From Blastocatellia bacterium (GTDB taxonomy: Bacteria > Acidobacteriota > Blastocatellia > Pyrinomonadales > Pyrinomonadaceae): a DNA stretch of 60,275 bases. The notes beneath the pieces were generated by a model, which was not told the origin of the DNA, did no database searches, and saw only the letters and a list, made by a program, of their open reading frames with translations. Positions 1 through 60,275 of this stretch are shown one piece after another (within the stretch, counting starts at the first letter, position 1; each line of letters begins with the position of its first letter). The stretch covers positions 1-60,275 of the forward strand of contig JACCVY010000005.1 of assembly GCA_013697915.1 (NCBI GenBank), read 5' to 3'. A program made the translations under genes and the position numbers.

Positions 1-157
1 ACAAAGTCAGGCCAAAAAGCCGCCTGACTTTCCCACATTCCCACAGCTTCTACTGCTGGAGACGAAATGAACCGATCGGACACTTCACTTGCTAATAACA
101 CCGGACATTTTAATTTGCTAACAACACGTACCACGGAAACGCCTTGAGCCATTCAAA

Positions 158-480
158 TTAGGATCTCACCTCCTCGGGCGTCCCAACTTCCGCGACTAAT
201 CGCTCGCGCTCTCGCTTCAGGTTTTCTCGTCGCTTATGCTGGGCGTCTTGATAATCGCTGCCCGACGTGCCCTGTGTTATAGGTAGCGGCGGGAATGGTT
301 TCGTTCCAGTAAGCAAGGCATCAAATCTCCGCAATTCGTCCCTGACCTTTTCGGATTCTCTCCTGCTCCACGTGCCGCTGCGCGTTGGCGAGCTGGACCG
401 ATTGATTCTGGAAATACGTTAATTGGGTAACCTCATCCTCAATACGTTTAAGTTCAGCCTCTGCGCTTGCGATCTGCCCC
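158..480 (-). pseudogene. Decayed coiled-coil protein fragment
   Basis: Read on the minus strand, about 480 to 370 gives an open stretch rich in Glu, Arg, Gln and Lys (includes AELKRIEDEVTQL). A shift to another frame near 360 continues as VRDELRRFDALLTG and ends at a stop at 158-160 after EVGTPEEVRS. The composition is coiled-coil-like and coding in character, but there is no start codon, an in-frame stop lies just upstream (near 483), and one frameshift is needed. I do not recognise the family. The rest of 1-661 shows no gene; 490-661 is presumably the leader of the downstream ligase gene. Confidence 0.35.
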
Positions 481-661
481 TAGTTATGACATCAAGTGCT
501 CCCGGTACGATTCTGGGAACGATTCTTTATTCGTGAAGGCTCTTAGTGCGGCGGGATTATTCCCTCTCTAATAGCCGCAAATCAGCCTCTTTGTTAGTGT
601 GTTCGGAGTTGCGCGGATAGGTGCGGTAGGGTACAGACTTATATAACATAGGCAACCGGAC

Positions 662-2233
662 ATGACAGCCAGCACCAAAGACAGAAACCTTCGTGAATCG
701 CAGAGCGCGCTGCAAAACCTTGGCGAACTCTTAAGACAGCGCGTGGCAGCGTCGCCGGAAAAAGTTTTCCTTTGTTCCGAAAGTGACGGGCGGCGTTTTA
801 GCTACGAGCAATTCGAGCAGACAGTTAATCGCGTTTCCCGGCTGCTGCAGTCGCACGGTGTCGGTAAAGGTGACGTGGTGGGTCTCTTATTACCCAACGG
901 GGCGGAATACATTATTGCCTATTATGCTTGTTGGACAATCGGCGCGCTGGCCGGGCCTGTTAATAAGCTTTTGAAGGAAGAAGAGATCTCATTTGTTCTA
1001 AACAACTCAGAAGCGAAAACGATTCTGATTCATTCAGAGTTTCAGCCGCGGCTCGACAACATCCGCAAAGACCTGCCACATCTCAACTCCGTGATCGTTT
1101 TTGACGACGAAGCGCACGCGACCCAGGATTTTGCGAATTCGATCTCAACAAGCTCAAGTTTGCCCGACATCCATCCTGATGACGAGGCAATCATCATCTA
1201 CACTTCCGGAACCACCGGAAAGCCGAAGGGTTGTTTGTTGACGCATGGCAATCTGATTGCCAACGCGCGGCAGATAAGCAAATGGTTGCACTTCACAAAA
1301 GACGATCGCCTGTTAAGTATCATGCCGCTGTTTCACATGAACGCGGTTTCAGTAACAACCATGTCTGCGCTTTATGCAGGCGGCTCGACAGTAATTAGTC
1401 CCAGGTTTTCAGCTTCGCGTTTTTGGCAAATCATTTCCGACTACGAAATCACATCGTTCGGTTCGGTAGCCACGATGCTTTCAATGCTGCTCAGCACATA
1501 TCCGGACGGTGTTCCAACTGGACTGAAAACTGATCAGCTTCGTTTTGCAATGTGTGGCTCGGCGCCGGTGCCGGCGGAAGTGATGCAGCGTTTCGAAGAG
1601 ACGTTTAACTGCCTGGTCATCGAGGGCTATGGCCTTTCCGAATCCACTTGCCGCTCGACTTTTAATCCGCCAGACAAAAGGCGGCGGGCGGGTTCCTGTG
1701 GCATCCCGATCGGAAATGAAATGCGTGTGGTTGACGAGGAAGACAACGAAGTGCTCGATGGCGAACTCGGCGAAATCGTTATGCGCGGAGAGAATATTCT
1801 GAAAGGCTACTACCGAAACCAGGAAGCCACCGCCGCAGCGTTTCGCAACGGCTGGTTTCATACTGGCGACGTCGGCTATCGCGATGGGGAGGGTTTTTTC
1901 TACATCGTCGATCGCAAAAGCGACATGATCATTCGTGGCGGCGAAAATATTTACCCGCGCGAAATCGACGAGGTTCTTTACCAACATCCAGCCGTGGCGG
2001 CCGCGGCAACGATTGGAGTGCCGGACCAACTTTACGGAGAAGATGTCGCAGCGTTCGTGGTGCTTAAGGAAGGGAAGGCGGCTAGAGAAGAAGAGTTAAT
2101 CGCATACTGTCGCGAACGTTTGGCCGACTACAAAAGCCCAAAGACGATTCGGATCGTGGAGAGTATTCCCAAGGGGCCAACCGGAAAACTTCTCAAACGC
2201 GAACTGGCGAAACAGTTTCAGACGTCAAAATGA
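662..2233 (+). CDS. AMP-forming acyl-CoA synthetase / ligase
   Basis: Class I adenylate-forming enzyme of 523 residues that activates a carboxylic acid as acyl-AMP and transfers it to CoA. The phosphate-binding motif YTSGTTGKPKG is near residue 179, GYGLSEST near 322, the hinge-region motif TGDVG near 400, the A8-type segment GENIYPREIDE near 427, and the catalytic-lysine motif GPTGKLLKREL near 505. Length and motif order are complete for the family. Substrate cannot be read from sequence; long-chain fatty acid, coumarate-like aryl acid or oxalate are all possible. It has no obvious Shine-Dalgarno. The convergent gene ends 1 base downstream, so it is a single-gene unit. Confidence 0.9.
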   Translation: MTASTKDRNLRESQSALQNLGELLRQRVAASPEKVFLCSESDGRRFSYEQFEQTVNRVSRLLQSHGVGKGDVVGLLLPNGAEYIIAYYACWTIGALAGPVNKLLKEEEISFVLNNSEAKTILIHSEFQPRLDNIRKDLPHLNSVIVFDDEAHATQDFANSISTSSSLPDIHPDDEAIIIYTSGTTGKPKGCLLTHGNLIANARQISKWLHFTKDDRLLSIMPLFHMNAVSVTTMSALYAGGSTVISPRFSASRFWQIISDYEITSFGSVATMLSMLLSTYPDGVPTGLKTDQLRFAMCGSAPVPAEVMQRFEETFNCLVIEGYGLSESTCRSTFNPPDKRRRAGSCGIPIGNEMRVVDEEDNEVLDGELGEIVMRGENILKGYYRNQEATAAAFRNGWFHTGDVGYRDGEGFFYIVDRKSDMIIRGGENIYPREIDEVLYQHPAVAAAATIGVPDQLYGEDVAAFVVLKEGKAAREEELIAYCRERLADYKSPKTIRIVESIPKGPTGKLLKRELAKQFQTSK

Positions 2234-2234
2234 T

Positions 2235-3077
2235 CTAGGCTTGAGTCAGTCGCATGGGAGGGTTCTGCCGCGAGTGTCGCAACCGATCCTTCAGCCAGCC
2301 GCCCAACAGCCAAAGCGCGCAGAAAGAAACCATCGCCAACGAAAACCACTTCCCATAGATTCCATCGGGTGAAAACTTTTCGGTGGCCGCGTGCAGCACT
2401 TCGCTGTTTGGCAATACGCCCGCTTCCGAAAACTCGTGGAGAGAATAGATGCCGACCTGGACCATGAAGAGCAACAGAAAGATTCCGGTGACCTGGAAGA
2501 ATCTGCGAACGTTAATCAGATGAGCAAACCGTGTCCAACCCCAGGCAAACAGACCGGCGGCACAGAGACCTAACAGCGCGCCGGTGAGCAGTTGTTCGCG
2601 AACCTGCATCAACATCAACGCTGTTTCCATTCCCTCACGCGTAATCATCAGAAAGGTAAAAAGAAACACGCCACCCAACGCCGCTAGTTGCGAAGTGCGC
2701 GATGACATCTGGCCCAACCGGTGATTCATGCGCTCTCGCAGCTTTGGCCCTGTACGCCACATGTGAATTACAAGTGTGCCAACCATCACGATTGCAACTA
2801 CTCCGAGAACCCCTTCTCGCAGCGATTCGTTTCCGAGAAACTGGCCGATGTAGGCTCCCGCACTCGCGCCGAACAGGCGTTCCAGCCGGGACTCATCAAC
2901 GCCGGCAGAGAGCAGATAACCAAGGCCGGCGCTGGCGCATAGTCCGGCTGCAATTGCGACGTACACGGCAGAGCTGAGCCATTTTGTTCCTGACTTTTTT
3001 ACGTAAGAGAGGATGACTGCGACCAGCAGAAAGGATTCAAAGCCTTCGCGCAATACGATAATGAAAGAGTTGAGCAT
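2235..3077 (-). CDS. efeU: FTR1/EfeU-family iron permease
   Basis: Polytopic inner-membrane protein of 280 residues with about seven hydrophobic segments. The two hallmark REGxE iron-binding motifs are present: REGFE at residues 10-14 in the first helix and REGME at 147-151 in the fourth. Family members import iron, with oxidation coupled to transport in the EfeUOB system. No efeO or efeB homologue is adjacent, so this is a stand-alone permease here. A strong palindromic site lies 90-110 bases upstream of the start (3165-3198), suggesting metal-responsive control. Family assignment is firm; the exact metal and partner are inferred. Confidence 0.88.
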   Translation of the reverse strand: MLNSFIIVLREGFESFLLVAVILSYVKKSGTKWLSSAVYVAIAAGLCASAGLGYLLSAGVDESRLERLFGASAGAYIGQFLGNESLREGVLGVVAIVMVGTLVIHMWRTGPKLRERMNHRLGQMSSRTSQLAALGGVFLFTFLMITREGMETALMLMQVREQLLTGALLGLCAAGLFAWGWTRFAHLINVRRFFQVTGIFLLLFMVQVGIYSLHEFSEAGVLPNSEVLHAATEKFSPDGIYGKWFSLAMVSFCALWLLGGWLKDRLRHSRQNPPMRLTQA

Positions 3078-3164
3078 TATTATGAATTAGCTTTCCGAGA
3101 AATTCTGGCGGGCACCGATGATGCGGGGGAATCAACTGGAAACCAGCCGACCGCAGTATAAGCT

Positions 3165-3198
3165 AATTGAAAACAGTTTTCAATTTCAAAATTGAAAT
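3165..3198. promoter_or_regulatory. Palindromic operator candidate for iron permease
   Basis: A perfect 10-1-10 dyad, AATTGAAAAC-A-GTTTTCAATT, occupies 3165-3185. It overlaps a second dyad, ATTTCAA-AA-TTGAAAT, at 3183-3198. The core TGAAAAC-A-GTTTTCA has the 7-1-7 layout of Fur-type boxes. It lies between the stop of the upstream gene and the efeU start, so it most likely regulates efeU. Binding by a Fur-family repressor is an inference. Confidence 0.5.
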
Positions 3199-3233
3199 GG
3201 CATGGCACGGCAAACAGCGGAAAAGCCCGCGTT

Positions 3234-4841
3234 TTACTGCCTGGTGACTGGGACGATAGCCAAATCGGCGCGAATTGGGCCTAGTTGAGTTACTGCCGTT
3301 AAGCGCAACGGCAAGCGGCGCGAGTCGTCACTAATCCAGGCGCGTAATTGGTATTTGTCACTTTCCGCATCGTCGGTAGTTAGTGAAATCTGAATCGCCG
3401 GGATGGTCTGCGAACCCAACTGGATATTTTCTTTTCGCAGCGCGCTGATGAAAAGCGTTTTCGGTTTGTTGTTAACGAGGATGGAAATTGCACTGCGCCG
3501 CGGCGGCGCCAGACTAAATGTGCGCAGGGCATAGAAGAATGACAAGTAGTCATGAGTACCGACTGGAATCTCAATACGATCGCCTTTTTCTGAAGTTGCG
3601 GTGCCGTAGTCCTGATTGATTGCGAGTTTGCTTGTGAAGTGGCGCCGCCCTTCGTTCAGACTAAATTCCGTATGAAAGGGAAGTAGCGTTTTGGGGTCTA
3701 CATAAGAGGTGACGACATCATTTGCGACGAACAGGCTTTGAAGTGCATTGCTGGTCTGGGCGCTCAACGTCAACAACAAACCATCATGATCGAAGTATTT
3801 TGAATGCGCGCGCACTTGAAAGTTTGCGGTAGCAGCGGGCAAAGCGATGTTGGGCAGAAAGACCTGATAGTTTAATTGTTCGCCAACCTTGAATGGCAGT
3901 TCGCCCAACGAGCCGACATTGTCGGCCGCCGAATCATTACTGCCGGACTGGGGCGTGCCATTTCCTCTTGGCGGAGTAATCACAAGCTGCGGTTGCGTAA
4001 GGGGTGTGATGGCCAAAGGCGTTGGACCAGGCGTTGGCGGCACTGGCGGCGTCGCGATAAATTCCGATCCTGCTAATTCAGCGCGAATCTCTCCCGCCGG
4101 ATGACGCGCGGTTACCAAAACGGGCACATGTCTTTGATCGTCGCTGAAGTAGATCTTGACGCCATATCCAGTGAGTTGCGAGTTGCCTCGGAAACGCACA
4201 CGGCAAACAATCGTATTGAAAGTACCCACATTTGTCTTGATTGCTTCGTTTCCGGTGACGCCGACTTCAATGACGTAAGAATCGTTTCCATCGCGCACTG
4301 TCATGAAGTAGGTCGAGCCCGGGCTGAGCGGTAAAGCTCGGACGCGGTAAATCACCGATAGAAAGTCGTAGGTGCCCGGAGATTCACCAGTTCGTTTTGC
4401 CGGCAGGGCAGCGACGCCGGCGGGCTGGTTAAAATCGGCGGAAGTATCAGATGTGCGCGAAGCAGCCCGCAGGATTTGCTGTCCGCGAAAGGGCACGCCG
4501 CTCGCAGGATCAACGTAGGTGATGTAGTCGTTGTTGACCGCGAACAGCGCGGCGTTGACCATTCCAGTAGTTTCGATGTGTCCTTTTAGTTGAATTGCGT
4601 CGCGGCCAAAAAAATTTCCGTGACCGGCGACCAAAAGCTCGATATGGGCCGCGCTGATGAAGTTTGAAAAAGAGACGTTATAGGTGAGGCGTTCGCCTAC
4701 GCGATACGGAGCAGGAGAAAGAGGCTGAGAGGCCTGGCCGCTTACGACTTGGCTGCCGAACGAGACAGCGAGCGCTGCCAGCAGAACGAACGAACTAAAA
4801 ACAACTAGCGGTTTCAACCTTTGGTTCACTCCTTGAATCAT
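3234..4841 (-). CDS. Exported protein with two DUF3108-like repeats
   Basis: Protein of 535 residues with an N-terminal hydrophobic export segment at about residues 10-30. Two homologous modules follow, the first starting PYRVGERLTYNVSF (residue 45) and the second PFKVGEQLNYQVFL (residue 316). Each contains a YVDP motif after a two-hydrophobic-strand segment, and the modules are joined by a Pro/Thr-rich linker at about 262-300. This matches the DUF3108 family of predicted periplasmic or outer-membrane-facing beta proteins, here duplicated. Function is unknown. It is followed on the same strand by the iron permease, with 156 bases and the palindromic operator between, so the two are probably separate units. 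Confidence 0.75.
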   Translation of the reverse strand: MIQGVNQRLKPLVVFSSFVLLAALAVSFGSQVVSGQASQPLSPAPYRVGERLTYNVSFSNFISAAHIELLVAGHGNFFGRDAIQLKGHIETTGMVNAALFAVNNDYITYVDPASGVPFRGQQILRAASRTSDTSADFNQPAGVAALPAKRTGESPGTYDFLSVIYRVRALPLSPGSTYFMTVRDGNDSYVIEVGVTGNEAIKTNVGTFNTIVCRVRFRGNSQLTGYGVKIYFSDDQRHVPVLVTARHPAGEIRAELAGSEFIATPPVPPTPGPTPLAITPLTQPQLVITPPRGNGTPQSGSNDSAADNVGSLGELPFKVGEQLNYQVFLPNIALPAATANFQVRAHSKYFDHDGLLLTLSAQTSNALQSLFVANDVVTSYVDPKTLLPFHTEFSLNEGRRHFTSKLAINQDYGTATSEKGDRIEIPVGTHDYLSFFYALRTFSLAPPRRSAISILVNNKPKTLFISALRKENIQLGSQTIPAIQISLTTDDAESDKYQLRAWISDDSRRLPLRLTAVTQLGPIRADLAIVPVTRQ

Positions 4842-4919
4842 AATTCAAAACTCGGCGAGAGCAAATGCCGCAAACCTCGCGTAACTTAAACGCGGCCGCA
4901 AGTCCGCAGTTCCTCGGAT

Positions 4920-5660
4920 TCAGCGGTTGCTGCCGGCAGCGTTGCTTTGCATCTCATCAACGATGAGTTGTGCAGCCCGAGCCGGATCAGGTGCAGCCAC
5001 GATTGGGCGCCCCACTACCAGATAATCTGCCCCGGCTGCGATTGCCTCGCGCGGTGACATAACGCGCGCCTGGTCGTCTTTGCCGGCGCCCGCAGGCCGT
5101 ACGCCCGGAGTGACTACAATGAATCCTGGTTTCGCTACCGCGGCACGGACCAGCGACACTTCGCGCGCGGAAGCAACCACACCATCCAGGCCGCTGTCAG
5201 CCGTGAGCTTTGCCAGACGAGCGACCATTTCATCGACTTTCTCGCGCACGCCAATCTCTTTCAGGGTAGCGTCATCACTGCTGGTTAACACGGTCACACC
5301 CAGAATTACCGGACGCGCGAGTCCTTCGCCGACAGCACATTCAGCCACCGCTTCAGCCGTGCGACGCATCATTGCGCGGCCGCCACCGGCATGAACATTG
5401 AACATCGAAACGCCGAGACGCGTGGCTTCCACGCCGGCGGCGGCAACAGTGTTTGGGATATCGTGAAACTTCAAATCAAGAAAAATCTTTTCGCCGGCCT
5501 TTATGATCTCTTTCACGAAGTCGGGACCAGCAGCCGTAAACAGTTGCGACCCGATCTTAAACATGCCTGCGATACCGTGCAGCGAACTGATAAGCCGGCG
5601 CGCCCCATCCGCAGTTTCGAGATCGAGCGCAACGATTAATTTGTTTTGCACAACACGCAT
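4920..5660 (-). CDS. pyrF: Orotidine 5'-phosphate decarboxylase
   Basis: Last step of de novo UMP synthesis (OMP to UMP plus CO2), cytosolic. The 246-residue length fits the PyrF group 1 family. The catalytic Asp-Lys-Asp set is visible in LDLKFHDIPNT (D62, K64, D67). The N-terminal substrate-binding Asp lies in VALDLETADG (D12), and the phosphate-binding loop is near TPGVRPAG (about 182). It lies 27 bases downstream of pyrD on the same strand, so pyrD-pyrF is a two-gene operon facing away from pyrR-pyrB-pyrC. Confidence 0.96.
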   Translation of the reverse strand: MRVVQNKLIVALDLETADGARRLISSLHGIAGMFKIGSQLFTAAGPDFVKEIIKAGEKIFLDLKFHDIPNTVAAAGVEATRLGVSMFNVHAGGGRAMMRRTAEAVAECAVGEGLARPVILGVTVLTSSDDATLKEIGVREKVDEMVARLAKLTADSGLDGVVASAREVSLVRAAVAKPGFIVVTPGVRPAGAGKDDQARVMSPREAIAAGADYLVVGRPIVAAPDPARAAQLIVDEMQSNAAGSNR

Positions 5661-5687
5661 TCGGTTTCACTTTAACTTCGCGAATAC

Positions 5688-6797
5688 TTAATCGGCATAG
5701 TCCACTGCGCGGCATCCTACTGCTTCGTCGAATGAAACGAAGCCTTCGCGCGAGATAATGCACCGCAGTCCTTCGTTAATGTCCTTCGCAATCGAGGGGC
5801 CTTCATAGATGAAACCGGTATACACCTGAATCAGGCTGGCGCCCGCCGCAATCAACTCCCAGGCATCGTTCGCATTAAATATCCCACCCACGCCGATGAT
5901 AGGCAGCGTACCACGGGTCAGATTAAAGACGGCGGCAATCGCTTTCGCGGCCCGCGGTCGCAACGGTGCGCCGCTAAGACCGCCTTCTCCGAATGCCGCT
6001 ACTTTGTTGGCATTTGTTCGCAGTCCCGTGCGTTTAGTTGTCGTGTTGGTCGCAATTAATCCGGCGACCTGGTGCCGTTGCGCAACTTCAACCAGCTGTT
6101 CCAATTCGTCTTTTTCCAGGTCTGGAGAAAGCTTTACCAATAACGGCAGCAACGCGGAACGGCCGGTTTTCGTTGCTAGTTTGTCATTGCGCGCTTGCAG
6201 CGCTTGCAACAAAGCTTCCAACTGACCGGGCTGTTGCAGCTCCCGCAAGCGGGCCGTGTTTGGCGAACTGACGTTCACGGCGATGTAGTCGGCGATGGGA
6301 TAGACAAGCTCAAAGCTCTTCAAGTAATCATCAACTGCGTTTTCGAGATCGACCACCGTACTCTTGCCGATGCTGACGCCAAGAATGCAATCGGGCTTAT
6401 GCTGTGAAACTCGTTTGACAAAGTCGGCCGCGCCCTGGTTGTTGAAACCAGCGCGGTTGATGAGAGCTTTGTCCAACGGCAAGCGGAACAAACGCGGTCG
6501 TTTGTTGCCGGGTTGCGGATGATAAGTCACCGTTCCTGCTTCAATGAAACCAAAGCCCAGCGTCGCGAGGTTTGAGAGTGCAACACCATCCTTATCAAAA
6601 CCGGCCGCGAGGCCAACCGGGTTGTCGAACGTCAAGCCAAACCGGCGCAACTTGCCGAATGGACTTCGGCGGTAGCGATCACCGATTAACTGTTTGGTTA
6701 GTGTCGAACTAAAAGATAGGGAAGTGAGCGCCAGTTCGTGGGCTGTCTCGGCGGGCAGGCGAAAAAGTATCGGTCGCAGCAATGAGCGGTAGATCAT
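5688..6797 (-). CDS. pyrD: Dihydroorotate dehydrogenase (quinone, class 2)
   Basis: Oxidises dihydroorotate to orotate, passing electrons to membrane quinone through FMN. The 369-residue protein begins MIYRSLLRPILFRLPAET, the amphipathic N-terminal helix typical of class 2 enzymes. FMN-site segments include NPVGLAAGFDKDG, NVSSPNTARLR and GVGGIFNANDAWE. The active-site serine of class 2 enzymes lies in the NVSSPNT segment. An in-frame start further upstream (6935) would add 46 Cys/Leu-rich residues translated from an intergenic low-complexity repeat; I reject it because family members begin as chosen here. It heads the pyrD-pyrF operon, divergent from pyrR. Confidence 0.95.
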   Translation of the reverse strand: MIYRSLLRPILFRLPAETAHELALTSLSFSSTLTKQLIGDRYRRSPFGKLRRFGLTFDNPVGLAAGFDKDGVALSNLATLGFGFIEAGTVTYHPQPGNKRPRLFRLPLDKALINRAGFNNQGAADFVKRVSQHKPDCILGVSIGKSTVVDLENAVDDYLKSFELVYPIADYIAVNVSSPNTARLRELQQPGQLEALLQALQARNDKLATKTGRSALLPLLVKLSPDLEKDELEQLVEVAQRHQVAGLIATNTTTKRTGLRTNANKVAAFGEGGLSGAPLRPRAAKAIAAVFNLTRGTLPIIGVGGIFNANDAWELIAAGASLIQVYTGFIYEGPSIAKDINEGLRCIISREGFVSFDEAVGCRAVDYAD

Positions 6798-6857
6798 TAA
6801 GACTTTTCGGCGCTTGATTTCGCGGTGGAGACTAGCAGAGCCAGCGGACCGTGACAA

Positions 6858-6956
6858 GACGGAGACAGTAGGCAGTAGGCAGAAAGCGGGGGGCAGAAGG
6901 CAGTAGGCACAGCAGAGCGCAACGACAAAGCACAAAGCACGAAGTACAAAGCACAG
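6858..6956. repeat. Low-complexity heptamer repeats
   Basis: Between pyrD and pyrR lie two runs of degenerate tandem units: four GGCAGTA/GGCAGAA-like units at about 6866-6906, then four AAAGCAC/GAAGTAC-like units at about 6925-6953. They contain no conserved start or coding signal and account for the false N-terminal extension of pyrD. Confidence 0.6.
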
Positions 6957-6994
6957 CTCAATCCATCTCCTGACATTCTTGCTTTCTGGTTAGC

Positions 6995-7024
6995 TTGTCA
7001 CTGCAACTGGGTTCTTGCTAGTAT
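6995..7024 (+). promoter_or_regulatory. Candidate pyrR promoter
   Basis: TTGTCA (6995-7000) is followed after an 18-base spacer by TAGTAT (7019-7024). Only eight bases separate the -10 box from the pyrR ATG at 7033, and no Shine-Dalgarno is visible, so transcripts would be leaderless or nearly so. Prediction from consensus only. Confidence 0.4.
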
Positions 7025-7032
7025 CCCGCGCA

Positions 7033-7599
7033 ATGGATTTTCTGGAAAAAGCGCGCATCATGGATAGTCCGCGAATCAATCGCGCGCTTGCCCGACTTGC
7101 CTCCGAAATAGTTGAAGAAAACCACGGCGCCGGCGATCTTTATCTGGTTGGCATTCGACGCCGAGGTGTGCCGCTCGCCGAACGCATGGCCGACAAGATT
7201 GCAGACCTGGAAGGCGATCGTCCGCCTGTCGGCGTGCTCGACATCACGCTCTACCGCGACGATCTCTCTACGGTTGGCGCCAAGCCGATAGTTAATCGCA
7301 CTGAACTTCCGGGTGACATCGAAAGCCGTAACATCGTCTTGATCGACGACGTGCTTTACACCGGCCGCACGATTCGCGCGGCGCTGGACCAGTTGATCGA
7401 CTATGGCCGGCCGCGGCGCGTACAATTGGCTGTGCTCATCGATCGCGGCAAGGAGCATCGCGAACTGCCAATTCAGGCTGACTATATTGGCAAACTGGTC
7501 CCGACAAAGAAGAGCGAGATCATTAAGGTGATGCTCCAGGAATTTGATGAAGAAGAAGGCGTGGTGATCGTCGAGCGACCGGCGACGGAAACTACTTGA
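7033..7599 (+). CDS. pyrR: PyrR bifunctional pyr regulator / uracil phosphoribosyltransferase
   Basis: Type I phosphoribosyltransferase of 188 residues. The PRPP-binding signature is [18 protein letters not shown] in the C-terminal half, and the N-terminal region [17 protein letters not shown] is typical of PyrR. In other bacteria PyrR binds pyr mRNA in response to UMP and has weak uracil phosphoribosyltransferase activity. An alternative TTG at 7015 is in frame, but the ATG at 7033 fits family N-termini better. It is followed at once by a strong terminator, so pyrB and pyrC must be transcribed separately. I see no convincing PyrR-binding attenuator upstream of pyrB, so a regulatory role is inferred. 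Confidence 0.93.
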
Positions 7600-7605
7600 A
7601 GCAAC

Positions 7606-7631
7606 AAGCGGCCAGCGATGGCCGCTTTTTT
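7606..7631 (+). terminator. Rho-independent terminator of pyrR
   Basis: A nine-pair stem AAGCGGCCA/TGGCCGCTT closes a GCGA (GNRA-type) tetraloop and runs into six T residues (7626-7631), seven bases after the pyrR stop codon. Confidence 0.85.
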
Positions 7632-7644
7632 GTATCTTTTTGAA

Positions 7645-7675
7645 TCGTCAGTTGTCCGTTGTCAGTAGTCCGTGG
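7645..7675. repeat. TCAGTTGTCCGT-type intergenic repeat, left copy
   Basis: The stretch reading CAGTTGTCCGTTGTCAGTAG is an inverted relative of 9193-9228, which carries CAACTGACAACGGACCA and CAACTGACAACCGACCA. The two copies flank the IS30-containing four-helix-bundle gene between pyrR and pyrB. Confidence 0.5.
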
Positions 7676-7720
7676 TTTCTAGTTTTGCCATCCTTAGGTA
7701 ATTCGGATAGATGCTTTCTG

Positions 7721-7743
7721 AGGAGGCAAAAAATGGAAAGGGT
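7721..7743 (+). pseudogene. Displaced 5' end of the four-helix-bundle gene
   Basis: A perfect AGGAGG (7721-7726) stands six bases before ATG at 7733, followed by GAA AGG and GT. The next base belongs to the IS30 element. Joining base 7743 to base 8811 gives an uninterrupted frame MERVRRTNFEKLRVYRL leading into the four-helix-bundle gene at 8811-9174. This is therefore the original ribosome-binding site and start of that gene, cut off by the insertion. Confidence 0.7.
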
Positions 7744-8810
7744 GGATTCAACTTGAAGTGCAACTTTGAAAACTAGTGGTTGAAGGGCAAGCTGGGATAG
7801 CGTAAGCGTGCTTTATCAACGACCAAGTCAAAGAAGCACACAAATGAGCTACACACAGCTTACCCGGGGACAAAGATACCAGATAAACATCTTGATGAAA
7901 GCCGGACATAACCAAACTGAGATCGCCTTGTTGGTTGGTTGCCACAAAAGCACGATCTCACGTGAACTGCGCCGCAACCGCGGCCTGAAGGGCTATCGTC
8001 ACCATCAGGCAGATGAACTAGCCTACGACCGGCAGTGCGAAGCCTATCGTTCGCGTATCGCCTGGCAGACTTGGCAACAGGTCGAGCGGCTCTTGCGCCA
8101 GGATTGGAGTCCGGAGCAAATCGCCGGGCGACTGAAGCTGGAGAAACAACCCAGCGTCAGTCATGAATGGATCTATCTTTACGTCTATGCGGACAAGCGG
8201 CGCGGTGGCGCGCTGCATCGGCATTTACGCAGCCAAAAGAAGCAGCGCAAGCGTTATAGCGGGTATATCCGCCGGGGCCAGATACCCAATCGCACCAGCA
8301 TTGATAAGCGTCCCCAGATCGTAGCTAGCAAAGGCCGGTTCGGCGACTGGGAGGCCGATACTATCGTCGGTGCCCGCCATCAAGGTGGCATTCTCAGCGT
8401 CGTTGAGCGCAAATCGAAGCTGACCCGACTGCGCAAGCTGGCCACCAAAGCAGCAGCAGAAATGCGGCAGACAAGTGTAAAACTATTAGGGCCACTCGCC
8501 GCTCGGGTCCATACCATCACGGTAGACAACGGCAAAGAGTTTTGTGAACACGAACAGATCGCCGCGCAGCTGCAAACGCGCATCTACTTCGCCCATCCTT
8601 ATGCCAGCTGGGAACGAGGCTTAAACGAAAACACCAACGCCCTCGTGCGGCAGTACTTTCCCAAGAAATATGAATTCGCCAGGATCACAAACCAAAACTT
8701 GCAACAGGTGGAAGACCTGCTCAATAACCGCCCTCGCAAGACGCTTGGTTATCGGACCCCTAACGAAGTATTTTTCAAACAACGATCTGTTGCACTTCCA
8801 AGTTGAATCC
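7744..8810 (+). mobile_element. IS30-family insertion sequence
   Basis: A 1067-base element bounded by imperfect terminal inverted repeats. The left end is GGATTCAACTTGAAGTGCAAC (7744-7764) and the right end is GTTGCACTTCCAAGTTGAATCC (8789-8810). They are complementary except for one extra base. It carries one transposase gene, whose stop codon lies inside the right repeat. Size and organisation fit IS30. No clear target duplication is seen (GGT on the left, GCG on the right). It interrupts the first codons of a four-helix-bundle gene between pyrR and pyrB. Confidence 0.88.
7844..8806 (+). CDS. IS30-family transposase
   Basis: DDE transposase of about 320 residues. An N-terminal helix-turn-helix is visible in QTEIALLVGCHKSTISREL. 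The catalytic acids are in DWEADTIVGA (first Asp), TVDNGKEF (second Asp) and WERGLNENTNALVRQ (Glu). The C-terminal sequence KTLGYRTPNEVF is characteristic of the family. The chosen ATG at 7844 follows a purine-rich stretch and gives the expected start MSYTQLTRGQRYQI; an upstream in-frame start at 7808 is less likely. The frame is intact, so the element may still be active. Confidence 0.93.
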   Translation: MSYTQLTRGQRYQINILMKAGHNQTEIALLVGCHKSTISRELRRNRGLKGYRHHQADELAYDRQCEAYRSRIAWQTWQQVERLLRQDWSPEQIAGRLKLEKQPSVSHEWIYLYVYADKRRGGALHRHLRSQKKQRKRYSGYIRRGQIPNRTSIDKRPQIVASKGRFGDWEADTIVGARHQGGILSVVERKSKLTRLRKLATKAAAEMRQTSVKLLGPLAARVHTITVDNGKEFCEHEQIAAQLQTRIYFAHPYASWERGLNENTNALVRQYFPKKYEFARITNQNLQQVEDLLNNRPRKTLGYRTPNEVFFKQRSVALPS

Positions 8811-9174
8811 GCGAAGGACAAACTTCGAGAAGCTCCGCGTTTATCGATTGTCAGAAGAATTGGCGGACGAGTTGTGGAAGGTGGTAATGCATTGGGATTA
8901 CTTTGCACGGGATACCGTCGGCAAACAACTGGTACGAGCAGGTGATAGTATTGGTGCAAACATAGCTGAGGGAGCGGGGCGAGGAAGATTCCTGGACAAC
9001 CGGAGGTTTGTACGCATCGCCCGAGGTTCGCTAAACGAAGTTAAGCACCGGTTGCGACGGGCTCATAACCGAAGCCTCTTAACCCCGTCGCAGACTGGTA
9101 CACTCAAGCCCATAATTGAAGAGTTAGCTCCGACGCTCAATGCTTACCTTAACTCGATCGGAGTGAAGAATTAA
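8803..9174 (+). CDS. Four-helix-bundle (S23-like) protein, 5' end replaced by IS30
   Basis: Small alpha-helical protein whose body, NFEKLRVYRLSEELADELW then GDSIGANIAEGAGRG, matches the four-helix-bundle family first found as proteins encoded in 23S rRNA intervening sequences. Function is unknown; members are often associated with other genes as stand-alone ORFs. The current in-frame start is a TTG at 8803 inside the IS30 right inverted repeat, with no good Shine-Dalgarno, so expression may be low. The original ATG with AGGAGG lies at 7733 on the far side of the insertion. The remainder of the frame is undamaged, consistent with a recent insertion. pyrB begins 54 bases after its stop. Confidence 0.75.
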   Translation: MNPRRTNFEKLRVYRLSEELADELWKVVMHWDYFARDTVGKQLVRAGDSIGANIAEGAGRGRFLDNRRFVRIARGSLNEVKHRLRRAHNRSLLTPSQTGTLKPIIEELAPTLNAYLNSIGVKN

Positions 9175-9192
9175 GGAATGGAGAGGTTGCGC

Positions 9193-9228
9193 AACTGACA
9201 ACGGACCACTGGCAACTGACAACCGACC
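9193..9228. repeat. CAACTGACAACGGACC-type intergenic repeat, right copy
   Basis: Two tandem degenerate units, CAACTGACAACGGACCA and CAACTGACAACCGACCA, directly precede the pyrB ATG. They are inverted with respect to the copy at 7645-7675. They leave no room for a Shine-Dalgarno before pyrB. Confidence 0.5.
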
Positions 9229-10185
9229 ATGGTATTTAATCGCAAACACTTGTTAGGCATCCGCGAACTCGAAGCGAGCGAGATAACCCATCTGCTCGAT
9301 ACCGCCGAATCGTTTCGCGATGTCTCAAAGCGGGAAGTGAAAAAGGTTCCCGCGTTGCGCGGGCGTACCGTCATCAACCTCTTTTTCGAATCCTCGACAC
9401 GAACGCGGACCTCATTTGAAATTGCAGCCAAGCGGCTTTCCGCCGACGCCATCAACATCAGTGTTTCAACTTCGAGCGTTAGCAAGGGCGAGACGCTACT
9501 CGACACGGCGCGCAACCTGGAAGCGATGGCGCCCGACTGCATTGTGGTGCGCCATGCGATGTCGGGCGCGCCGCACCATCTGGCAAGAATGGGCAAGGCG
9601 CCGATTGTGAATGCCGGTGACGGCTCGCATGAACATCCCACCCAGGCCTTGTTGGATGCGTTAACGATTCGCGAACACAAAGGGCGCATTGAAGGCTTGA
9701 AAGTTGCGATTATCGGCGATGCGCTGCATTCGCGTGTGGCGCGGTCGAATGTTCACCTGCTCACCAAACTAAACGCTTCAGTCAGTATCGCCGGTCCCGG
9801 CACGCTGGTGCCGGACGAGTTTGCCGGGCTGGTGGACAATGGGTTGCGTGTGGAACGCCGCATTGAGGACGCCATTGAAGGTGCCGACGTCGTGATGATA
9901 CTGCGTATACAACGTGAACGGCAGCAGGAAGCTTTTTTTCCTTCGATGCGCGAATACGCAGTTCACTATGGCTTGCATTTGGACCATCTGAAACGCGCCG
10001 CGCCGGACGCGATTGTCATGCACCCCGGACCGATGAACCGTGGCATCGAGGTATCCTCGGAAATTGCCGACAGCAGCCGCTCGCTGATTCTCGATCAGGT
10101 AACTAACGGCGTGGCAGTGCGCATGGCCGTGCTCTATTTGGTCGCGGGCGGAGCGCACAACGATGGGGAAGAGAAGGGTCACTGA
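9229..10185 (+). CDS. pyrB: Aspartate carbamoyltransferase catalytic subunit
   Basis: Joins carbamoyl phosphate and aspartate in the second step of pyrimidine synthesis. The 318-residue length is normal. The carbamoyl-phosphate signature [12 protein letters not shown] starts near residue 53, the motif [10 protein letters not shown] follows in the middle, and [11 protein letters not shown] is near the C-terminus. No pyrI regulatory chain is adjacent; pyrC follows, as in non-proteobacterial pyr operons where PyrB may associate with a dihydroorotase. No Shine-Dalgarno is present before the ATG, which abuts a low-complexity repeat. Confidence 0.96.
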
Positions 10186-10191
10186 GTAAAT

Positions 10192-10330
10192 CAAACTGTT
10201 AGTTTGAGGTCGTGCGCCACGACCAACTTGCATGCGAAGCTGAGGTCGCACGCAAACAAACAGGTTTTGCTACGTAGGAATTCGCAAAACTAAGAATTTG
10301 CTTTACGCACGACCGCAAACTAACAGTTTG
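10192..10330. repeat. Long inverted repeat between pyrB and pyrC
   Basis: Arms of 25 bases at 10192-10216 and 10306-10330 are complementary at 24 positions (CAAACTGTTAGTTTG followed by a variable base and GGTCGTGCG). The 89-base loop contains a small GTCGTG-CGC-CACGAC hairpin at the left arm and further AAAC-rich motifs. The element fills the pyrB-pyrC spacer. It could fold in the transcript and affect pyrC expression, or be a dispersed palindromic repeat. Confidence 0.8.
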
Positions 10331-10344
10331 CTTTACGGAAAAAA

Positions 10345-11676
10345 ATGAAGGTCTTAATCGCAAACGGCTATGTGATCGATCCGGCGCAGGGGATTAATGC
10401 CGGCCGAAATTTGCTGATTGAAGATGGCCACGTTATTGGCCTGCTGGAACGAGGCGAACAACATCCTGAGGGCGCGGAGGTTCTCGATGCAACCGGTCTA
10501 ATCGTAGCTCCTGGTTTCATCGACATGCACACTCACCTGCGCGAGCCCGGCGCGGAGTACAAAGAAACTATTGCCACAGGTGTTGCTGCTGCAGTGGCCG
10601 GTGGTTGGACCAGCGTTTGCTCGATGCCAAATACCGATCCGGTAAACGACAGCGCTGCGGTAACCAGATTTGTTATCGAGCAGGCGCAACACGCGCAACT
10701 TGCAAACGTCTTTCCGGTTGGCGCGCTCACCAAAGGTTCGCAGGGAAAAGAGCTGGCCGAGATGGGCGAGATGAGAAGCGCTGGCATCGTCGCGGTTTCA
10801 GACGACGGCCGGCCGGTAGCGAGTGCCGGCATGATGCGCCGGGCGATGGAGTATGCGCGCGGTTTTGATCTGCCGGTGATCGATCATTGTCAGGATCCAA
10901 CACTGACCGCAGGTGGCGTTATGCACGAAGGGCACTGGTCGTTGCTGCTTGGACTAAAGGGCATGCCGGCGGCGGCCGAAGACGTTCACGTTATTCGCGA
11001 TTGCGTGCTGTCCCAATTGACAGACGCTGCGGTTCACATTGCCCACGTTTCGACACGCGCGTCGCTCGAGGCGGTCCGCCGCGCAAAAGATGCAGGTTTA
11101 CACGTGACTTGCGAAGTTGCACCGCATCACTGGTCGCTGATGGATGAAGCGGTCGCCGAATTTGATACGAATATGAAGATGAGCCCGCCGCTGCGCAGTC
11201 GTAACCATGTTGAGGCGTTGCGGGCAGGGTTGCAGGACGGAACGATCGACGCAATAGCGACCGATCATGCGCCGCATCACGCCGACGAGAAGGCGCTGGA
11301 GTTTGATGAAGCGCCGTTTGGAATCACTGGATTGGAAACAGCCATTGGGCTGGCATTCGATCTGGTGCAGCAAGGCGTCATAGATCTGGAGCGGCTGGTC
11401 ACATTGTGCTCGACAAACCCGGCGCGAATTTTTGGACTACAGGATCGCGGCAAACTGACGGCAGGCGCGCACGCGGATATCACGATTCTCGATCCCACCT
11501 GCGAATGGATCTTTGACGTGAGCGCGTCAAAATCCAAGAGTCGTAACACTCCATTTAATGGGCGCAAAATGGCCGGCGCCGCGGTTGCAACCATCGTCGG
11601 TGGCCGCGTGGTCTACCTCAATCCGAATTACACTCGGATCACTGAGACGAAGCAGCGCCCCGCGTCGGCCAAGTAG
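10345..11676 (+). CDS. pyrC: Dihydroorotase
   Basis: Class I zinc amidohydrolase of 443 residues that cyclises carbamoyl aspartate to dihydroorotate. The metal-binding motif [10 protein letters not shown] begins at residue 60, the DHCQD and AHVSTR segments contribute further His ligands, and the catalytic Asp is in ATDHAPHH. The C-terminal [14 protein letters not shown] is typical. It lies 160 bases after pyrB with a long inverted repeat between them. Confidence 0.96.
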
Positions 11677-11703
11677 CGCCTTTGAATTAAGACCAGATGA
11701 ATA

Positions 11704-12033
11704 GATTTTCCATTCATCATTTTTCATTTCTCATTTTTCATTTCGGAGTTCAATCCGGAAGTACGGATGAAGTTTGGAATGAAGTCAGTGCCACCACGCA
11801 GTAGCGGGTGGGTTGATACGCTAGCACCCAAGCCTTCGCGTTGGTATTGAGCTCAATGCCACCCAGCTTGAATAATGACGTGGGTCGCGATCTTGACGCC
11901 GCCGTATCGACCCACCCGCTACCGCGTGGTGGTACTGACCTCATCGGGACCGCTTCATGAGTGACTTTCCCGGCTTGAGATAGCAAACAACGAAAATGAA
12001 AAATGGGAAGTGGCAAATGAGAAATGGAAAATC
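11704..12033. repeat. Nested inverted-repeat element
   Basis: Outer arms of degenerate CATTTTTC/GAAAAATG units occupy about 11704-11745 and 11992-12033. Inside are 36-base arms at 11784-11819 and 11904-11939, complementary at 33 of 36 positions around the core AGCGGGTGGGT. A related single arm recurs at 15902-15933. There is no coding content. It separates the convergent pyrC and glycine-zipper genes and looks like a dispersed palindromic repeat or MITE-like element. Confidence 0.75.
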
Positions 12034-12085
12034 TGTTTTTCGCTTTCTACTCACCTAGCTTGATCGTCAATAACAGCGAAAACAG

Positions 12086-12125
12086 AAAACCCGCCGCGCT
12101 CTCCCCTTCGCGACGGGTTTTCGTT
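12086..12125. terminator. Bidirectional terminator hairpin
   Basis: AAAACCCG (12086-12093) pairs with CGGGTTTT (12114-12121), followed by CGTTTT. On the other strand the stem is followed by a T-rich tract. Its position between the convergent pyrC and glycine-zipper genes suits a shared terminator. Confidence 0.65.
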
Positions 12126-12170
12126 TTGGCCGTCTACTTACGTTATTACCGGGACGACCGATTTGTTGGA

Positions 12171-12204
12171 AGCCCGCCCGCGCTCTCCCCTTCGCTGGCG
12201 GGCT
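12171..12204. terminator. Second hairpin with the same loop sequence
   Basis: AGCCCGCC (12171-12178) pairs with GGCGGGCT (12197-12204). The loop shares GCGCTCTCCCCTTCGC with the hairpin at 12086-12121. There is no strong T-run on either side, so it is a structural repeat and a weaker terminator candidate. Confidence 0.4.
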
Positions 12205-12273
12205 CCTTCAACATCGACGACCACAAGGGCCGCCGATTCTGTAACGCAAACTTTTTGTTTGCGACTTGAAAAA

Positions 12274-13011
12274 CTAACGCACGTTCGCAGCCGGTAGCGA
12301 CAGGGTCTGGTTCAGCACTACGCCAAACTCAGTTCCGGACTTAACCACTGCTTCATTTCCTTTTGAGAAGACAGCGCCCGCCGTACCCAAACCACCGCCG
12401 ACGATGGCGCCAATGCCCGCGCCCTTACCGCCGCCGGCAATCGCGCCAATAAGAGCGCCGGCCGCCGCGCCACCACCGATGAACACAACGTTGCGCTTCA
12501 TCGCCGAACGTCCCGACACCTCACCTTCGTTGTCCGCCGTAACGTTATTTGCCGTGACATCCGTCAGGTCACCGTTGATTGCACGCGCAATTCCGGTCGG
12601 CAGCCGCAGGGAAACAAAATGAACGCCGATCGTTCCTGCTCTGCTCTTGCGCGATGCGCGGGTAACAGTCACTACTCGACCGATGATCTCGCTGCCCGCG
12701 GGAATCACTTCAATGCCCCCGGCGTAAACTGGAACCACCGTCGTCGTCGTGAACTGATCGCCAACTCGCGCAGTCTCGGAAGTTATTGTTTGGTTCATGC
12801 GCACGCGTATCACCTGACCAGTATTGACGTTGTAATAAGCTATCTGCGGAGCCGGCGCAGTGGTGCGCACAACAGTGCGCGTGTGGCGGCGCAAGCGCGG
12901 CCGCCGTTTGGTTTGGGCCATAGCCGGCACAACGGTCGACGCAATCAGCGCCACCAAAATTAAAAGGCTGGTGAAATTCCTGGAAACTCGATTAGTCAAA
13001 TTCGCTTTCAT
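12274..13011 (-). CDS. Exported glycine-zipper protein
   Basis: Predicted 245-residue exported protein. The chosen ATG gives a clear signal peptide (Lys/Arg n-region, hydrophobic stretch LLILVALIAS, cleavage near AMAQ). A basic Arg-rich segment follows. A beta-rich domain with VIRVRMNQTITSETARVGD, at about residues 65-165, resembles a small outer-surface or lipoprotein-like fold. A glycine-zipper stretch (AAAGALIGAIAGGGKGAGIG) then probably inserts in a membrane. A longer in-frame start at 13161 lacks signal-peptide character. Specific function unknown. It lies alone, convergent with pyrC. Confidence 0.7.
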   Translation of the reverse strand: MKANLTNRVSRNFTSLLILVALIASTVVPAMAQTKRRPRLRRHTRTVVRTTAPAPQIAYYNVNTGQVIRVRMNQTITSETARVGDQFTTTTVVPVYAGGIEVIPAGSEIIGRVVTVTRASRKSRAGTIGVHFVSLRLPTGIARAINGDLTDVTANNVTADNEGEVSGRSAMKRNVVFIGGGAAAGALIGAIAGGGKGAGIGAIVGGGLGTAGAVFSKGNEAVVKSGTEFGVVLNQTLSLPAANVR

Positions 13012-13362
13012 TATGAATCCTTCCACTAGTTCGCATCCGTCAGTACCAAGCTTCAGCGCGCCGTCTAGATCCATTGTCGGAGTGTTACGACGCGCTGCGG
13101 AGTTACTTGAGCAATGACCGTGCCATCTGGTCTCTGCCGACGATGGACGCTCGAACCCCAACTATTTGTAGGTTTAGATAAGGCGCTTTGTTCCAGGCGA
13201 AAACTGATTGAGAATAGATAGACGATGTGCGATGCGCGCGCGCCGTTGTGCACTATTTGGAATAGATTAAAAGTAATGCGAACCGCTTACATGTTGAGCG
13301 CATCCGGGGGTTGCGGACGAAGGCCTGTCGCCGCATAAACTGAGGAAAGGGAAGGTACTCTA
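13012..13362. other. Divergent intergenic region
   Basis: This 351-base gap separates the divergent glycine-zipper and alpha/beta hydrolase genes. No coding signal, repeat or clear promoter pair was seen beyond a GGAAGGT ribosome-binding site for the hydrolase near 13350. Confidence 0.4.
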
Positions 13363-14286
13363 ATGAAAATGATCATCCGTACGCTGTGCAGCGCCATCGC
13401 AATTCTCGTTCTTACGCTAACAACTTACAACGCCGTTCAGGCGCAGAAGCGGATTGAAGATCGCTTCGCAAATGTCAACGGGGTCAGGCTTCACTATTTG
13501 TTCGCCGGCAAGGGCGATCCGGTGATCCTAATGCACGGTTACGCAGAAACCAATCACATGTGGCGGCCGCTGATACCGGAACTTGCGAAGACGCATACGG
13601 TGATCGCGCCGGACCTGCGCGGCTTTGGTCAGTCTGCAAAACCGAGTGGCGGTTACACAAAGAAGGCAATGGCGCAGGACATTCACGCTCTCGCGGTGTC
13701 GCTCGGATATCGGCGCGCGACGATCGTCGGTCACGACATCGGCTTGATGGTTGCTTACGCTTACGCCGCGCAGTATCCGAACGAAGTCGAACGCATTGTC
13801 TTGATGGATGCTTTTCTTCCGGGAGTTGGCGATTGGAGAAGCGTCCGGCTCTTAAGAGACCTGTGGCACTTTCACTTTTATGGCGAGACCCCACTGAAGC
13901 TGGTGATGGGAAGAGAACGTATTTACCTTGAACACTTCTGGAATGATTTCGCTGCCGATCCAAAGCATTCGCTTTCTGAAGCAGACCGCAGCTTCTACGC
14001 CGCGAGCTACGCGCAACCCGGCGCCATGCGTGCCGGCTTCGAGGTGTTTCATGCCTTTGAGCAAGATGCGAAAGACTTCGCGGAATTCGCGCAAACCAAA
14101 CTCACCATGCCCATGCTGGTGCTTACAGGCGAGAAGGCATCAGGCAATGCTTTGATTGAACAAGCGCGCCTCGTCGACACTGATGTCCATGGCGTCGTCA
14201 TGAAAGGATCAGGACACTGGCTGATGGAAGAAGCGCCACGCCAGGTTATTCCGCAGCTCGTTGCGTTCATTAACAACCCCCGCTGA
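13363..14286 (+). CDS. Exported alpha/beta hydrolase, epoxide-hydrolase-like
   Basis: Protein of 307 residues with a signal peptide (hydrophobic IAILVLTLTT, cleavage near VQAQ). The oxyanion motif HGYAE and the nucleophile elbow GHDIG (Asp nucleophile) place it with epoxide hydrolases and haloacid or haloalkane dehalogenases rather than Ser esterases. The catalytic His is in GSGHWLMEEAP. The substrate is unknown, and the lid tyrosines of epoxide hydrolases cannot be confirmed by eye. GGAAGGT precedes the ATG. It stands alone between a divergent and a same-strand gene. Confidence 0.8.
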   Translation: MKMIIRTLCSAIAILVLTLTTYNAVQAQKRIEDRFANVNGVRLHYLFAGKGDPVILMHGYAETNHMWRPLIPELAKTHTVIAPDLRGFGQSAKPSGGYTKKAMAQDIHALAVSLGYRRATIVGHDIGLMVAYAYAAQYPNEVERIVLMDAFLPGVGDWRSVRLLRDLWHFHFYGETPLKLVMGRERIYLEHFWNDFAADPKHSLSEADRSFYAASYAQPGAMRAGFEVFHAFEQDAKDFAEFAQTKLTMPMLVLTGEKASGNALIEQARLVDTDVHGVVMKGSGHWLMEEAPRQVIPQLVAFINNPR

Positions 14287-14400
14287 CCGCCATCACGGCA
14301 TGTTTAGATCCATGCGCAATCTTCGTCCGCGACGATACTTGGCCCTTTAGTTGCTTTTGGCTTTTTGAATTTTCGCAGAAATGGGAGCTTAAGCTGAGCT

Positions 14401-14961
14401 ATGAATAGTAAAAAGACTGCAATCTCCAAATCTCATGGGCTAGGCACGCCAGGCTTAAAGGGTGGATCTGTCGGCCAGCTTACTCAGCGAAATGTTGAGG
14501 CCGTTCTCAAGCTGGAGGAGGCCGCGAAAGATCAACGCACGAGATCAGAACTGGTTGCCGAAGAAATCGCGAACTTCTGCGGCAGCATAAGATTTGTTTG
14601 GGTTCACGTTATCTGGTTCAGTGGCTGGGTTTTCATTAACCTCGTACCGGGAATAAAACACATCGATCCTTTTCCCTTTACTTTCCTAACGCTGGTCGTT
14701 TCACTTGAGGCGATCTTCCTTTCTACCTTTATTCTGATCAGCCAGAATCACGACACCCAAATTAGTGAACGTCGAAATCATCTTGACCTGCAGATTAACC
14801 TGCTCAGCGAACAGGAAAATACGAAGATGATCCAAATGCTACAGGCGATCGCGGACAAAGTCGGCGTCGACCTGAGCCATGACTCTGACCTGGAACAACT
14901 GCGCCAGGAAACGCAACCGGAGAAGCTGGCAGAGCAAATCGAGCGACGTGAGGATAAGTAA
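14401..14961 (+). CDS. DUF1003 membrane protein
   Basis: Protein of 186 residues with a hydrophilic N-terminus and two adjacent transmembrane helices, around IRFVWVHVIWFSGWVFINL and FPFTFLTLVVSLEAIFLSTF. A conserved segment SQNHDTQISERRNHLDLQI and a helical C-terminal tail follow. This order is diagnostic of the DUF1003 family, which has no established function. It is probably transcribed alone; the 97-base gap after it is followed by a convergent gene. Confidence 0.85.
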   Translation: MNSKKTAISKSHGLGTPGLKGGSVGQLTQRNVEAVLKLEEAAKDQRTRSELVAEEIANFCGSIRFVWVHVIWFSGWVFINLVPGIKHIDPFPFTFLTLVVSLEAIFLSTFILISQNHDTQISERRNHLDLQINLLSEQENTKMIQMLQAIADKVGVDLSHDSDLEQLRQETQPEKLAEQIERREDK

Positions 14962-15058
14962 TCTTGGAATACATTATCTCAATCTTGCCCTGCTGGCTGT
15001 TCTTATCTATTCACGATTTCCGGCATTTAAGGCAACGGAACGCGATGAGCGTGTCAAG

Positions 15059-15805
15059 CTAGGGTTTCGTGATCTTGAGGCCAGTTACGATGGCGTCGGT
15101 GTTGTGTGCGAAGCGGATGCCGTACACGCCGTCAGTTGACTTGAGTTTACCTGAAGTGACGAGAGCGGACTTGTCATAGCTGGCGACGACTTTGTTGTTG
15201 ATGGCGCACTCAATCTTGTCACGTCTCACCGACATCGCAATCTCCTGGGTTACCGGTTGGCCCACGCCGGCCGCCTTGTTCACCGCCGGATCCGCAGCGC
15301 CACGCGGTCCATTCATTTGAAATGGCGCGGGTCCGAAACCGCGCACGATGAAGTTGCCGTTTCCATAAGCCGCACAGTACAGGTAACTCTGCTTGTCCGT
15401 TCCCAAATCATTACCTGCAATTACTATCCCGTAAGGATGTGGATGGCTGTTGATGCTCATGTACTTAAATTCCTTGAAGGTCGCTCGTACGGTGTAGTCT
15501 CCGGACGCTTTGTTTTTCGGATTCCAATACGTCACTGCCGGACCGGTGGTGACGTGCAAGGCTTTGCCCTCTTTGACTAGCTTCGCGCTATTGAGGGTCA
15601 TCCCGGCTGCTTGTTCTTTGGCGTCGATCTTTCCAGTCCAGCCCTTAACCGAAACTCCCCCACCGGCGACTGCGAGGGAGCCTTCCATCTGACCAGCGGT
15701 CTGACCGGCCGGTTGTCCACCCGGCTGACCACTTTGCGAGAAGCTCGCGGTTGCTACGAATATGAGAGCAAGAAGCGCAAGCGGGAAAAGGAAAGTGCGT
15801 CGCAT
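15059..15805 (-). CDS. Exported LamG/DUF1080-like hypothetical protein
   Basis: Predicted 248-residue secreted protein with a signal peptide (LALLALIFVATASF, cleavage near SQS). A short Gly/Gln/Pro-rich linker with tandem GGQPAGQ-like units at residues 25-40 follows. The rest reads as a beta-sandwich: DYTVRATFKEF, HPYGIVIAGNDL, YGNGNFIVRGFG, VYGIRFAHNTDAIVTGLK. This layout resembles the carbohydrate-binding concanavalin-like domains seen in DUF1080-type proteins, but no catalytic site is recognisable. Function unknown. Confidence 0.6.
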   Translation of the reverse strand: MRRTFLFPLALLALIFVATASFSQSGQPGGQPAGQTAGQMEGSLAVAGGGVSVKGWTGKIDAKEQAAGMTLNSAKLVKEGKALHVTTGPAVTYWNPKNKASGDYTVRATFKEFKYMSINSHPHPYGIVIAGNDLGTDKQSYLYCAAYGNGNFIVRGFGPAPFQMNGPRGAADPAVNKAAGVGQPVTQEIAMSVRRDKIECAINNKVVASYDKSALVTSGKLKSTDGVYGIRFAHNTDAIVTGLKITKP

Positions 15806-15901
15806 GTTTTAGGGTTCCTCCTGAGTGATGTTTTCTGATGGGGGGATGATAGCTCTCATGGTCGATAGTGCGCCATCAAACTCAACGTGCCAACTGATGG
15901 G

Positions 15902-15933
15902 GTCAGTGCTAACCCGTGGTAGCGGGTGGGTCG
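15902..15933. repeat. Solo copy of the AGCGGGTGGGT repeat
   Basis: GTCAGTGCTAACCCGTGGTAGCGGGTGGGTCG matches the 36-base inner arm of the element at 11784-11819 over most of its length, but no complementary arm is nearby. Confidence 0.6.
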
Positions 15934-16093
15934 CCGTGTATGAGTCAAGTATGTTATCGCGCTCGAAAGGCTAAACTAAAGTCAGCAGTTCGCGACGGGA
16001 CACAAATCCACAAATGTCGTTGAAATAGCCCGTGCATGAGGAGTAGATAAAGGCTCGCTCAGAAGCCCTTTCCCGCAGGTGAAGGAGGATCCG

Positions 16094-16381
16094 ATGAAAA
16101 AAACTATCAGCCTCCTATTTGGAACAGGAATGACATTGCTGATCCTTTGGGCTACGGTCTTTGGCGTGCGTACATTGAAGCCGAAGAATGTGCCCGACGA
16201 CTCGAAGTACAGAGTTTTTTGTGCCAATAACAAGCTGGAGGTAGAGCAACGCACTCTCAAACAGGAAAAGAATGCACGCGGCTCGAACGTCTGTCAGTTA
16301 GCTGAATTCGACTATCTCTCGGATGCCGATAAGTACGCGGAGAATCACGGCGGCAAAGGCTCAGACTGCAAATGCGATTAG
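16094..16381 (+). CDS. Small exported Cys-containing protein
   Basis: Protein of 95 residues. A strong Shine-Dalgarno (GAAGGAGG) stands before ATG 16094, giving MKKTISLLFGTGMTLLILW, a signal-anchor-like hydrophobic segment. The remaining mature part carries cysteines in FCANNK, NVCQLAEF and the C-terminal CKCD, with conserved-looking aromatic and acidic positions (FDYLSDADKYAE). No family recognised. The following 287 bases (16382-16668) hold no supported gene. Confidence 0.6.
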   Translation: MKKTISLLFGTGMTLLILWATVFGVRTLKPKNVPDDSKYRVFCANNKLEVEQRTLKQEKNARGSNVCQLAEFDYLSDADKYAENHGGKGSDCKCD

Positions 16382-16668
16382 CGAGTCGGTTCCCAAGGAA
16401 CAACTGTGGCGTCGCCCGGCGAACTAGATATATCTGCCAGTTCAGAACTCAGTCAGGCTCTCGTAAAACGTGCCATGGATTTCTCGCTGGTGCGAGGCGG
16501 AGTCTCACGGCCATTTTCACCAAGTCGGCGGAATATGCGCCGCGTAGGCTTGGGGCGCCGCCGATGTCCTTCCAGTTCGTGCTTCAACATCATGGGTGAT
16601 TCGTGTGTAATGAAACTGACGCAAACGCAGCCGCCTTCTACTGAAAAATGTTGATTTAGTTGATCGAA

Positions 16669-18057
16669 TTAGGGCACGTCAGGCCAATTGCCGGGCGGCT
16701 TCTTGTTAGCGCAGGCTGACTCGGGCGTTTTTTTGCAGCGGGCGCGTTCGACACACGCGGCCCATGCCGCGTACTGAAGATCTGGGTTTTTCGGATTCAT
16801 CTCCAGCCGACTATCCGCCTCCAACGTACTGGGGCACGGTTTGTCGCTTGGCGGGGTAGGAGGAGGCTTTGGAACCGGCGATTGCCCGGTGACGTTCACC
16901 TTGATCTCGGTCATCGCCGTAATTTTCGTGTGTTCACCGCCGCCCGAGAATGAGCGCTGCACTTCCCCGGTCGTAAACGAGAACGAGTCACCGACTGCGA
17001 GCTCCTTTAGCGGCGAGAGCAGCGGGCCGCCGCGGGGGTCTCGGCGCTCGGCGATCACATAGATATCTCCGTAAGAGCGTCTGATCGTGAGGCCACGCAC
17101 CACGGCGAGTATGAGGTCGTCGTCCCAAGTGGGCCAGGAATCTATCAACTTAATACAGCCGTCGGGATCTTTTGTCATATTCTCTATGGTGGTACTGAGA
17201 TCCCCGGCAGAGTGATCGAGTCCTGAGTGAAAGCCGAACTCGCCGTTGTCGGTGAGGACGTTGCGTGAGCCCCTCAAAAGAAGATAGCTCTCAAGCTTCG
17301 AAAGCAGAATCGTTTTGCGGCAGGCCCCCACCCCTCGCCTGGTCTCCTCGTATGTGTACTTTACGTCCGTCGCGCCGCCATGGATATCGTGGGCGTCGGG
17401 TACTCCGCTTTCGACGACGAACCAGTCGGCGCCTGGCTTCCCCAGTTTATGGAGCACGACGTTCTTGAAAGTCGTGGTCCATTCGACCGTGACTCTCGTC
17501 GTCCCGTTCCAATCAGGGTTGGGACTTCCCGTCTCCGTCTTCACAGACCGCTCGTGTCCGATCACCTCGACGTCGTAGTGAAAGACCGCGGCTCCCGGTC
17601 CCGGCGTTTCCGTTTCCGGCCCCGGCTTTTCCGGAGCCGGGATTTCCCGACCCGGCCGGCTCGCGGCGCCGCCGGGCGGCAGCGCGAGATGGATCCATGC
17701 CACCTGCGCCCGGTCATAGGAACGCTTTTCGGTCACCACTTTGCTGGCACTGATACTTACCAAGCGCCCCGACTCGACCGCGCCCCCACGTGCGTGCACC
17801 TCATCGGTAGCGGGATTCTTTACCGGCGGCGGCAACCCGACCACCGCAGAGATTCCGATCCAGACAATCTGGTCGCGCGGAATGCTCTGGCCGTTGATGA
17901 CGGCACTGGTGCCGTCAAACGACCCAAGGTGTCCGAGCACGCGATGGCCGTCGCGCTTGATAACTCGGTCCGATGCGCTCGGCTGCCCGAGCACCCCAAA
18001 GCCGAACAAACTCGCAACACAAATCGCGATGGCGATAAAAACTATTCTTGAGCGCAC
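16669..18057 (-). CDS. Exported hypothetical protein
   Basis: Protein of 462 residues with a signal peptide (IVFIAIAICVASLFGFGVLG). The N-terminal third repeats a pattern DGHRVLGHLGSFDGTSAVING and SGRLVSISASKVVTEKRSY, consistent with a small beta-barrel module. A Pro/Gly/Glu-rich linker at about 125-150 follows, and the C-terminal half includes a Pro-rich segment PVPKPPPTPPSDKPCP and several Cys residues. No catalytic motif or known domain is recognised. The DNA is visibly GC-rich. Its upstream region carries the left copy of the 46-nt direct repeat. Confidence 0.55.
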   Translation of the reverse strand: MRSRIVFIAIAICVASLFGFGVLGQPSASDRVIKRDGHRVLGHLGSFDGTSAVINGQSIPRDQIVWIGISAVVGLPPPVKNPATDEVHARGGAVESGRLVSISASKVVTEKRSYDRAQVAWIHLALPPGGAASRPGREIPAPEKPGPETETPGPGAAVFHYDVEVIGHERSVKTETGSPNPDWNGTTRVTVEWTTTFKNVVLHKLGKPGADWFVVESGVPDAHDIHGGATDVKYTYEETRRGVGACRKTILLSKLESYLLLRGSRNVLTDNGEFGFHSGLDHSAGDLSTTIENMTKDPDGCIKLIDSWPTWDDDLILAVVRGLTIRRSYGDIYVIAERRDPRGGPLLSPLKELAVGDSFSFTTGEVQRSFSGGGEHTKITAMTEIKVNVTGQSPVPKPPPTPPSDKPCPSTLEADSRLEMNPKNPDLQYAAWAACVERARCKKTPESACANKKPPGNWPDVP

Positions 18058-18088
18058 GGTTCAATCACCTCCATCAAAAATGGTCTCA

Positions 18089-18134
18089 AAAAGATAGGCG
18101 TGATGAGCAACAAGTAAAGCATGCAGCCGAGCAG
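18089..18134 (+). repeat. 46-nt direct repeat, left copy
   Basis: This segment is identical at 45 of 46 positions, and in the same orientation, to 41036-41081 inside the TDT transporter gene (only 18097 G versus 41044 A differs). Read on the minus strand it encodes LLGCMLYLLLIT, as in the transporter, but here it stands in an intergenic region. The two copies bracket the whole sugar-catabolism island. Confidence 0.9.
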
Positions 18135-18233
18135 CAGCGGGTCAGAGATTTGACGCCTTCACGGCTAACCACTCCATAAAGCACGGGAGATTCCACTCCC
18201 GCCCCTCTATGAATGCCAGATTCCGTGACCTTT

Positions 18234-18271
18234 CTGCTTAATATCTTTTCCTGAGGTTAAATTGACAATAC
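18234..18271 (-). repeat. 38-nt conserved post-stop element, copy 1
   Basis: Read on the minus strand, immediately after the SDR gene, this segment matches 38229-38266 (plus strand) at 33 of 38 positions, around the core TTAACCTCANGAAAAGAT. The two copies have the same orientation relative to the gene they follow. Function unknown. Confidence 0.75.
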
Positions 18272-18283
18272 CCATTCCACCGC

Positions 18284-19051
18284 TTACTTGCCCGCGCTCC
18301 AGCCTCCGTCGATCAGGAGGGCACTGCCCGTCACGAACGCCGCCTCATCGCTCGCGAGGTAGAGAACCGCTGCCGCGATCTCTTCCGGCGTCCCCATGCG
18401 GCCGAGCGCCTGCGTCGCAGCCATCTCTCGGTACGCCGCTTCCTGGTCGGGATATTCCAGCAGCCGTTCTTTAACAAACGGGGTCTCGACCCGACCAGGG
18501 CACACGCAGTTGACGCGGATTCCATCCTTCGCGTGGTCCAGGGCCATTGACTTCGTGAGGCCCACGAGCGCGAACTTCGTCGTACAGTAGGCCAGCCGAT
18601 CGCGGATCCCCAGGATCCCGCCGATCGATGCCACGTTGATGATGACGCCCGCGCGCCGTGCGACCATCTCCTCGATGAAGGCCTTCATCACGTTGAAGAC
18701 TCCGCGCACGTTGACGGCGTAGAGTCTGTCCATGTCTTCGCCAGTCGTCTGGAGGGCAGTCCCGACATGGCCGATGCCCGCGTTGTTAACTAGAACATCA
18801 AGGTGCCCGTGGTCGTCCCGCACCTTGCCGGCGGCGCTGGCGCAATCGGCTTCGTTCGTCACGTCAAGGCTAATGAAGGATGCGCACCTCCCCTCACTGA
18901 GAATCGCTTCCTCGACCCTTTGCCCGTTTTCCCCATCACGGTCGGAGACGTAGACATGCGCCCCCGCTCGCGCGAGTGCGTGGGCTATGGCCTCCCCGAT
19001 TCCGGAGCCAGCGCCGGTGATGAGCGCGGATTTCTGCTTGAGATCGAACAT
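18284..19051 (-). CDS. SDR-family dehydrogenase (sugar-acid type)
   Basis: Short-chain dehydrogenase of 255 residues. The NAD(P)-binding glycine motif TGAGSGIGEA is near residue 12, NNAG is in VLVNNAGIGHVG, and the active-site Tyr-Lys pair is in YCTTKFALVG. The C-terminal motif is VTGSALLIDGGWSAG. The chosen start MFDLKQKSALITG has AAAGGTG upstream; a longer start at 19078 is possible. It is followed upstream by the FAH-family gene. That pair matches L-rhamnose/L-fucose-type routes in which a 2-keto-3-deoxy acid is oxidised and the diketo acid is hydrolysed. The specific substrate is inferred. Confidence 0.85.
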   Translation of the reverse strand: MFDLKQKSALITGAGSGIGEAIAHALARAGAHVYVSDRDGENGQRVEEAILSEGRCASFISLDVTNEADCASAAGKVRDDHGHLDVLVNNAGIGHVGTALQTTGEDMDRLYAVNVRGVFNVMKAFIEEMVARRAGVIINVASIGGILGIRDRLAYCTTKFALVGLTKSMALDHAKDGIRVNCVCPGRVETPFVKERLLEYPDQEAAYREMAATQALGRMGTPEEIAAAVLYLASDEAAFVTGSALLIDGGWSAGK

Positions 19052-19250
19052 TGCTTTCACCTTTCGGAGATTCCTCACCTTGCGCGAATCTCAATGCAAC
19101 TCGACTGGGACGTCAACGCCACACGAGCCAACGACGAGACCGAATTCCGCTCCCCGATTCCTATGATAACTATCGACATATTCGCATATCCCGAACTGCG
19201 CCGAGCGGTGGCGCTTCCCGTTTTTATATTGCCCCGTATTCTCCATCCAG

Positions 19251-20099
19251 TCAGTCGTACGCGACGACTCTCTGGCGCTGCTGACCGAGGCCCTCGATGC
19301 TTAGGCGAACAACGTTGCCAGCACCTAAGTAGATTGGCGGTCGCTGACCCATCCCGACGCCAGGGGGGGTACCTGTCGAAATGATGTCGCCGGGGTGCAG
19401 GCTCATGAAGCGGCTCAGATAACTGATCAGATAGGCAACGCCGAAGACCATCGTTTTAGTCGAGCCCTGTTGGAACCGATGCCCGTCTACCTCGAGCCAC
19501 ATATTGATACTCTGCGGGTCCGGGATCTCGTCCGCTGTCACCAGCCACGGCCCAACGGGGCCGAAGGTGTCGGCGCTCTTGCCCTTTACCCATTGGCCGG
19601 TGCCCTCAAACTGGAATGCGCGTTCTGACACGTCGTTCACAACGCAGTACCCCGCAACGTGAGATAGTGCATCGGCCTCGGAGACGTACTTCGCCAGTTT
19701 TCCTATGACGACGCCTAGCTCCACCTCCCAGTCCGTCTTTTCGGAGCCCCGAGGAATCATGATGTCATCTTCGGGGCCGCAGATGGCCGATGTCGCTTTC
19801 ATGAAGACGACCGGCTCGGATGGCACAGCCACCCCTGATTCGGCCGCATGATCCGCGTAGTTCAGGCCGATGCAGACGAACTTGCCGACCCGACCGACGC
19901 AGGGACCGAGGCGCAGCTGACTGTTGACCAGTGGTAACCGGCATAAATCTAACTGCCTCAACCGGTCGAACGATTCCGGCAGCAATGCATCCCCGGCGAG
20001 ATCCTCGATGATGTCCGACAAGTCCCGAATTTGTCCGTTCGCGTCCAGGGCAGCCGGTCTCTCCTGGCCTGACTCACCATAACGAAGCAGTTTCATCAT
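19251..20099 (-). CDS. FAH-family hydrolase (2,4-diketo-3-deoxy acid type)
   Basis: Fumarylacetoacetate hydrolase superfamily member of 282 residues. The core starts at IGLNYADHAAESG, and the metal-binding Glu/Asp residues lie in DWEVELGVVIGK and NDVSERAFQ. The loop ISTGTPPGVGMG closes the active site. Relatives cleave 2,4-diketo-3-deoxy-L-rhamnonate or -fuconate, or open ureidoglycolate. With the SDR gene next door, cleavage of a diketo sugar acid is the best guess. It is transcribed divergently from the ROK regulator, 495 bases away. It may share an operon with the SDR gene (199-base gap). Confidence 0.85.
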   Translation of the reverse strand: MMKLLRYGESGQERPAALDANGQIRDLSDIIEDLAGDALLPESFDRLRQLDLCRLPLVNSQLRLGPCVGRVGKFVCIGLNYADHAAESGVAVPSEPVVFMKATSAICGPEDDIMIPRGSEKTDWEVELGVVIGKLAKYVSEADALSHVAGYCVVNDVSERAFQFEGTGQWVKGKSADTFGPVGPWLVTADEIPDPQSINMWLEVDGHRFQQGSTKTMVFGVAYLISYLSRFMSLHPGDIISTGTPPGVGMGQRPPIYLGAGNVVRLSIEGLGQQRQRVVAYD

Positions 20100-20594
20100 T
20101 CCCTCCGAAACTCTCGACGGGTCGATTAATCACCCGCCTTCGTAGGCGACGCCGTTGCTGGCAATCACCCGAGCTAGAAAGAGGCGCTCAGCTTGAGCGC
20201 GCGTTCTGTTTCTTGTAATCGATAGTATAGTGGATGGCAAACCTAGAGCTGTACCAAAAGTCTGCCAAAATACATTTGATTAGATGATGGTGGCCGAACT
20301 GCGGTCAGTAGAGCTTTGACAAACCCAAGAGCTTGCATTATTTGCTCAGTCGCAGGAAGTACCCCTGCGAAGCTGTGAACTAAGAGAATTAGATTTGTTG
20401 ACCAGTGCGCGGGACCCTCCAGCTACGTCTCACACGGAAACTTGACCTGCCGCAGGTTCTTGTCTGTGGATAACGTCAACGCGAACCGCAAGGCATCAAT
20501 ATCTTACTTGAGCTTTAATACGATAGCTTTCTCCTGGCCTAAGATGGCACAATCGACTAAGAGTGACTTTAGGAGGGGAGGGCTGTAATCTCGC
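20100..20594. other. Divergent control region of the sugar island
   Basis: This 495-base gap between the FAH gene and the ROK regulator has no coding signal. It contains a perfect 7-3-7 dyad, GCGCTCA-GCT-TGAGCGC, at 20184-20200, close to the FAH start, which is the best operator candidate. A strongly purine-rich AGGAGGGGAGGG run at 20571-20582 precedes the ROK start, at 12-18 bases. Confidence 0.4.
20184..20200. promoter_or_regulatory. Palindromic operator candidate
   Basis: Perfect inverted repeat GCGCTCA-GCT-TGAGCGC located 85 bases upstream of the FAH-family gene start and in the divergent region shared with a ROK repressor. Binding is hypothetical. Confidence 0.3.
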
Positions 20595-21854
20595 ATGAAA
20601 CGGCATGGCACGCAGAATCTGAAGATGATAGGCGTACGCGATTTGCGAGATATTAACCAGACGATTTTTCTCCATCTGGTACGCGACCGCCAACCTATCT
20701 CGCGTGCAGACATTGTGAAGGCCACGGGCCTGCAGCCCGGGACGGTGTCCGCTATTGTTAATCGTCTAATAAAAGAGAAGCTGATTTATGAAGGGATCGA
20801 AGGCCCATCGAGCGGAGGCCGTCGGCCGAAGTATCTGCACGTGAACGCAGAGAGCGCTTACGTACTTGCCATAGATTTAGGCGTGAAAGAGTCTATCTAT
20901 GCAGTAAGCGATTTCAATGGCCGAATACTGACGCAAAAATCGGTCTTGACGGAAGGCGATCCCGAGAAGTTCCTGCGTTCATTGTCGCGCGAAATCCACG
21001 CCTTGGTGAGGACACAATATCCGCGGGCCCGCGTCGAGGCCGTGGGCGTCAGTGTGCCAGGGTTGGTTGACCGGGCCGCCGGCACCTTGATCGTTTCACC
21101 GAACTTAGGCTGGCGAGCTGTTCCGGTACGTGCTTTATTGGAAGAGGAGTTAGAGTTGCCAGTCTACGTGGAGAACGACGCGAACGCTGCGGCGTTTGCG
21201 GAACTATGGTACGGGCCGCTTGATGAAGTGAGCGCGCGCACGCTCCTATGTGTGCTGGTCGTCGAGGGTTTGGGTACGGGATTGATTATTAATGGTGAGT
21301 TGCACGTGGGCACGAGCATCGGCCTGGGTGGTTTCGGACACATGTCGATGGATCCCAAAGGAATGACTTGTTCCTGCGGCCGAAGAGGTTGTTGGGAGAC
21401 TTTTGCCTCGGACCGAGCCACGCTTGATCGCTATCGAAGACTGAGCAAATCAAAGACTAGGGTGCGCGCGGTAACCGAGTTGATAGCTCTTGCCGGCCAG
21501 GGAGATGCAGCGGCACTCGAGACGATTAAAGTAACTGCGCGTTACCTGGGTGAGGGGATTGCCAGCCTCGCGCATGGCCTTAGCCCCGAAGTAGTCGTCA
21601 TTGGCGGTGAGATTACCGGCGCTTGGCCCATCATCGGTCCCATCATCGAAGGATGCATCAAGAGCAACTACATCGTACCGCCAATCAGCTTCAAGGTGCG
21701 CCCCTCAAGCGTACTGCGTCCCAGTCTCTTTGGCGCTATACCCATCGCTTTGCAGCATTGCTTCGGAGGTGGCCGCGACAAACAAACTAACCACGTGAAG
21801 GTTCCACAGTCCTTTCTCAATTCAGGCAGCCGCACACCAGCTCGGTTTTCTTAG
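20595..21854 (+). CDS. ROK-family transcriptional regulator
   Basis: Regulator of 419 residues combining a winged helix (INQTIFLHLVRDRQPISRAD and TGLQPGTVSAIVNRLI, residues about 20-60) with a ROK sugar-binding domain. The ROK zinc motif CSCGRRGCWE is present near residue 257. The kinase-type DxGxT at the start of the ROK domain is altered (AIDLGVKESIYAV), as in NagC/XylR-type repressors, so it is a sensor rather than a kinase. It faces away from the FAH/SDR genes and towards the esterase and symporter genes, making it the likely local regulator of the island. The inducer is unknown. Confidence 0.9.
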   Translation: MKRHGTQNLKMIGVRDLRDINQTIFLHLVRDRQPISRADIVKATGLQPGTVSAIVNRLIKEKLIYEGIEGPSSGGRRPKYLHVNAESAYVLAIDLGVKESIYAVSDFNGRILTQKSVLTEGDPEKFLRSLSREIHALVRTQYPRARVEAVGVSVPGLVDRAAGTLIVSPNLGWRAVPVRALLEEELELPVYVENDANAAAFAELWYGPLDEVSARTLLCVLVVEGLGTGLIINGELHVGTSIGLGGFGHMSMDPKGMTCSCGRRGCWETFASDRATLDRYRRLSKSKTRVRAVTELIALAGQGDAAALETIKVTARYLGEGIASLAHGLSPEVVVIGGEITGAWPIIGPIIEGCIKSNYIVPPISFKVRPSSVLRPSLFGAIPIALQHCFGGGRDKQTNHVKVPQSFLNSGSRTPARFS

Positions 21855-21964
21855 ATGGTTATTGACGCAGCGTGCATCGGGTGTTATTAAATCTTTGTCA
21901 TCACCCTTAACTAAGTAGTGCAATGTGAACGAACGCGTTATCTTCGCGCAAGGAGGAAGAAGTC

Positions 21965-22885
21965 ATGCGTCGAATTCAGGTTGCTTATACATCGTACCTG
22001 CTGTTGCTCGCTCGTAGGGCTCTCTTGGTTTCGATACTCCTCTCGTTGGCAACTGCTGCGTGGGCACAAGAGGGGCGCAAAGTTGATGTCGAAACGATTC
22101 AATTCAAAAGCGAGTTGGTCGGGCAGGTTCTGCCTTACAACATCTTGTTGCCCGTTGGTTATACGGAATCCAACAAGCGCTATCCAGTGCTGTATCTTTT
22201 GCATGGCCTGTTCGGACGCTACGACGATTGGATCAAGCGCACCAACCTGGCCGAATACGCGGCCCACTATGATGTAATTATCGTTACGCCTGAAGGGCAC
22301 GATAGCTGGTACACGGATCGCGCCGGTGTTCCTGGAGATAAGTATGAGTCGTACTTTATCCGCGAACTAATCTCGGATGTGGATGCGCGCTTTCGCACGA
22401 TTAAAGACCGGCGAGCACGGGGTGTCGCTGGCCTTTCCATGGGAGGGTACGGCGCCCTCAAATACGGACTTAAACATCCCGAGCAGTTCGCATTTGCTGG
22501 TTCGCTGAGCGGCGCATTCGATCCCACAACGCGAACAGACGATCACCCAGGACTTGCGTGGGACATTCTCCGGCCCTCCATTAACGCCGTTTTCGGTGCC
22601 CCAGGCAGCGAAATCCGGAAGGCCAACGACCTTCATCAAATCGCACGCGGCCTTAGTGCTTTACAGATTGCCTCGCTCCCCTATCTTTATTTTGACTGCG
22701 GTTTAGAAGACGATTTTCTCGCAACGAATCGGGAACTTGCCGATATCCTGTTGGCGAGAAAAATTCGGCACCAGTACCGTCAACTCCCCGGTGCGCATGA
22801 TTGGGCATATTGGGACCAGCAGGTCCGGGAAGTTCTGAGGCTGTACGCACAACTAATGAAAAGCAACTTGTCTGGCAGCCGATGA
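21965..22885 (+). CDS. Exported esterase (esterase-D/PF00756-like)
   Basis: Protein of 306 residues with a signal peptide (LLVSILLSLATAAWAQ). The alpha/beta hydrolase body is of the feruloyl-esterase/S-formylglutathione-hydrolase type: YPVLYLLHGLFGRYDDW, nucleophile Ser in GLSMGGYGAL, and His in PGAHDWAYW. AAGGAGG stands just before the ATG. In this island it probably removes acyl groups from a glycan in the periplasm. The substrate is inferred, not known. Confidence 0.85.
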   Translation: MRRIQVAYTSYLLLLARRALLVSILLSLATAAWAQEGRKVDVETIQFKSELVGQVLPYNILLPVGYTESNKRYPVLYLLHGLFGRYDDWIKRTNLAEYAAHYDVIIVTPEGHDSWYTDRAGVPGDKYESYFIRELISDVDARFRTIKDRRARGVAGLSMGGYGALKYGLKHPEQFAFAGSLSGAFDPTTRTDDHPGLAWDILRPSINAVFGAPGSEIRKANDLHQIARGLSALQIASLPYLYFDCGLEDDFLATNRELADILLARKIRHQYRQLPGAHDWAYWDQQVREVLRLYAQLMKSNLSGSR

Positions 22886-23439
22886 ATGGAGGATTTCAGT
22901 AGCGGTGGGAACATAACACGCAGACAGCGGCGCGTCTGGCGGCTGGAAAAACCTCATGTTAGCTAATTGGTTTAGCGGAAGAGGAGGGTGGCGATGTTTT
23001 TGTATACTCGCCCTTCAAATAAGAGAGGGCAGCGAAAGGTAGTGTTTTGAATTCCAGCTCCAACGGCTCCATTTTCTCTGCTCAACACTAAATCACAACA
23101 GAATGAAACGCTTTAGTGGTTTTTCTCGTAAGTAGGTGCCTCGGTTCTTTGTCCTTCCAAGCCATCAATCGAATTAGAAGCCTCTCCAGCGGAGGAGTTC
23201 ATGCGGAGAAGTTCATTGACAGGTTGTATCGAAGCGTGTTATTTACCCACTTTGTCAAGAGCGGTGATAAAGTCTCGTTAGAAACGAATGCAAGTTGAAA
23301 ATCGGTTTCTACGTGGGGCCGTGAGCTCTCTCAATCCAGACTGGTCCGCACCCCCGGGGTCACCCTTTATTTTCTTGAATTTTTTCCGCAGAGCAGTGGT
23401 CGGTCGAGTTTGTTGGCCGCGACAACAAATGGACCAGAG
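22886..23439. other. Intergenic region upstream of the symporter
   Basis: This 554-base gap between the esterase and the SSS symporter shows no reliable ORF, no repeat of the families seen elsewhere, and no tRNA. It probably carries the promoter for the symporter-led operon, but I cannot point to a convincing one. Confidence 0.35.
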
Positions 23440-25284
23440 ATGAAACTGTCGTTTATTGATCAACTGATTGTAGTCGCCTATCTGGCCGCAATCATGGGCA
23501 TCGGCTTAGCCATGAAGCGACGTGCCGCAAAAGGCATGAGTTCTTACTTCCTGGGTGGTCGGCGATTGCCCTGGTGGGCGCTCGCGATGTCTGGTTCGTC
23601 GTCCTACTTCGACATCACCGGCACGATGTGGATCGTGTCGACCTTTATCGTGCTGGGCCTGAAGGGCATGTGGGTGCATTGGCTGTGGGGCTTTCCGATC
23701 ACTGCGTTTTATTTGGCCTTCATGGGAAAGTGGATTCGGCGTAGCGGAGTGCTGACCGGGGCTGAGTGGATGTACACCCGTTTCGGTCGCGCACGGGCTG
23801 GCGACACAGCGCGACTCTCCTACACTCTCTTCGCAATTCTGACGATCACGGCTCTGCTGGGCTACGGTGCTGTCGGCATGGGTAAGTTCGGCGCAATCTT
23901 CCTGCCATTCTCACCCTTCATCTGCGCAGTCTTAATTCTCGGCGTGACTGGTCTGTATGTCGTTGCTGGAGGATTTCACGGCATTGTGCGTGTTGAGATC
24001 GTTCAGACCATCATTCTGAGTGCGGGGGCAATCGCGTTCGCCATTATTGGGTACAGACACTTCGACTCCGCGGTGTTCGCCTCGAAGGTGTCAGGCAACT
24101 GGATGCACATCTTACCGCAGGTACGACCGACTGAGCTGCAAGGCGTCGTCGCCGGCGGTACTGATTACTCGTTTTTTGGCGCGCTTGTCGCAGTGTGGGT
24201 CGCTAAAGGATTACTACTTTGTTTCAGCGGACCGGAGCAGTTGTACGACTTTCAGCGTTTTCTCGCAGCACGTGACGCGCGGGACGCCTCCAAGCTGGGC
24301 GCGTTGTGGGGAGCGATTCATACAGTGCGCTGGCCGTTTGCGATGGCGATCGCCGTAATGGCGATCATGGGTCTTGGCAACCCCGCCCTCGACGCCGCTC
24401 TCAAGCACGATCCAGAGACGGCGCTGCCCGTGATTATCGGCGCGATGCTTCCGGTGGGTCTGGTCGGGTTCATGCTGGCGGCGCTATTGTCTGGATTTCT
24501 GGCGACGTTCAGTTCGACAGTTAATGGCGGCGCGGCGTACCTCGTCAAAGACGTTTACCAGCGCTACATCAATCCGCAGGCAAGTCCCAAAACGTTGATC
24601 CGGGCCAGCTACCTCGCTTCCTCTTTACTCATTATCACAGGCATCATCATTTCCTACTTCGGAACCTCAATCAATACCGCGTTCCTTTGGATTTTCGGTA
24701 CGCTGGCCGCGGGGATTTTGCCACCGAACGTCTTGCGTTGGTACTGGTGGCGACTCAATGGTTGGGGATACGCGGCGGGTGTGTTTAGTGGGATGGCTCT
24801 GTCACTGGGCCAGGCCGTCGCCGACACATCGCTGTTTAGCTCGCCGCTCCCGTTATATATCGGCTTTCCCGTTATCGCTCTCGCCTCGACGATCATCACG
24901 ATAGTGGTCGCTCTGTTTACGGAACCGACTGACATGATAACGCTGGAAAAGTTTTACGAGAACGTGCAGCCTGCTGGCGCCTGGTCACCTGTGCGGGCGC
25001 GTAATAGAAGGTTTACGCGGGAAACGCCCTTTTCACTGGAGGCACTTAATACTCTGTTTGCGCTTATCGGCATCTGCACACTTTACATCGGTACGCTCTA
25101 CTTAATTCTCCACCGGGGAACAACCGCGTTCGCTTGTTTTGCGACAACCGTGATCATGTGCATCCTGCTGTACTTCACCTGGTACAAACACCTGCCGCCA
25201 CCCGCGCCGGAAGCACCAGACGACGAAACTGCCACGACAGAAAAGACCATAGCCACTTCGACAATACCGAGTGCAGCTGACTGA
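23440..25284 (+). CDS. Sodium:solute symporter (SSS family)
   Basis: Inner-membrane transporter of about 614 residues with some 13-14 hydrophobic helices. The N-terminal helix with FIDQLIVVAYLAAIMGIG, the GRRLPWWALAMSGSSSYFD segment and the central GPEQLYDFQRFLAAR are typical of sugar/Na+ symporters of the SGLT-like group. The chosen ATG gives MKLSFIDQL; a TTG at 23410 is less likely. It stands at the head of an SSS-SDR-SBP-TonB-GH38 gene string with short gaps (22 bases to the SDR), so it is the probable inner-membrane step of island uptake. Confidence 0.9.
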   Translation: MKLSFIDQLIVVAYLAAIMGIGLAMKRRAAKGMSSYFLGGRRLPWWALAMSGSSSYFDITGTMWIVSTFIVLGLKGMWVHWLWGFPITAFYLAFMGKWIRRSGVLTGAEWMYTRFGRARAGDTARLSYTLFAILTITALLGYGAVGMGKFGAIFLPFSPFICAVLILGVTGLYVVAGGFHGIVRVEIVQTIILSAGAIAFAIIGYRHFDSAVFASKVSGNWMHILPQVRPTELQGVVAGGTDYSFFGALVAVWVAKGLLLCFSGPEQLYDFQRFLAARDARDASKLGALWGAIHTVRWPFAMAIAVMAIMGLGNPALDAALKHDPETALPVIIGAMLPVGLVGFMLAALLSGFLATFSSTVNGGAAYLVKDVYQRYINPQASPKTLIRASYLASSLLIITGIIISYFGTSINTAFLWIFGTLAAGILPPNVLRWYWWRLNGWGYAAGVFSGMALSLGQAVADTSLFSSPLPLYIGFPVIALASTIITIVVALFTEPTDMITLEKFYENVQPAGAWSPVRARNRRFTRETPFSLEALNTLFALIGICTLYIGTLYLILHRGTTAFACFATTVIMCILLYFTWYKHLPPPAPEAPDDETATTEKTIATSTIPSAAD

Positions 25285-25306
25285 GATCGAGGTTCGAGAG
25301 GCCCAC

Positions 25307-26095
25307 ATGAGATTCGACGGAAAAGTTGCGGTTGTGACAGGAGGCGCGTCAGGAATTGGTCGTGCGGCAGTAGAGATCCTGGCTGCACGTGGAGCGGCGG
25401 TAGCACTGATCGATTTGGAGCAAGATGCTGGGCACGAGACAGTAGATGGCATACGTAAGCGGGATGGAAAGGCACTCTTCTTTTCTGTCGACGTGTCTCA
25501 ACCGCGGCAGGTCCAGGTCGCTGTCAATGAAACACGCGCGTCATTCGGGCCGGTTGACATCCTGGTCGTTAGCGCGGGGATACAACGTTACGGCACCGCG
25601 CTAACAACCAGTGATGAGCAATGGGCCGAGGTCATGAGCGTAAACTTGAATGGCGCATGGTACGCAGCGAGGGCTTGCCTGCCGGATATGGTAGGTCGCG
25701 GCGGCTCAATTGTGAACGTCGCTTCGGTGCAATCACTGGCGACTCAATACAACGTGCTGGCCTATACCGTGAGTAAGCACGCGGTGATCGGTCTCACTCG
25801 CTCGCTGGCCATGGATTTTGCCTCCGAAAAGGTTCGTGTCAACGCAGTCTGCCCTGGGACTGTAGACACGCCGATGCTGCGCTGGGCTGCGTCGCTCGAT
25901 CCAAATCCACAATCTGTATACGACGCCTGCGCGCGGATGCATCCACTGGGACGGATTGCCCAACCTGAAGAAGTCGGCGAAGTGGTCGCATTTCTTGCGC
26001 ACGATAGCGCTTCCTTTGTGACCGGCGCTGCTTGGACCGTCGACGGGGGACTGCTGACTCTTATAGGTGGCACGCCGCGCGCGAATCTGGACTAA
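25307..26095 (+). CDS. SDR-family dehydrogenase (second copy)
   Basis: NAD(P)-dependent dehydrogenase of 262 residues. TGGASGIGRA lies near residue 10, the catalytic Ser in NVASVQSLA, and Tyr-Lys in YTVSKHAVIG. The ATG at 25307 gives the standard MRFDGKVAVVTGG; a start at 25271 overlapping the symporter is less likely. It is placed between the symporter (22 bases upstream) and the binding-protein gene (19 bases downstream), so it is co-transcribed. Probably a sugar or sugar-lactone-forming dehydrogenase. Confidence 0.88.
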   Translation: MRFDGKVAVVTGGASGIGRAAVEILAARGAAVALIDLEQDAGHETVDGIRKRDGKALFFSVDVSQPRQVQVAVNETRASFGPVDILVVSAGIQRYGTALTTSDEQWAEVMSVNLNGAWYAARACLPDMVGRGGSIVNVASVQSLATQYNVLAYTVSKHAVIGLTRSLAMDFASEKVRVNAVCPGTVDTPMLRWAASLDPNPQSVYDACARMHPLGRIAQPEEVGEVVAFLAHDSASFVTGAAWTVDGGLLTLIGGTPRANLD

Positions 26096-26114
26096 GGAAG
26101 GACTAATAAAGCTT

Positions 26115-27188
26115 ATGAGCCACGAGGAAGGAGCACATGCCGCGAGCAAGGATGGCGCGGGTGATGGCCTGAGCGATCATCCCCAGGCGGTTTACATGCC
26201 GCCGCCCACGCTCGATAAGGCGCTGGCTGATTTGCCGCGGGTTGAAGTCGACGCAGGTGCCCCGAAGCGAGTCGGTTATTTAGTCAATTACAGCTTTCAC
26301 ATTTGGTACCAAATCCTGATCGAAATTATCAGGCGACGGGCCGCGCAGTATGGTGCGACTGTGATCGTGCGCGATGCGCAGTTGAGCGTTGAACGTCAAA
26401 TCGAACAGGCGCGGGAACTGCTTACGAAAGTCGATGCGCTGATCCTGACACCAGCGGCGACGGAGGGACTGGAGTCAATCGTAAAGATGGGCGCGGACCA
26501 CAACATTCCTGTCGTGGTGGAGGCGAACCCGGTTGAGGGAATGAAGACTTTGGTGGCCATCTGTGATTACGACGCCGGTTACGCATTGGGCCAGTGGGTG
26601 GGCCAGCACATCCAAAGTGCCTCGGAACGCCCGCCAAAAGTCCTGGACATGGGGTTGCCAACATTACGCCCGTGCCTGCTTCGCAGTGAAGGATTTATGA
26701 ACGGGCTGCAATCAATTCAGCCTGATGCTGCTTTCGTAGCACGGCTCAACGGTGAAGGTAGCAAGATTATCGCCAAACGCGTTTCCGCTCCGGTGTTCGC
26801 CGCGCAAGAGGTTGACGTGATCTTTGCGATGGACGATGAGACGGGACAGGGAGCGCTCGAGGCATACTTAGACGCAGGTCGCGACCCTGCGCGCGTAACC
26901 CTGGCTGCCTTTGGGTTGGCGGGTAACAACGAAAAGGATCTGTTGACGTCGGGCGGGCCCCTCAAGGTCGGCGCAGCGATGTTTCCCGAATACGTTGCCG
27001 TTCGTTGTGTAGACGGCGTGATGCAGCTTCACCGAGGTGACAGTGTGAGCCGGCGCGACGTGATTCCAGCGATTCCGATCACCGCCGACCTCTTGCCGAA
27101 GTATTACCCAAAGATTAGTGGTGTTTGGACACCTGACTTGCAGGCAGTCGCGGCGTTGCCTGCAGCAGTTTCATGTACGCGCGAGTAG
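26115..27188 (+). CDS. Periplasmic-binding-protein-like protein without signal peptide
   Basis: Protein of about 357 residues with a type 1 sugar-binding fold: the first domain begins RVGYLVNYSFHIWYQILIE and contains VDALILTPAATEGLE; the second contains VIFAMDDETGQGALEAY and PLKVGAAMFPEYVAV. The N-terminus MSHEEGAHAASKDGAG is hydrophilic, with no signal peptide, lipobox or DNA-binding helix. No ABC permease or ATPase gene is nearby. It is therefore probably a cytosolic binding protein acting as sensor or carrier rather than a transport component. An in-frame start at 26067 adds only 16 charged residues. Confidence 0.8.
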   Translation: MSHEEGAHAASKDGAGDGLSDHPQAVYMPPPTLDKALADLPRVEVDAGAPKRVGYLVNYSFHIWYQILIEIIRRRAAQYGATVIVRDAQLSVERQIEQARELLTKVDALILTPAATEGLESIVKMGADHNIPVVVEANPVEGMKTLVAICDYDAGYALGQWVGQHIQSASERPPKVLDMGLPTLRPCLLRSEGFMNGLQSIQPDAAFVARLNGEGSKIIAKRVSAPVFAAQEVDVIFAMDDETGQGALEAYLDAGRDPARVTLAAFGLAGNNEKDLLTSGGPLKVGAAMFPEYVAVRCVDGVMQLHRGDSVSRRDVIPAIPITADLLPKYYPKISGVWTPDLQAVAALPAAVSCTRE

Positions 27189-27275
27189 TGATGTTGGCAC
27201 GCCGCTTTGTGAAAACGGCACCAGCTGACGCGACCCTAACAATATATCTGAAGAAAGACTGCGGAGGTTTGAAAA

Positions 27276-30200
27276 ATGAAAGACACATCTAAACAAATCA
27301 GTAGGACTTTGATTCTGCTATCTGTTCTGGCAATTTTCGCTAATGGCGTCTTCGCACAATCGAACACAGGCTCGATTAACGGCATCGTGCAAGACCAGGG
27401 CGGCGCTATTATTCGGGGTGCGACCATTACAGTAACAAATGTCGGAACGAACGAGACCCGAACCACGCAGAGCAATGACGAAGGCTATTATGAAGTTCCT
27501 TCACTTGCAACTGGAGTCTATAAGGTCGTTGGTACGGCGGGTGGATTTCAGGAATCGACCGTGAGCGATGCGCGTCTCGCCGTCGGCGCGAAACTTCGCG
27601 TGGATCTCAAAATGCCGGTGGGTGGAGTCACCGCAAGTGTCACTGTCGCCGACAAAAACCCGACTGAAACTGAAACTTCGACCGTCGGCGACACAATTAC
27701 ATTAGAACGCGTCGCTAATGCTCCAATTAATGGACGCGATTTTACAGGGCTGCTGGCGACCGTTCCCGGTTCCGTACAAACGACCAACCAGTTTCAAACT
27801 AGCATCAACGGTATCCCTTCGACGTTCGGTGGTTCGAGCGTACTGGTTGATGGTATCGACGCCGGACGCGTCGATCTTAACGGAACATCGAACGTACTCG
27901 GGCGGATCGAATCACGCGTCAACCGCGTCAGCCTGGACAGCATCCAGGAAGTCCAGGTTGTCGAACACAACTACTCCGCGCAATACGGCCAGGCGATTGG
28001 TGCAGTCATCAACCCGATCACGAAATCGGGAACAAACGATTTTCACGGCAGCGTTTTCGATTATTTCCGCAACGAAGCGCTCGACGCGAGAGACTATTTT
28101 GCAGGGAAGCAAAAATTCAGGTTGAATCAGTTCGGCGGAAATGTTAGCGGGCGTCTGATCCGGGATAAATTGTTCTTCTTTACGAATTACGAAGGCGTCC
28201 GGCAGACACGCGGAACGACATTCACCGCATTAACTCCGACCCAATCATTTCGCAACGCGATGGAAGCTCGGATACGTCCGACTGTGAGTACGATTCCGCT
28301 TCCGACTTCCCCATTTATCCCGGCCGGAAGCAGTACTCCCGCTCCTAACGTCGGTATATTTTCGATCCAAAAAGATGGCGATCTGCGCGAGGATACGGGT
28401 TCTGTAAAGATAGATTGGCTGCAATCGAAACGAAGCCAGTTCTCAGTCCGCTACAACATCAACGATTCGAAAACAACGACACCGTATGGCGTCGGAACCG
28501 ATCAGACAGCCGACGGAAAATTGCGCGTCCAGTTGTTTAAGGCGTCGCACACCTTCACATTCTCGAATAATACGATCAATGAATTTGCATTCGGCATTAA
28601 TCGCAACGTGACCGATGTTGGTGCCGGGCCCTCGACTCTGCCGAGATTCGATCTATCCTTCGTTGATCAGGCCTTTGCGGTTCCGGGACCTGCGCAGTTT
28701 AAACAGTTCCGCACTGGCACGGTCTATCATTTTCTTGACACGCTGAGTTCTGTTCAAGGGAAGCACTCGTTCAAGGCCGGTGTTGACATACGGCTCAATC
28801 GCCGTTCGGCCAGTTCGGAGAATCAGGAAACACTTATCTTCTTCGCGCTGAATGATTTTAGGGACAATGTTCCATTTATTGTTTCCAGGGGCGGCAATCC
28901 GCTGCTCGATTATGCGAACGAGAATTTTTCGCTCTTTTTCCAGGACGATTGGAAGGCACATCCGCGTCTGACTTTGAATTTGGGATTACGTTACGACGTC
29001 AGCACCGTTAGCCGTGAAAAAGAAGGCCGTTTGCAAAACTTCGATCTTAATACGTTGAAGTTCACACCACGGGGGCAGAAGCTGCATGATGTTGATAAGA
29101 ATAATTTCGGCCCGCGTCTCGGCTTTGCGTTCGACGTGTTCGGCAATCAGAAAACTGTGCTTCGCGGCGGATATGGAATTTTCTACGACCGTGATCTGCC
29201 CGCCAGCTTCGGCTCGCCGCAGGCAAACACTTTCCCGGCGGAATCGGTCGATCTGTTTACTGCATTGTTTATTTGCGGAATCTTCCCCCAATATCCGGTC
29301 GACCCGGCTGCGTATAAATGTGCGGTCCCGAATGCTTATCACATCGAAAGACACCTTCAAACGGCAATGGCGCAGCATTGGTCGCTGAACGTTCAGCAGG
29401 ACCTCGGCTTCGGCACTTTGCAGGTCGGATATGTCGGTAATCATGTGACGCACCTTCTGACAAACGGTGTCGTTACACCGCGAAACATAAATCGAAGAGA
29501 CCCGGTAACACAGGCTCGGCCGCTGTCTTCAAATTTCGGCGACATCTTCGTAGTCGGCGGTTATCCGCAGTCAAACTACAATGCGCTGCAGGTGACCTTC
29601 AAGAGAAATCTTGCCAAGGCCCTGCGGTTCAATGCCAACTACACTTGGTCTCACGCAATCGATGACGTTGTCGGATTCTTTAAGGATTACCAGGACGAAA
29701 ATAACGCTCGAGCGGAACGTGCAAGCAGCGATCAGGATGTTCGTCATAACTTCACCTTCGATGCGGGCTACGATTTACCGCTTCGCGATTGGTTTGACGG
29801 CGGGCCGCGATGGCTGGTGGACGGTTGGCAGTTAAATACGATCACGCAGATCAGAAGCGGCCTTCCTGTAAACGTGACCAGACAGGGCGGCGTCTTCGGT
29901 GGTTTTTCTTTCCGTCCCAATGTTGTTCCGGGCGTGAGCACCCGATGCCCGAATTTCAGCGTTCCCCAATGCCAATTTAATGCAGCCGCGTTTTCAAATC
30001 CAGGCGACGGAGTCTTCGGCAATGCTCCCCGCAACCTTTTGCGCGGGCCCGGTTTTGCTCAGGTAGATTTTTCGATCTTTAAGAATACGCGGCTGACGGA
30101 GAAAACGGCGCTCCAGCTTCGTGTGGAGATCTTCAATCTTTTTAACAAGGCAAACTTCGCCGATCCGTCCGGCGGTTTGGTTCGGGGCGATAATAACTCG

Positions 30201-30317
30201 CTGCGGCCAACGGCATTCTTCGGTCAGAGCATTTCGACCGTCGGGAATCAACTTGGCGGATTGCTCGGTTTCGGCGGCCCGCGTCAAATTCAACTTTCGG
30301 CGCGATACATCTTCTGA
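27276..30317 (+). CDS. TonB-dependent receptor with carboxypeptidase-regulatory-like domain
   Basis: Outer-membrane receptor of 1013 residues. After a signal peptide (LILLSVLAIFANGVFAQ) comes a CarboxypepD-reg-like beta domain (SINGIVQDQGGAIIRGATIT, about 32-115). It is followed by a plug region (NAPINGRDFTGLLATVPG) and a long barrel with repeated aromatic strands. The C-terminus ends ...LSARYIF, with a terminal Phe as in outer-membrane barrels. This Oar-like architecture is typical of Acidobacteriota glycan clusters. The Shine-Dalgarno GGAGGT is strong. The GH38 gene follows 19 bases later. Confidence 0.9.
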   Translation: MKDTSKQISRTLILLSVLAIFANGVFAQSNTGSINGIVQDQGGAIIRGATITVTNVGTNETRTTQSNDEGYYEVPSLATGVYKVVGTAGGFQESTVSDARLAVGAKLRVDLKMPVGGVTASVTVADKNPTETETSTVGDTITLERVANAPINGRDFTGLLATVPGSVQTTNQFQTSINGIPSTFGGSSVLVDGIDAGRVDLNGTSNVLGRIESRVNRVSLDSIQEVQVVEHNYSAQYGQAIGAVINPITKSGTNDFHGSVFDYFRNEALDARDYFAGKQKFRLNQFGGNVSGRLIRDKLFFFTNYEGVRQTRGTTFTALTPTQSFRNAMEARIRPTVSTIPLPTSPFIPAGSSTPAPNVGIFSIQKDGDLREDTGSVKIDWLQSKRSQFSVRYNINDSKTTTPYGVGTDQTADGKLRVQLFKASHTFTFSNNTINEFAFGINRNVTDVGAGPSTLPRFDLSFVDQAFAVPGPAQFKQFRTGTVYHFLDTLSSVQGKHSFKAGVDIRLNRRSASSENQETLIFFALNDFRDNVPFIVSRGGNPLLDYANENFSLFFQDDWKAHPRLTLNLGLRYDVSTVSREKEGRLQNFDLNTLKFTPRGQKLHDVDKNNFGPRLGFAFDVFGNQKTVLRGGYGIFYDRDLPASFGSPQANTFPAESVDLFTALFICGIFPQYPVDPAAYKCAVPNAYHIERHLQTAMAQHWSLNVQQDLGFGTLQVGYVGNHVTHLLTNGVVTPRNINRRDPVTQARPLSSNFGDIFVVGGYPQSNYNALQVTFKRNLAKALRFNANYTWSHAIDDVVGFFKDYQDENNARAERASSDQDVRHNFTFDAGYDLPLRDWFDGGPRWLVDGWQLNTITQIRSGLPVNVTRQGGVFGGFSFRPNVVPGVSTRCPNFSVPQCQFNAAAFSNPGDGVFGNAPRNLLRGPGFAQVDFSIFKNTRLTEKTALQLRVEIFNLFNKANFADPSGGLVRGDNNSLRPTAFFGQSISTVGNQLGGLLGFGGPRQIQLSARYIF

Positions 30318-30336
30318 GAGTGAGGAGATAAAGGTT

Positions 30337-33243
30337 TTGGCTTTCAGACAGCGTTGCAGCATTCTCAATCAACGGAGTGTCGCGCAGGCTGGCCGCATGA
30401 TCGTGGTCGCCTGCGCGATTCTCTGTAGCGCTTTTCCGATCATGACGCGCGCTCAGCTGCAGACGGCGCGGGTTAATCAAAACACGATCAAGACTGTCTA
30501 CATTGTGCCGACGAGCCACTATGATTTCGGTTTCGTCGATCCGCCCGACGCCGTACGCGAACGTGCAGCGCGTCACCTAGATGAAGTGATCCGTGTCGCT
30601 GAGAGTGACCCGGATTTCCGCTGGACGATTGAGAGCGTCTGGCAGGTCAACGAGTGGCTCAAGCGTGCCAAAACTCCAACCTCGGTACTGCCCAACGACA
30701 ACATCAAGATTGAGCGGCTCGTGAAGCTCATTAAAGGTGGACGCATCGCACTCTCGTCGGCGTGGGGCAGCATGCACACTGACTTTATGGGTGAGGAGGA
30801 GTTGAATCGGGTTTGTTACGACTACGCCAGGCTAAAGCGCGCATACGGAGTGGAAACAGAAATGGCGATGATGGACGATGTGCCTGGCCATCCGTCCACT
30901 GTGCCGTCAGTGTTGGCTGGTAGCGGGATGCGCTACCTGGTTACTGGAGCCAACATCTTCATCAACGTAGCAACTTCGCTCGCGCCCGGAAAGGTTCCCT
31001 TCTACTGGGAATCTCCCGACGGTAGTCGCGTCTTGACGTGGGTGAGTCAGAGTCAGCGTGGAGGGTATCCCGAAGCGATGACGGACTTCTACCTCGACCC
31101 TTACTCTACCGATCCCTACACGGGCAAGACCCCGTATGAAATGTTCAATCCCAACGCAGGAAAGAAGAGCGACCTGCAGATCATGGAGCAAGGCGTCGCT
31201 GAGTTGCAGAAGCGATATGGTGAGGCGGGTTATCAATACGACGCGGTGATGACCATTTACGCACACGACTTCGTTGAACCTACGAACGTGGCGAACCTGG
31301 AACGTGCCGTAAAGCTGTGGAACAGCAAGCATGAATCACCGAAGCTCAAGATCGCCACCCCGCCAGAGTTCTTTCGCTATATTGAAGGGAAATACGCCTC
31401 GCAGATTCCGACATTCCGCGGTGAATGGTCAGGACTGTGGTCCGAGGCGAAGACCCAGTCGCCGCAGATTAGCGCGCTCGCGCGTTACGTGCACGATCAT
31501 ACGCCCGCAGCCGAAACTCTCTGGAGTGCAATATCCGCCACACGCGGAATTCCGTTTCCCGCCGGTAACACTGCCACGCTCTACGATCTGATGTTTACTT
31601 ATGACGAGCATAGCGGAGCAGGGAATACGGGCTGGCCGCAGCTCAACGATCTAGGCAAACTCGAGGAGCAGAATCGACAATACGTTAGCTACATGCAACA
31701 TGCAGAGAAACAGGCGGATTTTCTTCTCGATCGGGGAGTGCAACTGCTCGCCCAGCCCTCTCGCGACGAGGCTCCGCAATCGTTGGCATCTAGTAACGTT
31801 TGGCCATTGCTCGTTTACAACGCGCTTTCCTGGCAACGAGATGACCTCGTCACAGTCGCTGCTCCGGCTGCGGGACTGAAGGTCGTGGCGATCCGCAGGG
31901 CAGGTAGTCAACAATCTATCCCGTTCGACATCGATGAAGAGGGACGCGCGGTTTTCGTGGCCCATAATCTACCCTCTGTCGGCTATGCAATGTTCCAGCT
32001 CGAGACGGCGCCGGGTCAGATGGTTTCGACCTTGCGCGATGCGCCGGTCGGTAGTCAGGCCGAGAACAAGCATTTCCGTCTGCGGTTTCGTCCAGATGGA
32101 AGCGTCCAAAGCATCATAGCGCTCGCGAGTAGGCAGGAAATTGTTAACGACAAAGGGGAGTTGCCGTTCAATCAACTGCTTCGAGTTGAAGGACAGGAAC
32201 CATCCGCTATCGCCGCACCCGTTCCGCCGGCGATCAAAATCAAACGCGGCGTGCGCATGACACGCGTGACAATCACCCGCGAACGTTCAGCCTTTCCGCT
32301 CACTACATTCACAATCTACGACGATCTGGCCCGCGTTGAACTCCACAATGAGATCGACAGCGCCAAGTTGCCGTTTGCCGGCGGGAAGAGCTGGCATGAC
32401 TCCTACTACTTCGCTTTTCCATTCGCTTTGGGTACACAAGACCTTAAGGTCCTCCGCGGAGGCCAAAAGTGGTTTGATAGATTGCCGGATGACTACCTGC
32501 CGGGCGCGCGACGAGACTCAGTAACGACGCAACACCTGATCGGCATGAGCGACGACCGGGCATTCGTTATGCTCGCGCACCGTCAGGCATTTCACTTCGT
32601 TTTCCCGAGTTATGTAAAAGCACGACCTTCCGCTAAAGGTGCGCCGGCTGAATTTCCCGCAATGTTCACAGGGAAGTGGCCGCTGCGGGAGGCGACGCTT
32701 TACTCTCGTGCGTTTCGCCGCGGCAACCAGGCAGATACGCATGATCTGGGCGTGACCAATGTAATGACTGTCGAGCCAGGCTTGGGCCAGCTCTACGACT
32801 TTGATTACGCGCTCAATGCGGCGACAGGAAAGTTTGACGACGTGGCGGCGTGGCGCCTGGGTTCGGAATTCAACGTGCCATTGCGTGCCATGTATGTCGC
32901 CGTCCCACCCGCCGCTTTGGAGCGCAGCTACTTCGGGGTGAATCAGCCCAACGTCGAGATCGTAACGGTGAAGCAGCTTGCTGATACAACCGTTCACGGC
33001 GAAGTAAGCGCCAATCCATTAAACCCGAGAGCGAATCAGGTGTTCGTCATTCGCCTGCAAGAGTTCGCCGGGCATGCAGCAACATTGCAAGTTGCCACAC
33101 CGGTGAAAGTGCGAGCCGCGGCATTGCTTAACTTGACAGAGGATCGCGTGCTGGAAAATGTCACGACGCTATCGCCGCTGATCGTTAAACTAAGACCGTA
33201 CGAAACAGTCACGCTGCGCATAGAAGTTGAACCTGAAATTTAA
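30337..33243 (+). CDS. Exported GH38 alpha-mannosidase
   Basis: Retaining alpha-mannosidase, about 968 residues. A TTG start at 30337, preceded by GAGGAG at 30322-30327, gives AFRQRCSIL and then a signal segment (MIVVACAILCSAFPIM). Frames extending further upstream run into the receptor gene. The GH38 metal site includes the HYDFGF motif, the nucleophile Asp lies in MMDDVPGHPST, and the second His motif is DEHSGAGNTGW. A beta-rich C-terminal half is present, so the enzyme is full length. Neighbours suggest periplasmic release of mannose-type residues from an imported glycan. Confidence 0.87.
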   Translation: MAFRQRCSILNQRSVAQAGRMIVVACAILCSAFPIMTRAQLQTARVNQNTIKTVYIVPTSHYDFGFVDPPDAVRERAARHLDEVIRVAESDPDFRWTIESVWQVNEWLKRAKTPTSVLPNDNIKIERLVKLIKGGRIALSSAWGSMHTDFMGEEELNRVCYDYARLKRAYGVETEMAMMDDVPGHPSTVPSVLAGSGMRYLVTGANIFINVATSLAPGKVPFYWESPDGSRVLTWVSQSQRGGYPEAMTDFYLDPYSTDPYTGKTPYEMFNPNAGKKSDLQIMEQGVAELQKRYGEAGYQYDAVMTIYAHDFVEPTNVANLERAVKLWNSKHESPKLKIATPPEFFRYIEGKYASQIPTFRGEWSGLWSEAKTQSPQISALARYVHDHTPAAETLWSAISATRGIPFPAGNTATLYDLMFTYDEHSGAGNTGWPQLNDLGKLEEQNRQYVSYMQHAEKQADFLLDRGVQLLAQPSRDEAPQSLASSNVWPLLVYNALSWQRDDLVTVAAPAAGLKVVAIRRAGSQQSIPFDIDEEGRAVFVAHNLPSVGYAMFQLETAPGQMVSTLRDAPVGSQAENKHFRLRFRPDGSVQSIIALASRQEIVNDKGELPFNQLLRVEGQEPSAIAAPVPPAIKIKRGVRMTRVTITRERSAFPLTTFTIYDDLARVELHNEIDSAKLPFAGGKSWHDSYYFAFPFALGTQDLKVLRGGQKWFDRLPDDYLPGARRDSVTTQHLIGMSDDRAFVMLAHRQAFHFVFPSYVKARPSAKGAPAEFPAMFTGKWPLREATLYSRAFRRGNQADTHDLGVTNVMTVEPGLGQLYDFDYALNAATGKFDDVAAWRLGSEFNVPLRAMYVAVPPAALERSYFGVNQPNVEIVTVKQLADTTVHGEVSANPLNPRANQVFVIRLQEFAGHAATLQVATPVKVRAAALLNLTEDRVLENVTTLSPLIVKLRPYETVTLRIEVEPEI

Positions 33244-33295
33244 TAGTTAGAACGCAAGAGCAACATGTGTGGCTAGGATTGGTCTCATTCAAACT

Positions 33296-33395
33296 GTGGC
33301 TTTAGCCGGTGATTGTTAGGCCCTCGTCAGCGCCTGGACACCTTTTAGCGGTTTTCGCCCCACCCGCGAGTGTGAGTCCGCCGGGCTAAAGCCAC
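33296..33395. repeat. GTGGCTTTAGCC inverted repeat
   Basis: Perfect 12-base arms GTGGCTTTAGCC (33296-33307) and GGCTAAAGCCAC (33384-33395) surround a 76-base loop between the GH38 and Tat-exported glycosidase genes. The similarity extends weakly beyond the arms on both sides. Confidence 0.75.
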
Positions 33396-33464
33396 GGTGT
33401 TTATAAGAGAAGGCGAAGCGTCGCCAAGACCTGAGCCGCGCATCTGAGAATGAGTGAATAAAAA

Positions 33465-35717
33465 ATGAGCGACCAGAAGCGGAGAGATTTCCTGAAAATC
33501 GCGACGGCGGGCCTTGTGGCGCCGGCGATTCTGCCGGAGTTGACGTTGCGTGCAAGTGATCCCCGTCAACATGGCGCGGAGCAACGCACGCAACGCGGCG
33601 CGCTTAAGGCTCCAGTCGCCACCGATATCCCGACGGTCGAGTCAATGCGCAGCGTGACGATGCCGCACCGTTTCGGGGATCTGTTTAATCCACCCGGCTT
33701 GACTAACCAGTGGGGTTGCGCTCAGGCAGCGATCGATGTGACTGGTGTGCGGAGCATCGCGTTTCCACCTTTCGCTCAGGGCGAGATGAACACTGCAGCA
33801 CTTGGGTCCGGTGGCGAATTATTAACGGGCGTTCTCTATGTTGATGGTGAATACTTCGCCGCTACCAAGGAGATCATTGAGTTCGTTTGGCAGCCCGACA
33901 GAGTCGAACGTCGCGCTCGGTATCGTGGCCTCGAGCTTTCGAGCGTAACGATTGTGCCGTTTAAGCAGATGTCCGTCGCGGTTTCTCTGACCGTAGCGAA
34001 CATGCAGAAGGCGCGACGCAAGACTGAGATTAAACTCGCACTGAATGGCGGAGTAACCAAGAGCGTAACTCCGTGGAACGCGGCCTATTCGCCAGGGGAG
34101 TTCGACAACGCGCGCACCGTCGATCGGGATCGCGGCGCGGTCCTGTGCAAATCTATTCGCACAGACGCTTACTCGCTTCAAGGCGCCTGGCCGCATGCCG
34201 ACGAAGTGCTTCCATCCTGGCTCATCTATCGCTTCGATCTCGCTCCAGGCGAAAAACGCACGATCACTTTCGTCAACGCGCTCGCAGGAAATGCCGATGA
34301 GGCACGACGCCATTACGACGTGCTAGTGCGTAACTTCGAAGGGGCGGCTATGGAAGTGAGTGATGAGTGGAACGCAGAACTAAAAGCTGCTTTTACTCCG
34401 GGCAACGATCGATTCTCAGGCTATCTGCCCACGCTCATCACAAACGACGAATCAGTGCGCCGTCTCTATCATTCGGCGGTGATGAGCGCGCTCTTTTTTA
34501 AGCGCACGACGCCCCACTCAGTCTACGGTACCACCTACGTCACACTGGCACCGCGCTACTGGGAAACTACGACGTTCCTCTGGGACATTAGTTTGAGCGC
34601 GATGCTTCTGGCGATGCTCGATCCGCTTATTCTGCGGCGCATGATCGAGACCTGGATGCAGCTTGATGTCTATCAGCATTTCGGCACCGAATATCTGACT
34701 GGTTCAGGGGTCGGCCCGTGGTATTCGGTCAATGATTTTGCGATGTGCCGCATGTCGCGAGAGTATTTGCGTTGGACAGGCGATCATGCCTGGCTCGACA
34801 AGGCAGTTGGCGGTGAGAAGGTAGTTGATCGTTTGCTGACTTATGCCGAACATTGGCGCAAGCTGGATACGAACAAGCATGGCCTCGCGGACTATGGCGG
34901 CGTTTCAAATCTGCTTGAGGCCGTTAGCAGCTACGTGCATGAGGTCGCTGGATTGAATTCGGCGAATGTTTATAACCTACGATTCGTCGCCGACCTGCTC
35001 GAACATCGCGGAGCAGCTGCGAAAGCGCAATCCATGCGCTCCGAAGCCCAACAGTTGAGTCGCAGGGTGCTTGAACTTTATGTTCCGGGAAAAGGTATCT
35101 GGCGCTGTCGACTTCCTGATGGGACTATGAACGAAGTGCACCACTGCTACGATTTTGGAACCGTGCTTATCACCATCGGCGACACATTGAGCAAGCAGAT
35201 CAAAGTCGAGATGGTGCGTTTCTTCCGCGAAGAACTGCAGACACCGGTATGGATGCGCGCGCTATCCACCAGGGATTTGGATGTCACCTTCAGCATTCGC
35301 CCTGACCACCAGTGGACAGGAGCATATACGGCGTGGCCCGCGCTGGCGTTAAGTGCGTTGTATGTGGCTGGCGAAGGAGATGTCGCTTTCAAATGGATCA
35401 AAGGGCTAGGCGAGACCGCGAGGCAGGGACCGATCGCGCAAGCGCATTTTGCGGAAACTGCTGTTGCTCCGGAAGCCGGTGGTGGTGCCCGTAAAGCACC
35501 TTCGGATCAACCGTACATCAACGACTGGGCCTGCGTCTCAGGCTGCGCTTATCTCGAGCCGATCCTTGAATCTCTATTCGGCGTGCAGGCGGGATTATTC
35601 GGGAAGATCGAGGCGCGGCCGGATTTTGGTCTGTTCGACGCGAAAGCCGAATTGCAAAACATCAACTATCAGGGTAAGAGCTATATAGCTACAAAGCAGG
35701 GAATTAAATTGAGTTGA
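33465..35717 (+). CDS. Tat-exported six-hairpin glycosidase (GH63/GH37-like)
   Basis: Protein of 750 residues. The N-terminus MSDQKRRDFLKIATAGLVAP is a twin-arginine-type signal. A beta-sandwich-like N-terminal domain (about 50-300) precedes an (alpha/alpha)6 barrel. The segment TTTFLWDISLSAMLLAMLDP places an Asp where the GH63/GH37 acid usually lies, and IRPDHQWTGAYTAWPALAL is the second conserved segment. The exact family is uncertain; GH63-, GH37- and other six-hairpin families are possible. It lies between GH38 and an esterase, so it probably trims the same glycan. Confidence 0.7.
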   Translation: MSDQKRRDFLKIATAGLVAPAILPELTLRASDPRQHGAEQRTQRGALKAPVATDIPTVESMRSVTMPHRFGDLFNPPGLTNQWGCAQAAIDVTGVRSIAFPPFAQGEMNTAALGSGGELLTGVLYVDGEYFAATKEIIEFVWQPDRVERRARYRGLELSSVTIVPFKQMSVAVSLTVANMQKARRKTEIKLALNGGVTKSVTPWNAAYSPGEFDNARTVDRDRGAVLCKSIRTDAYSLQGAWPHADEVLPSWLIYRFDLAPGEKRTITFVNALAGNADEARRHYDVLVRNFEGAAMEVSDEWNAELKAAFTPGNDRFSGYLPTLITNDESVRRLYHSAVMSALFFKRTTPHSVYGTTYVTLAPRYWETTTFLWDISLSAMLLAMLDPLILRRMIETWMQLDVYQHFGTEYLTGSGVGPWYSVNDFAMCRMSREYLRWTGDHAWLDKAVGGEKVVDRLLTYAEHWRKLDTNKHGLADYGGVSNLLEAVSSYVHEVAGLNSANVYNLRFVADLLEHRGAAAKAQSMRSEAQQLSRRVLELYVPGKGIWRCRLPDGTMNEVHHCYDFGTVLITIGDTLSKQIKVEMVRFFREELQTPVWMRALSTRDLDVTFSIRPDHQWTGAYTAWPALALSALYVAGEGDVAFKWIKGLGETARQGPIAQAHFAETAVAPEAGGGARKAPSDQPYINDWACVSGCAYLEPILESLFGVQAGLFGKIEARPDFGLFDAKAELQNINYQGKSYIATKQGIKLS

Positions 35718-35745
35718 TAATTCAACCTCAAGAAAATCGAAGTAA
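35718..35745 (+). repeat. Weak copy of the post-stop element
   Basis: Immediately after the glycosidase stop codon the sequence TTCAACCTCAAGAAAAT shares the core AACCTCANGAAAA with the elements at 18234-18271 and 38229-38266. The match is much shorter and could be chance. Confidence 0.3.
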
Positions 35746-35822
35746 TGTCCTGATAAGAAATCGTAGGGTTCAGCCAAGCTGCAAGGGCGCGAAAATTTAA
35801 CAACCTCGGGCATCGATTTGGA

Positions 35823-35925
35823 GGCCGGATCTGAACAATTAACCAACTTCCGTTGGTGGGATTCAAGAACTCGGTCACCGCTGTTCGTGGGCGGGACCTG
35901 AATAATCCACCCACTGCCGTGGAAT
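35823..35925. repeat. Two related small palindromic repeats
   Basis: Copy 1 contains GATCTGAACAATTAACCAAC-TTCC-GTTGGT with a perfect six-pair hairpin (35842-35857). Copy 2 (about 35893-35925) reads GACCTGAATAATCCACCCACTGCCGTGG, with a degenerate hairpin. They lie upstream of the esterase start. Confidence 0.45.
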
Positions 35926-35969
35926 TTCTGAGTTTTGACACAAGTTCATCGCCCCAGCAGGATTCTAAT

Positions 35970-36872
35970 ATGTGGCTTATGCGGAAGGTCTTCTTTTCTA
36001 CTCTGTTGATTCTCTTGTGCGTCGTCGCGGTCCACGCGCAAGACCAGCAGTCTTCCGCGTGGGCTACCGACGTCGGCAGCCGCTACTGGGTTCAGCCGGA
36101 CATAGTCTATCAAGGCGCCAATAACGGTTTACTTAAACTCGATGTCTGGTATCAGCATGACGTAAAGACGCCGACTCCAACGCTGGTTTACTTCCATGGG
36201 GGCGGCTGGATCTTCGGTACTAAAGAGGGAAGTGTGTTGCAATTTTTGCCCTTTCTTGAAAAGGGTTGGACAGTCGTCAATGTCGAGTATCGTATGGCCA
36301 GCAATTCGTTGGCGCCCGCTGCAGTGGAAGACACACGCTGTGCGCTCCGGTGGGTTTACCGCAACGCCGCACAATGGCACTTCGATACCAGCAAGATTGT
36401 GTTGATGGGCCATTCGGCCGGCGGTCATCTTTCTTTGATTACAGGCATGCTGCCCGCGGGCACGGGGCTCGACAACCAGTGCTACAGCGAGGAAAAGCTG
36501 AACGTCGCTGCAATCATTAACTGGTATGGCATTGCTGACGTCAATGACTTGATCAAAGGCAGCAACTTGAAAAACTATGCTGTAATGTGGATGGGCAGTC
36601 AGCCGAACGCAGAAGAGATCGGCCGCCGCGTCTCACCTTTGACTTACGTACGTTCAGGCTTGCCGCCTATTCTGTCGATCCACGGTGACAAGGACGACGT
36701 CGTGCCTTACAGCCAATCCTTACGCTTGCACGACGCACTCGAAAAAGCGAAAGTGCCAAATCAATTACTCACAATTAAAGACGGTGGACATGGTGGTTTT
36801 CCGCAGACTGATTACGTAAGAAGTTATCAGACTATCTGGACGTTCTTACGGCAGAATAAGATTGTTCAGTAG
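35970..36872 (+). CDS. Exported esterase (BD-FAE-like alpha/beta hydrolase)
   Basis: Protein of 300 residues with a signal peptide (VFFSTLLILLCVVAVHAQ). The oxyanion motif HGGGWIFG and nucleophile elbow GHSAGGHLS are clear, with an acid in SIHGDKDDVVPYS and His in DGGHGGFP, as in the feruloyl-esterase/carboxylesterase group. ATG 35970 is preceded by an AGGA; an earlier in-frame start at 35853 includes the palindromic repeats and is rejected. It probably deacylates glycan in the periplasm, alongside the first esterase. Confidence 0.83.
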   Translation: MWLMRKVFFSTLLILLCVVAVHAQDQQSSAWATDVGSRYWVQPDIVYQGANNGLLKLDVWYQHDVKTPTPTLVYFHGGGWIFGTKEGSVLQFLPFLEKGWTVVNVEYRMASNSLAPAAVEDTRCALRWVYRNAAQWHFDTSKIVLMGHSAGGHLSLITGMLPAGTGLDNQCYSEEKLNVAAIINWYGIADVNDLIKGSNLKNYAVMWMGSQPNAEEIGRRVSPLTYVRSGLPPILSIHGDKDDVVPYSQSLRLHDALEKAKVPNQLLTIKDGGHGGFPQTDYVRSYQTIWTFLRQNKIVQ

Positions 36873-36876
36873 AAGC

Positions 36877-36975
36877 TTGGGGTCTTTGGTCTTGGGACAT
36901 CGGCCTTTGTTGCTTCTGGGCTCAAACATTCAAATCCAAAGACCTGGGACCCAAGACCAAAATACCCAAGACCCA
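36877..36975. repeat. GGTCTTTGGTCTTGGG inverted low-complexity repeat
   Basis: The left arm GGGGTCTTTGGTCTTGGGA (about 36879-36897) is complementary to degenerate CCAAAGACC, CCCAAGACC and CCCAAGACCC units at about 36936-36975. The element ends five bases before the next start codon. A related element lies at 45315-45404. Confidence 0.65.
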
Positions 36976-36980
36976 ATGGC

Positions 36981-38225
36981 ATGAAAATCACTGACATCCG
37001 ACCCACAACCGTAACCGTCCCCTTGGAAGCCCCGCTGCGTCATGCCAATGGCTGCCATTGGGGGCGCTTTGTCCGCACCATTGTCGAGGTCGACACCGAT
37101 GAAGGAATCACCGGACTCGGCGAAATGGGTGGAGGCGGTGAGTCAGCTGAAGCCGTGTTTCGCGCGATGAAGAATTATCTGGTTGGTCACGATCCGGCGC
37201 GCATTGAGCAGATGCGCTACCTGATCGCGAACCCGACCGCGTCGCTTTACAATAACCGCACGCAAATCTTAGCGGCGCTCGAGTTTGCCTGTCTCGACAT
37301 TCTCGGAAAGAAGTGGGATGTTCCAGTCTCTGAAATACTTGGCGGGCGTTTGCAGGAGCGAGTGCCATTCGCGTCATACCTGTTTTTCCGTTATCCAAAT
37401 TCTAATGATGGTTCGGGTGAAGTGCGCACCATCGAGCAACTCGTGGCGCACGCGCGCGAATTGAAGGACCGTTACGGCTTCACGTCACACAAGCTAAAGG
37501 GCGGAGTGTTCGCTCCGGAATATGAGCTCGAGTGCTACCGAGCGATCGCTGCGGCGCTCGATGGTGACCGTTTTCGTTTCGACCCGAACGCGGTCTGGTC
37601 AACCGAGCAAGCCATCTGGTTCGGGCAAGCCATCGAAGATATTAAGAACGATTACCTCGAGGATCCTGTCTTTGGTCTGAATGGTATGCGCCGGACGCGC
37701 GATAAGGTGCGCATGCCACTTGCGACCAATACTGTGGTGGTTGGTTTCGAGCAGCTCGCGGCAAATGCGCTCAATACCGCTGTTGACGTGATCCTTCTCG
37801 ATACGACTTTCTGGGGCGGTATCCGTCAATGCGTTAAGGCGGCGGGCGTGTGCGAGACGTTTCAATTGGGCGTGGCTGTCCACTCTTCAGGTGAGTTGGG
37901 TATTCAACTCGCGACGATGCTGCACCTCGGTGCCGTGATTCCGAATCTCTCTTTTGCAGCGGACGCGCATTACCACCAGCTCACCGACGATATAATCGAA
38001 GGTGGCAAGTTCAAGTATGATGGAGGCACCATCAAGGTGCCCGATGGACCGGGACTGGGTGTGAAGTTGAACCGCGACAAGCTCGAGGAGTACAGCGAGT
38101 TATATAAACGTCTGGGCAGCTACCCTTACGATCAAGATCCACTCAGGCCGGGATGGACTCCAACTATTCCTAATAATCGTTGGGCTGATCCGAGAGACGA
38201 CCGCACGCCGTATATACAACTTTGA
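36981..38225 (+). CDS. Glucarate-dehydratase-like enolase-superfamily protein
   Basis: Mandelate racemase/enolase superfamily member of 414 residues. The KxK catalytic motif is in SHKLKGGVF, the metal ligands lie in FDPNAVW and LEDPVFG, the third segment PLATNTVVV matches the glucarate-dehydratase loop, and the catalytic His is in [13 protein letters not shown]. The C-terminal motif [11 protein letters not shown] is family-typical. Family members dehydrate sugar acids to 2-keto-3-deoxy acids. The exact sugar acid cannot be inferred. It is followed by KDG-type kinase and aldolase genes, which supports a dehydratase role. No Shine-Dalgarno is seen; the ATG directly follows the low-complexity repeat. 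Confidence 0.85.
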
Positions 38226-38228
38226 AAA

Positions 38229-38266
38229 GTATTGTCAACTTAACCTCATGAAAAGATTCTAAACAG
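38229..38266 (+). repeat. 38-nt conserved post-stop element, copy 2
   Basis: Begins three bases after the dehydratase stop codon. It matches the reverse complement of 18234-18271 at 33 of 38 positions. It lies 75 bases upstream of the kinase start, so a regulatory role for the kinase or a 3'-UTR role for the dehydratase are both possible. Confidence 0.75.
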
Positions 38267-38340
38267 ACTTGCTATCATTCACCTGCTCGTCCCGAGGCTC
38301 GAACCTGCTAACGTCGAGAGCGCGACGAGCTAACATCAAA

Positions 38341-39444
38341 ATGGCGGAAGCATTGCACATCAAAGCGAAGAAGAATTGCCGCTGGGACTGCGTCTCCATG
38401 GGTGAGGTCATGCTTAGGCTCGATCCCGGCGATAATCGGATTCACACAACTCGAGGTTTCCGCGTCTGGGAAGGCGGCGGCGAGTATAACGTCGCCCGCG
38501 GACTAAAGCGTTGCTTCGGACTCGATACGACTATCGTTACGGCACTTGTCGATAATCCTGTCGGACGTCTCGTGCAAGACTTAATCTATCAGGGCGGAGC
38601 AGATCAGTCGCACGTTCGCTGGGTCAACCACGACGGTGTCGGGCGCGCGGTGCGTAATGGGTTGAACTTCACGGAACGCGGATATGGAGTGCGTGCCGCC
38701 CTGGGTTGCTCCGACCGCGGTCACACGGCGGTCTCACAACTTCGTCCTGGTGACATCGACTGGGAAAAGATTTTCGGCGAGGAGGGCGCACGCTGGTTCC
38801 ACACCGGCGGCATCTTTTGCGCGCTATCTGAAACCACGCCAGCAGTCGCTAAAGAAGCAATGGAGGCCGCAAAGCGCTACGGGACGATCATTTCTTTCGA
38901 TCTGAACTACCGGGAGAGCCTCTGGCAGTCGATTGGCGGCAAGGCGCGCGCGCGTGAGGTTAACCGAGAACTGGCCTTCCTCGTGGACGTGATGCTCGGG
39001 AATGAAGAGGACTTCACCGCCTGCTTGGGTTTTAACGTCGAAGGAATGGATGAACATTTCTCGAAATTCGACGCGAGCAACTTCCGCAACATGATCGAGC
39101 GCGCCGTTGCAGCGTTTCCCAACCTCAAGATAGTTGCCACGACGCTGAGAAATGCGAGGACGGCTACGATAAACGACTGGAGCGCCATCTGCTACGTTGA
39201 CGGCGAACTTTATGAGGCACCGACCCGAGAGAATTTGGAAATCTATGATCGCATCGGTGGCGGCGACAGTTTCGCCTCAGGACTAATCTATGGATTCCTG
39301 GTGGAAAAGGGTCCGCAGTGGGCAGTTGAATGCGGGGCTGCTCACGGAGCCCTGGCCATGACCACTCCGGGCGATACGACGATGGCGACGCTCTCCGAAG
39401 TCGAGCGCGTAATGAAGGGCGGCAAAGCACGAGTGGTCCGGTAA
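38341..39444 (+). CDS. PfkB-family sugar kinase (2-keto-3-deoxygluconate type)
   Basis: Ribokinase/PfkB kinase of about 367 residues. The N-terminal segment WDCVSMGEVMLRLDPGDN and the substrate motif FRVWEGGGEYNVARGL are visible. The C-terminal signature is DRIGGGDSFASGLIYG, with the catalytic Asp in GGGDS. The chosen ATG starts MAEALHIKAKKN; an earlier in-frame start at 38269 extends into the intergenic repeat. Placement between the dehydratase and the aldolase supports phosphorylation of a 2-keto-3-deoxy acid to KDPG. Confidence 0.88.
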   Translation: MAEALHIKAKKNCRWDCVSMGEVMLRLDPGDNRIHTTRGFRVWEGGGEYNVARGLKRCFGLDTTIVTALVDNPVGRLVQDLIYQGGADQSHVRWVNHDGVGRAVRNGLNFTERGYGVRAALGCSDRGHTAVSQLRPGDIDWEKIFGEEGARWFHTGGIFCALSETTPAVAKEAMEAAKRYGTIISFDLNYRESLWQSIGGKARAREVNRELAFLVDVMLGNEEDFTACLGFNVEGMDEHFSKFDASNFRNMIERAVAAFPNLKIVATTLRNARTATINDWSAICYVDGELYEAPTRENLEIYDRIGGGDSFASGLIYGFLVEKGPQWAVECGAAHGALAMTTPGDTTMATLSEVERVMKGGKARVVR

Positions 39445-39469
39445 GAAAGTAATTGTGTCGAGATTGGCA

Positions 39470-39546
39470 GGACAGGCATTCCTGCTTTTCGAAAATATGT
39501 GCAGAAGCCGCTCATGTGGGAGATGCACGGACACGAATACCTGTCC
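39470..39546. repeat. GGACAGGTATTC inverted repeat
   Basis: Arms GGACAGGCATTC (39470-39481) and GAATACCTGTCC (39535-39546) are complementary at 11 of 12 positions, in the kinase-aldolase spacer. It is another member of the intergenic inverted-repeat collection in this window. Confidence 0.65.
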
Positions 39547-39569
39547 TAACCTCGAGCAGGAGAATTTGA

Positions 39570-40232
39570 ATGAATAGACAGGGCGTTTTGCGTCGCATCA
39601 ATGAAATTGGTGTCGTTCCTGTGGTGCGAGCCGCATCTCCCGAAGAAGCAATTCAGGTTATCGAAGCAATCAAGATGGGTGGCCTTTCCATTCTGGAAAT
39701 TACGATGACTGTGCCACACGCGGTAAAAGTGATCGAAGAGGTTGTGGATCGCTATGGCGGTGAAGTAGTCGTGGGAGCTGGCACCGTACTGGATCCCGAA
39801 ACTGCTCGTGCTTGCATTCTCGCGGGCGCGAGCTTCGTCGTTAGTCCGTCTTTCAACCTCCACACGATAGAGTTATGCCGTCGTTACTCTATTGCAGTTT
39901 TCGCTGGTGCGTTGACGCCAACGGAGGTAGTGACTGCATGGCAGGCAGGCGCCGACGCCGTCAAGGTTTTCCCTTGTGGCGCCGTCGGCGGCGCAAAGTA
40001 TCTGGCTTCGCTCAAGGCGCCCTTGCCGCAGATCGAGATGATTCCGACGGGCGGCGTCTCACTGGCGACGGCAGCAAGTTTCATGGCCGCTGGCGCGTTT
40101 GCACTTGGCGTCGGTGCCGACCTTGTCGACATAACGGCGATTCGATCAGGAGAGCCAGAAAAAGTGACGCAGGCAGCGCGCGCTTACGTTGCGGCCGTCG
40201 GAGACGCGCGAGGCTCTCTTTCGCCTAGGTAG
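39570..40232 (+). CDS. eda: 2-keto-3-deoxy-6-phosphogluconate aldolase
   Basis: KDPG/KHG-type class I aldolase of 220 residues. The Schiff-base Lys is in ADAVKVFPCGAVGG, the Glu of the active site in SILEITMTVPHA, and the phosphate-binding loop in PTGGVSLATAA. It cleaves KDPG-type acids into pyruvate and glyceraldehyde 3-phosphate. AGGAG precedes the ATG at the right spacing. It is the last gene of the plus-strand sugar island. Confidence 0.93.
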   Translation: MNRQGVLRRINEIGVVPVVRAASPEEAIQVIEAIKMGGLSILEITMTVPHAVKVIEEVVDRYGGEVVVGAGTVLDPETARACILAGASFVVSPSFNLHTIELCRRYSIAVFAGALTPTEVVTAWQAGADAVKVFPCGAVGGAKYLASLKAPLPQIEMIPTGGVSLATAASFMAAGAFALGVGADLVDITAIRSGEPEKVTQAARAYVAAVGDARGSLSPR

Positions 40233-40565
40233 CATTTTGATTATTCTTGGCACGCTGCTGATTCTGAAGGTGCGTTTTAGCTTCACGCTCAGTGCGAAAA
40301 GACTTTGAGAAGTAGCGGCGTCGGCCGTTGCTGTGTGCTCAATACGAGCGTCGTGGTTCCTTACCATTCATTACCATCCGATATCCGCGGCATCCAGTTA
40401 TTTTTGTCGACATAAGCCCGGATGGAGACGCGAACGTTTGTTGTCACGGACTAATCAGATCACAGAGTCGCCCCTGAATCGCTATCGCAAGATCGCGCAC
40501 TGTTTTGGTTGCAATTCAGCTTATGATTAGACTTCCGACATTGGGCTTCAAATTGTTGTCGTCAT
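40233..40565. other. Convergent gap at the right edge of the sugar island
   Basis: This 333-base region between convergent eda and the TDT gene holds no supported gene. On the minus strand, 40223-40325 gives a 37-residue open fragment with RYFSKSFRTEREAKTHLQ, which has a coding flavour but no start and no wider support. Confidence 0.3.
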
Positions 40566-41624
40566 TCAAGGGTTACGAACTATCGAGGCGGCACTTGTTC
40601 TCCGTCCCATTAGATTGTGAATTAGCCCGACAAAAGCGGCGAGCCACGCCGCGAGTGCAACGAAAACGAAGTAGCGTGGGATGAACAGCAACGGCTCAAA
40701 GCTGATCGCCTTCGACAGTTGAAAAGTACAGACCGTGTACATCCCGAGCGGGAATACCATGCCCCAGTACTGTGGCTCATAGCGGAGAGGAAAACGCTTG
40801 TAGATGTGGCGCCAGAATCCGAGTATGAACAGCAACGGAATCCACCAGGTGCCCGCCGCCCAGAAGAACAAAGTGAATCCTTTGAGAAATGATGAAATCT
40901 CTCCGAGAAAGCTCCACTCGGGGGCGGCGATAATGAGCCGTGCTCCGGCTAGAGTGGTGATGGCGACTGCGCCCATGTTGATCCAATAAGGCGGAGTAAG
41001 CGTTACGGTCGTCAGTTTGACGAACGTGAAGCGGTAAAAGATAAGCGTGATGAGCAACAAGTAAAGCATGCAGCCGAGCAGAAACATGCAGAGCGTGAAG
41101 AACAGCAACGACTCACGGTGGGCGGTAAAGTAATCTGCCAGCAGCGTTCCTAAGACAGAAATTGATTGTGTTGCTACTGTCGCCAGCAACCACGTACCGC
41201 TGATTCCGGTTTCCAATGGAGGTTTATCCTCCCGCACCGTCACCGCGGTGAAGAAGGTGTACATGATTAGTATCCAGAGCAAGAATCCGATGAACCAAAG
41301 AACAGCCGCTGCTCTGTACTGTCCGGCGACGATCACTAACTGACTGCCGAGCACGCAGGTTCCGGCGACGACCGTGAAAAAACCGGGACCGCGAGCATGG
41401 TCCATGATGTCTGCTTTAACGCGCGGGAAGAAACGTACCAGACGAATCAGCAGCAATAACCAAAGAATAAGGTAGGCGATCAGATTTATTGCCAGCAGCA
41501 ACCACGCCGCTGGTTTCATCTTCAGTTGAAACGCGGCGATGGATATGATTCCCGTCGCCATCACCAGGGCGAAGTATCCTGGAAACAAGTTGGCCGCTGC
41601 CGCGCTAACCTTGCCGTTCTTCAT
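40566..41624 (-). CDS. TDT-family transporter (TehA/Mae1/Ssu1-like)
   Basis: Inner-membrane protein of 352 residues with about ten hydrophobic helices. The N-terminal segment NLFPGYFALVMATGIISIA and the RGPGFFTVVAGTCVLGSQL loop are typical of the tellurite-resistance/dicarboxylate transporter family, whose members export dicarboxylates, sulfite or small anions. Bases 41036-41081 (part of LLGCMLYLLLIT) are duplicated at 18089-18134 on the other side of the island. The gene is intact. It is the last gene of the long minus-strand run led by the redox operon. Confidence 0.85.
   Translation of the reverse strand: MKNGKVSAAAANLFPGYFALVMATGIISIAAFQLKMKPAAWLLLAINLIAYLILWLLLLIRLVRFFPRVKADIMDHARGPGFFTVVAGTCVLGSQLVIVAGQYRAAAVLWFIGFLLWILIMYTFFTAVTVREDKPPLETGISGTWLLATVATQSISVLGTLLADYFTAHRESLLFFTLCMFLLGCMLYLLLITLIFYRFTFVKLTTVTLTPPYWINMGAVAITTLAGARLIIAAPEWSFLGEISSFLKGFTLFFWAAGTWWIPLLFILGFWRHIYKRFPLRYEPQYWGMVFPLGMYTVCTFQLSKAISFEPLLFIPRYFVFVALAAWLAAFVGLIHNLMGRRTSAASIVRNP
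41036..41081 (+). repeat. 46-nt direct repeat, right copy
   Basis: Same orientation and 45/46 identical to 18089-18134. It lies inside the intact TDT coding sequence, which suggests this copy is the original and the left one was duplicated or left behind during island insertion. Confidence 0.9.
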
Positions 41625-41634
41625 CTTTGTTTCA

Positions 41635-41871
41635 CTAGATCAAAGGCAATCCAAAATCCTGAACGCCGGGACTCTCCTTCTCAGCCTCTTCATCACAGCG
41701 TTTGCAGTCTAGCTCAAAGCCAATGCGCGAGGCGCGACCAGCCTCGGTTTGAACCCAGGACCGTGTTGTGAGCGGTGGGTTGTGGCGCACATGTTGAAAA
41801 TGTCCACACTTAAGCTCAGCACGCCAATCGCCTTGCTCATCGGTATCAAACCCTCTGATTTGCTGTTTCAC
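41635..41871 (-). CDS. DUF3565 small protein
   Basis: Protein of 78 residues with the DUF3565 features: IRGFDTDEQGDWRAELKCGH near the N-terminus, then QHVRHNPPLTTRSWVQTEAGR and the Cys pair LDCKRCDEE. The three Cys and two His could bind a metal. Function unknown. It starts 11 bases from the TDT gene on the same strand and 20 bases after the cupin gene, so all are likely co-transcribed. Confidence 0.83.
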   Translation of the reverse strand: MKQQIRGFDTDEQGDWRAELKCGHFQHVRHNPPLTTRSWVQTEAGRASRIGFELDCKRCDEEAEKESPGVQDFGLPLI

Positions 41872-41891
41872 GAAGCGCTTCCAGGAGAATG

Positions 41892-42230
41892 CTACGCCCG
41901 GATCATGATGAGCAGCATTTTGAACTTAGTTGCTGCCTTCACCGCATGAGGTTGATTCGCCGGCAGGATAATCGTCTCCCCTTGACGCACTTTGAAACTC
42001 TCGCCAGCGATCTCGATGTCCGCCTCTCCGTCTGTGACTACCACAAGTGCATCGAATGGCGCGGTGTGCTCGCTGAGGCCCTCGCCCACGTCAAACGCGA
42101 AGAGGGTAACGGTGCCGCCCTTGTTCTTCAGCATGACACGGCTCACGATAGACCCATCCTGGTATTGCAACAGGTCAACGAGTTGCTTGACCTCGGCAGA
42201 TCGAATCAAACTTTGATCTTGATCACTCAT
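41892..42230 (-). CDS. Cupin-domain protein
   Basis: Single-domain cupin of 112 residues. The first cupin motif segment is FDVGEGLSEHTAPFDALVVV and the second LPANQPHAV. The His in SEHTAP and HAV suit metal binding, though the full HxH pair is reduced. The start ATG 42230 is preferred over an in-frame codon at 42308 that would overlap the methyltransferase. Small cupins of this type often accompany stress or redox genes; the substrate is unknown. Confidence 0.8.
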   Translation of the reverse strand: MSDQDQSLIRSAEVKQLVDLLQYQDGSIVSRVMLKNKGGTVTLFAFDVGEGLSEHTAPFDALVVVTDGEADIEIAGESFKVRQGETIILPANQPHAVKAATKFKMLLIMIRA

Positions 42231-42282
42231 AATGGTTGATTTACTCAAGTCGGCACAACTTATCAAAAGTGCTGTTAGGTGT

Positions 42283-43086
42283 TCAGCGTTTGCTGACGGT
42301 AATGGCAACAGCCCCTAATTGTTTGCGGTGGCGCCGAAAGACGGACCTCATCTCGAGGACTCGCCCTCGAGCCTCTGAATCACGAAGTAGATTCCAGGCA
42401 AAGCGCAACGCGCCGGCTAAGCCTTCGTCACGAATGAGTCGGCCTGGCTCCAATAAGCTCATAGAGGCCGTGTCCACTGATTGAACTTCGAATCCTTCGG
42501 ACTCTAAAAGCGAGCGCCACTCTGAAATGGCCAGCGGCCTTACGCCATGATGGACAACACCCGTCAGTGCTCTTTCGGTTTCTCTTTTCGCATTCTCGTC
42601 GAGATTATCCGACACGAGGCACATCTCATGAATGCCGTACCGACCACCGCTCTTAAGTAGACGATAAGCCTCCCGCACGATCTGGCGCTTCATCTCTTCA
42701 GTCTGCATCGTGAGCATCGCCTCGCCATAAACGACCGTTGAGCTGTGGTCGGGAAGACCCGTGTCCGAGGCGCTTCCGACAACACAACGTTGTCGCTCTC
42801 CCTTGAGAAATCCACTGACAATTTTCGCTGCCGCTGGGTCCCGCTCGACGGCAGTATAGGAGGCTGGGGCTAACTCGAGCGTGAGTCGAGCCGTAACGCC
42901 CATGCCGGGCGCGAACTCAACCACGTTATCCGTGCCTTGGATACGAAGCGCGTCCAGCATGCGCCGAGTGAGTTGCATGCCGCCCGGTCGGAGCACGCGT
43001 TTACCTAAGCGGGCTAAGACCCAGTGACCCGGCATCTTCTCAGTCTTTAGTCCTTTGCCTATGGCAAGTGTGGTAGTGTTTTCCAA
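42283..43086 (-). CDS. Class I SAM-dependent methyltransferase
   Basis: Methyltransferase of 267 residues with the Rossmann motif VVEFAPGMGVTARLTLELAP (motif I, near 55-74), acidic post-I residue in YTAVERDPAA, and a motif IV-like VVYGEAMLTMQ. The start is a TTG at 43086 supported by AAGGAG six bases upstream. The acceptor is unknown. It follows the hemerythrin gene by 148 bases in the same orientation. Confidence 0.78.
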   Translation of the reverse strand: MENTTTLAIGKGLKTEKMPGHWVLARLGKRVLRPGGMQLTRRMLDALRIQGTDNVVEFAPGMGVTARLTLELAPASYTAVERDPAAAKIVSGFLKGERQRCVVGSASDTGLPDHSSTVVYGEAMLTMQTEEMKRQIVREAYRLLKSGGRYGIHEMCLVSDNLDENAKRETERALTGVVHHGVRPLAISEWRSLLESEGFEVQSVDTASMSLLEPGRLIRDEGLAGALRFAWNLLRDSEARGRVLEMRSVFRRHRKQLGAVAITVSKR

Positions 43087-43234
43087 TTCCGTCTCCTTAT
43101 GCGCACAGAAAGATCCCCCAAGTGATTCAGCAATGACTGTGCCGTTGATTCCTGCCCAGTTTTTGTAGGACTTGTCGGATGAGTTGCGAGAATTGACGGA
43201 ATGATCGCGGAATTCTACGCGTTGGGCAGAACAA

Positions 43235-43792
43235 CTATCGATCGAATTCGATCCCTATCTTAGCAATTCGGGGAGGAATATTTTCCAGTTCGTTCTGTAG
43301 GCGATCAAACAGCCTGCCGACCGTTTGCTGATCAAAAAGTAACGACGGCCAAACATAAGTTTGCGTCTCTTCCAGACGGTTGTGAACTTCCAGACGCTTC
43401 GCGATTGTAGTCAGGCGCTGCCGCAAGTCGCCAGCTTCTTCGTCGCTCACCAGTTGGCTCCCTGTCATCTCGCGCATAACCTTGATCATTAGCGCAAGTT
43501 CCGTCATGAAAAAATCGTGATCTGAGCGCAAACGCAAGAGTAGGCTGTGTGCCTCCTCGAAAGTGGGCAAACTGCCTTTGCCGGTAAAGAGCGAAGGAGC
43601 AGCATTGGCGAGAGCAGGAAAGAGATGCAGATTCTCGGCGCGAATGTGAACTGCCAGGCGAGCCCAGAAGAGATCGAGCAACTCGAACGCACGAGCAATG
43701 TTCGGCTTTGCTAACTCCGCGTCGAGTTCAGCGAGTAGGTGGGCCAGCGAAGCGTGGTCGTCTTCCAGGAGAGACTCGACTGGGTTCTTCAT
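43235..43792 (-). CDS. Hemerythrin-domain protein
   Basis: Cytosolic four-helix di-iron protein of 185 residues. The iron-ligand His/Glu pattern is in LLEDDHASLA, IRAENLHLFPAL, LRSDHDFFM and EVHNRLEETQTYVWP. Such domains sense or bind O2, NO or related species. Its start overlaps the stop of the small membrane-protein gene by ATGA, indicating translational coupling in the redox operon. Role in oxygen or NO protection of the redox enzyme is inferred. Confidence 0.87.
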   Translation of the reverse strand: MKNPVESLLEDDHASLAHLLAELDAELAKPNIARAFELLDLFWARLAVHIRAENLHLFPALANAAPSLFTGKGSLPTFEEAHSLLLRLRSDHDFFMTELALMIKVMREMTGSQLVSDEEAGDLRQRLTTIAKRLEVHNRLEETQTYVWPSLLFDQQTVGRLFDRLQNELENIPPRIAKIGIEFDR

Positions 43793-44067
43793 CGTTTCAA
43801 GTAGCCGGAACTAGTGAAACGACGCGAGGCCGGACGCCACCAGAAAATCAGCGTAAGAGTAACGACAAAGCAGATGCCCGAAGCAACAACGAGCGGCAGC
43901 AATGCCGAAAAGCGATGCGCCAGCGCAGCTTCGACGGTGGCGGCGAGAATCCAGAGCTGCGCGACGTTGACCATCACGAGCAGGATGAGTCGCGCCTGGG
44001 CCACAGCCGTTCGGCCTTTGCCGGCGAGATTGTGAATGGGTCGCGCTTTGATTTGTTCGCTTTGCAT
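43789..44067 (-). CDS. Small two-helix membrane protein
   Basis: Protein of 92 residues. The basic N-terminus MQSEQIKARPIHNLAGKGR is followed by hydrophobic helices LILLVMVNVAQLWILAATV and LLPLVVASGICFVVTLTLIF, and a basic tail. The start was chosen as the first ATG after the Rieske stop, which lies 13 bases upstream. A longer frame overlaps the Rieske gene and is rejected. It is coupled to hemerythrin by ATGA. No family name is certain; similar small subunits sit in respiratory operons, so it may be a structural membrane subunit. Confidence 0.65.
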   Translation of the reverse strand: MQSEQIKARPIHNLAGKGRTAVAQARLILLVMVNVAQLWILAATVEAALAHRFSALLPLVVASGICFVVTLTLIFWWRPASRRFTSSGYLKR

Positions 44068-44080
44068 TCTTTGTTTCGAA

Positions 44081-44665
44081 TTAGAGCAAGACTTCGCTGC
44101 TACCAGCTTCTCTGCCGACGGCCCACACTTCTCCATCGGCGCGTACTTCCAGCGAAATCGGATCGAGCGGTCTCGGTGGCGGGCCATACAAAACATTTCC
44201 GGTCTTCGCGTCAAACGCCCCGTCGTGACAAGGACACTCGAGCCGCTGATGCGCGCGTTCGAAATAAACGGGACATGAAAGATGTGTGCATTTCTGGCCG
44301 AAGGCATGAAGCTCACCATCGAGCGTGCGGACGAGAATTGCGGAGTCTTTCGCTGTCGGGTAACGGAAATTCAGAGAGGAGCCAGGAGCGAGCGTCTCCG
44401 CGCCCTCGATCTTTGACGGTGGAAGTTGTGGCGTGCGGCGCGCGTCGAACGCTGCCTTTCCAGCGAAACCTGCCGCGCCTACGAACAATGCGGCCGAAGT
44501 AAGTCCGAGAAAGTTGCAGAACTCCCGCCGAGTCACCTGTGCTTCCTCTTCGCGGTCATACGGAAAGTCGTGCTGATGCGGCGCAGTGGCTGAGCGCACA
44601 TCGCTTTCGTCTGATCGTGTGTCAGCCAGAACTTTATCGATCGTTTTGCCGAGATTAGAACTCAT
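44081..44665 (-). CDS. Rieske [2Fe-2S] protein with membrane/Tat-type N-terminus
   Basis: Protein of 194 residues. The Rieske cluster ligands are in CTHLSC and CPCHDGAF (two Cys and two His). The N-terminus has a hydrophobic segment after [20 protein letters not shown], consistent with twin-arginine export and membrane anchoring. Its start overlaps the stop of the 4Fe-4S subunit gene by 11 bases. It probably relays electrons between the membrane cytochrome and the molybdopterin oxidoreductase. Confidence 0.9.
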
Positions 44666-45302
44666 TGCTCTTGTCCGTGTGTTCAACTTGCAGGTCGATC
44701 CATGATTCGCTTGCTGGTTGCGACTCAGTTTTCACGCGTCCTGCAAACACGCCACAACCATCGACCTCAACCTCGTCCGCCTCGGTCGGCAACATCAGAT
44801 AAACTTTGGTTTCGACTTTCTGATTGCCGAACACGTGCGCGTTCACGGGCTTGGTGCGGCGCAGCGGAACGATGTCTTCATACTTGCCAAATGTGATCGC
44901 ACCCGTCGGACAGACGCTCGCGCACATCGGCTTCAAGCCCTCACTAGTACGATCGAAACACATGTCGCATTTCATCTGGAGGTGCATCTCGGTGTTGTAC
45001 TTTGGCACGCCGAATGGACAGGCGTTAACGCAGTTGCGGCAATCCAGGCAGCGCGGTTTCAATGCGGAAAGGACAATGCCATCTTCTGTAGTCTTGATCG
45101 CGTCCGCTGGACAAACCAGCGCACACGTCGGCTCAACGCAGTGCATGCAGACGGTGGGCATCGTGGCGGTTGTCTCTGATCGATCAAGGTAGTCAACATA
45201 GATCATCGAATAGCCTTTGTGCGTCCCGCACTCTCGGCACGCCGCAACGCAAGCACGGCAGCCAATGCAGCGCTGCGGATCGATGAACATTGTTTCTTCC
45301 AT
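44655..45302 (-). CDS. 4Fe-4S ferredoxin-type electron-transfer subunit
   Basis: Protein of 215 residues with four [4Fe-4S] Cys clusters: [44 protein letters not shown] and [11 protein letters not shown] with [10 protein letters not shown]. This is the HybA/NrfC/DmsB-type pattern, an electron conduit for molybdopterin oxidoreductases. The ATG at 45302 ([12 protein letters not shown]) is chosen over an upstream in-frame start at 45368, which would translate the low-complexity repeat. Stop overlaps the Rieske start. Confidence 0.92.
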
Positions 45303-45314
45303 AAGAACCTCTGG

Positions 45315-45404
45315 TTTTGGGTCTTTGGTCTTGGGCTTTTGGTCTCTCTTACTCAGGTCGGGACTCAACCATCAAAGTCCAAAGACCAAAGTCCAAAAAA
45401 CAAA
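45315..45404. repeat. GGTCTTTGGTCTTGGG-type inverted repeat, second element
   Basis: Arms TTTTGGGTCTTTGGTCTTGG (45315-45334 and beyond) and CAAAGTCCAAAGACCAAAGTCC (45372-45393) are largely complementary. It is the same repeat family as 36877-36975, and again directly precedes a start codon (on the minus strand). Confidence 0.65.
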
Positions 45405-45408
45405 TCAT

Positions 45409-47631
45409 TTACCTAAACTCACTACGCGACGCGCCTTTGCGTTTTTCACCCAGAATCGGAAGTTGTCTGGAGTGAATCTTCTCGATGCGCGCTGCGCACG
45501 CTTTGAACTCAGGAATTTTGGAAACGGGATCGAGCGCCGGGTTTGTCAGTTGGTTCACTGCCAGCTCTTCACCCCAATGATAGGGAATGAAGATCGTGTC
45601 CGGTCTGATCGTGCGAACAATCAAAGCCGGGAAGATTCCGTCGCCGCGCCTGGAGACCACCCTAACCCGCTCGCCATCGTTGACCTTCAACTTCATCGCC
45701 GTTTCCGGATGGATCTCGACATACGGTTCGGGGCACTGCTCTACCAGAAATCCAATGCGGCGCGTCTGATTGCCGGAAAGATATTGATATACGACTCGGC
45801 CACTGGTCAAAATCAGTGGATACTCTTCATCAGGCGTCTCCTGCGGCGGCGCGTATTCGACTGCGTGAAACTTCGCCTTGCCGTCCGGATGATAAAAGCG
45901 ATCTTCAAAGAGGCGCGGAGTACCCGGATGATCTTCGGTCGGGCAAGGCCAGAAGATACCGTTGTTCTTCTCGATTTTTTCCCAAGTGATGCCGTAATAG
46001 TCGGCGTTGCCGCCGCGCGAGGCGACGCGCATCTCGTCAAAAATTGCTCGCGGGCTATCAAACTCAAAGTACTTTTCGCGGCCCATGCGGCGGGCAATCT
46101 CCTGGATAATCCACCAGTCGGCGCGCGCTTCTCCGGGTGGCTCGGCGGCCTTGTTGATTTTCAGAACGCGGCCTTCCCCATTTGCCGTCACGCCTTCGTC
46201 TTCGCTCCAGGTGCTGCCGGGCAGAACAACGTCGGCGTAACGCGAGCCTTCGGACATGAAGAAGTCAATGCAAACATAGAAGTCCAGGCCTTCGAGCGAG
46301 CGGCGCACTTCATTCGTGTCTGGCAAACTCACCATCACGTTGTTGCAGATCGAGAGCAGGCCGCGAATTTCGCCCTCTTGCATCTTCTGAAACATCTCAA
46401 CTACGGATACGCCTGCCTGCGGCAACTCTTCTTCAGGCAAGCCCCAAACCTCGCAGACGTACTTGCGATGTTCAGGATTCAAAATTGAGCGCTGACCGGG
46501 CAGTTGATCAGCCTTCTGTCCGTGCTCGCGGCCGCCCTGTCCGTTGCCTTGTCCGGTGATGGTGCCGTAACCACGTCCGGGCGCGCCGATATTTCCTGTC
46601 GCCAGCACTAGATTGATGTAGGACAGCACGTTGTTGACACCGTGCGAGTGGTGCTCGATTCCGCGCGCGTGCAGGACCATCGAAGTCTTAGCGCGACCGT
46701 ACAGCAGTGCGGCCTGAACAATCTTTTCTGCCGGCACGCCTGCAATTTCCGCAGCAACTTGGGGCGTGTAGCGGGCCACGGAGACGCGCGTTTCTTCCCA
46801 ATCATTCGTGCGGGCGCTGATGAAGTTCTGATCAATCAAATTCTCTTCGATCAAAACGTGCAGCATGCCGTTCGCAAGAGCTACGTCAGTTCCGGGCTTA
46901 AGCTGCAAATGCAGATCGCCCTGGCGAGCGGTTGGAGTCTCGCGCGGGTCCACTATGATCCAGCTACCACCATTATCGCGTTGTTGCCAGAGGAACTTGT
47001 TAAGCACGGGAAATGTCTCAGCACAATTTGATCCGGCAATCAGTAGAACTTCGGCGAGTGGAATGTCATCCCACGGATTCGCGGCGCGATCTATTCCAAA
47101 AGCCTTATTGTTCGCTGCCGCAGCCGAGACCATACACAGCCGCCCGTTGTAATCAATGTAGCGGGTACCGAGGCCGGCTCGCGCAAACTTGCCCATCAGA
47201 TAAGTTTTCTCTGTTGTGAGCGACGAGCCTGAATAAACGCCGATGGAATCTTTGCCATGCCTGGTTTGCAGTTCTCTGAATTTCGAGACTACAAGATTGA
47301 GCGCTTCGTCCCAGCTCGCGCGCTCAAACATGCCGTTACGCTTGATGAGTGGATGCAACAGCCGATCGGGATGGTGAACCTGTAAGTAAGCCGTAACGCC
47401 TTTGGGACACAGGCGGCCTTCGTTCACGGGAAAATCGTAACGAGGCTCGAAACCTACGACATGATTGTTCTCGACGAGGAGATTCATGCCGCACTGCACC
47501 CCGCAGTAGGGGCAGTGCGTCGGCACGACTTTGTCTATCACCCGGTCCGCGCGCCAGCCTCCGTACGGCGCATCATGAAGATGCGGACCGAACGCTTCGA
47601 TGATCTTTTGGAGATTTTCGACCTTGCTCAT
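45409..47631 (-). CDS. Molybdopterin oxidoreductase catalytic subunit (nitrate-reductase-like)
   Basis: Large Mo-bisMGD enzyme of 740 residues. The N-terminal [4Fe-4S] motif is in HCPYCGVQCGM with a fourth Cys in GRLCPKG. A Cys Mo ligand lies in NGRLCMVSAAA, as in NasA/NarB nitrate reductases, rather than a Sec or Ser. Further cofactor segments are GTITGQGNGQGGREHGQ and VVLPGSTWSEDEG. The C-terminal cofactor-binding domain is complete. No twin-arginine signal is present, so it is cytosolic. Nitrate reduction is the best guess; other oxyanions are possible. The gene follows the cytochrome-b-like membrane gene by 75 bases. Confidence 0.9.
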   Translation of the reverse strand: MSKVENLQKIIEAFGPHLHDAPYGGWRADRVIDKVVPTHCPYCGVQCGMNLLVENNHVVGFEPRYDFPVNEGRLCPKGVTAYLQVHHPDRLLHPLIKRNGMFERASWDEALNLVVSKFRELQTRHGKDSIGVYSGSSLTTEKTYLMGKFARAGLGTRYIDYNGRLCMVSAAAANNKAFGIDRAANPWDDIPLAEVLLIAGSNCAETFPVLNKFLWQQRDNGGSWIIVDPRETPTARQGDLHLQLKPGTDVALANGMLHVLIEENLIDQNFISARTNDWEETRVSVARYTPQVAAEIAGVPAEKIVQAALLYGRAKTSMVLHARGIEHHSHGVNNVLSYINLVLATGNIGAPGRGYGTITGQGNGQGGREHGQKADQLPGQRSILNPEHRKYVCEVWGLPEEELPQAGVSVVEMFQKMQEGEIRGLLSICNNVMVSLPDTNEVRRSLEGLDFYVCIDFFMSEGSRYADVVLPGSTWSEDEGVTANGEGRVLKINKAAEPPGEARADWWIIQEIARRMGREKYFEFDSPRAIFDEMRVASRGGNADYYGITWEKIEKNNGIFWPCPTEDHPGTPRLFEDRFYHPDGKAKFHAVEYAPPQETPDEEYPLILTSGRVVYQYLSGNQTRRIGFLVEQCPEPYVEIHPETAMKLKVNDGERVRVVSRRGDGIFPALIVRTIRPDTIFIPYHWGEELAVNQLTNPALDPVSKIPEFKACAARIEKIHSRQLPILGEKRKGASRSEFR

Positions 47632-47706
47632 ATAGAATTAGCCGCGGATGAACGCGGATTCACACAGATCAGAAAGCCCCTTGGACGTTCTTTGGTTTTC
47701 ATTGTC

Positions 47707-48774
47707 CTATCCGCGTCTGTCTGCCTTAATCTGCGGCCCAACTTCTTCGTGTTTTATTAACGATGCATATGCCAGTCCGCGTATGACGCGCTTGCAGCGC
47801 GGACAGTAGTCTTGCCAAACGTGTCCATCGTTCATCTTGTAATCAAACCCAAGCTTATCCACGACCGTTTTGAGATCGTCGAGCCACATCTCAGCTACAA
47901 ACTCAACGCCGCAGCGCGGACAGACCGCTTGTGGCATCTCACGCGCGCGCCTTTGATAAAGTTCAACGCCAATCGATGCTGGCCGTTGAATCACATGAAA
48001 GAGTTTGCCAAACGGTAAGTAAAACAACGTCATGATCACAACCGCCTGATGCGACAGCGCGATGAACGAATACATATAGCCGTGCAGCCAGAGGCTTGAT
48101 GCGGTCAGCATCAATCCCGTGACGCAAATCGCGATTAAGAGCAGATGCGGTACGAAGTCGAATAGAAACTGTTGCAAAGCTATCGCGCCACGATCGTGCA
48201 AGCGGCGATGAATCGCTATCGCGCAACCGGCGAGCACCATGATTGCCGTGAAATCTAGCGCGTGAAAGGTGACCCAGGCAATCGCGTTGCGCCCGTCCAT
48301 TACGTTCAGCGGAAAACCAAAGACGTAAGCACGATATCCACGCTGGCCTTCCAGTTCAAAGTGCACCCAGCCAAACACCAGAGGGAAAGTAATAAGCGCC
48401 GAGATGACGCATCCCCACATGATCAACTGATGCATCAGCCAACGGGAGAAGCCGCGGCGAAAGATAAACTTCTGGACTGCCATACCACCGACCAGCGTTT
48501 TCGCAGCGCTGCTGGTATTAGCAATCAAATTCTTTCGGTCTTGAAATAACTTCCATCCGCGCCGCCAATAAACGCGTGTCGCTGGCCGCTGTAGCCAGAT
48601 AGCATAACGAAACACAACCGCGCCGAACGCGACGACGCTGGCTACCGTGTAGCCAAAGAGCGCCGCGTCATAGTGTTCGAGATTTCGCGATCCGACAACG
48701 ATCAAGACCGTCAGTCCCGCGGACGCGGCCAGGGACATAAGCACTGCGGGGCGATGGTTCGTTTCGGTCGGCAT
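47707..48774 (-). CDS. Cytochrome-b-like membrane subunit with C-terminal zinc ribbon
   Basis: Protein of 355 residues with about six transmembrane helices. His residues typical of heme b ligands occur in RWLMHQLIMWG, WVTFHALDFT, DFVPHLLLIA and SFIALSHQAV, resembling NarI/DsrM-type quinol-linked subunits. After the last helix, a C-terminal soluble part holds two CxxC pairs (CPRCGVEF and CPRCKRVI), separated by about 40 residues, which look like a zinc ribbon or rubredoxin-like site. It is the first gene of the redox operon. The cytochrome assignment is inferred from helix and His pattern. Confidence 0.72.
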   Translation of the reverse strand: MPTETNHRPAVLMSLAASAGLTVLIVVGSRNLEHYDAALFGYTVASVVAFGAVVFRYAIWLQRPATRVYWRRGWKLFQDRKNLIANTSSAAKTLVGGMAVQKFIFRRGFSRWLMHQLIMWGCVISALITFPLVFGWVHFELEGQRGYRAYVFGFPLNVMDGRNAIAWVTFHALDFTAIMVLAGCAIAIHRRLHDRGAIALQQFLFDFVPHLLLIAICVTGLMLTASSLWLHGYMYSFIALSHQAVVIMTLFYLPFGKLFHVIQRPASIGVELYQRRAREMPQAVCPRCGVEFVAEMWLDDLKTVVDKLGFDYKMNDGHVWQDYCPRCKRVIRGLAYASLIKHEEVGPQIKADRRG

Positions 48775-49322
48775 TGATGTGTAAGCGTGATACCGAATCT
48801 GCTTCCCAACACACTACCTGCGCAACACGTCAAGGCAAGCGTAAAGCCACAATACGATATCTCCGCTAGCGAGTTTGGGGAGGATACCACACGTCGCAAC
48901 TCGTAAATAGAATCTAGCTGTGGCGAATCTCTCGCAAGTTCTAATCCGACTGCACAATATTCCTCGCACGCCGCGTCCATTGGTCCAAACCAATCAATGT
49001 TTGTGTGCAATTCTCCAATCATTGATTGGCACAACCGTTGCCCTAGTGATCGCGGAGGGCGAGCACGAGGACGTTGCTTGCTTCTGCATGGCTTTGGCGA
49101 TCAGTTTCAGTTGACTCGTGTGCTCGGATGGTCAGCCAATCCGGTGCTGGCACCTGCTCTTGGTGGCTGCGAGTTTTCTCTCAGTGATCCTGAGTAACTT
49201 TCCGCACTCAGAGGCCCATACTGTCAATAGCTTCGACATTTCCTTCTGGCTAAGACGGCACACTCATTGCTGCGACTAAAGTTAAAGAAACATTTCTGCG
49301 GGAGGAAAGGTGGAGGAACTTT
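48775..49322. other. Divergent control region between redox and stress islands
   Basis: This 548-base gap has no supported gene. It contains an FNR/CRP-layout dyad TTGGT-CCAA-ACCAA (48980-48993) overlapping one arm of a perfect 10-base inverted repeat CCAATCAATG/CATTGATTGG (48990-48999 and 49020-49029). An AGGAGG-like GGAGGAA lies just before the CBS gene. Confidence 0.45.
48980..49029. promoter_or_regulatory. Overlapping dyads in the divergent region
   Basis: TTGGTCCAAACCAA is a 5-4-5 palindrome with the spacing of CRP/FNR-type sites. The neighbouring CCAATCAATG ... CATTGATTGG pair has a 20-base loop. Position between redox and stress operons makes oxygen- or redox-responsive control plausible but unproven. 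Confidence 0.35.
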
Positions 49323-49814
49323 ATGAAAGTCAAAGAGATCATGACCCCCAATGCCAAGGTTTGCGCTCCTACGGATACTCTGGCGCATGCTGCCAGATAT
49401 ATGTGGGATAACGACTGCGGGATATTGCCGATCATTAAGGACGGAGGGAAGGTGATTGGGCTCATAACTGATCGCGACATCTGTATGGCCGCTGCGATAA
49501 ACAGTGGGAATCTTTCAAACATTGCCGTCGAGGACGTTATTAGCGGCAAGGTCTATTCAGCGAACCCTGAGGATGACGTTCGCAAGGCGTTGGAAACTAT
49601 GCAGGAACACAAGATTCGCCGCCTGCCAGTTGTTGCGGGCGATGGCACACTTGACGGCATCCTGTCGATGAACGATGTGGTACTTAGAGCCCAGGACGCA
49701 AGTGACAAGAAGAATCCGGACTTAGCCTACGCCGACGTAGTCAACACCTATAAAGCGATTTGCGCGCATCCGCTGCCGTTACGACAGACGGAGGCCGCGG
49801 TCGTCGGCGTGTGA
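49323..49814 (+). CDS. Tandem CBS-domain protein
   Basis: Protein of 163 residues with two CBS motifs: MKVKEIMTPNAKVCAPTDT and VEDVISGKVYSANPEDDV, each followed by the LPxxxxxGxxxGxITxxD-type strand (VIGLITDRDI and LDGILSMNDV). Such pairs bind adenine nucleotides and sense energy state. A Shine-Dalgarno-like GGAGGAA precedes the ATG. It heads the plus-strand stress island. Confidence 0.92.
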   Translation: MKVKEIMTPNAKVCAPTDTLAHAARYMWDNDCGILPIIKDGGKVIGLITDRDICMAAAINSGNLSNIAVEDVISGKVYSANPEDDVRKALETMQEHKIRRLPVVAGDGTLDGILSMNDVVLRAQDASDKKNPDLAYADVVNTYKAICAHPLPLRQTEAAVVGV

Positions 49815-49937
49815 GCTAAAGCTAACTCGGCGGAGGCTCTAGAAGAGCGGCCCAATCGAATGAACGTCGCTGCGACATAGGCAAGGCGGCGCTACCGAAT
49901 AGCGTTATACCCCCATGGTTGACGCGATGGAGGACTT

Positions 49938-50609
49938 ATGGAACGCAGAAAAACCGATAATGAAATCAAACAGCAAGTGCTGGGCGAGTTGACGTGGGAT
50001 TCACGGATCGCGTGGTCGGAGATGGGGGTGGAGGTGCGGGATGGCGTAGTAGCGTTGACGGGCGTCGTCTCAAGCTATGCCAACAAATCGGCTGCCCAGC
50101 AAGCGGCCCACCGCATCAGGGGCGTCCTCGATGTGGCGAATGACATCCAGGTAAGACCAGACCCGTTGATTGCGAGGACCGATACCGACATCGCCCGTGG
50201 AATTCGTCAGGTCTTGGAATGGGATGCACTAGTGCCCGACGAACGGATCAAGTCAACAGTCTCGGATGGTTGGGCCACGCTCGAAGGGGATGTTGATTGC
50301 TGGCGTGAACGTGAAGACGCCGAGCAAGCAGTGTTGCGACTTGTGGGCGTGATAGGCGTGACTAACATGCTAACCATCAAGCCAAGCCAAATTGCCGCGG
50401 AAGCTTTGCGCAACGAGATCGAATGCGCACTCGAACGGCGGGCTGATCGCGAGGCTGAACGACTGCGGATTGAGTGCCATGACGGCACGGTAGATCTGTT
50501 CGGACGAGTTCATTCATGGCAGGAGAAGCGCGCGGTAATCGGTGCGATTAGCCATGCGCCCGGAGTGTCGGCGGTCAAGGACCACATCCGCATCGACCCC
50601 TATTTTTAA
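49938..50609 (+). CDS. Protein with three BON domains
   Basis: Protein of 223 residues containing three consecutive BON domains of about 65 residues each. The G-x-V segments are VRDGVVALTGVVSSYANK, VSDGWATLEGDVDCWRER and CHDGTVDLFGRVHSWQEK. There is no signal peptide, so it is cytosolic or peripheral. BON proteins bind membranes or cope with osmotic and envelope stress. Its position in a stress island agrees. GGAGGACTT precedes the ATG. Confidence 0.9.
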   Translation: MERRKTDNEIKQQVLGELTWDSRIAWSEMGVEVRDGVVALTGVVSSYANKSAAQQAAHRIRGVLDVANDIQVRPDPLIARTDTDIARGIRQVLEWDALVPDERIKSTVSDGWATLEGDVDCWREREDAEQAVLRLVGVIGVTNMLTIKPSQIAAEALRNEIECALERRADREAERLRIECHDGTVDLFGRVHSWQEKRAVIGAISHAPGVSAVKDHIRIDPYF

Positions 50610-50698
50610 TTCGGGGTTACGATCAAAGCGAATAGAAGCTACGGGCTCGTTAAGGGAAGCATATCGCTTCTGGAAGGAACGTCGCGTCGCAACCACTA

Positions 50699-51022
50699 AT
50701 GATTACCTATGCGAAGGATGAGGGAAACCTTACTCATTTGATGTCTGCTGCGCTCTATGGTCAGACAGAGGCGGTGGAAGCTCTCCTCCGAAAAGGTGCG
50801 GATGTGAATGCGCGAAATCGTGAGGGACGTACGGCACTAATGTTTGCTGTCATCAACCTGCATAATGCTACCGTGCAAACGTTGTTGCAGTTTGGAGCGG
50901 ATGTCAATGCCCAAGCTGCTGATGGGTGTACACCCCTGATGCTTGCCGCGTCTAGCGGCGATGCGGAAATTACCCGGGCGTTACTGAATAGCGGTGCTAA
51001 TGCTCTTTACGCGACAAAGTGA
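50699..51022 (+). CDS. Ankyrin-repeat protein
   Basis: Small protein of 107 residues with about three ankyrin repeats: THLMSAALYGQTEAVEALL, GRTALMFAVINLHNATVQTL and GCTPLMLAASSGDAEITRAL, each with the GADVNAxxxDG-type loop. It is probably a protein-protein interaction module. It ends 35 bases before the first tandem universal stress protein. Confidence 0.88.
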   Translation: MITYAKDEGNLTHLMSAALYGQTEAVEALLRKGADVNARNREGRTALMFAVINLHNATVQTLLQFGADVNAQAADGCTPLMLAASSGDAEITRALLNSGANALYATK

Positions 51023-51057
51023 ATGAGCGCCAGTTGAGGATCGAGATTACCGCAACT

Positions 51058-52059
51058 ATGAAACAAAGAATGAAAATCCTGATTGGTTATGACGGATCTG
51101 GTTGCGCCGAAGCGGCACTAGATGACTTGCAGCGAGCTGGACTTCCTTCCGAAGTCGAGGCCTTAGTGCTGTCTGTAACTGAGGTCTCACTACCACCGCC
51201 GCCCCCGTCGAGTTACGAGATTCTTGAGCAGGCGCGTGCAGTGCATGTCCCAGCCGACATTACGCACGTTTTTGCCAAGGGGTCACCCGCAATGAAAGAA
51301 GCACAATCTCTCGCGGAGCGTGCCGCCGTTCGACTGCGAGCCAATTTCCCAGGTTGGGAGATCACCGCAGAAGCTTCGGTTGGTTCACCTGCGCGGGAAC
51401 TGGTTAGGAAAGCCGACGAGTCGAAACCCGATCTAATCGTCGTTGGCTCGCATGGACGCTCAGCGGTGGAAAGGCTCTTACTCGGAAGCGTTTCACAGGG
51501 AGTGTTGACTTATGCTCGCTGTTCAGTGCGTGTTGCTCGCGGTCGGGTTGAAGAGCCCGACACGCCGGTCCGGATCGTCGTTGGTGTAGACGGCTCGCCG
51601 GCAAGCGCAGCCGCAGTGCGCGAAGTGGCGTCACGACTATGGCCGATCAAGAGCGAAGTGCGTCTCATCGGAGTGAACGACCTTCTGACTCCGACCTTTA
51701 TCGGACGGATTTTCCCTCCAGTTTCAGAGATTATTGATGATAGTAACCAAGCCGATCGCGAATGGCTGAAAAAGATATTGGAAAATTCTTCTCAGCAGTT
51801 GCGGCAGTCCAAGTTAAAAGTCTTAACCGAAATTCGCGATGGCAATCCAAAGCGCGTTCTGGGCGAAGCTGCAAAAGAGTGGGGCGCCGATAGCATCTTT
51901 GTCGGCTCGGTGGGCTTCAGCAATCCGTTCGAACGCTTTGTACTTGGGAGCGTATCAGCTTCGGTCGCTGCGCGCGCGCACTGCTCTGTCGAGGTTGTAA
52001 GACCACGGAAAACTAGCGGAGGTACTCATGAGCGCCAATCCGATTATTCGCGTAACTGA
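51058..52059 (+). CDS. Tandem universal stress protein (UspA x2)
   Basis: Protein of about 333 residues with two UspA domains. Each starts with the KILIGYDGSGCA-like or VVGVDGSPASA nucleotide-binding strand and ends with GSHGRSAVERLLLGSVS or VGSVGFSNPFERFVLGSVS, the G-2X-G-9X-GS ATP-binding loop. The chosen ATG 51058 gives MKQRMKILIGYDGS; a GTG at 51019 overlapping the ankyrin stop is less likely. The next gene starts within its last codons. Confidence 0.9.
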   Translation: MKQRMKILIGYDGSGCAEAALDDLQRAGLPSEVEALVLSVTEVSLPPPPPSSYEILEQARAVHVPADITHVFAKGSPAMKEAQSLAERAAVRLRANFPGWEITAEASVGSPARELVRKADESKPDLIVVGSHGRSAVERLLLGSVSQGVLTYARCSVRVARGRVEEPDTPVRIVVGVDGSPASAAAVREVASRLWPIKSEVRLIGVNDLLTPTFIGRIFPPVSEIIDDSNQADREWLKKILENSSQQLRQSKLKVLTEIRDGNPKRVLGEAAKEWGADSIFVGSVGFSNPFERFVLGSVSASVAARAHCSVEVVRPRKTSGGTHERQSDYSRN

Positions 52060-52396
52060 TAAACAAAAAGATAAGATGGAAACAGCAACGGTCGAAAACG
52101 ACAAGAGCACAGGATTCGAATTCGCAAATCTGGCAGCTGCGGCGGCTGAAGGAAAAATGCTGGTCGAAGACTTTGTCGAGATTGGTAAAAGGAAAGCACA
52201 GCGCCTGATTAGACGGGGGCGTGAAGCCGGCGAAGATTGCTTGGACGAAACAACGCACTACATCAAACACAATCCGTGGCAGTCGGTTGCGACCGCCGCC
52301 GGCGTTGGGGCCTTGGTCGGAGTGTTTTTCGGTTGGACCTTTTTTCGCGAGCAGGCAAATAGAAAACGCGCCTCCCCCGGGAAGCGCGTGGGCTAA
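52028..52396 (+). CDS. DUF883/ElaB-like membrane-anchored protein
   Basis: Protein of 122 residues. An N-terminal helical half is followed by the motif HYIKHNPWQSVATAAGVGAL and a single transmembrane helix (VGVFFGWTF), ending in a basic tail. This resembles DUF883/ElaB/YqjD proteins that anchor ribosomes or stress factors at the membrane. Start lies 32 bases inside the end of the universal-stress-protein gene, indicating coupling. Confidence 0.75.
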   Translation: MSANPIIRVTDKQKDKMETATVENDKSTGFEFANLAAAAAEGKMLVEDFVEIGKRKAQRLIRRGREAGEDCLDETTHYIKHNPWQSVATAAGVGALVGVFFGWTFFREQANRKRASPGKRVG

Positions 52397-52531
52397 TTGA
52401 AACGAGTTGTTCGCTCACTCTTCGTCAACATACGTGTAGCAGACTCACTTGATTCGTATTTCAGCAGCCCGAATTCCGGCGCTTCTCGCGCAGCAGCTCC
52501 GTGCTGTTTGAATTACAACTGAGTAAAGCTC

Positions 52532-53497
52532 ATGAACGAAAAGATGAAAATACTCATTGCTTACGACGGCTCTGAGTGCGCTGATGCCGCACTCGATGAT
52601 CTGAAAAGCGCTGGATTGCCCAAAACCGCTGAAGCAATAGTCATGTCCCTGGCCGACGTCTTTCTGCCCCCGCCGATCAATGAGGAGGTCGATAACACCT
52701 TTCCGATGTCCGTGCCGGCGGGCGTGCGGCGTGCTCACGAACGTGCGGAGCGCAAAGTAAAGGAAGCGGAAACAATGGCAAAACGGGCGAGTGAACAAAT
52801 CAAGAAGAGTTTTCCGGAGTGGCGTGTTCGCCACGAGGCTCTCGCTGATTCACCCGCCTGGGCGCTTTTAAGGACAGCCGACGAATGGAAGGCGGATCTT
52901 ATAGTAGTTGGGGCACGCGGCCACTCTGTTCTGGGTGGAAGGCTGATACTTGGTAGCGTCTCACAAAGAGTTCTCTATGAGGCGCGTGGCTCTGTTCGCG
53001 TCGCCCGAAGTCGGAGCAGGGACGCCGACTCTCCGCTTCGGCTTCTCATCGGCGTCGACAATTCCACCTACTCCACCGCCGCAGTGGAGGCCGTTTGCCG
53101 ACGCGAGTGGCCCAGCGGAACTGAAGTGCGCTTGCTGGCCGTTGTCGATACCGTGATGGCGATTACGCCAGATCCATCTCAACCGTTAGTTTTGAAATGG
53201 ATCGAGGTAGGAGATGAAGACAACTGGGATCAGGTCCGTCAGATCTTCGAAACATCAGCAGATAAACTGCGCTCCGCCGGACTCAATGCGGTTATAATGA
53301 TCAGAAGAGGCAACCCCACAGACCAACTCCTTGAAGAAGCAGAAAGCTGGGGTGCGGATTGTATTTTCCTGGGCCCGAAGGGCACGCGAGGAATAGACCG
53401 CTTACTTCTCGGTAGCGTCTCCTCGGCAGTTTCAGCGCGCGCGAACTGCTCGGTTGAGATTGTGAGGCCAAAGTCGATGGCTTCGACGAAAACTTAG
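52532..53497 (+). CDS. Tandem universal stress protein (second copy)
   Basis: Protein of 321 residues with two UspA domains, parallel to the gene at 51058. The first domain begins KMKILIAYDGSECADAALDD, ends VGARGHSVLGGRLILGSVS, and the second contains LLIGVDNSTYSTAAVEAV and GPKGTRGIDRLLLGSVSSA. The two paralogues in one string suggest duplication. ATP-binding loops are intact in both halves. It is followed by a 389-base gap before phosphoketolase. Confidence 0.9.
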   Translation: MNEKMKILIAYDGSECADAALDDLKSAGLPKTAEAIVMSLADVFLPPPINEEVDNTFPMSVPAGVRRAHERAERKVKEAETMAKRASEQIKKSFPEWRVRHEALADSPAWALLRTADEWKADLIVVGARGHSVLGGRLILGSVSQRVLYEARGSVRVARSRSRDADSPLRLLIGVDNSTYSTAAVEAVCRREWPSGTEVRLLAVVDTVMAITPDPSQPLVLKWIEVGDEDNWDQVRQIFETSADKLRSAGLNAVIMIRRGNPTDQLLEEAESWGADCIFLGPKGTRGIDRLLLGSVSSAVSARANCSVEIVRPKSMASTKT

Positions 53498-53886
53498 TAA
53501 CGGCAAATTCTGCTAGCATGCGAATCACTTCTCACTCTTGAGGCCGCATTGAAATTCGGCGCGGCAGTCGTCCCATTTCATCAAGGACACGCTTTCATCG
53601 GGAACTGCTCCGAAGCGAAGTTGCCGATTCCGATGTTTGAAACGGCAATCGCTTTGTCGAGACTTTGCGGTAGCCGGCGAATGCGAAGCAGTCGCATCAC
53701 GGTGATCAACCTCCATTATGGTCAAGCCTTGAAGAGTTCGGTGGGCGCAAGTTGGCAAGCCAGAGGTTATGGGCACCCGAGTCAGTTCACGCGCGTTGCG
53801 TTATTTAGGATGGGCGACGGCTGCGATCATGACGCTTGCCGCCTTGGGAATGTTTGCGACAAGTTGAACAATTGCTAATAAGCATT
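53498..53886. other. Intergenic region before phosphoketolase
   Basis: This 389-base stretch has short open frames on both strands but none with a start, Shine-Dalgarno and recognisable domain. No repeat of the families seen elsewhere was found. It probably carries the promoter of the phosphoketolase gene, but none is convincing by eye. Confidence 0.35.
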
Positions 53887-56280
53887 ATGAATGAAATCGA
53901 GAGTAAACAACTGCTGAGCGCGGACGAGGTTCGGAAAATCACTGCCTACTGGCGGGCGGCAAACTATTTATCCGTCGGGCAAATTTATTTGCTTGCTAAT
54001 CCGCTCCTGCGCGAGCCTCTGAAACTGGAACATACTAAGCCGCGTCTGCTCGGTCATTGGGGAACTACGCCGGGATTGAATTTCATCTATGTTCATCTGA
54101 ACCGGCTAATAAAGATGCACGATTTAGATGTTATTTACATCGCCGGTCCCGGACACGGCGGCCCTGGCGTCGTCGCCAACACTTATCTCGAAGGAACTTA
54201 CAGCGAGTTCTATCCGAACGTTACACAAGATGTCGAAGGCATCAAGAAACTGTTCAAGCAGTTTTCCTTTCCCGGCGGCATACCGAGCCACGTGGCGCCG
54301 GAGACGCCCGGCTCAATCCACGAAGGCGGCGAACTGGGTTACTCGCTCGTTCACGCTTACGGCGCGGTGTTTGATAATCCTGATTTGCTTGCCGCGTGCG
54401 TGATTGGCGATGGCGAAGCGGAAACCGGGCCGCTCGCCGCGAGTTGGCATTCCAATAAGTTTCTGAACCCGGCACGCGACGGTGCGGTGTTGCCAATCCT
54501 GCATTTGAACGGCTACAAGATCGCCAGTCCGACGGTGCTCGCGCGCTTGAGCAAAGAGGAGTTGACGAGTCTGCTCGTCGGCTACGGGCATAAGCCTTAT
54601 TTTGTCGAAGGCGATGAGCCCGAGACGATGCATCAACTTATGGCAGCGACATTGGACAGGATTATCGCGGAGATACAAGCGATACAAAAAGATGCGCGGG
54701 AAAACGGATTCACCGCTCGCCCTCAATATCCGATGATTGTTTTGCGCACGCCGAAAGGATGGACGGGACCCAAGGTTGTTGACGGTTTACCGACTGAGAA
54801 TTCGTTTCGCTCGCATCAAGTACCGCTCGACAAGTTGGCGAAGAATCCCGAACATCTGCGGCAACTCGAAGAGTGGATGCAGAGCTACAAACCCGAAGAA
54901 CTGTTTGACGAGAACGGAAAGTTGCTAGCGGAGTTGGCCGAGTTAGCACCGCAGGGTACGCGGCGTATGGGCGCAAATCCACATGCTAACGGTGGACTGT
55001 TGCTCAAAGATCTAAAGTTGCCGGACTTTCACGAGTACGCGGTTGAGGTGCTGAAGCCTGCGACCATTGAAGCGGAAGCAACGCGGGTGATGGGTAGCTT
55101 CTTGCGCGATGTGATGAAGCTCAACGCCGACCAGAAAAACTTCCGCGTGATGGGACCCGACGAGACAGCTTCCAACCGGCTCAATGCTCTGTTTGAAGCG
55201 ACTGAGCGCGTCTTTGCCGAAGAAATCTTGCCGACCGACGATCATCTTTCCACTGACGGTAGAGTAATGGAAGTCTTGAGCGAACACTTGTGTCAGGGCT
55301 GGCTCGAAGGCTATCTCCTGACGGGGCGTCATGGCTTCTTCAACTGTTACGAGGCGTTCATACACATCATTGATTCGATGTTTAATCAGCACGCCAAGTG
55401 GTTGAAGGTTACTCTCCAAATTCCCTGGCGGCGACCAATCGCTTCACTCAATTATCTGCTTAGCTCCCATGTTTGGCGGCAGGATCACAATGGCTTCAGC
55501 CATCAAGACCCAGGCTTCATCGACCACGTCATCAATAAGAAAGCCGAAGTCGTCCGCGTGTACTTGCCGCCGGATGCCAACACACTTCTTTCCGTAACGG
55601 ATCACTGTTTACGAAGCCGCAATTACGTCAACGTCATCGTCGCGGGCAAACAACCGGCATTGCAGTACCTGGACATGGAGGCAGCGGTTAAGCATTGCAC
55701 CGCCGGAGCCGGCATCTGGGAGTGGGCGAGCAATGACGACGGCGTCGAACCGGACGTAGTGATGGCGTGTGCGGGCGATGTGCCGACGCTGGAGACGTTG
55801 GCGGCCGTGGACATTCTTCGACAAGAGTTTCCAGAGCTGAAAATGCGCGTTGTGAATGTCGTTGACTTGATGACGCTGCAATCAGCGGGTGAGCATTCGC
55901 ACAGTCTTTCCGACAAAGATTTCGATTCACTGTTTACGACCGACAAGCCCGTCATCTTCGCGTTTCACGGCTACCCTTGGTTGATTCATCGTCTGACTTA
56001 CCGGAGAACTAATCATCACAATTTTCACGTTTGCGGCTACAAAGAGGAAGGAACTACTACAACTCCTTTCGACATGGTCGTGCTGAACGACTTAGATCGT
56101 TTTCATCTGGTGATGGCCGTGATTGAGCGTGTCCCACAGCTAGCGAATATCGGCGCGCACGCGAAACAACTGATGCGCGAAAAACTCCTCGAACACAAGC
56201 AGTACATTCGCAGCCACGGCGACGATATGCCGGAAATACGTGATTGGCGGTGGCAGCCTCAGAGTTCTGAGGCTGCATGA
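53887..56280 (+). CDS. xfp: Phosphoketolase (xylulose/fructose 6-phosphate)
   Basis: Thiamine diphosphate enzyme of 797 residues that splits xylulose 5-phosphate or fructose 6-phosphate with phosphate into acetyl phosphate and a shorter sugar phosphate. Signature [18 protein letters not shown] near residue 50, the TPP-binding [11 protein letters not shown], and the [19 protein letters not shown] segment are all present. The C-terminal third, ending [20 protein letters not shown], is complete. The ATG at 53887 is preferred to an in-frame start at 53836. Acetate kinase follows, giving a two-enzyme route to ATP. Confidence 0.95.
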
Positions 56281-56469
56281 GAGCGATGATGTTTCAGTTT
56301 TAAGCATTTCCGGTATGTCTCTCGTGGGAAAGAACAGCATCGGACTTCGACGTTTCCGTATGGAGGATTGCTGATATTCGGGCTGATCGTGCTGACGCTA
56401 CCGCCCCTAAGGGCGGCAAAGTCAAGCGGCTTCAAGAACCATATGATAGTTCGCTGAGGTATTTCGCGC

Positions 56470-57708
56470 ATGAATGTTCTCATACTCAACTGCGGTAGTT
56501 CTTCGGTTAAATTTCAGCTCATCTCGACCGATCTCGAGCGCATTGAGCAGAACACCGATGAGCGGCTCGCCCACGGGATCATCGAACGCATTGGCGGCGA
56601 AGCCATTATCACACTGCTCGCGACAGGTAAACCGCCACAACGCTCCACCGCGCCGCTTCGTGAAACGCGGGCGGCGGTTGAGCTTATCTTGCGGTGGGCG
56701 TGTGCCGAAGAATCGGGAATCAAAGAGGTTAAGAGCGTCGCAGACATCCACGCCGTCGGGCATCGTGTCGTGCATGGCGGCGAACAGTTTAAGCAGTCCG
56801 TTCTGATTACCGATGAAGTCTTGCGCGGGATCGAAGATTGCATTGACCTGGCACCGCTCCATAATCCGGCAAACATCAAAGGCATCAACGCCGCGCGCGA
56901 AGTATTTGGCAAGGGACTACCACAAGTCGCCGTCTTCGACACCGCGTTTCATCACACGCTCCCCGAGCATGCTTATCTCTACGCACTGCCTTACCAGCTT
57001 TACCGGCGACACCGCATTCGTCGTTACGGTTTTCACGGCACCTCGCATCGCTACGTTGCGTATCGCTACCGTCAATTGAAGAACATTCAGCGCGACCAGA
57101 CAAACATCATTACGCTTCATCTCGGCAACGGGTGTTCGGCGGCCGCGATTAAAAACGGTAACTCGATTGATACTTCGATGGGATTGACACCGCTCGAAGG
57201 CCTGGTGATGGGCACGCGCTCCGGCGACCTTGATCCGGCGATTATCGAGTTTGTCGCCGCGAAAGAGGGCTTGTCGGCGCAGGAAGTCGAGACACTATTA
57301 AATAAGCAATCGGGGTTGCTGGGGTTATCAGGCTTGACGGATGATATGCGCGAACTGCTTGACGAAGCACGTGAATCAGACGATCGCCGCGCTAAAATCG
57401 CCATCGAAATCTTTTGTTATCGCGCACGTAAATATATCGGATCTTACCTCGCCGCCATGAACGGCGCAGATGCTGTCGTGTTCACTGGCGGCATCGGCGA
57501 AAACTCTGCTGAAGTGCGCGCAAAAATCTGTGACGGTTTAGCTTGGCTTGGTCTTGAATTAGATTCCGAACGCAACCACGCGCTGACCGCCGGGCATGAG
57601 GGTGTCATCAGCAGCGACGGTTCACGTCTCGCCGCTTACGTCATCCCGACAAATGAAGAATTATTAATTGCACGCGACACGGTGCGCGTAGTCTATGGCG
57701 TGCCGTAA
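56470..57708 (+). CDS. ackA: Acetate kinase
   Basis: Converts acetyl phosphate and ADP to acetate and ATP, cytosolic. The 412-residue length matches the family. [12 protein letters not shown] at residues 7-18 and [14 protein letters not shown] near 187 are signatures; the central [10 protein letters not shown] holds the catalytic Arg/His region. Downstream is a Glu/Asn-rich [15 protein letters not shown]. It lies 189 bases after phosphoketolase, so together they run the phosphoketolase bypass. Confidence 0.96.
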
Positions 57709-57945
57709 CGCTGACTGCGGCAGGGATGCCACATCATGGTTAATCAAACATAATGGCTTAACCATAGCTCTGCTATCAGCCTCGCAGATAGCATACGCCA
57801 TCCTATTCACATTAAACGGGTCAGCGTATTCAGCATCGAAAGCTTTTTCATGTGGATAACATGATTCGACGACGAGCGGCTGAACAACAAGGTGCGGGTG
57901 ATGGGCAGAGCCGCGAAGTACAGGTTATGACTGGGGAGATGGAGG

Positions 57946-60275
57946 ATGAGCACCGCGACAATGGCGACGATCAAAAGAGAACAGACGGGAGCGGACGAGG
58001 CGCGTGCGTACCAGCAGACGATTGATGAGGTATTGGCTGCGCTGGGCACAAACGCGCGGCGCGGCTTGAGTGAAGCGGAGGCGCGGGCGCGGCTTGAACG
58101 TTACGGCAAGAACGAGTTAACGGCGGAAAAGCCCGTGCCCGCGTGGAGGAAGTTCCTCGCCCAGTTTCAAAATGTGCTCGTCATCCTGCTGCTCATCGCA
58201 ACCTTGATTTCGGCGGGGCTGTGGCTGTATGAACGCGAATCGACGCTGCCTTATGAGGCGATAGCGATCTTCGTCGTCGTGCTGCTCAACGCGGTCATGG
58301 GCTACGTGCAGGAATCACGGGCGGAGGAAGCGGTCGCGGCTCTGCGCCAGATGTCGGCGGCGCACGCCAACGTCATTCGCGACGGCGGGCGGCAGAGCAT
58401 CCCGGCGACTGAGGTCGTGCCCGGCGACATCATTCTCGTCGAAGAAGGCGACACCGTCGCGGCGGACGCGCGATTGGTTCAGTCAACCGCGCTGCAAACG
58501 GCGGAGGCGTCGTTGACGGGTGAGAGTTTGCCGGTATCGAAAGAGATCGCTCCGATTGCGGAAGAGGTCGGACTCGGCGACCGCGACAACATGATCTTCA
58601 GCGGCACGGCGGCGACTTACGGGCGGGGGCGCGCCGTGGTCGTGGCGACGGGGATGCAGACCCAGATGGGACTCATTGCCGGGATGCTGAAAGAAGCTCC
58701 GACAGAGACAACGCCGCTGCAAAAGGAACTCGCCCGCGTCGGCAAACTGCTCGGCATAATCGTCGTTGTTATCGCCGTCGTGATGATCGCAACGATCATT
58801 CTCGTCGAAGATGTGCGCGGTTTCTCTGCGATTTTTGACGTGCTCATTTTAGGAGTGGCGCTCGCGGTAGCGGCGGTGCCGGAAGGCTTGCCGGCGGTCG
58901 TGACAGCCGTGCTCTCCATCGGCGTGCAGCGCATGGCGAAGAGGAATGCCATCGTGCGCCATCTCGCGGCGGTCGAGACGCTCGGCTCGGCGAACATCAT
59001 CGCTTCAGATAAGACCGGCACACTGACGAAGAACGAGATGACGGTGCGCACGGTCGTCACCGCGACCGGGCGCGTGAGTTTAAGCGGTACGGGTTACGCG
59101 CCCGAGGGCGAAGTGAGTCGAGGCGGAGGAGGAGCGATTGCTGATGACAAGCCCGATGACAAGCAAGGAGTGATCGTCGGCGCTCTGCGAATCGAGTTGG
59201 AGCGTGCGCTTGCTGTCGCCGACCGCGCCAATAATGCCGTCTTGCAAGAGGGCGACGGGCGCTGGACGGTGCAGGGTGACCCGACCGAAGGGGCACTCGT
59301 CGTCGCGGCTCGCAAAGCGGGGCTGGAGGCTGAGAGGCTCGAAGCGCGCTTCGGGCGAGTCGGAGAAGTTCCTTTCTCATCCGAGCGCAAGTTGATGACG
59401 ACGATTCATACTGATGCCGAGCGGCAGGAACGCTTGCTCGTCTTCACCAAAGGTGCGCCGGACGTGTTGCTCGCGCGCTGTTCGCACGAACTTGTGGGCG
59501 AAGGGGCAAGACCGTTGAGCGATGAGCGACGAGCGGAGATTTTGAAGGTCAATGAAGAACTCGCAGGTGAAGCGTTACGCACACTCGGCGTCGCCTTCCG
59601 CTCCCTGCCGACGGACGCGCTTGAAGCCGATGAAGTTAACGAGCGCGTCGAGCAAGAACTCGTGTTCGCAGGACTCATCGGCATGATTGACCCGCCGCGC
59701 GCGGAAGCGAGGGAAGCCGTCGCCCGCGCGAAGGCGGCGGGTATACGCCCGATGATGATCACGGGCGATCATCCGGTCACCGCCATCGCCATCGCCGCCG
59801 AACTCGGAATAGTTGAGAACGGACGAGCCGTCACGGGCGCAGAGCTTGATAAGTTGTCTGATGAAACGCTTACTCAGATTATCAAAGAAGTGTCGGTCTA
59901 TGCGCGCGTCAACCCGGAACACAAACTGCGAATCGTGAAAGCGCTGCAGCGCGGAGGCGCAATCGTGGCGGTGACCGGCGACGGCGTGAACGATGCGCCC
60001 GCCTTGAAGGAAGCCCACATCGGCATCGCGATGGGTCGCGACGGAACCGACGTCGCGCGCGAGGCGGCGGACATGGTCCTCGCCGACGACAACTTCGCGA
60101 CGATCGTGGACGCGGTGCGCGAGGGGCGCGCCATTTACCGGAACATCCAGAAGTTCATCTTCTTCCTCCTCTCGTCGAACGCCGGCCTGCTCGTCACCGT
60201 CTTCGTCGCGTCGTTCCTGCCGGGCCTTCCGCCGCTCACGCCGCTCATGATTCTCTGGATCAATCTCGTCACCAA
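57946..60275 (+). CDS. Ca2+-type cation-transporting P-type ATPase (partial, 3' cut)
   Basis: Open from ATG 57946 (preceded by GGGAG seven bases upstream) to the window end, about 776 codons so far. The N-terminal domain and first helices are present. The actuator motif TGES is near residue 190, the ion-site PEGLPAVVTAVLSIG near 310, the phosphorylation site SDKTGTLTKNE near 353, and the hinge TGDGVNDAPALKE near 676. This is the SERCA/PMCA-type class II ATPase; Ca2+ is likely. The last C-terminal helices lie beyond the window. The DNA is visibly more GC-rich than the sugar island, which may reflect transfer or just expression bias. Confidence 0.93.
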   Translation, partial: MSTATMATIKREQTGADEARAYQQTIDEVLAALGTNARRGLSEAEARARLERYGKNELTAEKPVPAWRKFLAQFQNVLVILLLIATLISAGLWLYERESTLPYEAIAIFVVVLLNAVMGYVQESRAEEAVAALRQMSAAHANVIRDGGRQSIPATEVVPGDIILVEEGDTVAADARLVQSTALQTAEASLTGESLPVSKEIAPIAEEVGLGDRDNMIFSGTAATYGRGRAVVVATGMQTQMGLIAGMLKEAPTETTPLQKELARVGKLLGIIVVVIAVVMIATIILVEDVRGFSAIFDVLILGVALAVAAVPEGLPAVVTAVLSIGVQRMAKRNAIVRHLAAVETLGSANIIASDKTGTLTKNEMTVRTVVTATGRVSLSGTGYAPEGEVSRGGGGAIADDKPDDKQGVIVGALRIELERALAVADRANNAVLQEGDGRWTVQGDPTEGALVVAARKAGLEAERLEARFGRVGEVPFSSERKLMTTIHTDAERQERLLVFTKGAPDVLLARCSHELVGEGARPLSDERRAEILKVNEELAGEALRTLGVAFRSLPTDALEADEVNERVEQELVFAGLIGMIDPPRAEAREAVARAKAAGIRPMMITGDHPVTAIAIAAELGIVENGRAVTGAELDKLSDETLTQIIKEVSVYARVNPEHKLRIVKALQRGGAIVAVTGDGVNDAPALKEAHIGIAMGRDGTDVAREAADMVLADDNFATIVDAVREGRAIYRNIQKFIFFLLSSNAGLLVTVFVASFLPGLPPLTPLMILWINLVT

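Follow-up and report, generated by a model that had tools for sequence, protein, structure and literature searches.

What kind of element occupies the space between the convergent genes at 10345-11676 (pyrC-like) and 12274-13161? The question arises in a stretch of 60,275 nucleotides (hereafter the window, meaning the whole stretch of DNA that was analysed), part of a 4.5-Mb draft genome in 271 contigs. The original prediction, made from the letters of the sequence, had described degenerate A/T-rich outer arms enclosing a pair of inner arms, with a solo inner arm 4 kb away, and had read the pattern as a composite of two palindromic families or as a MITE-like unit. The features of this locus and of a gene-bearing element in the same window are collected in Table 1. 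The gene names used here (pyrC-, pyrR- and pyrB-like) were assigned by reading translations.

Table 1. Coordinates of the composite palindrome, of the solo repeat and of the gene-bearing heptad element in the window.
Feature	Coordinates	Strand	Description	Evidence
Left heptad arm, gene-bearing element	7638..7670	+	GTCAGTT units	inverted arm 7638-7666; period 7 at 7647-7670
Transposase ORF, IS30-type by reading	7808..8806	+		HTH_38 over cut-off, rve below; absent from same site in G014
S23/23S_rRNA_IVP four-helix-bundle gene	8803..9174	+		PF05635, 85.1 bits; TIGR02436
Right heptad arm, gene-bearing element	9192..9227	-	CAACTGA units	inverted arm 9194-9222, 79% complementary; period 7
Whole composite quasi-palindrome	11683..12053	no strand	371 nt	score 536, shuffled maximum 174; fold z -14.3
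Outer left arm	11700..11743	+	period-7 array, ATTTTTC-type units	inverted pair; tandem period 7/14
Left linker, heptad arm to REP	11744..11778	+		like C37 copy, z 9.1; like reverse complement of right linker, z 5.1
Inner left arm (REP)	11779..11820	+	core GTAGCGGGTGGGT at 11801-11813	inverted pair
REPIN spacer	11821..11902	+		like C37 copy, z 11.0
Inner right arm (REP)	11903..11944	-	core at 11910-11922 on - strand	inverted pair
Right linker	11945..11993	+		like C37 copy, z 7.5
Outer right arm	11994..12037	-	period-7 array, GAAAATG-type units	inverted pair; tandem period 7/14
Solo REP	15896..15933	+	core at 15919-15931	repeat match

A repeat search recovered the nested arms that had been described: inner arms of 42 nt, 90% complementary with 82 nt between them, and outer arms of 44 nt, 84% complementary. 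The solo inner arm was also recovered, at 84% over 38 nt. When 460,275 bases of the genome, window included, were scanned for palindromes, the whole locus emerged as a single self-complementary stretch, the second strongest of the sample (the top score was 564; the shuffled maximum in Table 1 is the best score of the same sample shuffled in 40-base blocks). Folded as RNA, its + strand reached -180.6 kcal/mol, a value equalled by none of 100 shuffles. Both arm pairs are therefore present, but they are not separate, as the linkers between them are also complementary, each resembling the complement of the other (0/500 shuffles). The description of the outer arms as degenerate and A/T-rich was incomplete, since they are also period-7 tandem arrays. 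The idea that G-U pairing between the inner arms pointed to selection on RNA did not hold. The 42-nt arms differ by four mismatches, all transitions, and a G-U pair on one strand is an A-C pair on the other, with two each way and thus two G-U pairs per strand.

Period 7 is the sole over-represented tandem period of the 460-kb sample. The scan returned 26 period-7 arrays versus at most one for each of the periods 4-6 and 8-13, with none in shuffles; period-14 arrays, which are multiples of 7, numbered 16. A genome-wide search with a unit repeated in the outer arm gave 44 matches, among which 14 convergent pairs were counted by hand, including that of the window, and heptad arrays of other flavours are also common. 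With an array cut slightly lower than in the 26-array count, 16 of 33 heptad arrays lay in a palindrome at threshold and 17 in none. The window holds further period-7 arrays at 6866-6955, 36876-36970 and 45310-45404, the last two in convergent pairs. Y1/IS200 genes were considered as owners of the heptad arms and rejected, as inspection by eye of 13 Y1 loci revealed no inverted heptad pair flanking the Y1 gene; several had other inverted repeats. Additional palindrome families (e.g., GTAAAGCAAACTGTTAGTTTGCGG, AGAGCGGGGGCAAGCCCGCCTTCC and GTGGCACAGACTTCAGTCTGTG), chiefly inverted pairs, occur at 10186-10336 of the window and at several places in contigs C124, C130, C19 and C209, and a 46-nt direct repeat, 98% identical, is found at 18089-18134 and 41036-41081, 23 kb apart.

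The inner arms belong to a different family. Their 13-base core GTAGCGGGTGGGT is present in 53 exact copies genome-wide (27 forward and 26 reverse; reversed control, 0), in repeats that approximate RTGAGGTCAGTACCACCWCGCGGTAGCGGGTGGGT, an imperfect palindrome whose consensus was drawn by eye. Twenty inverted pairs of these REPs (REPINs) were identified among the fetched loci, and some of the remaining copies are singlets, such as the solo arm of the window, or direct pairs. The genome has 13 Y1-transposase matches, one of which, a RAYT-like gene at C40:24026-24214, is bracketed by REPs at 23631-23725 and 24373-24407. The original prediction had proposed looking for a RAYT-like protein with matching ends; this gene fits, with a divergent product that scores just above the cut-off of PF01797 (24.2 bits versus 23) and far below that of the NCBIfam RAYT family NF047646 (22.5 bits versus 80). 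Among 23 congener loci with homologues of this gene, 4 carry the REP core, compared with a background of 1 match in 87 kb of other same-genus loci. The core flanks the homologue on both sides in G006 and G001, and at two G010 fragments it is present on a single side. It is absent, at up to one mismatch, at the homologues of G005, G007 and G008 (67-72% identity).

The inner half of the composite is thus an ordinary REPIN whose RAYT-like partner is divergent: an inverted REP pair with a spacer, hairpin-forming and multicopy, with a RAYT-like gene elsewhere between inverted REPs of the same family. According to the available text of PMC3116915 and PMC2817692, REPIN/RAYT systems likewise combine inverted REPs and a spacer, form hairpins, occur in many copies and have a Y1 gene between REPs, as we found in the genome under study, G006 and G001. 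RAYT genes are described there as flanked by two inverted REPs (PMC2817692), singlets are described beside doublets, and the Y1 enzyme is proposed to act on REP hairpins in trans (PMC3116915). Our system differs in that the protein falls under the NCBIfam cut-off and the REPIN is nested in heptad arms. In addition, GTAG sits by eye in mid-palindrome of the REP copies and not at an end, whereas in the available text of PMC3733652 the GTAG or CGTC tag of a REP is terminal.

Nine REPs (L011, L015, L019, L020, L022, L023, L025, L037 and L099), all near contig ends, are interrupted at an identical base by one insertion-sequence end, so that the REP palindrome appears to be the target of an insertion sequence. 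The only hint of an IS110 type is a C-terminal motif, and this assignment was not retained; the 56-amino-acid fragment had no Pfam match over the cut-offs.

As had been anticipated, the locus is a composite of two palindromic families, an inner REP family and a separate family of inverted heptads, and neither arm is single-copy in the genome. Moreover, the composite itself has a second copy. The segment C37:35667-35920 matches it at 75% over query positions 19-267, with both linkers and the spacer related to those of the window (each 0/500 shuffles); the heptad arms of this copy are shorter and do not reach the array cut. No similarity was detected between the two copies in the flanks beyond the arms. 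As the linkers and the spacer are common to both copies and the outside flanks are unrelated, the composite has been duplicated whole at least once. The proposal of a MITE-like unit is borne out in that the element is short and gene-less, has inverted arms and recurs once elsewhere, at a site with unrelated flanks, as a unit bounded by the arms. Unlike in a MITE, the arms are tandem heptads. A full-length partner is available for the inner arms, namely the RAYT-like gene at C40, and for the outer arms there are only S23 genes (see below) with similar, non-identical arms; this supposed partner is no known transposase. No target duplication was found, and by eye the orthologous sites are too diverged for the ends to be placed at the level of single bases.

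We inspected those orthologous pyrC sites by eye. The element is absent from G006, G010, G014 and G028, with other short palindromes in G006 and G014, and another gene occupies the site in G007. G009 has heptads together with a REPIN, which was ruled out as an ortholog of the REPIN of the window because its linkers and spacer are dissimilar. Adjacent to the composite, a hairpin block at 12085-12230 with the motif CGCTCTCCCCTTCGC was found at up to one mismatch in 10 of the 10 orthologous pyrC-downstream loci examined. The loci of G026 and G029, which have this block, and that of G028 are from other genera of the family. This block may be a conserved bidirectional terminator or RNA.

The nesting might be the result of two independent events. 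A REPIN would have entered the loop of a heptad palindrome already resident at the pyrC site, a coincidental placement helped by a shared preference of both families for intergenic hairpins. The variety of the orthologous sites argues for this view, as G004 keeps only the left heptad arm, followed by another gene, heptads surround a different palindrome in G012, and the heptads of G009 accompany a REPIN of unlike linkers and spacer. The survey of the 20 REPINs points in the same direction: heptad arrays on both outer sides at threshold were found in one, namely that of the window, and six have a heptad array inside the spacer, with the nesting reversed. Nevertheless, the C37 copy shares linkers, spacer and heptad-like arms, and its history as a duplicated nested unit is not what independent insertions would give. 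We consider the two-event account unlikely for the element as it now stands, even though it can be right for the first origin of the composite.

The window also contains a heptad palindrome with genes in its loop, at 7638-9227 between the pyrR- and pyrB-like genes. In the PF05635 search of the genome, the match at 8827-9141 was the only one in the window, and the composite has no S23 gene. G014 has similar arms and an S23 gene and lacks the transposase, and the insertion maps to the 5' end of the S23 gene of the window. By eye, the same pyrR-pyrB gap is empty in G003 and nearly empty in G012. It contains another palindrome in G004 and G010, gene-less heptad pairs of other flavours in G006 and G009, and a nested one in G007; G005 provided one half of the site only. 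Such filled, empty and differently filled states of one gap in congeners are as expected of mobile elements.

Genes of PF05635, which encode the four-helix-bundle protein of 23S rRNA intervening sequences and are hereafter called S23 genes, were noticed between heptad arms. The flanks of such genes were therefore scored for inverted arms (score 75, flank of 220 bp) and for period 7 (period-7 match of 0.5). The criteria were chosen after viewing the loci of the genome under study and then kept, and the gene-start rule was widened from 60 to 75 bases for the named-genome, plasmid and pooled tests. In the genome under study and its class, inverted arms within 220 bp were present at 29 of 39 S23 genes and a clear period 7 at 24 of 39, with 3 of 42 loci left out because of short flanks; control ORFs of the same genome gave 7/356 and 0/356, respectively. 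For S23 loci of named genomes, which are a non-random set, the best 80 of 572 relatives of one S23 clade (one of the 80 was left out), the values were 60/79 and 38/79, versus 23/395 and 0/395 for their shuffled flanks. Copies on cyanobacterial plasmids, for which flanks of 60 bp sufficed, had inverted arms in 7 of 10 cases and period 7 in 5 of 10. The same run included 29 loci of eight named genomes, overlapping the named-genome set, with arms at 19 and period 7 at 14.

In the pooled test, inverted arms were found at 120 of 159 S23 genes and clear period 7 at 81 of 159, compared by Fisher's test with 21/283 and 3/283 for neighbouring ORFs of the same loci. This test left out 5 loci without a tblastn match, 5 with flanks shorter than 100 bp, 11 duplicate genes and the ten plasmid copies. 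Arms of period 8 or 9 accounted for a further 14 of the 159 genes (L079, L179, L245, L284 and L308 are examples). The 39 genes that had no inverted arms at threshold count against our preferred reading, and so do the 17 heptad arrays outside palindromes. Record titles of the period-7-positive loci include Flavobacterium and other Bacteroidetes, Fibrobacter, Geobacter, Rhizobium, Planctomycetaceae and Omnitrophota, as well as Gemmatimonadetes, Hydrogenedentota, Kiritimatiellae, Harrisonbacteria and Nomurabacteria. Heptad palindromes are thus tied to S23 genes in many phyla. When one heptad pattern was sought in 118 class genomes, it was present in 60 of 98 with PF05635 versus 1 of 20 without, kinship being ignored in this count, and the reversed control of the pattern also matched in 9 of the 118. 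G008, which has the heptad pattern but not PF05635, counts against the preferred reading as well. Several of the cyanobacterial plasmid S23 genes lie inside gene clusters; the copies at L366, L368, L373 and L369 are placed between cas6 and cas4 (on two plasmids), between the Cmr2 and Cmr3 genes, and between two ribonucleotide reductase genes.

A different origin of the arms was considered, in which polymerase slippage and hairpin-templated repair would copy heptads into inverted arms at any hairpin, so that the arms would not be element ends. Slippage has been proposed for 7-nt repeats in the available text of PMC4679880. In agreement with templated correction, the units vary among elements and the two arms of one element agree, with an arm-to-arm unit similarity of 0.767 within an element versus 0.489 to the arms of other elements. 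However, slippage fails to account for the much higher frequency of arms around S23 genes than around their neighbours in the same loci, or for the filled and empty states of entire loci among relatives. It also leaves unexplained that the heptad unit tracks S23 protein similarity (Mantel test on 62 elements, r 0.233, p 0.0005). This correlation was r 0.175 (p 0.01) for Acidobacteriota versus other phyla and was not significant when those other phyla were taken by themselves (r 0.12, p 0.12). For these comparisons, loci were assigned to Acidobacteriota from record titles and membership of the class of the window; for L237 the basis was the identity of its arms with the arms of a locus in the class. 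Such tracking is expected if the gene and its arms travel together, and shared descent of whole elements contributes to it. We regard slippage as an improbable origin of the arms. The idea that the element serves the pyrC transcript as a conserved terminator or RNA structure, under selection as RNA, is scarcely credible despite the very stable fold and the position between convergent genes, as no terminator-like site was found in 11600-12300 and no Rfam match at the gathering score anywhere in the window, the inner mismatches have no strand bias, and the element is missing from four pyrC sites while the neighbouring CGCTCTCCCCTTCGC block is retained in all ten.

Our preferred reading, to which we assign a probability of about 0.6, is that the locus is a gene-less, MITE-like heptad palindrome of approximately 370 nt that carries a REPIN in its loop and whose arms are of the kind found around S23 genes. 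The outer half has inverted period-7 arms and no S23 (PF05635) gene in its loop, and it is at most a gene-less relative of the S23 heptad element, not a full member. The best match of an S23-gene arm to the outer unit of the composite, at L169 in another genome, has a similarity of 0.77-0.80. As to how such a unit might arise, a RAYT-like enzyme would have copied the REPIN as hairpin DNA. The S23 protein would recognise the heptad arms, perhaps by repeated contacts along the stem, and gene-less heptad palindromes would be moved in trans, as is thought for REPINs by RAYT. S23 might bind the heptad stem, in RNA or single-stranded DNA form, and then recruit a host enzyme. Our analysis found no catalytic partner for S23, which counts against the preferred reading, as do the lack of an S23 gene in the composite, the merely partial match of its unit to the L169 arm, the low NCBIfam score of the RAYT-like protein, its homologues in G005, G007 and G008 that lack the core, the non-significant correlation outside Acidobacteriota, and the negative result for a target duplication. 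The S23 family has two solved entries with five chains each (2gsc and 2rld), of which 2gsc is the protein XCC0516 of Xanthomonas campestris ATCC 33913. Its kinship to Avd of diversity-generating retroelements is weak, with 39 bits for NF033474 (cut-off, 80) and 36.9 bits for bAvd (cut-off, 40).

Among the closest described systems are also the intervening sequences (IVS) of 23S rRNA. According to the available text of PMC4990558, these have an inverted-repeat stem, as does the composite, and their gene-bearing forms contain an S23 gene, as do the gene-bearing relatives of the composite. Unlike an IVS, the composite lies outside rRNA, between protein-coding ORFs, has no S23 gene and has heptad arrays on both sides. 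Tandem heptamers directly precede the S23 gene that the Coxiella IVS carries within an rRNA hairpin (PMC4990558, available text), an arrangement compatible with a common origin of this IVS and the heptad elements. Heptanucleotide repeats have otherwise been described in their own right. In the available text of PMC4692102, such repeats, some in convergent pairs, are reported in Xanthomonas and Nostoc, with 70 convergent pairs of GGGAATC heptads in one Xanthomonas genome, that of X. campestris ATCC 33913, and no general mobile-element association reported. PMC4679880, in its available text, reports them in Beggiatoaceae, Cyanobacteria and Bacteroidetes, including TAACTGA in Beggiatoaceae and others. 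They resemble our arrays in being intergenic 7-base tandem arrays but are not tied to S23 genes in the available text of either paper. Four-helix-bundle genes are merely mentioned in the available text of PMC8700078 and PMC5524665. In the accessible text of the open-access literature searched, no paper appeared to join heptanucleotide repeats to S23 genes, the Coxiella heptamers aside, and within those bounds the tie appears to be unreported and worth following up.

More tentatively, at what we would judge slightly under even odds, heptad palindromes may represent a very small class of mobile element across many phyla, consisting of the gene for S23, an Avd relative, in the loop of a heptad-stem hairpin. 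The intervening sequences of 23S rRNA would be copies that landed in rRNA, and the heptanucleotide repeats of xanthomonads and of cyanobacteria, in which they are named STRR, would be arms. Gene-less copies would be moved in trans by S23, an oligomer of which would recognise the stem by its 7-base register and bring in an enzyme of the host. The flank test joins two separate puzzles across phyla, that of the intergenic heptanucleotide repeats of unrelated bacteria and that of the role of S23/IVP genes and their entry into 23S rRNA. Both become testable: inverted heptad arms should accompany an S23 gene, and the flavour of a heptad should point to an S23 partner. Within one genome, heptad palindromes and REPINs nest in both directions, and the tie between heptads and S23 genes suggests that a class of tiny mobile element has escaped notice.

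What the first reader, a model, noticed from the sequence alone, without database searches (positions are those of the whole stretch)
43235..48774. Six-gene redox operon combining Mo enzyme, two FeS proteins, cytochrome b with zinc ribbon, membrane subunit and hemerythrin
The minus-strand order is cytochrome-b-like subunit, molybdopterin oxidoreductase with Cys Mo ligand, 4Fe-4S subunit, Rieske protein, two-helix protein and hemerythrin. Stop/start overlaps occur at 44655-44665 and 43789-43792, so they are translated as a unit. NasA-like catalytic subunits normally work with a diflavin, ferredoxin or small cytochrome partner, not with a Rieske plus quinol-type membrane subunit. The set looks like a membrane-linked nitrate- or oxyanion-reducing complex with an O2/NO-sensing protein attached, and I cannot name it as a described complex.
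Basis: partly seen in the sequence, partly recalled or inferred. Interest (0 to 1): 0.65.

Follow-up and report, generated by a model that had tools for sequence, protein, structure and literature searches.

The report
Membrane-bound Nas-type nitrate reductase operon
These soil bacteria carry a conserved gene set that appears to bolt a normally soluble nitrate-reducing enzyme onto a membrane cytochrome and a Rieske protein, giving a so far unnamed kind of nitrate reductase found in several phyla.

Summary
Cytochrome b, Mo subunit, four-cluster FeS protein, Rieske and a two-helix protein (DUF6755) form a core that recurs in one block in Acidobacteriota, Planctomycetota, Verrucomicrobiota, Armatimonadota, Sumerlaeota, Myxococcota and cultured Deinococcus. 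Hemerythrin is an accessory whose position varies.

Nitrate is the best-supported substrate. The Mo subunit scores highest against NasC and has the Cys-Met motif of NasA/NapA. A nitrate transporter (NarK) or a SLAC1-type channel fills one operon slot, never both. In seven genomes NarK is fused to the cytochrome b. Neighbours are NrfAH, NirA/NirB, qNorB, NnrS and hemerythrins. The window's own genome has no detectable NarG, NapA, NrfA or NirA/NirB, but has qNorB.

The cytochrome b folds like NarI. The likely mechanism is NarGHI-like: quinol oxidised in the membrane, nitrate reduced in the cytoplasm; the Rieske's role is unknown. A published survey says Nas/Nap/Aio catalytic subunits never have such FeS and anchor partners; this module is an exception. 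I found no name for it in the papers I could search. New variant of a known kind; no experiment exists.

The parts
47707..48774 (-). NarI-like b-type cytochrome, membrane anchor, with C-terminal four-Cys (zinc-ribbon-like) tail
   Evidence: A1: invariant H115, H138, H242, H260 and C285, other three ribbon Cys >=90%; AF2 model pLDDT 88.7; NarI and EtfD top structural matches, Z 11-12 against 6.3 for the next; H242/H260 align with NarI H187/H205; weak PF02665 in relatives
45409..47631 (-). Mo-bisPGD catalytic subunit, Nas clade, Cys166-Met167 motif
   Evidence: NasC 884.8 bits, Fdh-alpha 676, NapA 301, narG 72; YNGR[LF]CMV[SA]A motif in all module members; C40/C43/C47/C75, C166, M167, R368 shared with NasA and NapA
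44655..45302 (-). four-[4Fe-4S] electron-transfer subunit (DmsB/FdnH type)
   Evidence: Fer4_11; 16 Cys in four motifs plus two more; closest solved chains are FDH beta, PsrB/NrfC-like and NarH
44081..44665 (-). Rieske protein with twin-arginine signal anchor
   Evidence: PF00355; invariant R46-R47, C126/H128, C131, C144/C146; H147 >=90%; closest solved chains AioB and bc1/b6f Rieske
43789..44067 (-). two-helix membrane protein, DUF6755 family
   Evidence: PF20540 weakly in the window protein, strongly in relatives; same place in Deinococcus operons
43235..43792 (-). hemerythrin-domain protein, accessory
   Evidence: PF01814; H13, H49/E53, H92, H137/E141 present; position variable in relatives
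42283..43086 (-). SAM methyltransferase, operon neighbour
   Evidence: PF08241; also linked in L086 and L054
41892..42230 (-). cupin protein; a paralogue follows qNorB in the same genome
   Evidence: PF07883; L113 4830-5165, 167 bits
41635..41871 (-). DUF3565 protein
   Evidence: PF12088; next to the transporter in Pyrinomonadaceae operons
40566..41624 (-). SLAC1/TDT-family anion channel in the slot that NarK fills in the closest relative
   Evidence: PF03595; L086 has NarK there, TIGR00886 246.6 bits, below its 311.7 cut-off

Best explanation
A quinol-linked, membrane-anchored nitrate reductase built from a Nas-clade catalytic subunit. Quinol (in Acidobacteriota probably menaquinol, from general knowledge) is oxidised at the NarI-like cytochrome b. 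Electrons pass through its heme(s) to the four [4Fe-4S] clusters of the FeS subunit and on to the N-terminal [4Fe-4S] and the Cys-ligated Mo centre, which reduces nitrate to nitrite on the cytoplasmic side. NarK, or here the SLAC1-type channel, moves nitrate in and nitrite out. Depending on the lineage, nitrite goes to NrfAH (ammonification), to NirA/NirB (assimilation), or is excreted with NO handled by qNorB, hemerythrin, RIC and NnrS. The Rieske and DUF6755 are core subunits; the Rieske sits outside the membrane and is either a second quinol/cytochrome c-side electron port or a structural partner. Shown: gene content, synteny, motifs, predicted fold, fusion, co-occurrence. Inferred: electron path, sidedness, quinol as donor, nitrate as substrate, the channel's cargo. 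The confidence refers to nitrate reductase plus membrane/quinol linkage, not to the Rieske's role.
For: Catalytic subunit: NasC best model; Cys-Met motif invariant. Fixed core in seven phyla, on Deinococcus plasmids directly followed by an MFS / nitrate-nitrite transporter. Transporter slot: NarK or SLAC1, never both on the same strand. NarK fused in frame to the cytochrome b in seven genomes. NrfA/NrfH linked in L078-L080 and L030, NrfA in L081. NirA/NirB, ABC-transporter genes and NarK in Verrucomicrobiota/Acidobacteriota loci. NrfA associated with the module in 59 related genomes, 9/19 against 5/40, Fisher p 0.005. NapA absent in all 59, NarG in 12; in six of 14 NrfA+ genomes (G003, G005, G012, G023, G037, G041) this module is the only nitrate reductase found. 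NarI-like fold. Positive-inside pattern puts N-terminus, C-terminal ribbon and the H115/H260 pair in the cytoplasm; Mo and FeS subunits have no export signal, only the Rieske has one.
Against: No biochemistry. The Mo subunit fails the NasC cut-off (884.8 of 1100) and passes the Fdh-alpha model (676 over 666), so family models alone do not settle the substrate. NIR_SIR and NrfA are absent from the window's own genome, so nitrite has no visible next step there. The Foldseek E-value to NarI is weak (0.08). A histidine equivalent to NarI H66 is not at the expected place, so the number of hemes is open. The NrfA/cytb association is not corrected for phylogeny, and the relatives are mostly incomplete MAGs. 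NarK hits lie below the TIGR00886 cut-off.
Confidence: 0.78

Rival explanations
1. The Mo, FeS and Rieske subunits are exported together by the Rieske's Tat signal, as in arsenite oxidase, and the enzyme works in the periplasm.
For: Only the Rieske carries an invariant twin arginine; its best solved match is AioB; AioA is thought to have branched from the Nas lineage (PMC7331816).
Against: NarK/SLAC1 linkage and NarK fusion imply nitrate is needed inside; ribbon and heme-side charges point to the cytoplasm; no TorD/NarJ-type chaperone was recognised nearby.
Confidence: 0.14
2. It runs in reverse or on another substrate: nitrite oxidation with the Rieske passing electrons to cytochrome c, or formate oxidation.
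For: A Rieske fits an electron-accepting outlet; Fdh-alpha model passed.
Against: Cys-Met instead of the Sec/Cys-His of formate dehydrogenases (general knowledge); NrfAH, NirA/NirB and transporters fit nitrate reduction.
Confidence: 0.06
3. In the Pyrinomonadaceae branch alone the enzyme has drifted to an NO/stress role and nitrate is only its ancestral substrate.
For: Own genome lacks NirA/NirB and NrfA; hemerythrin, NnrS, RIC, qNorB and Usp neighbours; separate clade in the tree.
Against: Same active-site motif; NarK retained in L086 and L085, NrfA in L078 and L081.
Confidence: 0.1

Closest known systems
NarGHI respiratory nitrate reductase
   Same: Mo subunit, four-cluster FeS subunit and NarI-fold cytochrome b; NarK next to it; expected cytoplasmic nitrate reduction
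   Different: catalytic subunit is 740 aa Nas-clade with Cys ligand, not the ~1200 aa NarG (72 bits of a 1084 cut-off); Rieske and DUF6755 added; no narJ seen
NasC/NasA/NarB assimilatory nitrate reductase
   Same: catalytic subunit family, Cys-Met motif, nitrate assimilation context in Verrucomicrobiota
   Different: those use flavoprotein or ferredoxin partners; PMC7331816 states no member of this clade has four-cluster FeS or membrane-anchor subunits
Haloarchaeal Nar (Haloferax mediterranei nar operon)
   Same: nitrate reductase operon with a Rieske (NarB) and a cytochrome b (NarC), Q-cycle coupling proposed (PMC2483277)
   Different: NarG-type catalytic subunit on the outer face; 486-aa cytochrome b
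AioAB arsenite oxidase
   Same: Mo subunit plus Rieske, Rieske profile closest to AioB
   Different: AioA has no Cys ligand (PMC7331816); no four-cluster FeS protein or cytochrome b
Bradyrhizobium japonicum narK-bjgb-flp-nasC
   Same: Nas-type nitrate reductase operon that includes NarK and an NO-defence globin (PMC4724949)
   Different: Bjgb and Flp instead of hemerythrin; no membrane cytochrome or Rieske known to me

Membership tests
NasA/NasC assimilatory nitrate reductase (catalytic subunit) | sequence family of the Mo subunit | tested here: inconclusive
   best model NasC, 884.8 bits, below the 1100 cut-off; Fdh-alpha cut-off passed
NasA/NasC assimilatory nitrate reductase (catalytic subunit) | Cys Mo ligand followed by Met | tested here: met
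   C166-M167 invariant and shared with two NasA and one NapA
NasA/NasC assimilatory nitrate reductase (whole system) | soluble, flavoprotein or ferredoxin partner | tested here: not met
   four-cluster FeS, NarI-like and Rieske partners in all complete loci; a diflavin is linked only in Verrucomicrobiota
NarGHI | NarG catalytic subunit | tested here: not met
   71.9 bits of 1084; no NarG in the own genome
NarGHI | NarI-fold diheme b cytochrome | tested here: inconclusive
   Z 11, prob 0.96-0.99, H187/H205 equivalents present, H66 equivalent not found
NarGHI | quinol:nitrate activity | not testable with these tools
   needs protein
NapA | NapA sequence family, periplasmic | tested here: not met
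   301 bits of 930; no signal peptide on the Mo subunit
Arsenite oxidase AioAB | AioA family without amino-acid Mo ligand | tested here: not met
   174.6 of 359 bits; Cys166 present
Formate dehydrogenase (Fdh-alpha) | Sec/Cys-His at the Mo ligand | tested here: not met
   Cys-Met

The most novel reading that the evidence does not exclude
The Rieske is a working electron carrier: quinol oxidation is split as in the bc1 complex, one electron going to the outer Rieske and cytochrome c, the other through heme b to the Mo site. This would be a nitrate reductase with built-in bifurcation of quinol electrons, and a Nas-Rieske combination of the kind from which arsenite oxidase could have come.
Probability: 0.12. 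Interest if true: 0.88.

Novelty: new variant of a known kind. Interest (0 to 1): 0.62.

Why it matters
If confirmed, it is an additional architecture of nitrate reductase, spread over at least seven phyla, and an exception to a published rule about the DMSO reductase family. Surveys that look only for narG, napA and nasA with their usual partners would miss it; in six of 14 NrfA-bearing relatives it is the only nitrate reductase found. It could explain Acidobacteriota that carry nrfAH without narGHI or napAB (such strains are reported in PMC13362970; whether those strains hold this module was not tested), and it links a bacterial SLAC1-type channel to nitrate.

Tried and rejected
FNR-type sites (TTGAY-N4-RTCAA): 11 in the window with one mismatch against 6.9 expected, none exact; no regulator claim. 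Promoter and terminator scans: no more than shuffled sequence. Rfam: nothing in 40000-50500. qNorB co-occurrence with the module: no association, p 0.49. NirK: only weak matches below the cut-off. Formate dehydrogenase: rejected on the Cys-Met motif. Tree: references are few and NapA sits on a very long branch, so it shows only that module Mo subunits form one clade apart from the seven references. Literature: ten searches gave no description of this gene set; only open-licence PMC papers were searched. A first look for Rieske, DUF6755 and cupin failed because of wrong reading frames, redone. Foldseek matches other than NarI and EtfD are mostly GPCRs and rhodopsins: helix-bundle noise.

Full report
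OBSERVATION. The window is contig C136 of a draft genome, 97.4% complete, in a family whose named relatives are Pyrinomonadaceae. The six ORFs, order and overlaps are as described. Domains: no Pfam for the cytochrome b alone, Molybdopterin for the Mo subunit, Fer4_11, Rieske, nothing over threshold for the two-helix protein, Hemerythrin; then methyltransferase, cupin, DUF3565 and SLAC1. With a lower threshold the two-helix protein hits DUF6755 weakly, and its relatives hit it strongly.

CONSERVATION. A search with the cytochrome b found it in 20 of 59 relatives, one of them (G038) only a weak 33% match that I leave out, so 19 are counted as carriers; 37 further loci came from public genomes. 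Cytochrome b, Mo, FeS and Rieske lie together in every locus whose contig is long enough, in Acidobacteriota, Planctomycetota, Verrucomicrobiota, Armatimonadota, Sumerlaeota and Myxococcota, and on Deinococcus plasmids, where the order is cytochrome b (annotated as an MFS transporter), Mo, 4Fe-4S, Rieske, DUF6755, then a transporter, annotated as nitrate/nitrite transporter in one record. In a sample of 297 Acidobacteriota genomes 48 carry the cytochrome b (28 of 167 genera). Hemerythrin is not fixed: it is after the core here, before it in L081 and L090, a different type in L080, and absent from the operon of the closest relative L086.

SUBSTRATE. The Mo subunit scores highest with NasC but under its cut-off. 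All module members have Cys-Met at the Mo ligand, shared with two NasA and one NapA. The transporter slot after the core is NarK in some operons and the SLAC1-type channel in others; no locus has both on the same strand. The closest relative, with a 92% identical Mo subunit, has NarK exactly where the window has SLAC1 (L086). In L030, L123, L126, L127, L128, L129 and L130 a NarK-like protein and the cytochrome b are one ORF; two of these were confirmed against TIGR00886. NrfA and NrfH are linked in L078, L079, L080 and L030, NrfA in L081. In Verrucomicrobiota the neighbours are NarK, a kinase-phosphatase protein, NirA or NirB and a diflavin; in L036 also ABC-transporter genes and NirB. Near other members lie qNorB, flavohaemoglobin, an Rrf2 regulator, NnrS and RIC. 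In 59 relatives NrfA goes with the module, 9 of 19 against 5 of 40, p 0.005, uncorrected for kinship. NapA is absent from all 59 and NarG present in 12.

OWN GENOME. No NarG, NapA, NrfA or siroheme nitrite/sulfite reductase was found, and no NirK over cut-off; qNorB is present, followed by a cupin paralogue of the window's cupin. The product nitrite therefore has no assigned next step here.

MECHANISM. The cytochrome b model (pLDDT 88.7) matches EtfD and NarI, Z 11-12 against 6.3 for the next entry. Its H242 and H260 align with NarI H187 and H205; H115 is the likely partner of H260 by spacing. NarI's H66 has no clear equivalent; the invariant H138 is a candidate. Charges put the N-terminus, the loop before H115 and the C-terminal ribbon inside. 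The FeS protein has 16 cysteines in four motifs and two more. The Rieske has an invariant twin arginine and the extra cysteine pair seen in bc1/b6f-type Rieske proteins (the meaning of the pair is general knowledge); its closest solved relatives are AioB and bc1/b6f Rieske. From these: quinol to heme b to FeS to Mo, nitrate reduced inside, as in NarGHI. That path is inferred. The Rieske's task is open.

KNOWN OR NEW. A 2020 survey of the DMSO reductase family states that no members of the clade holding Nas, Nap and Aio have the four-cluster or anchor subunits (PMC7331816). Haloarchaeal nar operons also hold a Rieske and a cytochrome b, with a NarG-type enzyme (PMC2483277). Strains with nrfAH but neither narGHI nor napAB are reported (PMC13362970). 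In Bradyrhizobium a Nas-type reductase makes NO and is expressed with an NO-defence system (PMC4724949), which is the model for reading hemerythrin here as protective. I found no paper naming this set in ten searches of open-licence papers, which does not show that none exists.

Noticed in passing
L030 7638-9821; L123 8249-10567; L126 3240-5564; L127 4214-6835; L128 4298-6553; L129 2837-5158; L130 5017-7275: A NarK-like transporter and the NarI-like cytochrome b are fused in one reading frame; two confirmed with TIGR00886. Probably why the Deinococcus cytochrome b is annotated as an MFS transporter.
   Followed up: partly
window 49323-57708: Divergent from the operon lies a run of CBS, universal stress, DUF883, phosphoketolase and acetate kinase genes (BON-like and ankyrin-like ORFs by eye), resembling a low-oxygen or stress island.
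   Followed up: no
L113 2523-5165 (own genome, contig C34): qNorB followed by a paralogue of the window's cupin; the cupin may have an NO-related role.
   Followed up: no
L044 8159-9922, L047 7701-9731 and relatives: Verrucomicrobiota nitrate operons carry a protein with PP2C phosphatase and protein kinase domains next to NarK.
   Followed up: no
L082 6933-10565: A NarG-type enzyme lies a few kilobases from the module in G027, so one genome can hold both kinds.
   Followed up: partly
window 33465-35717: 750-aa ORF with no Pfam match.
   Followed up: no
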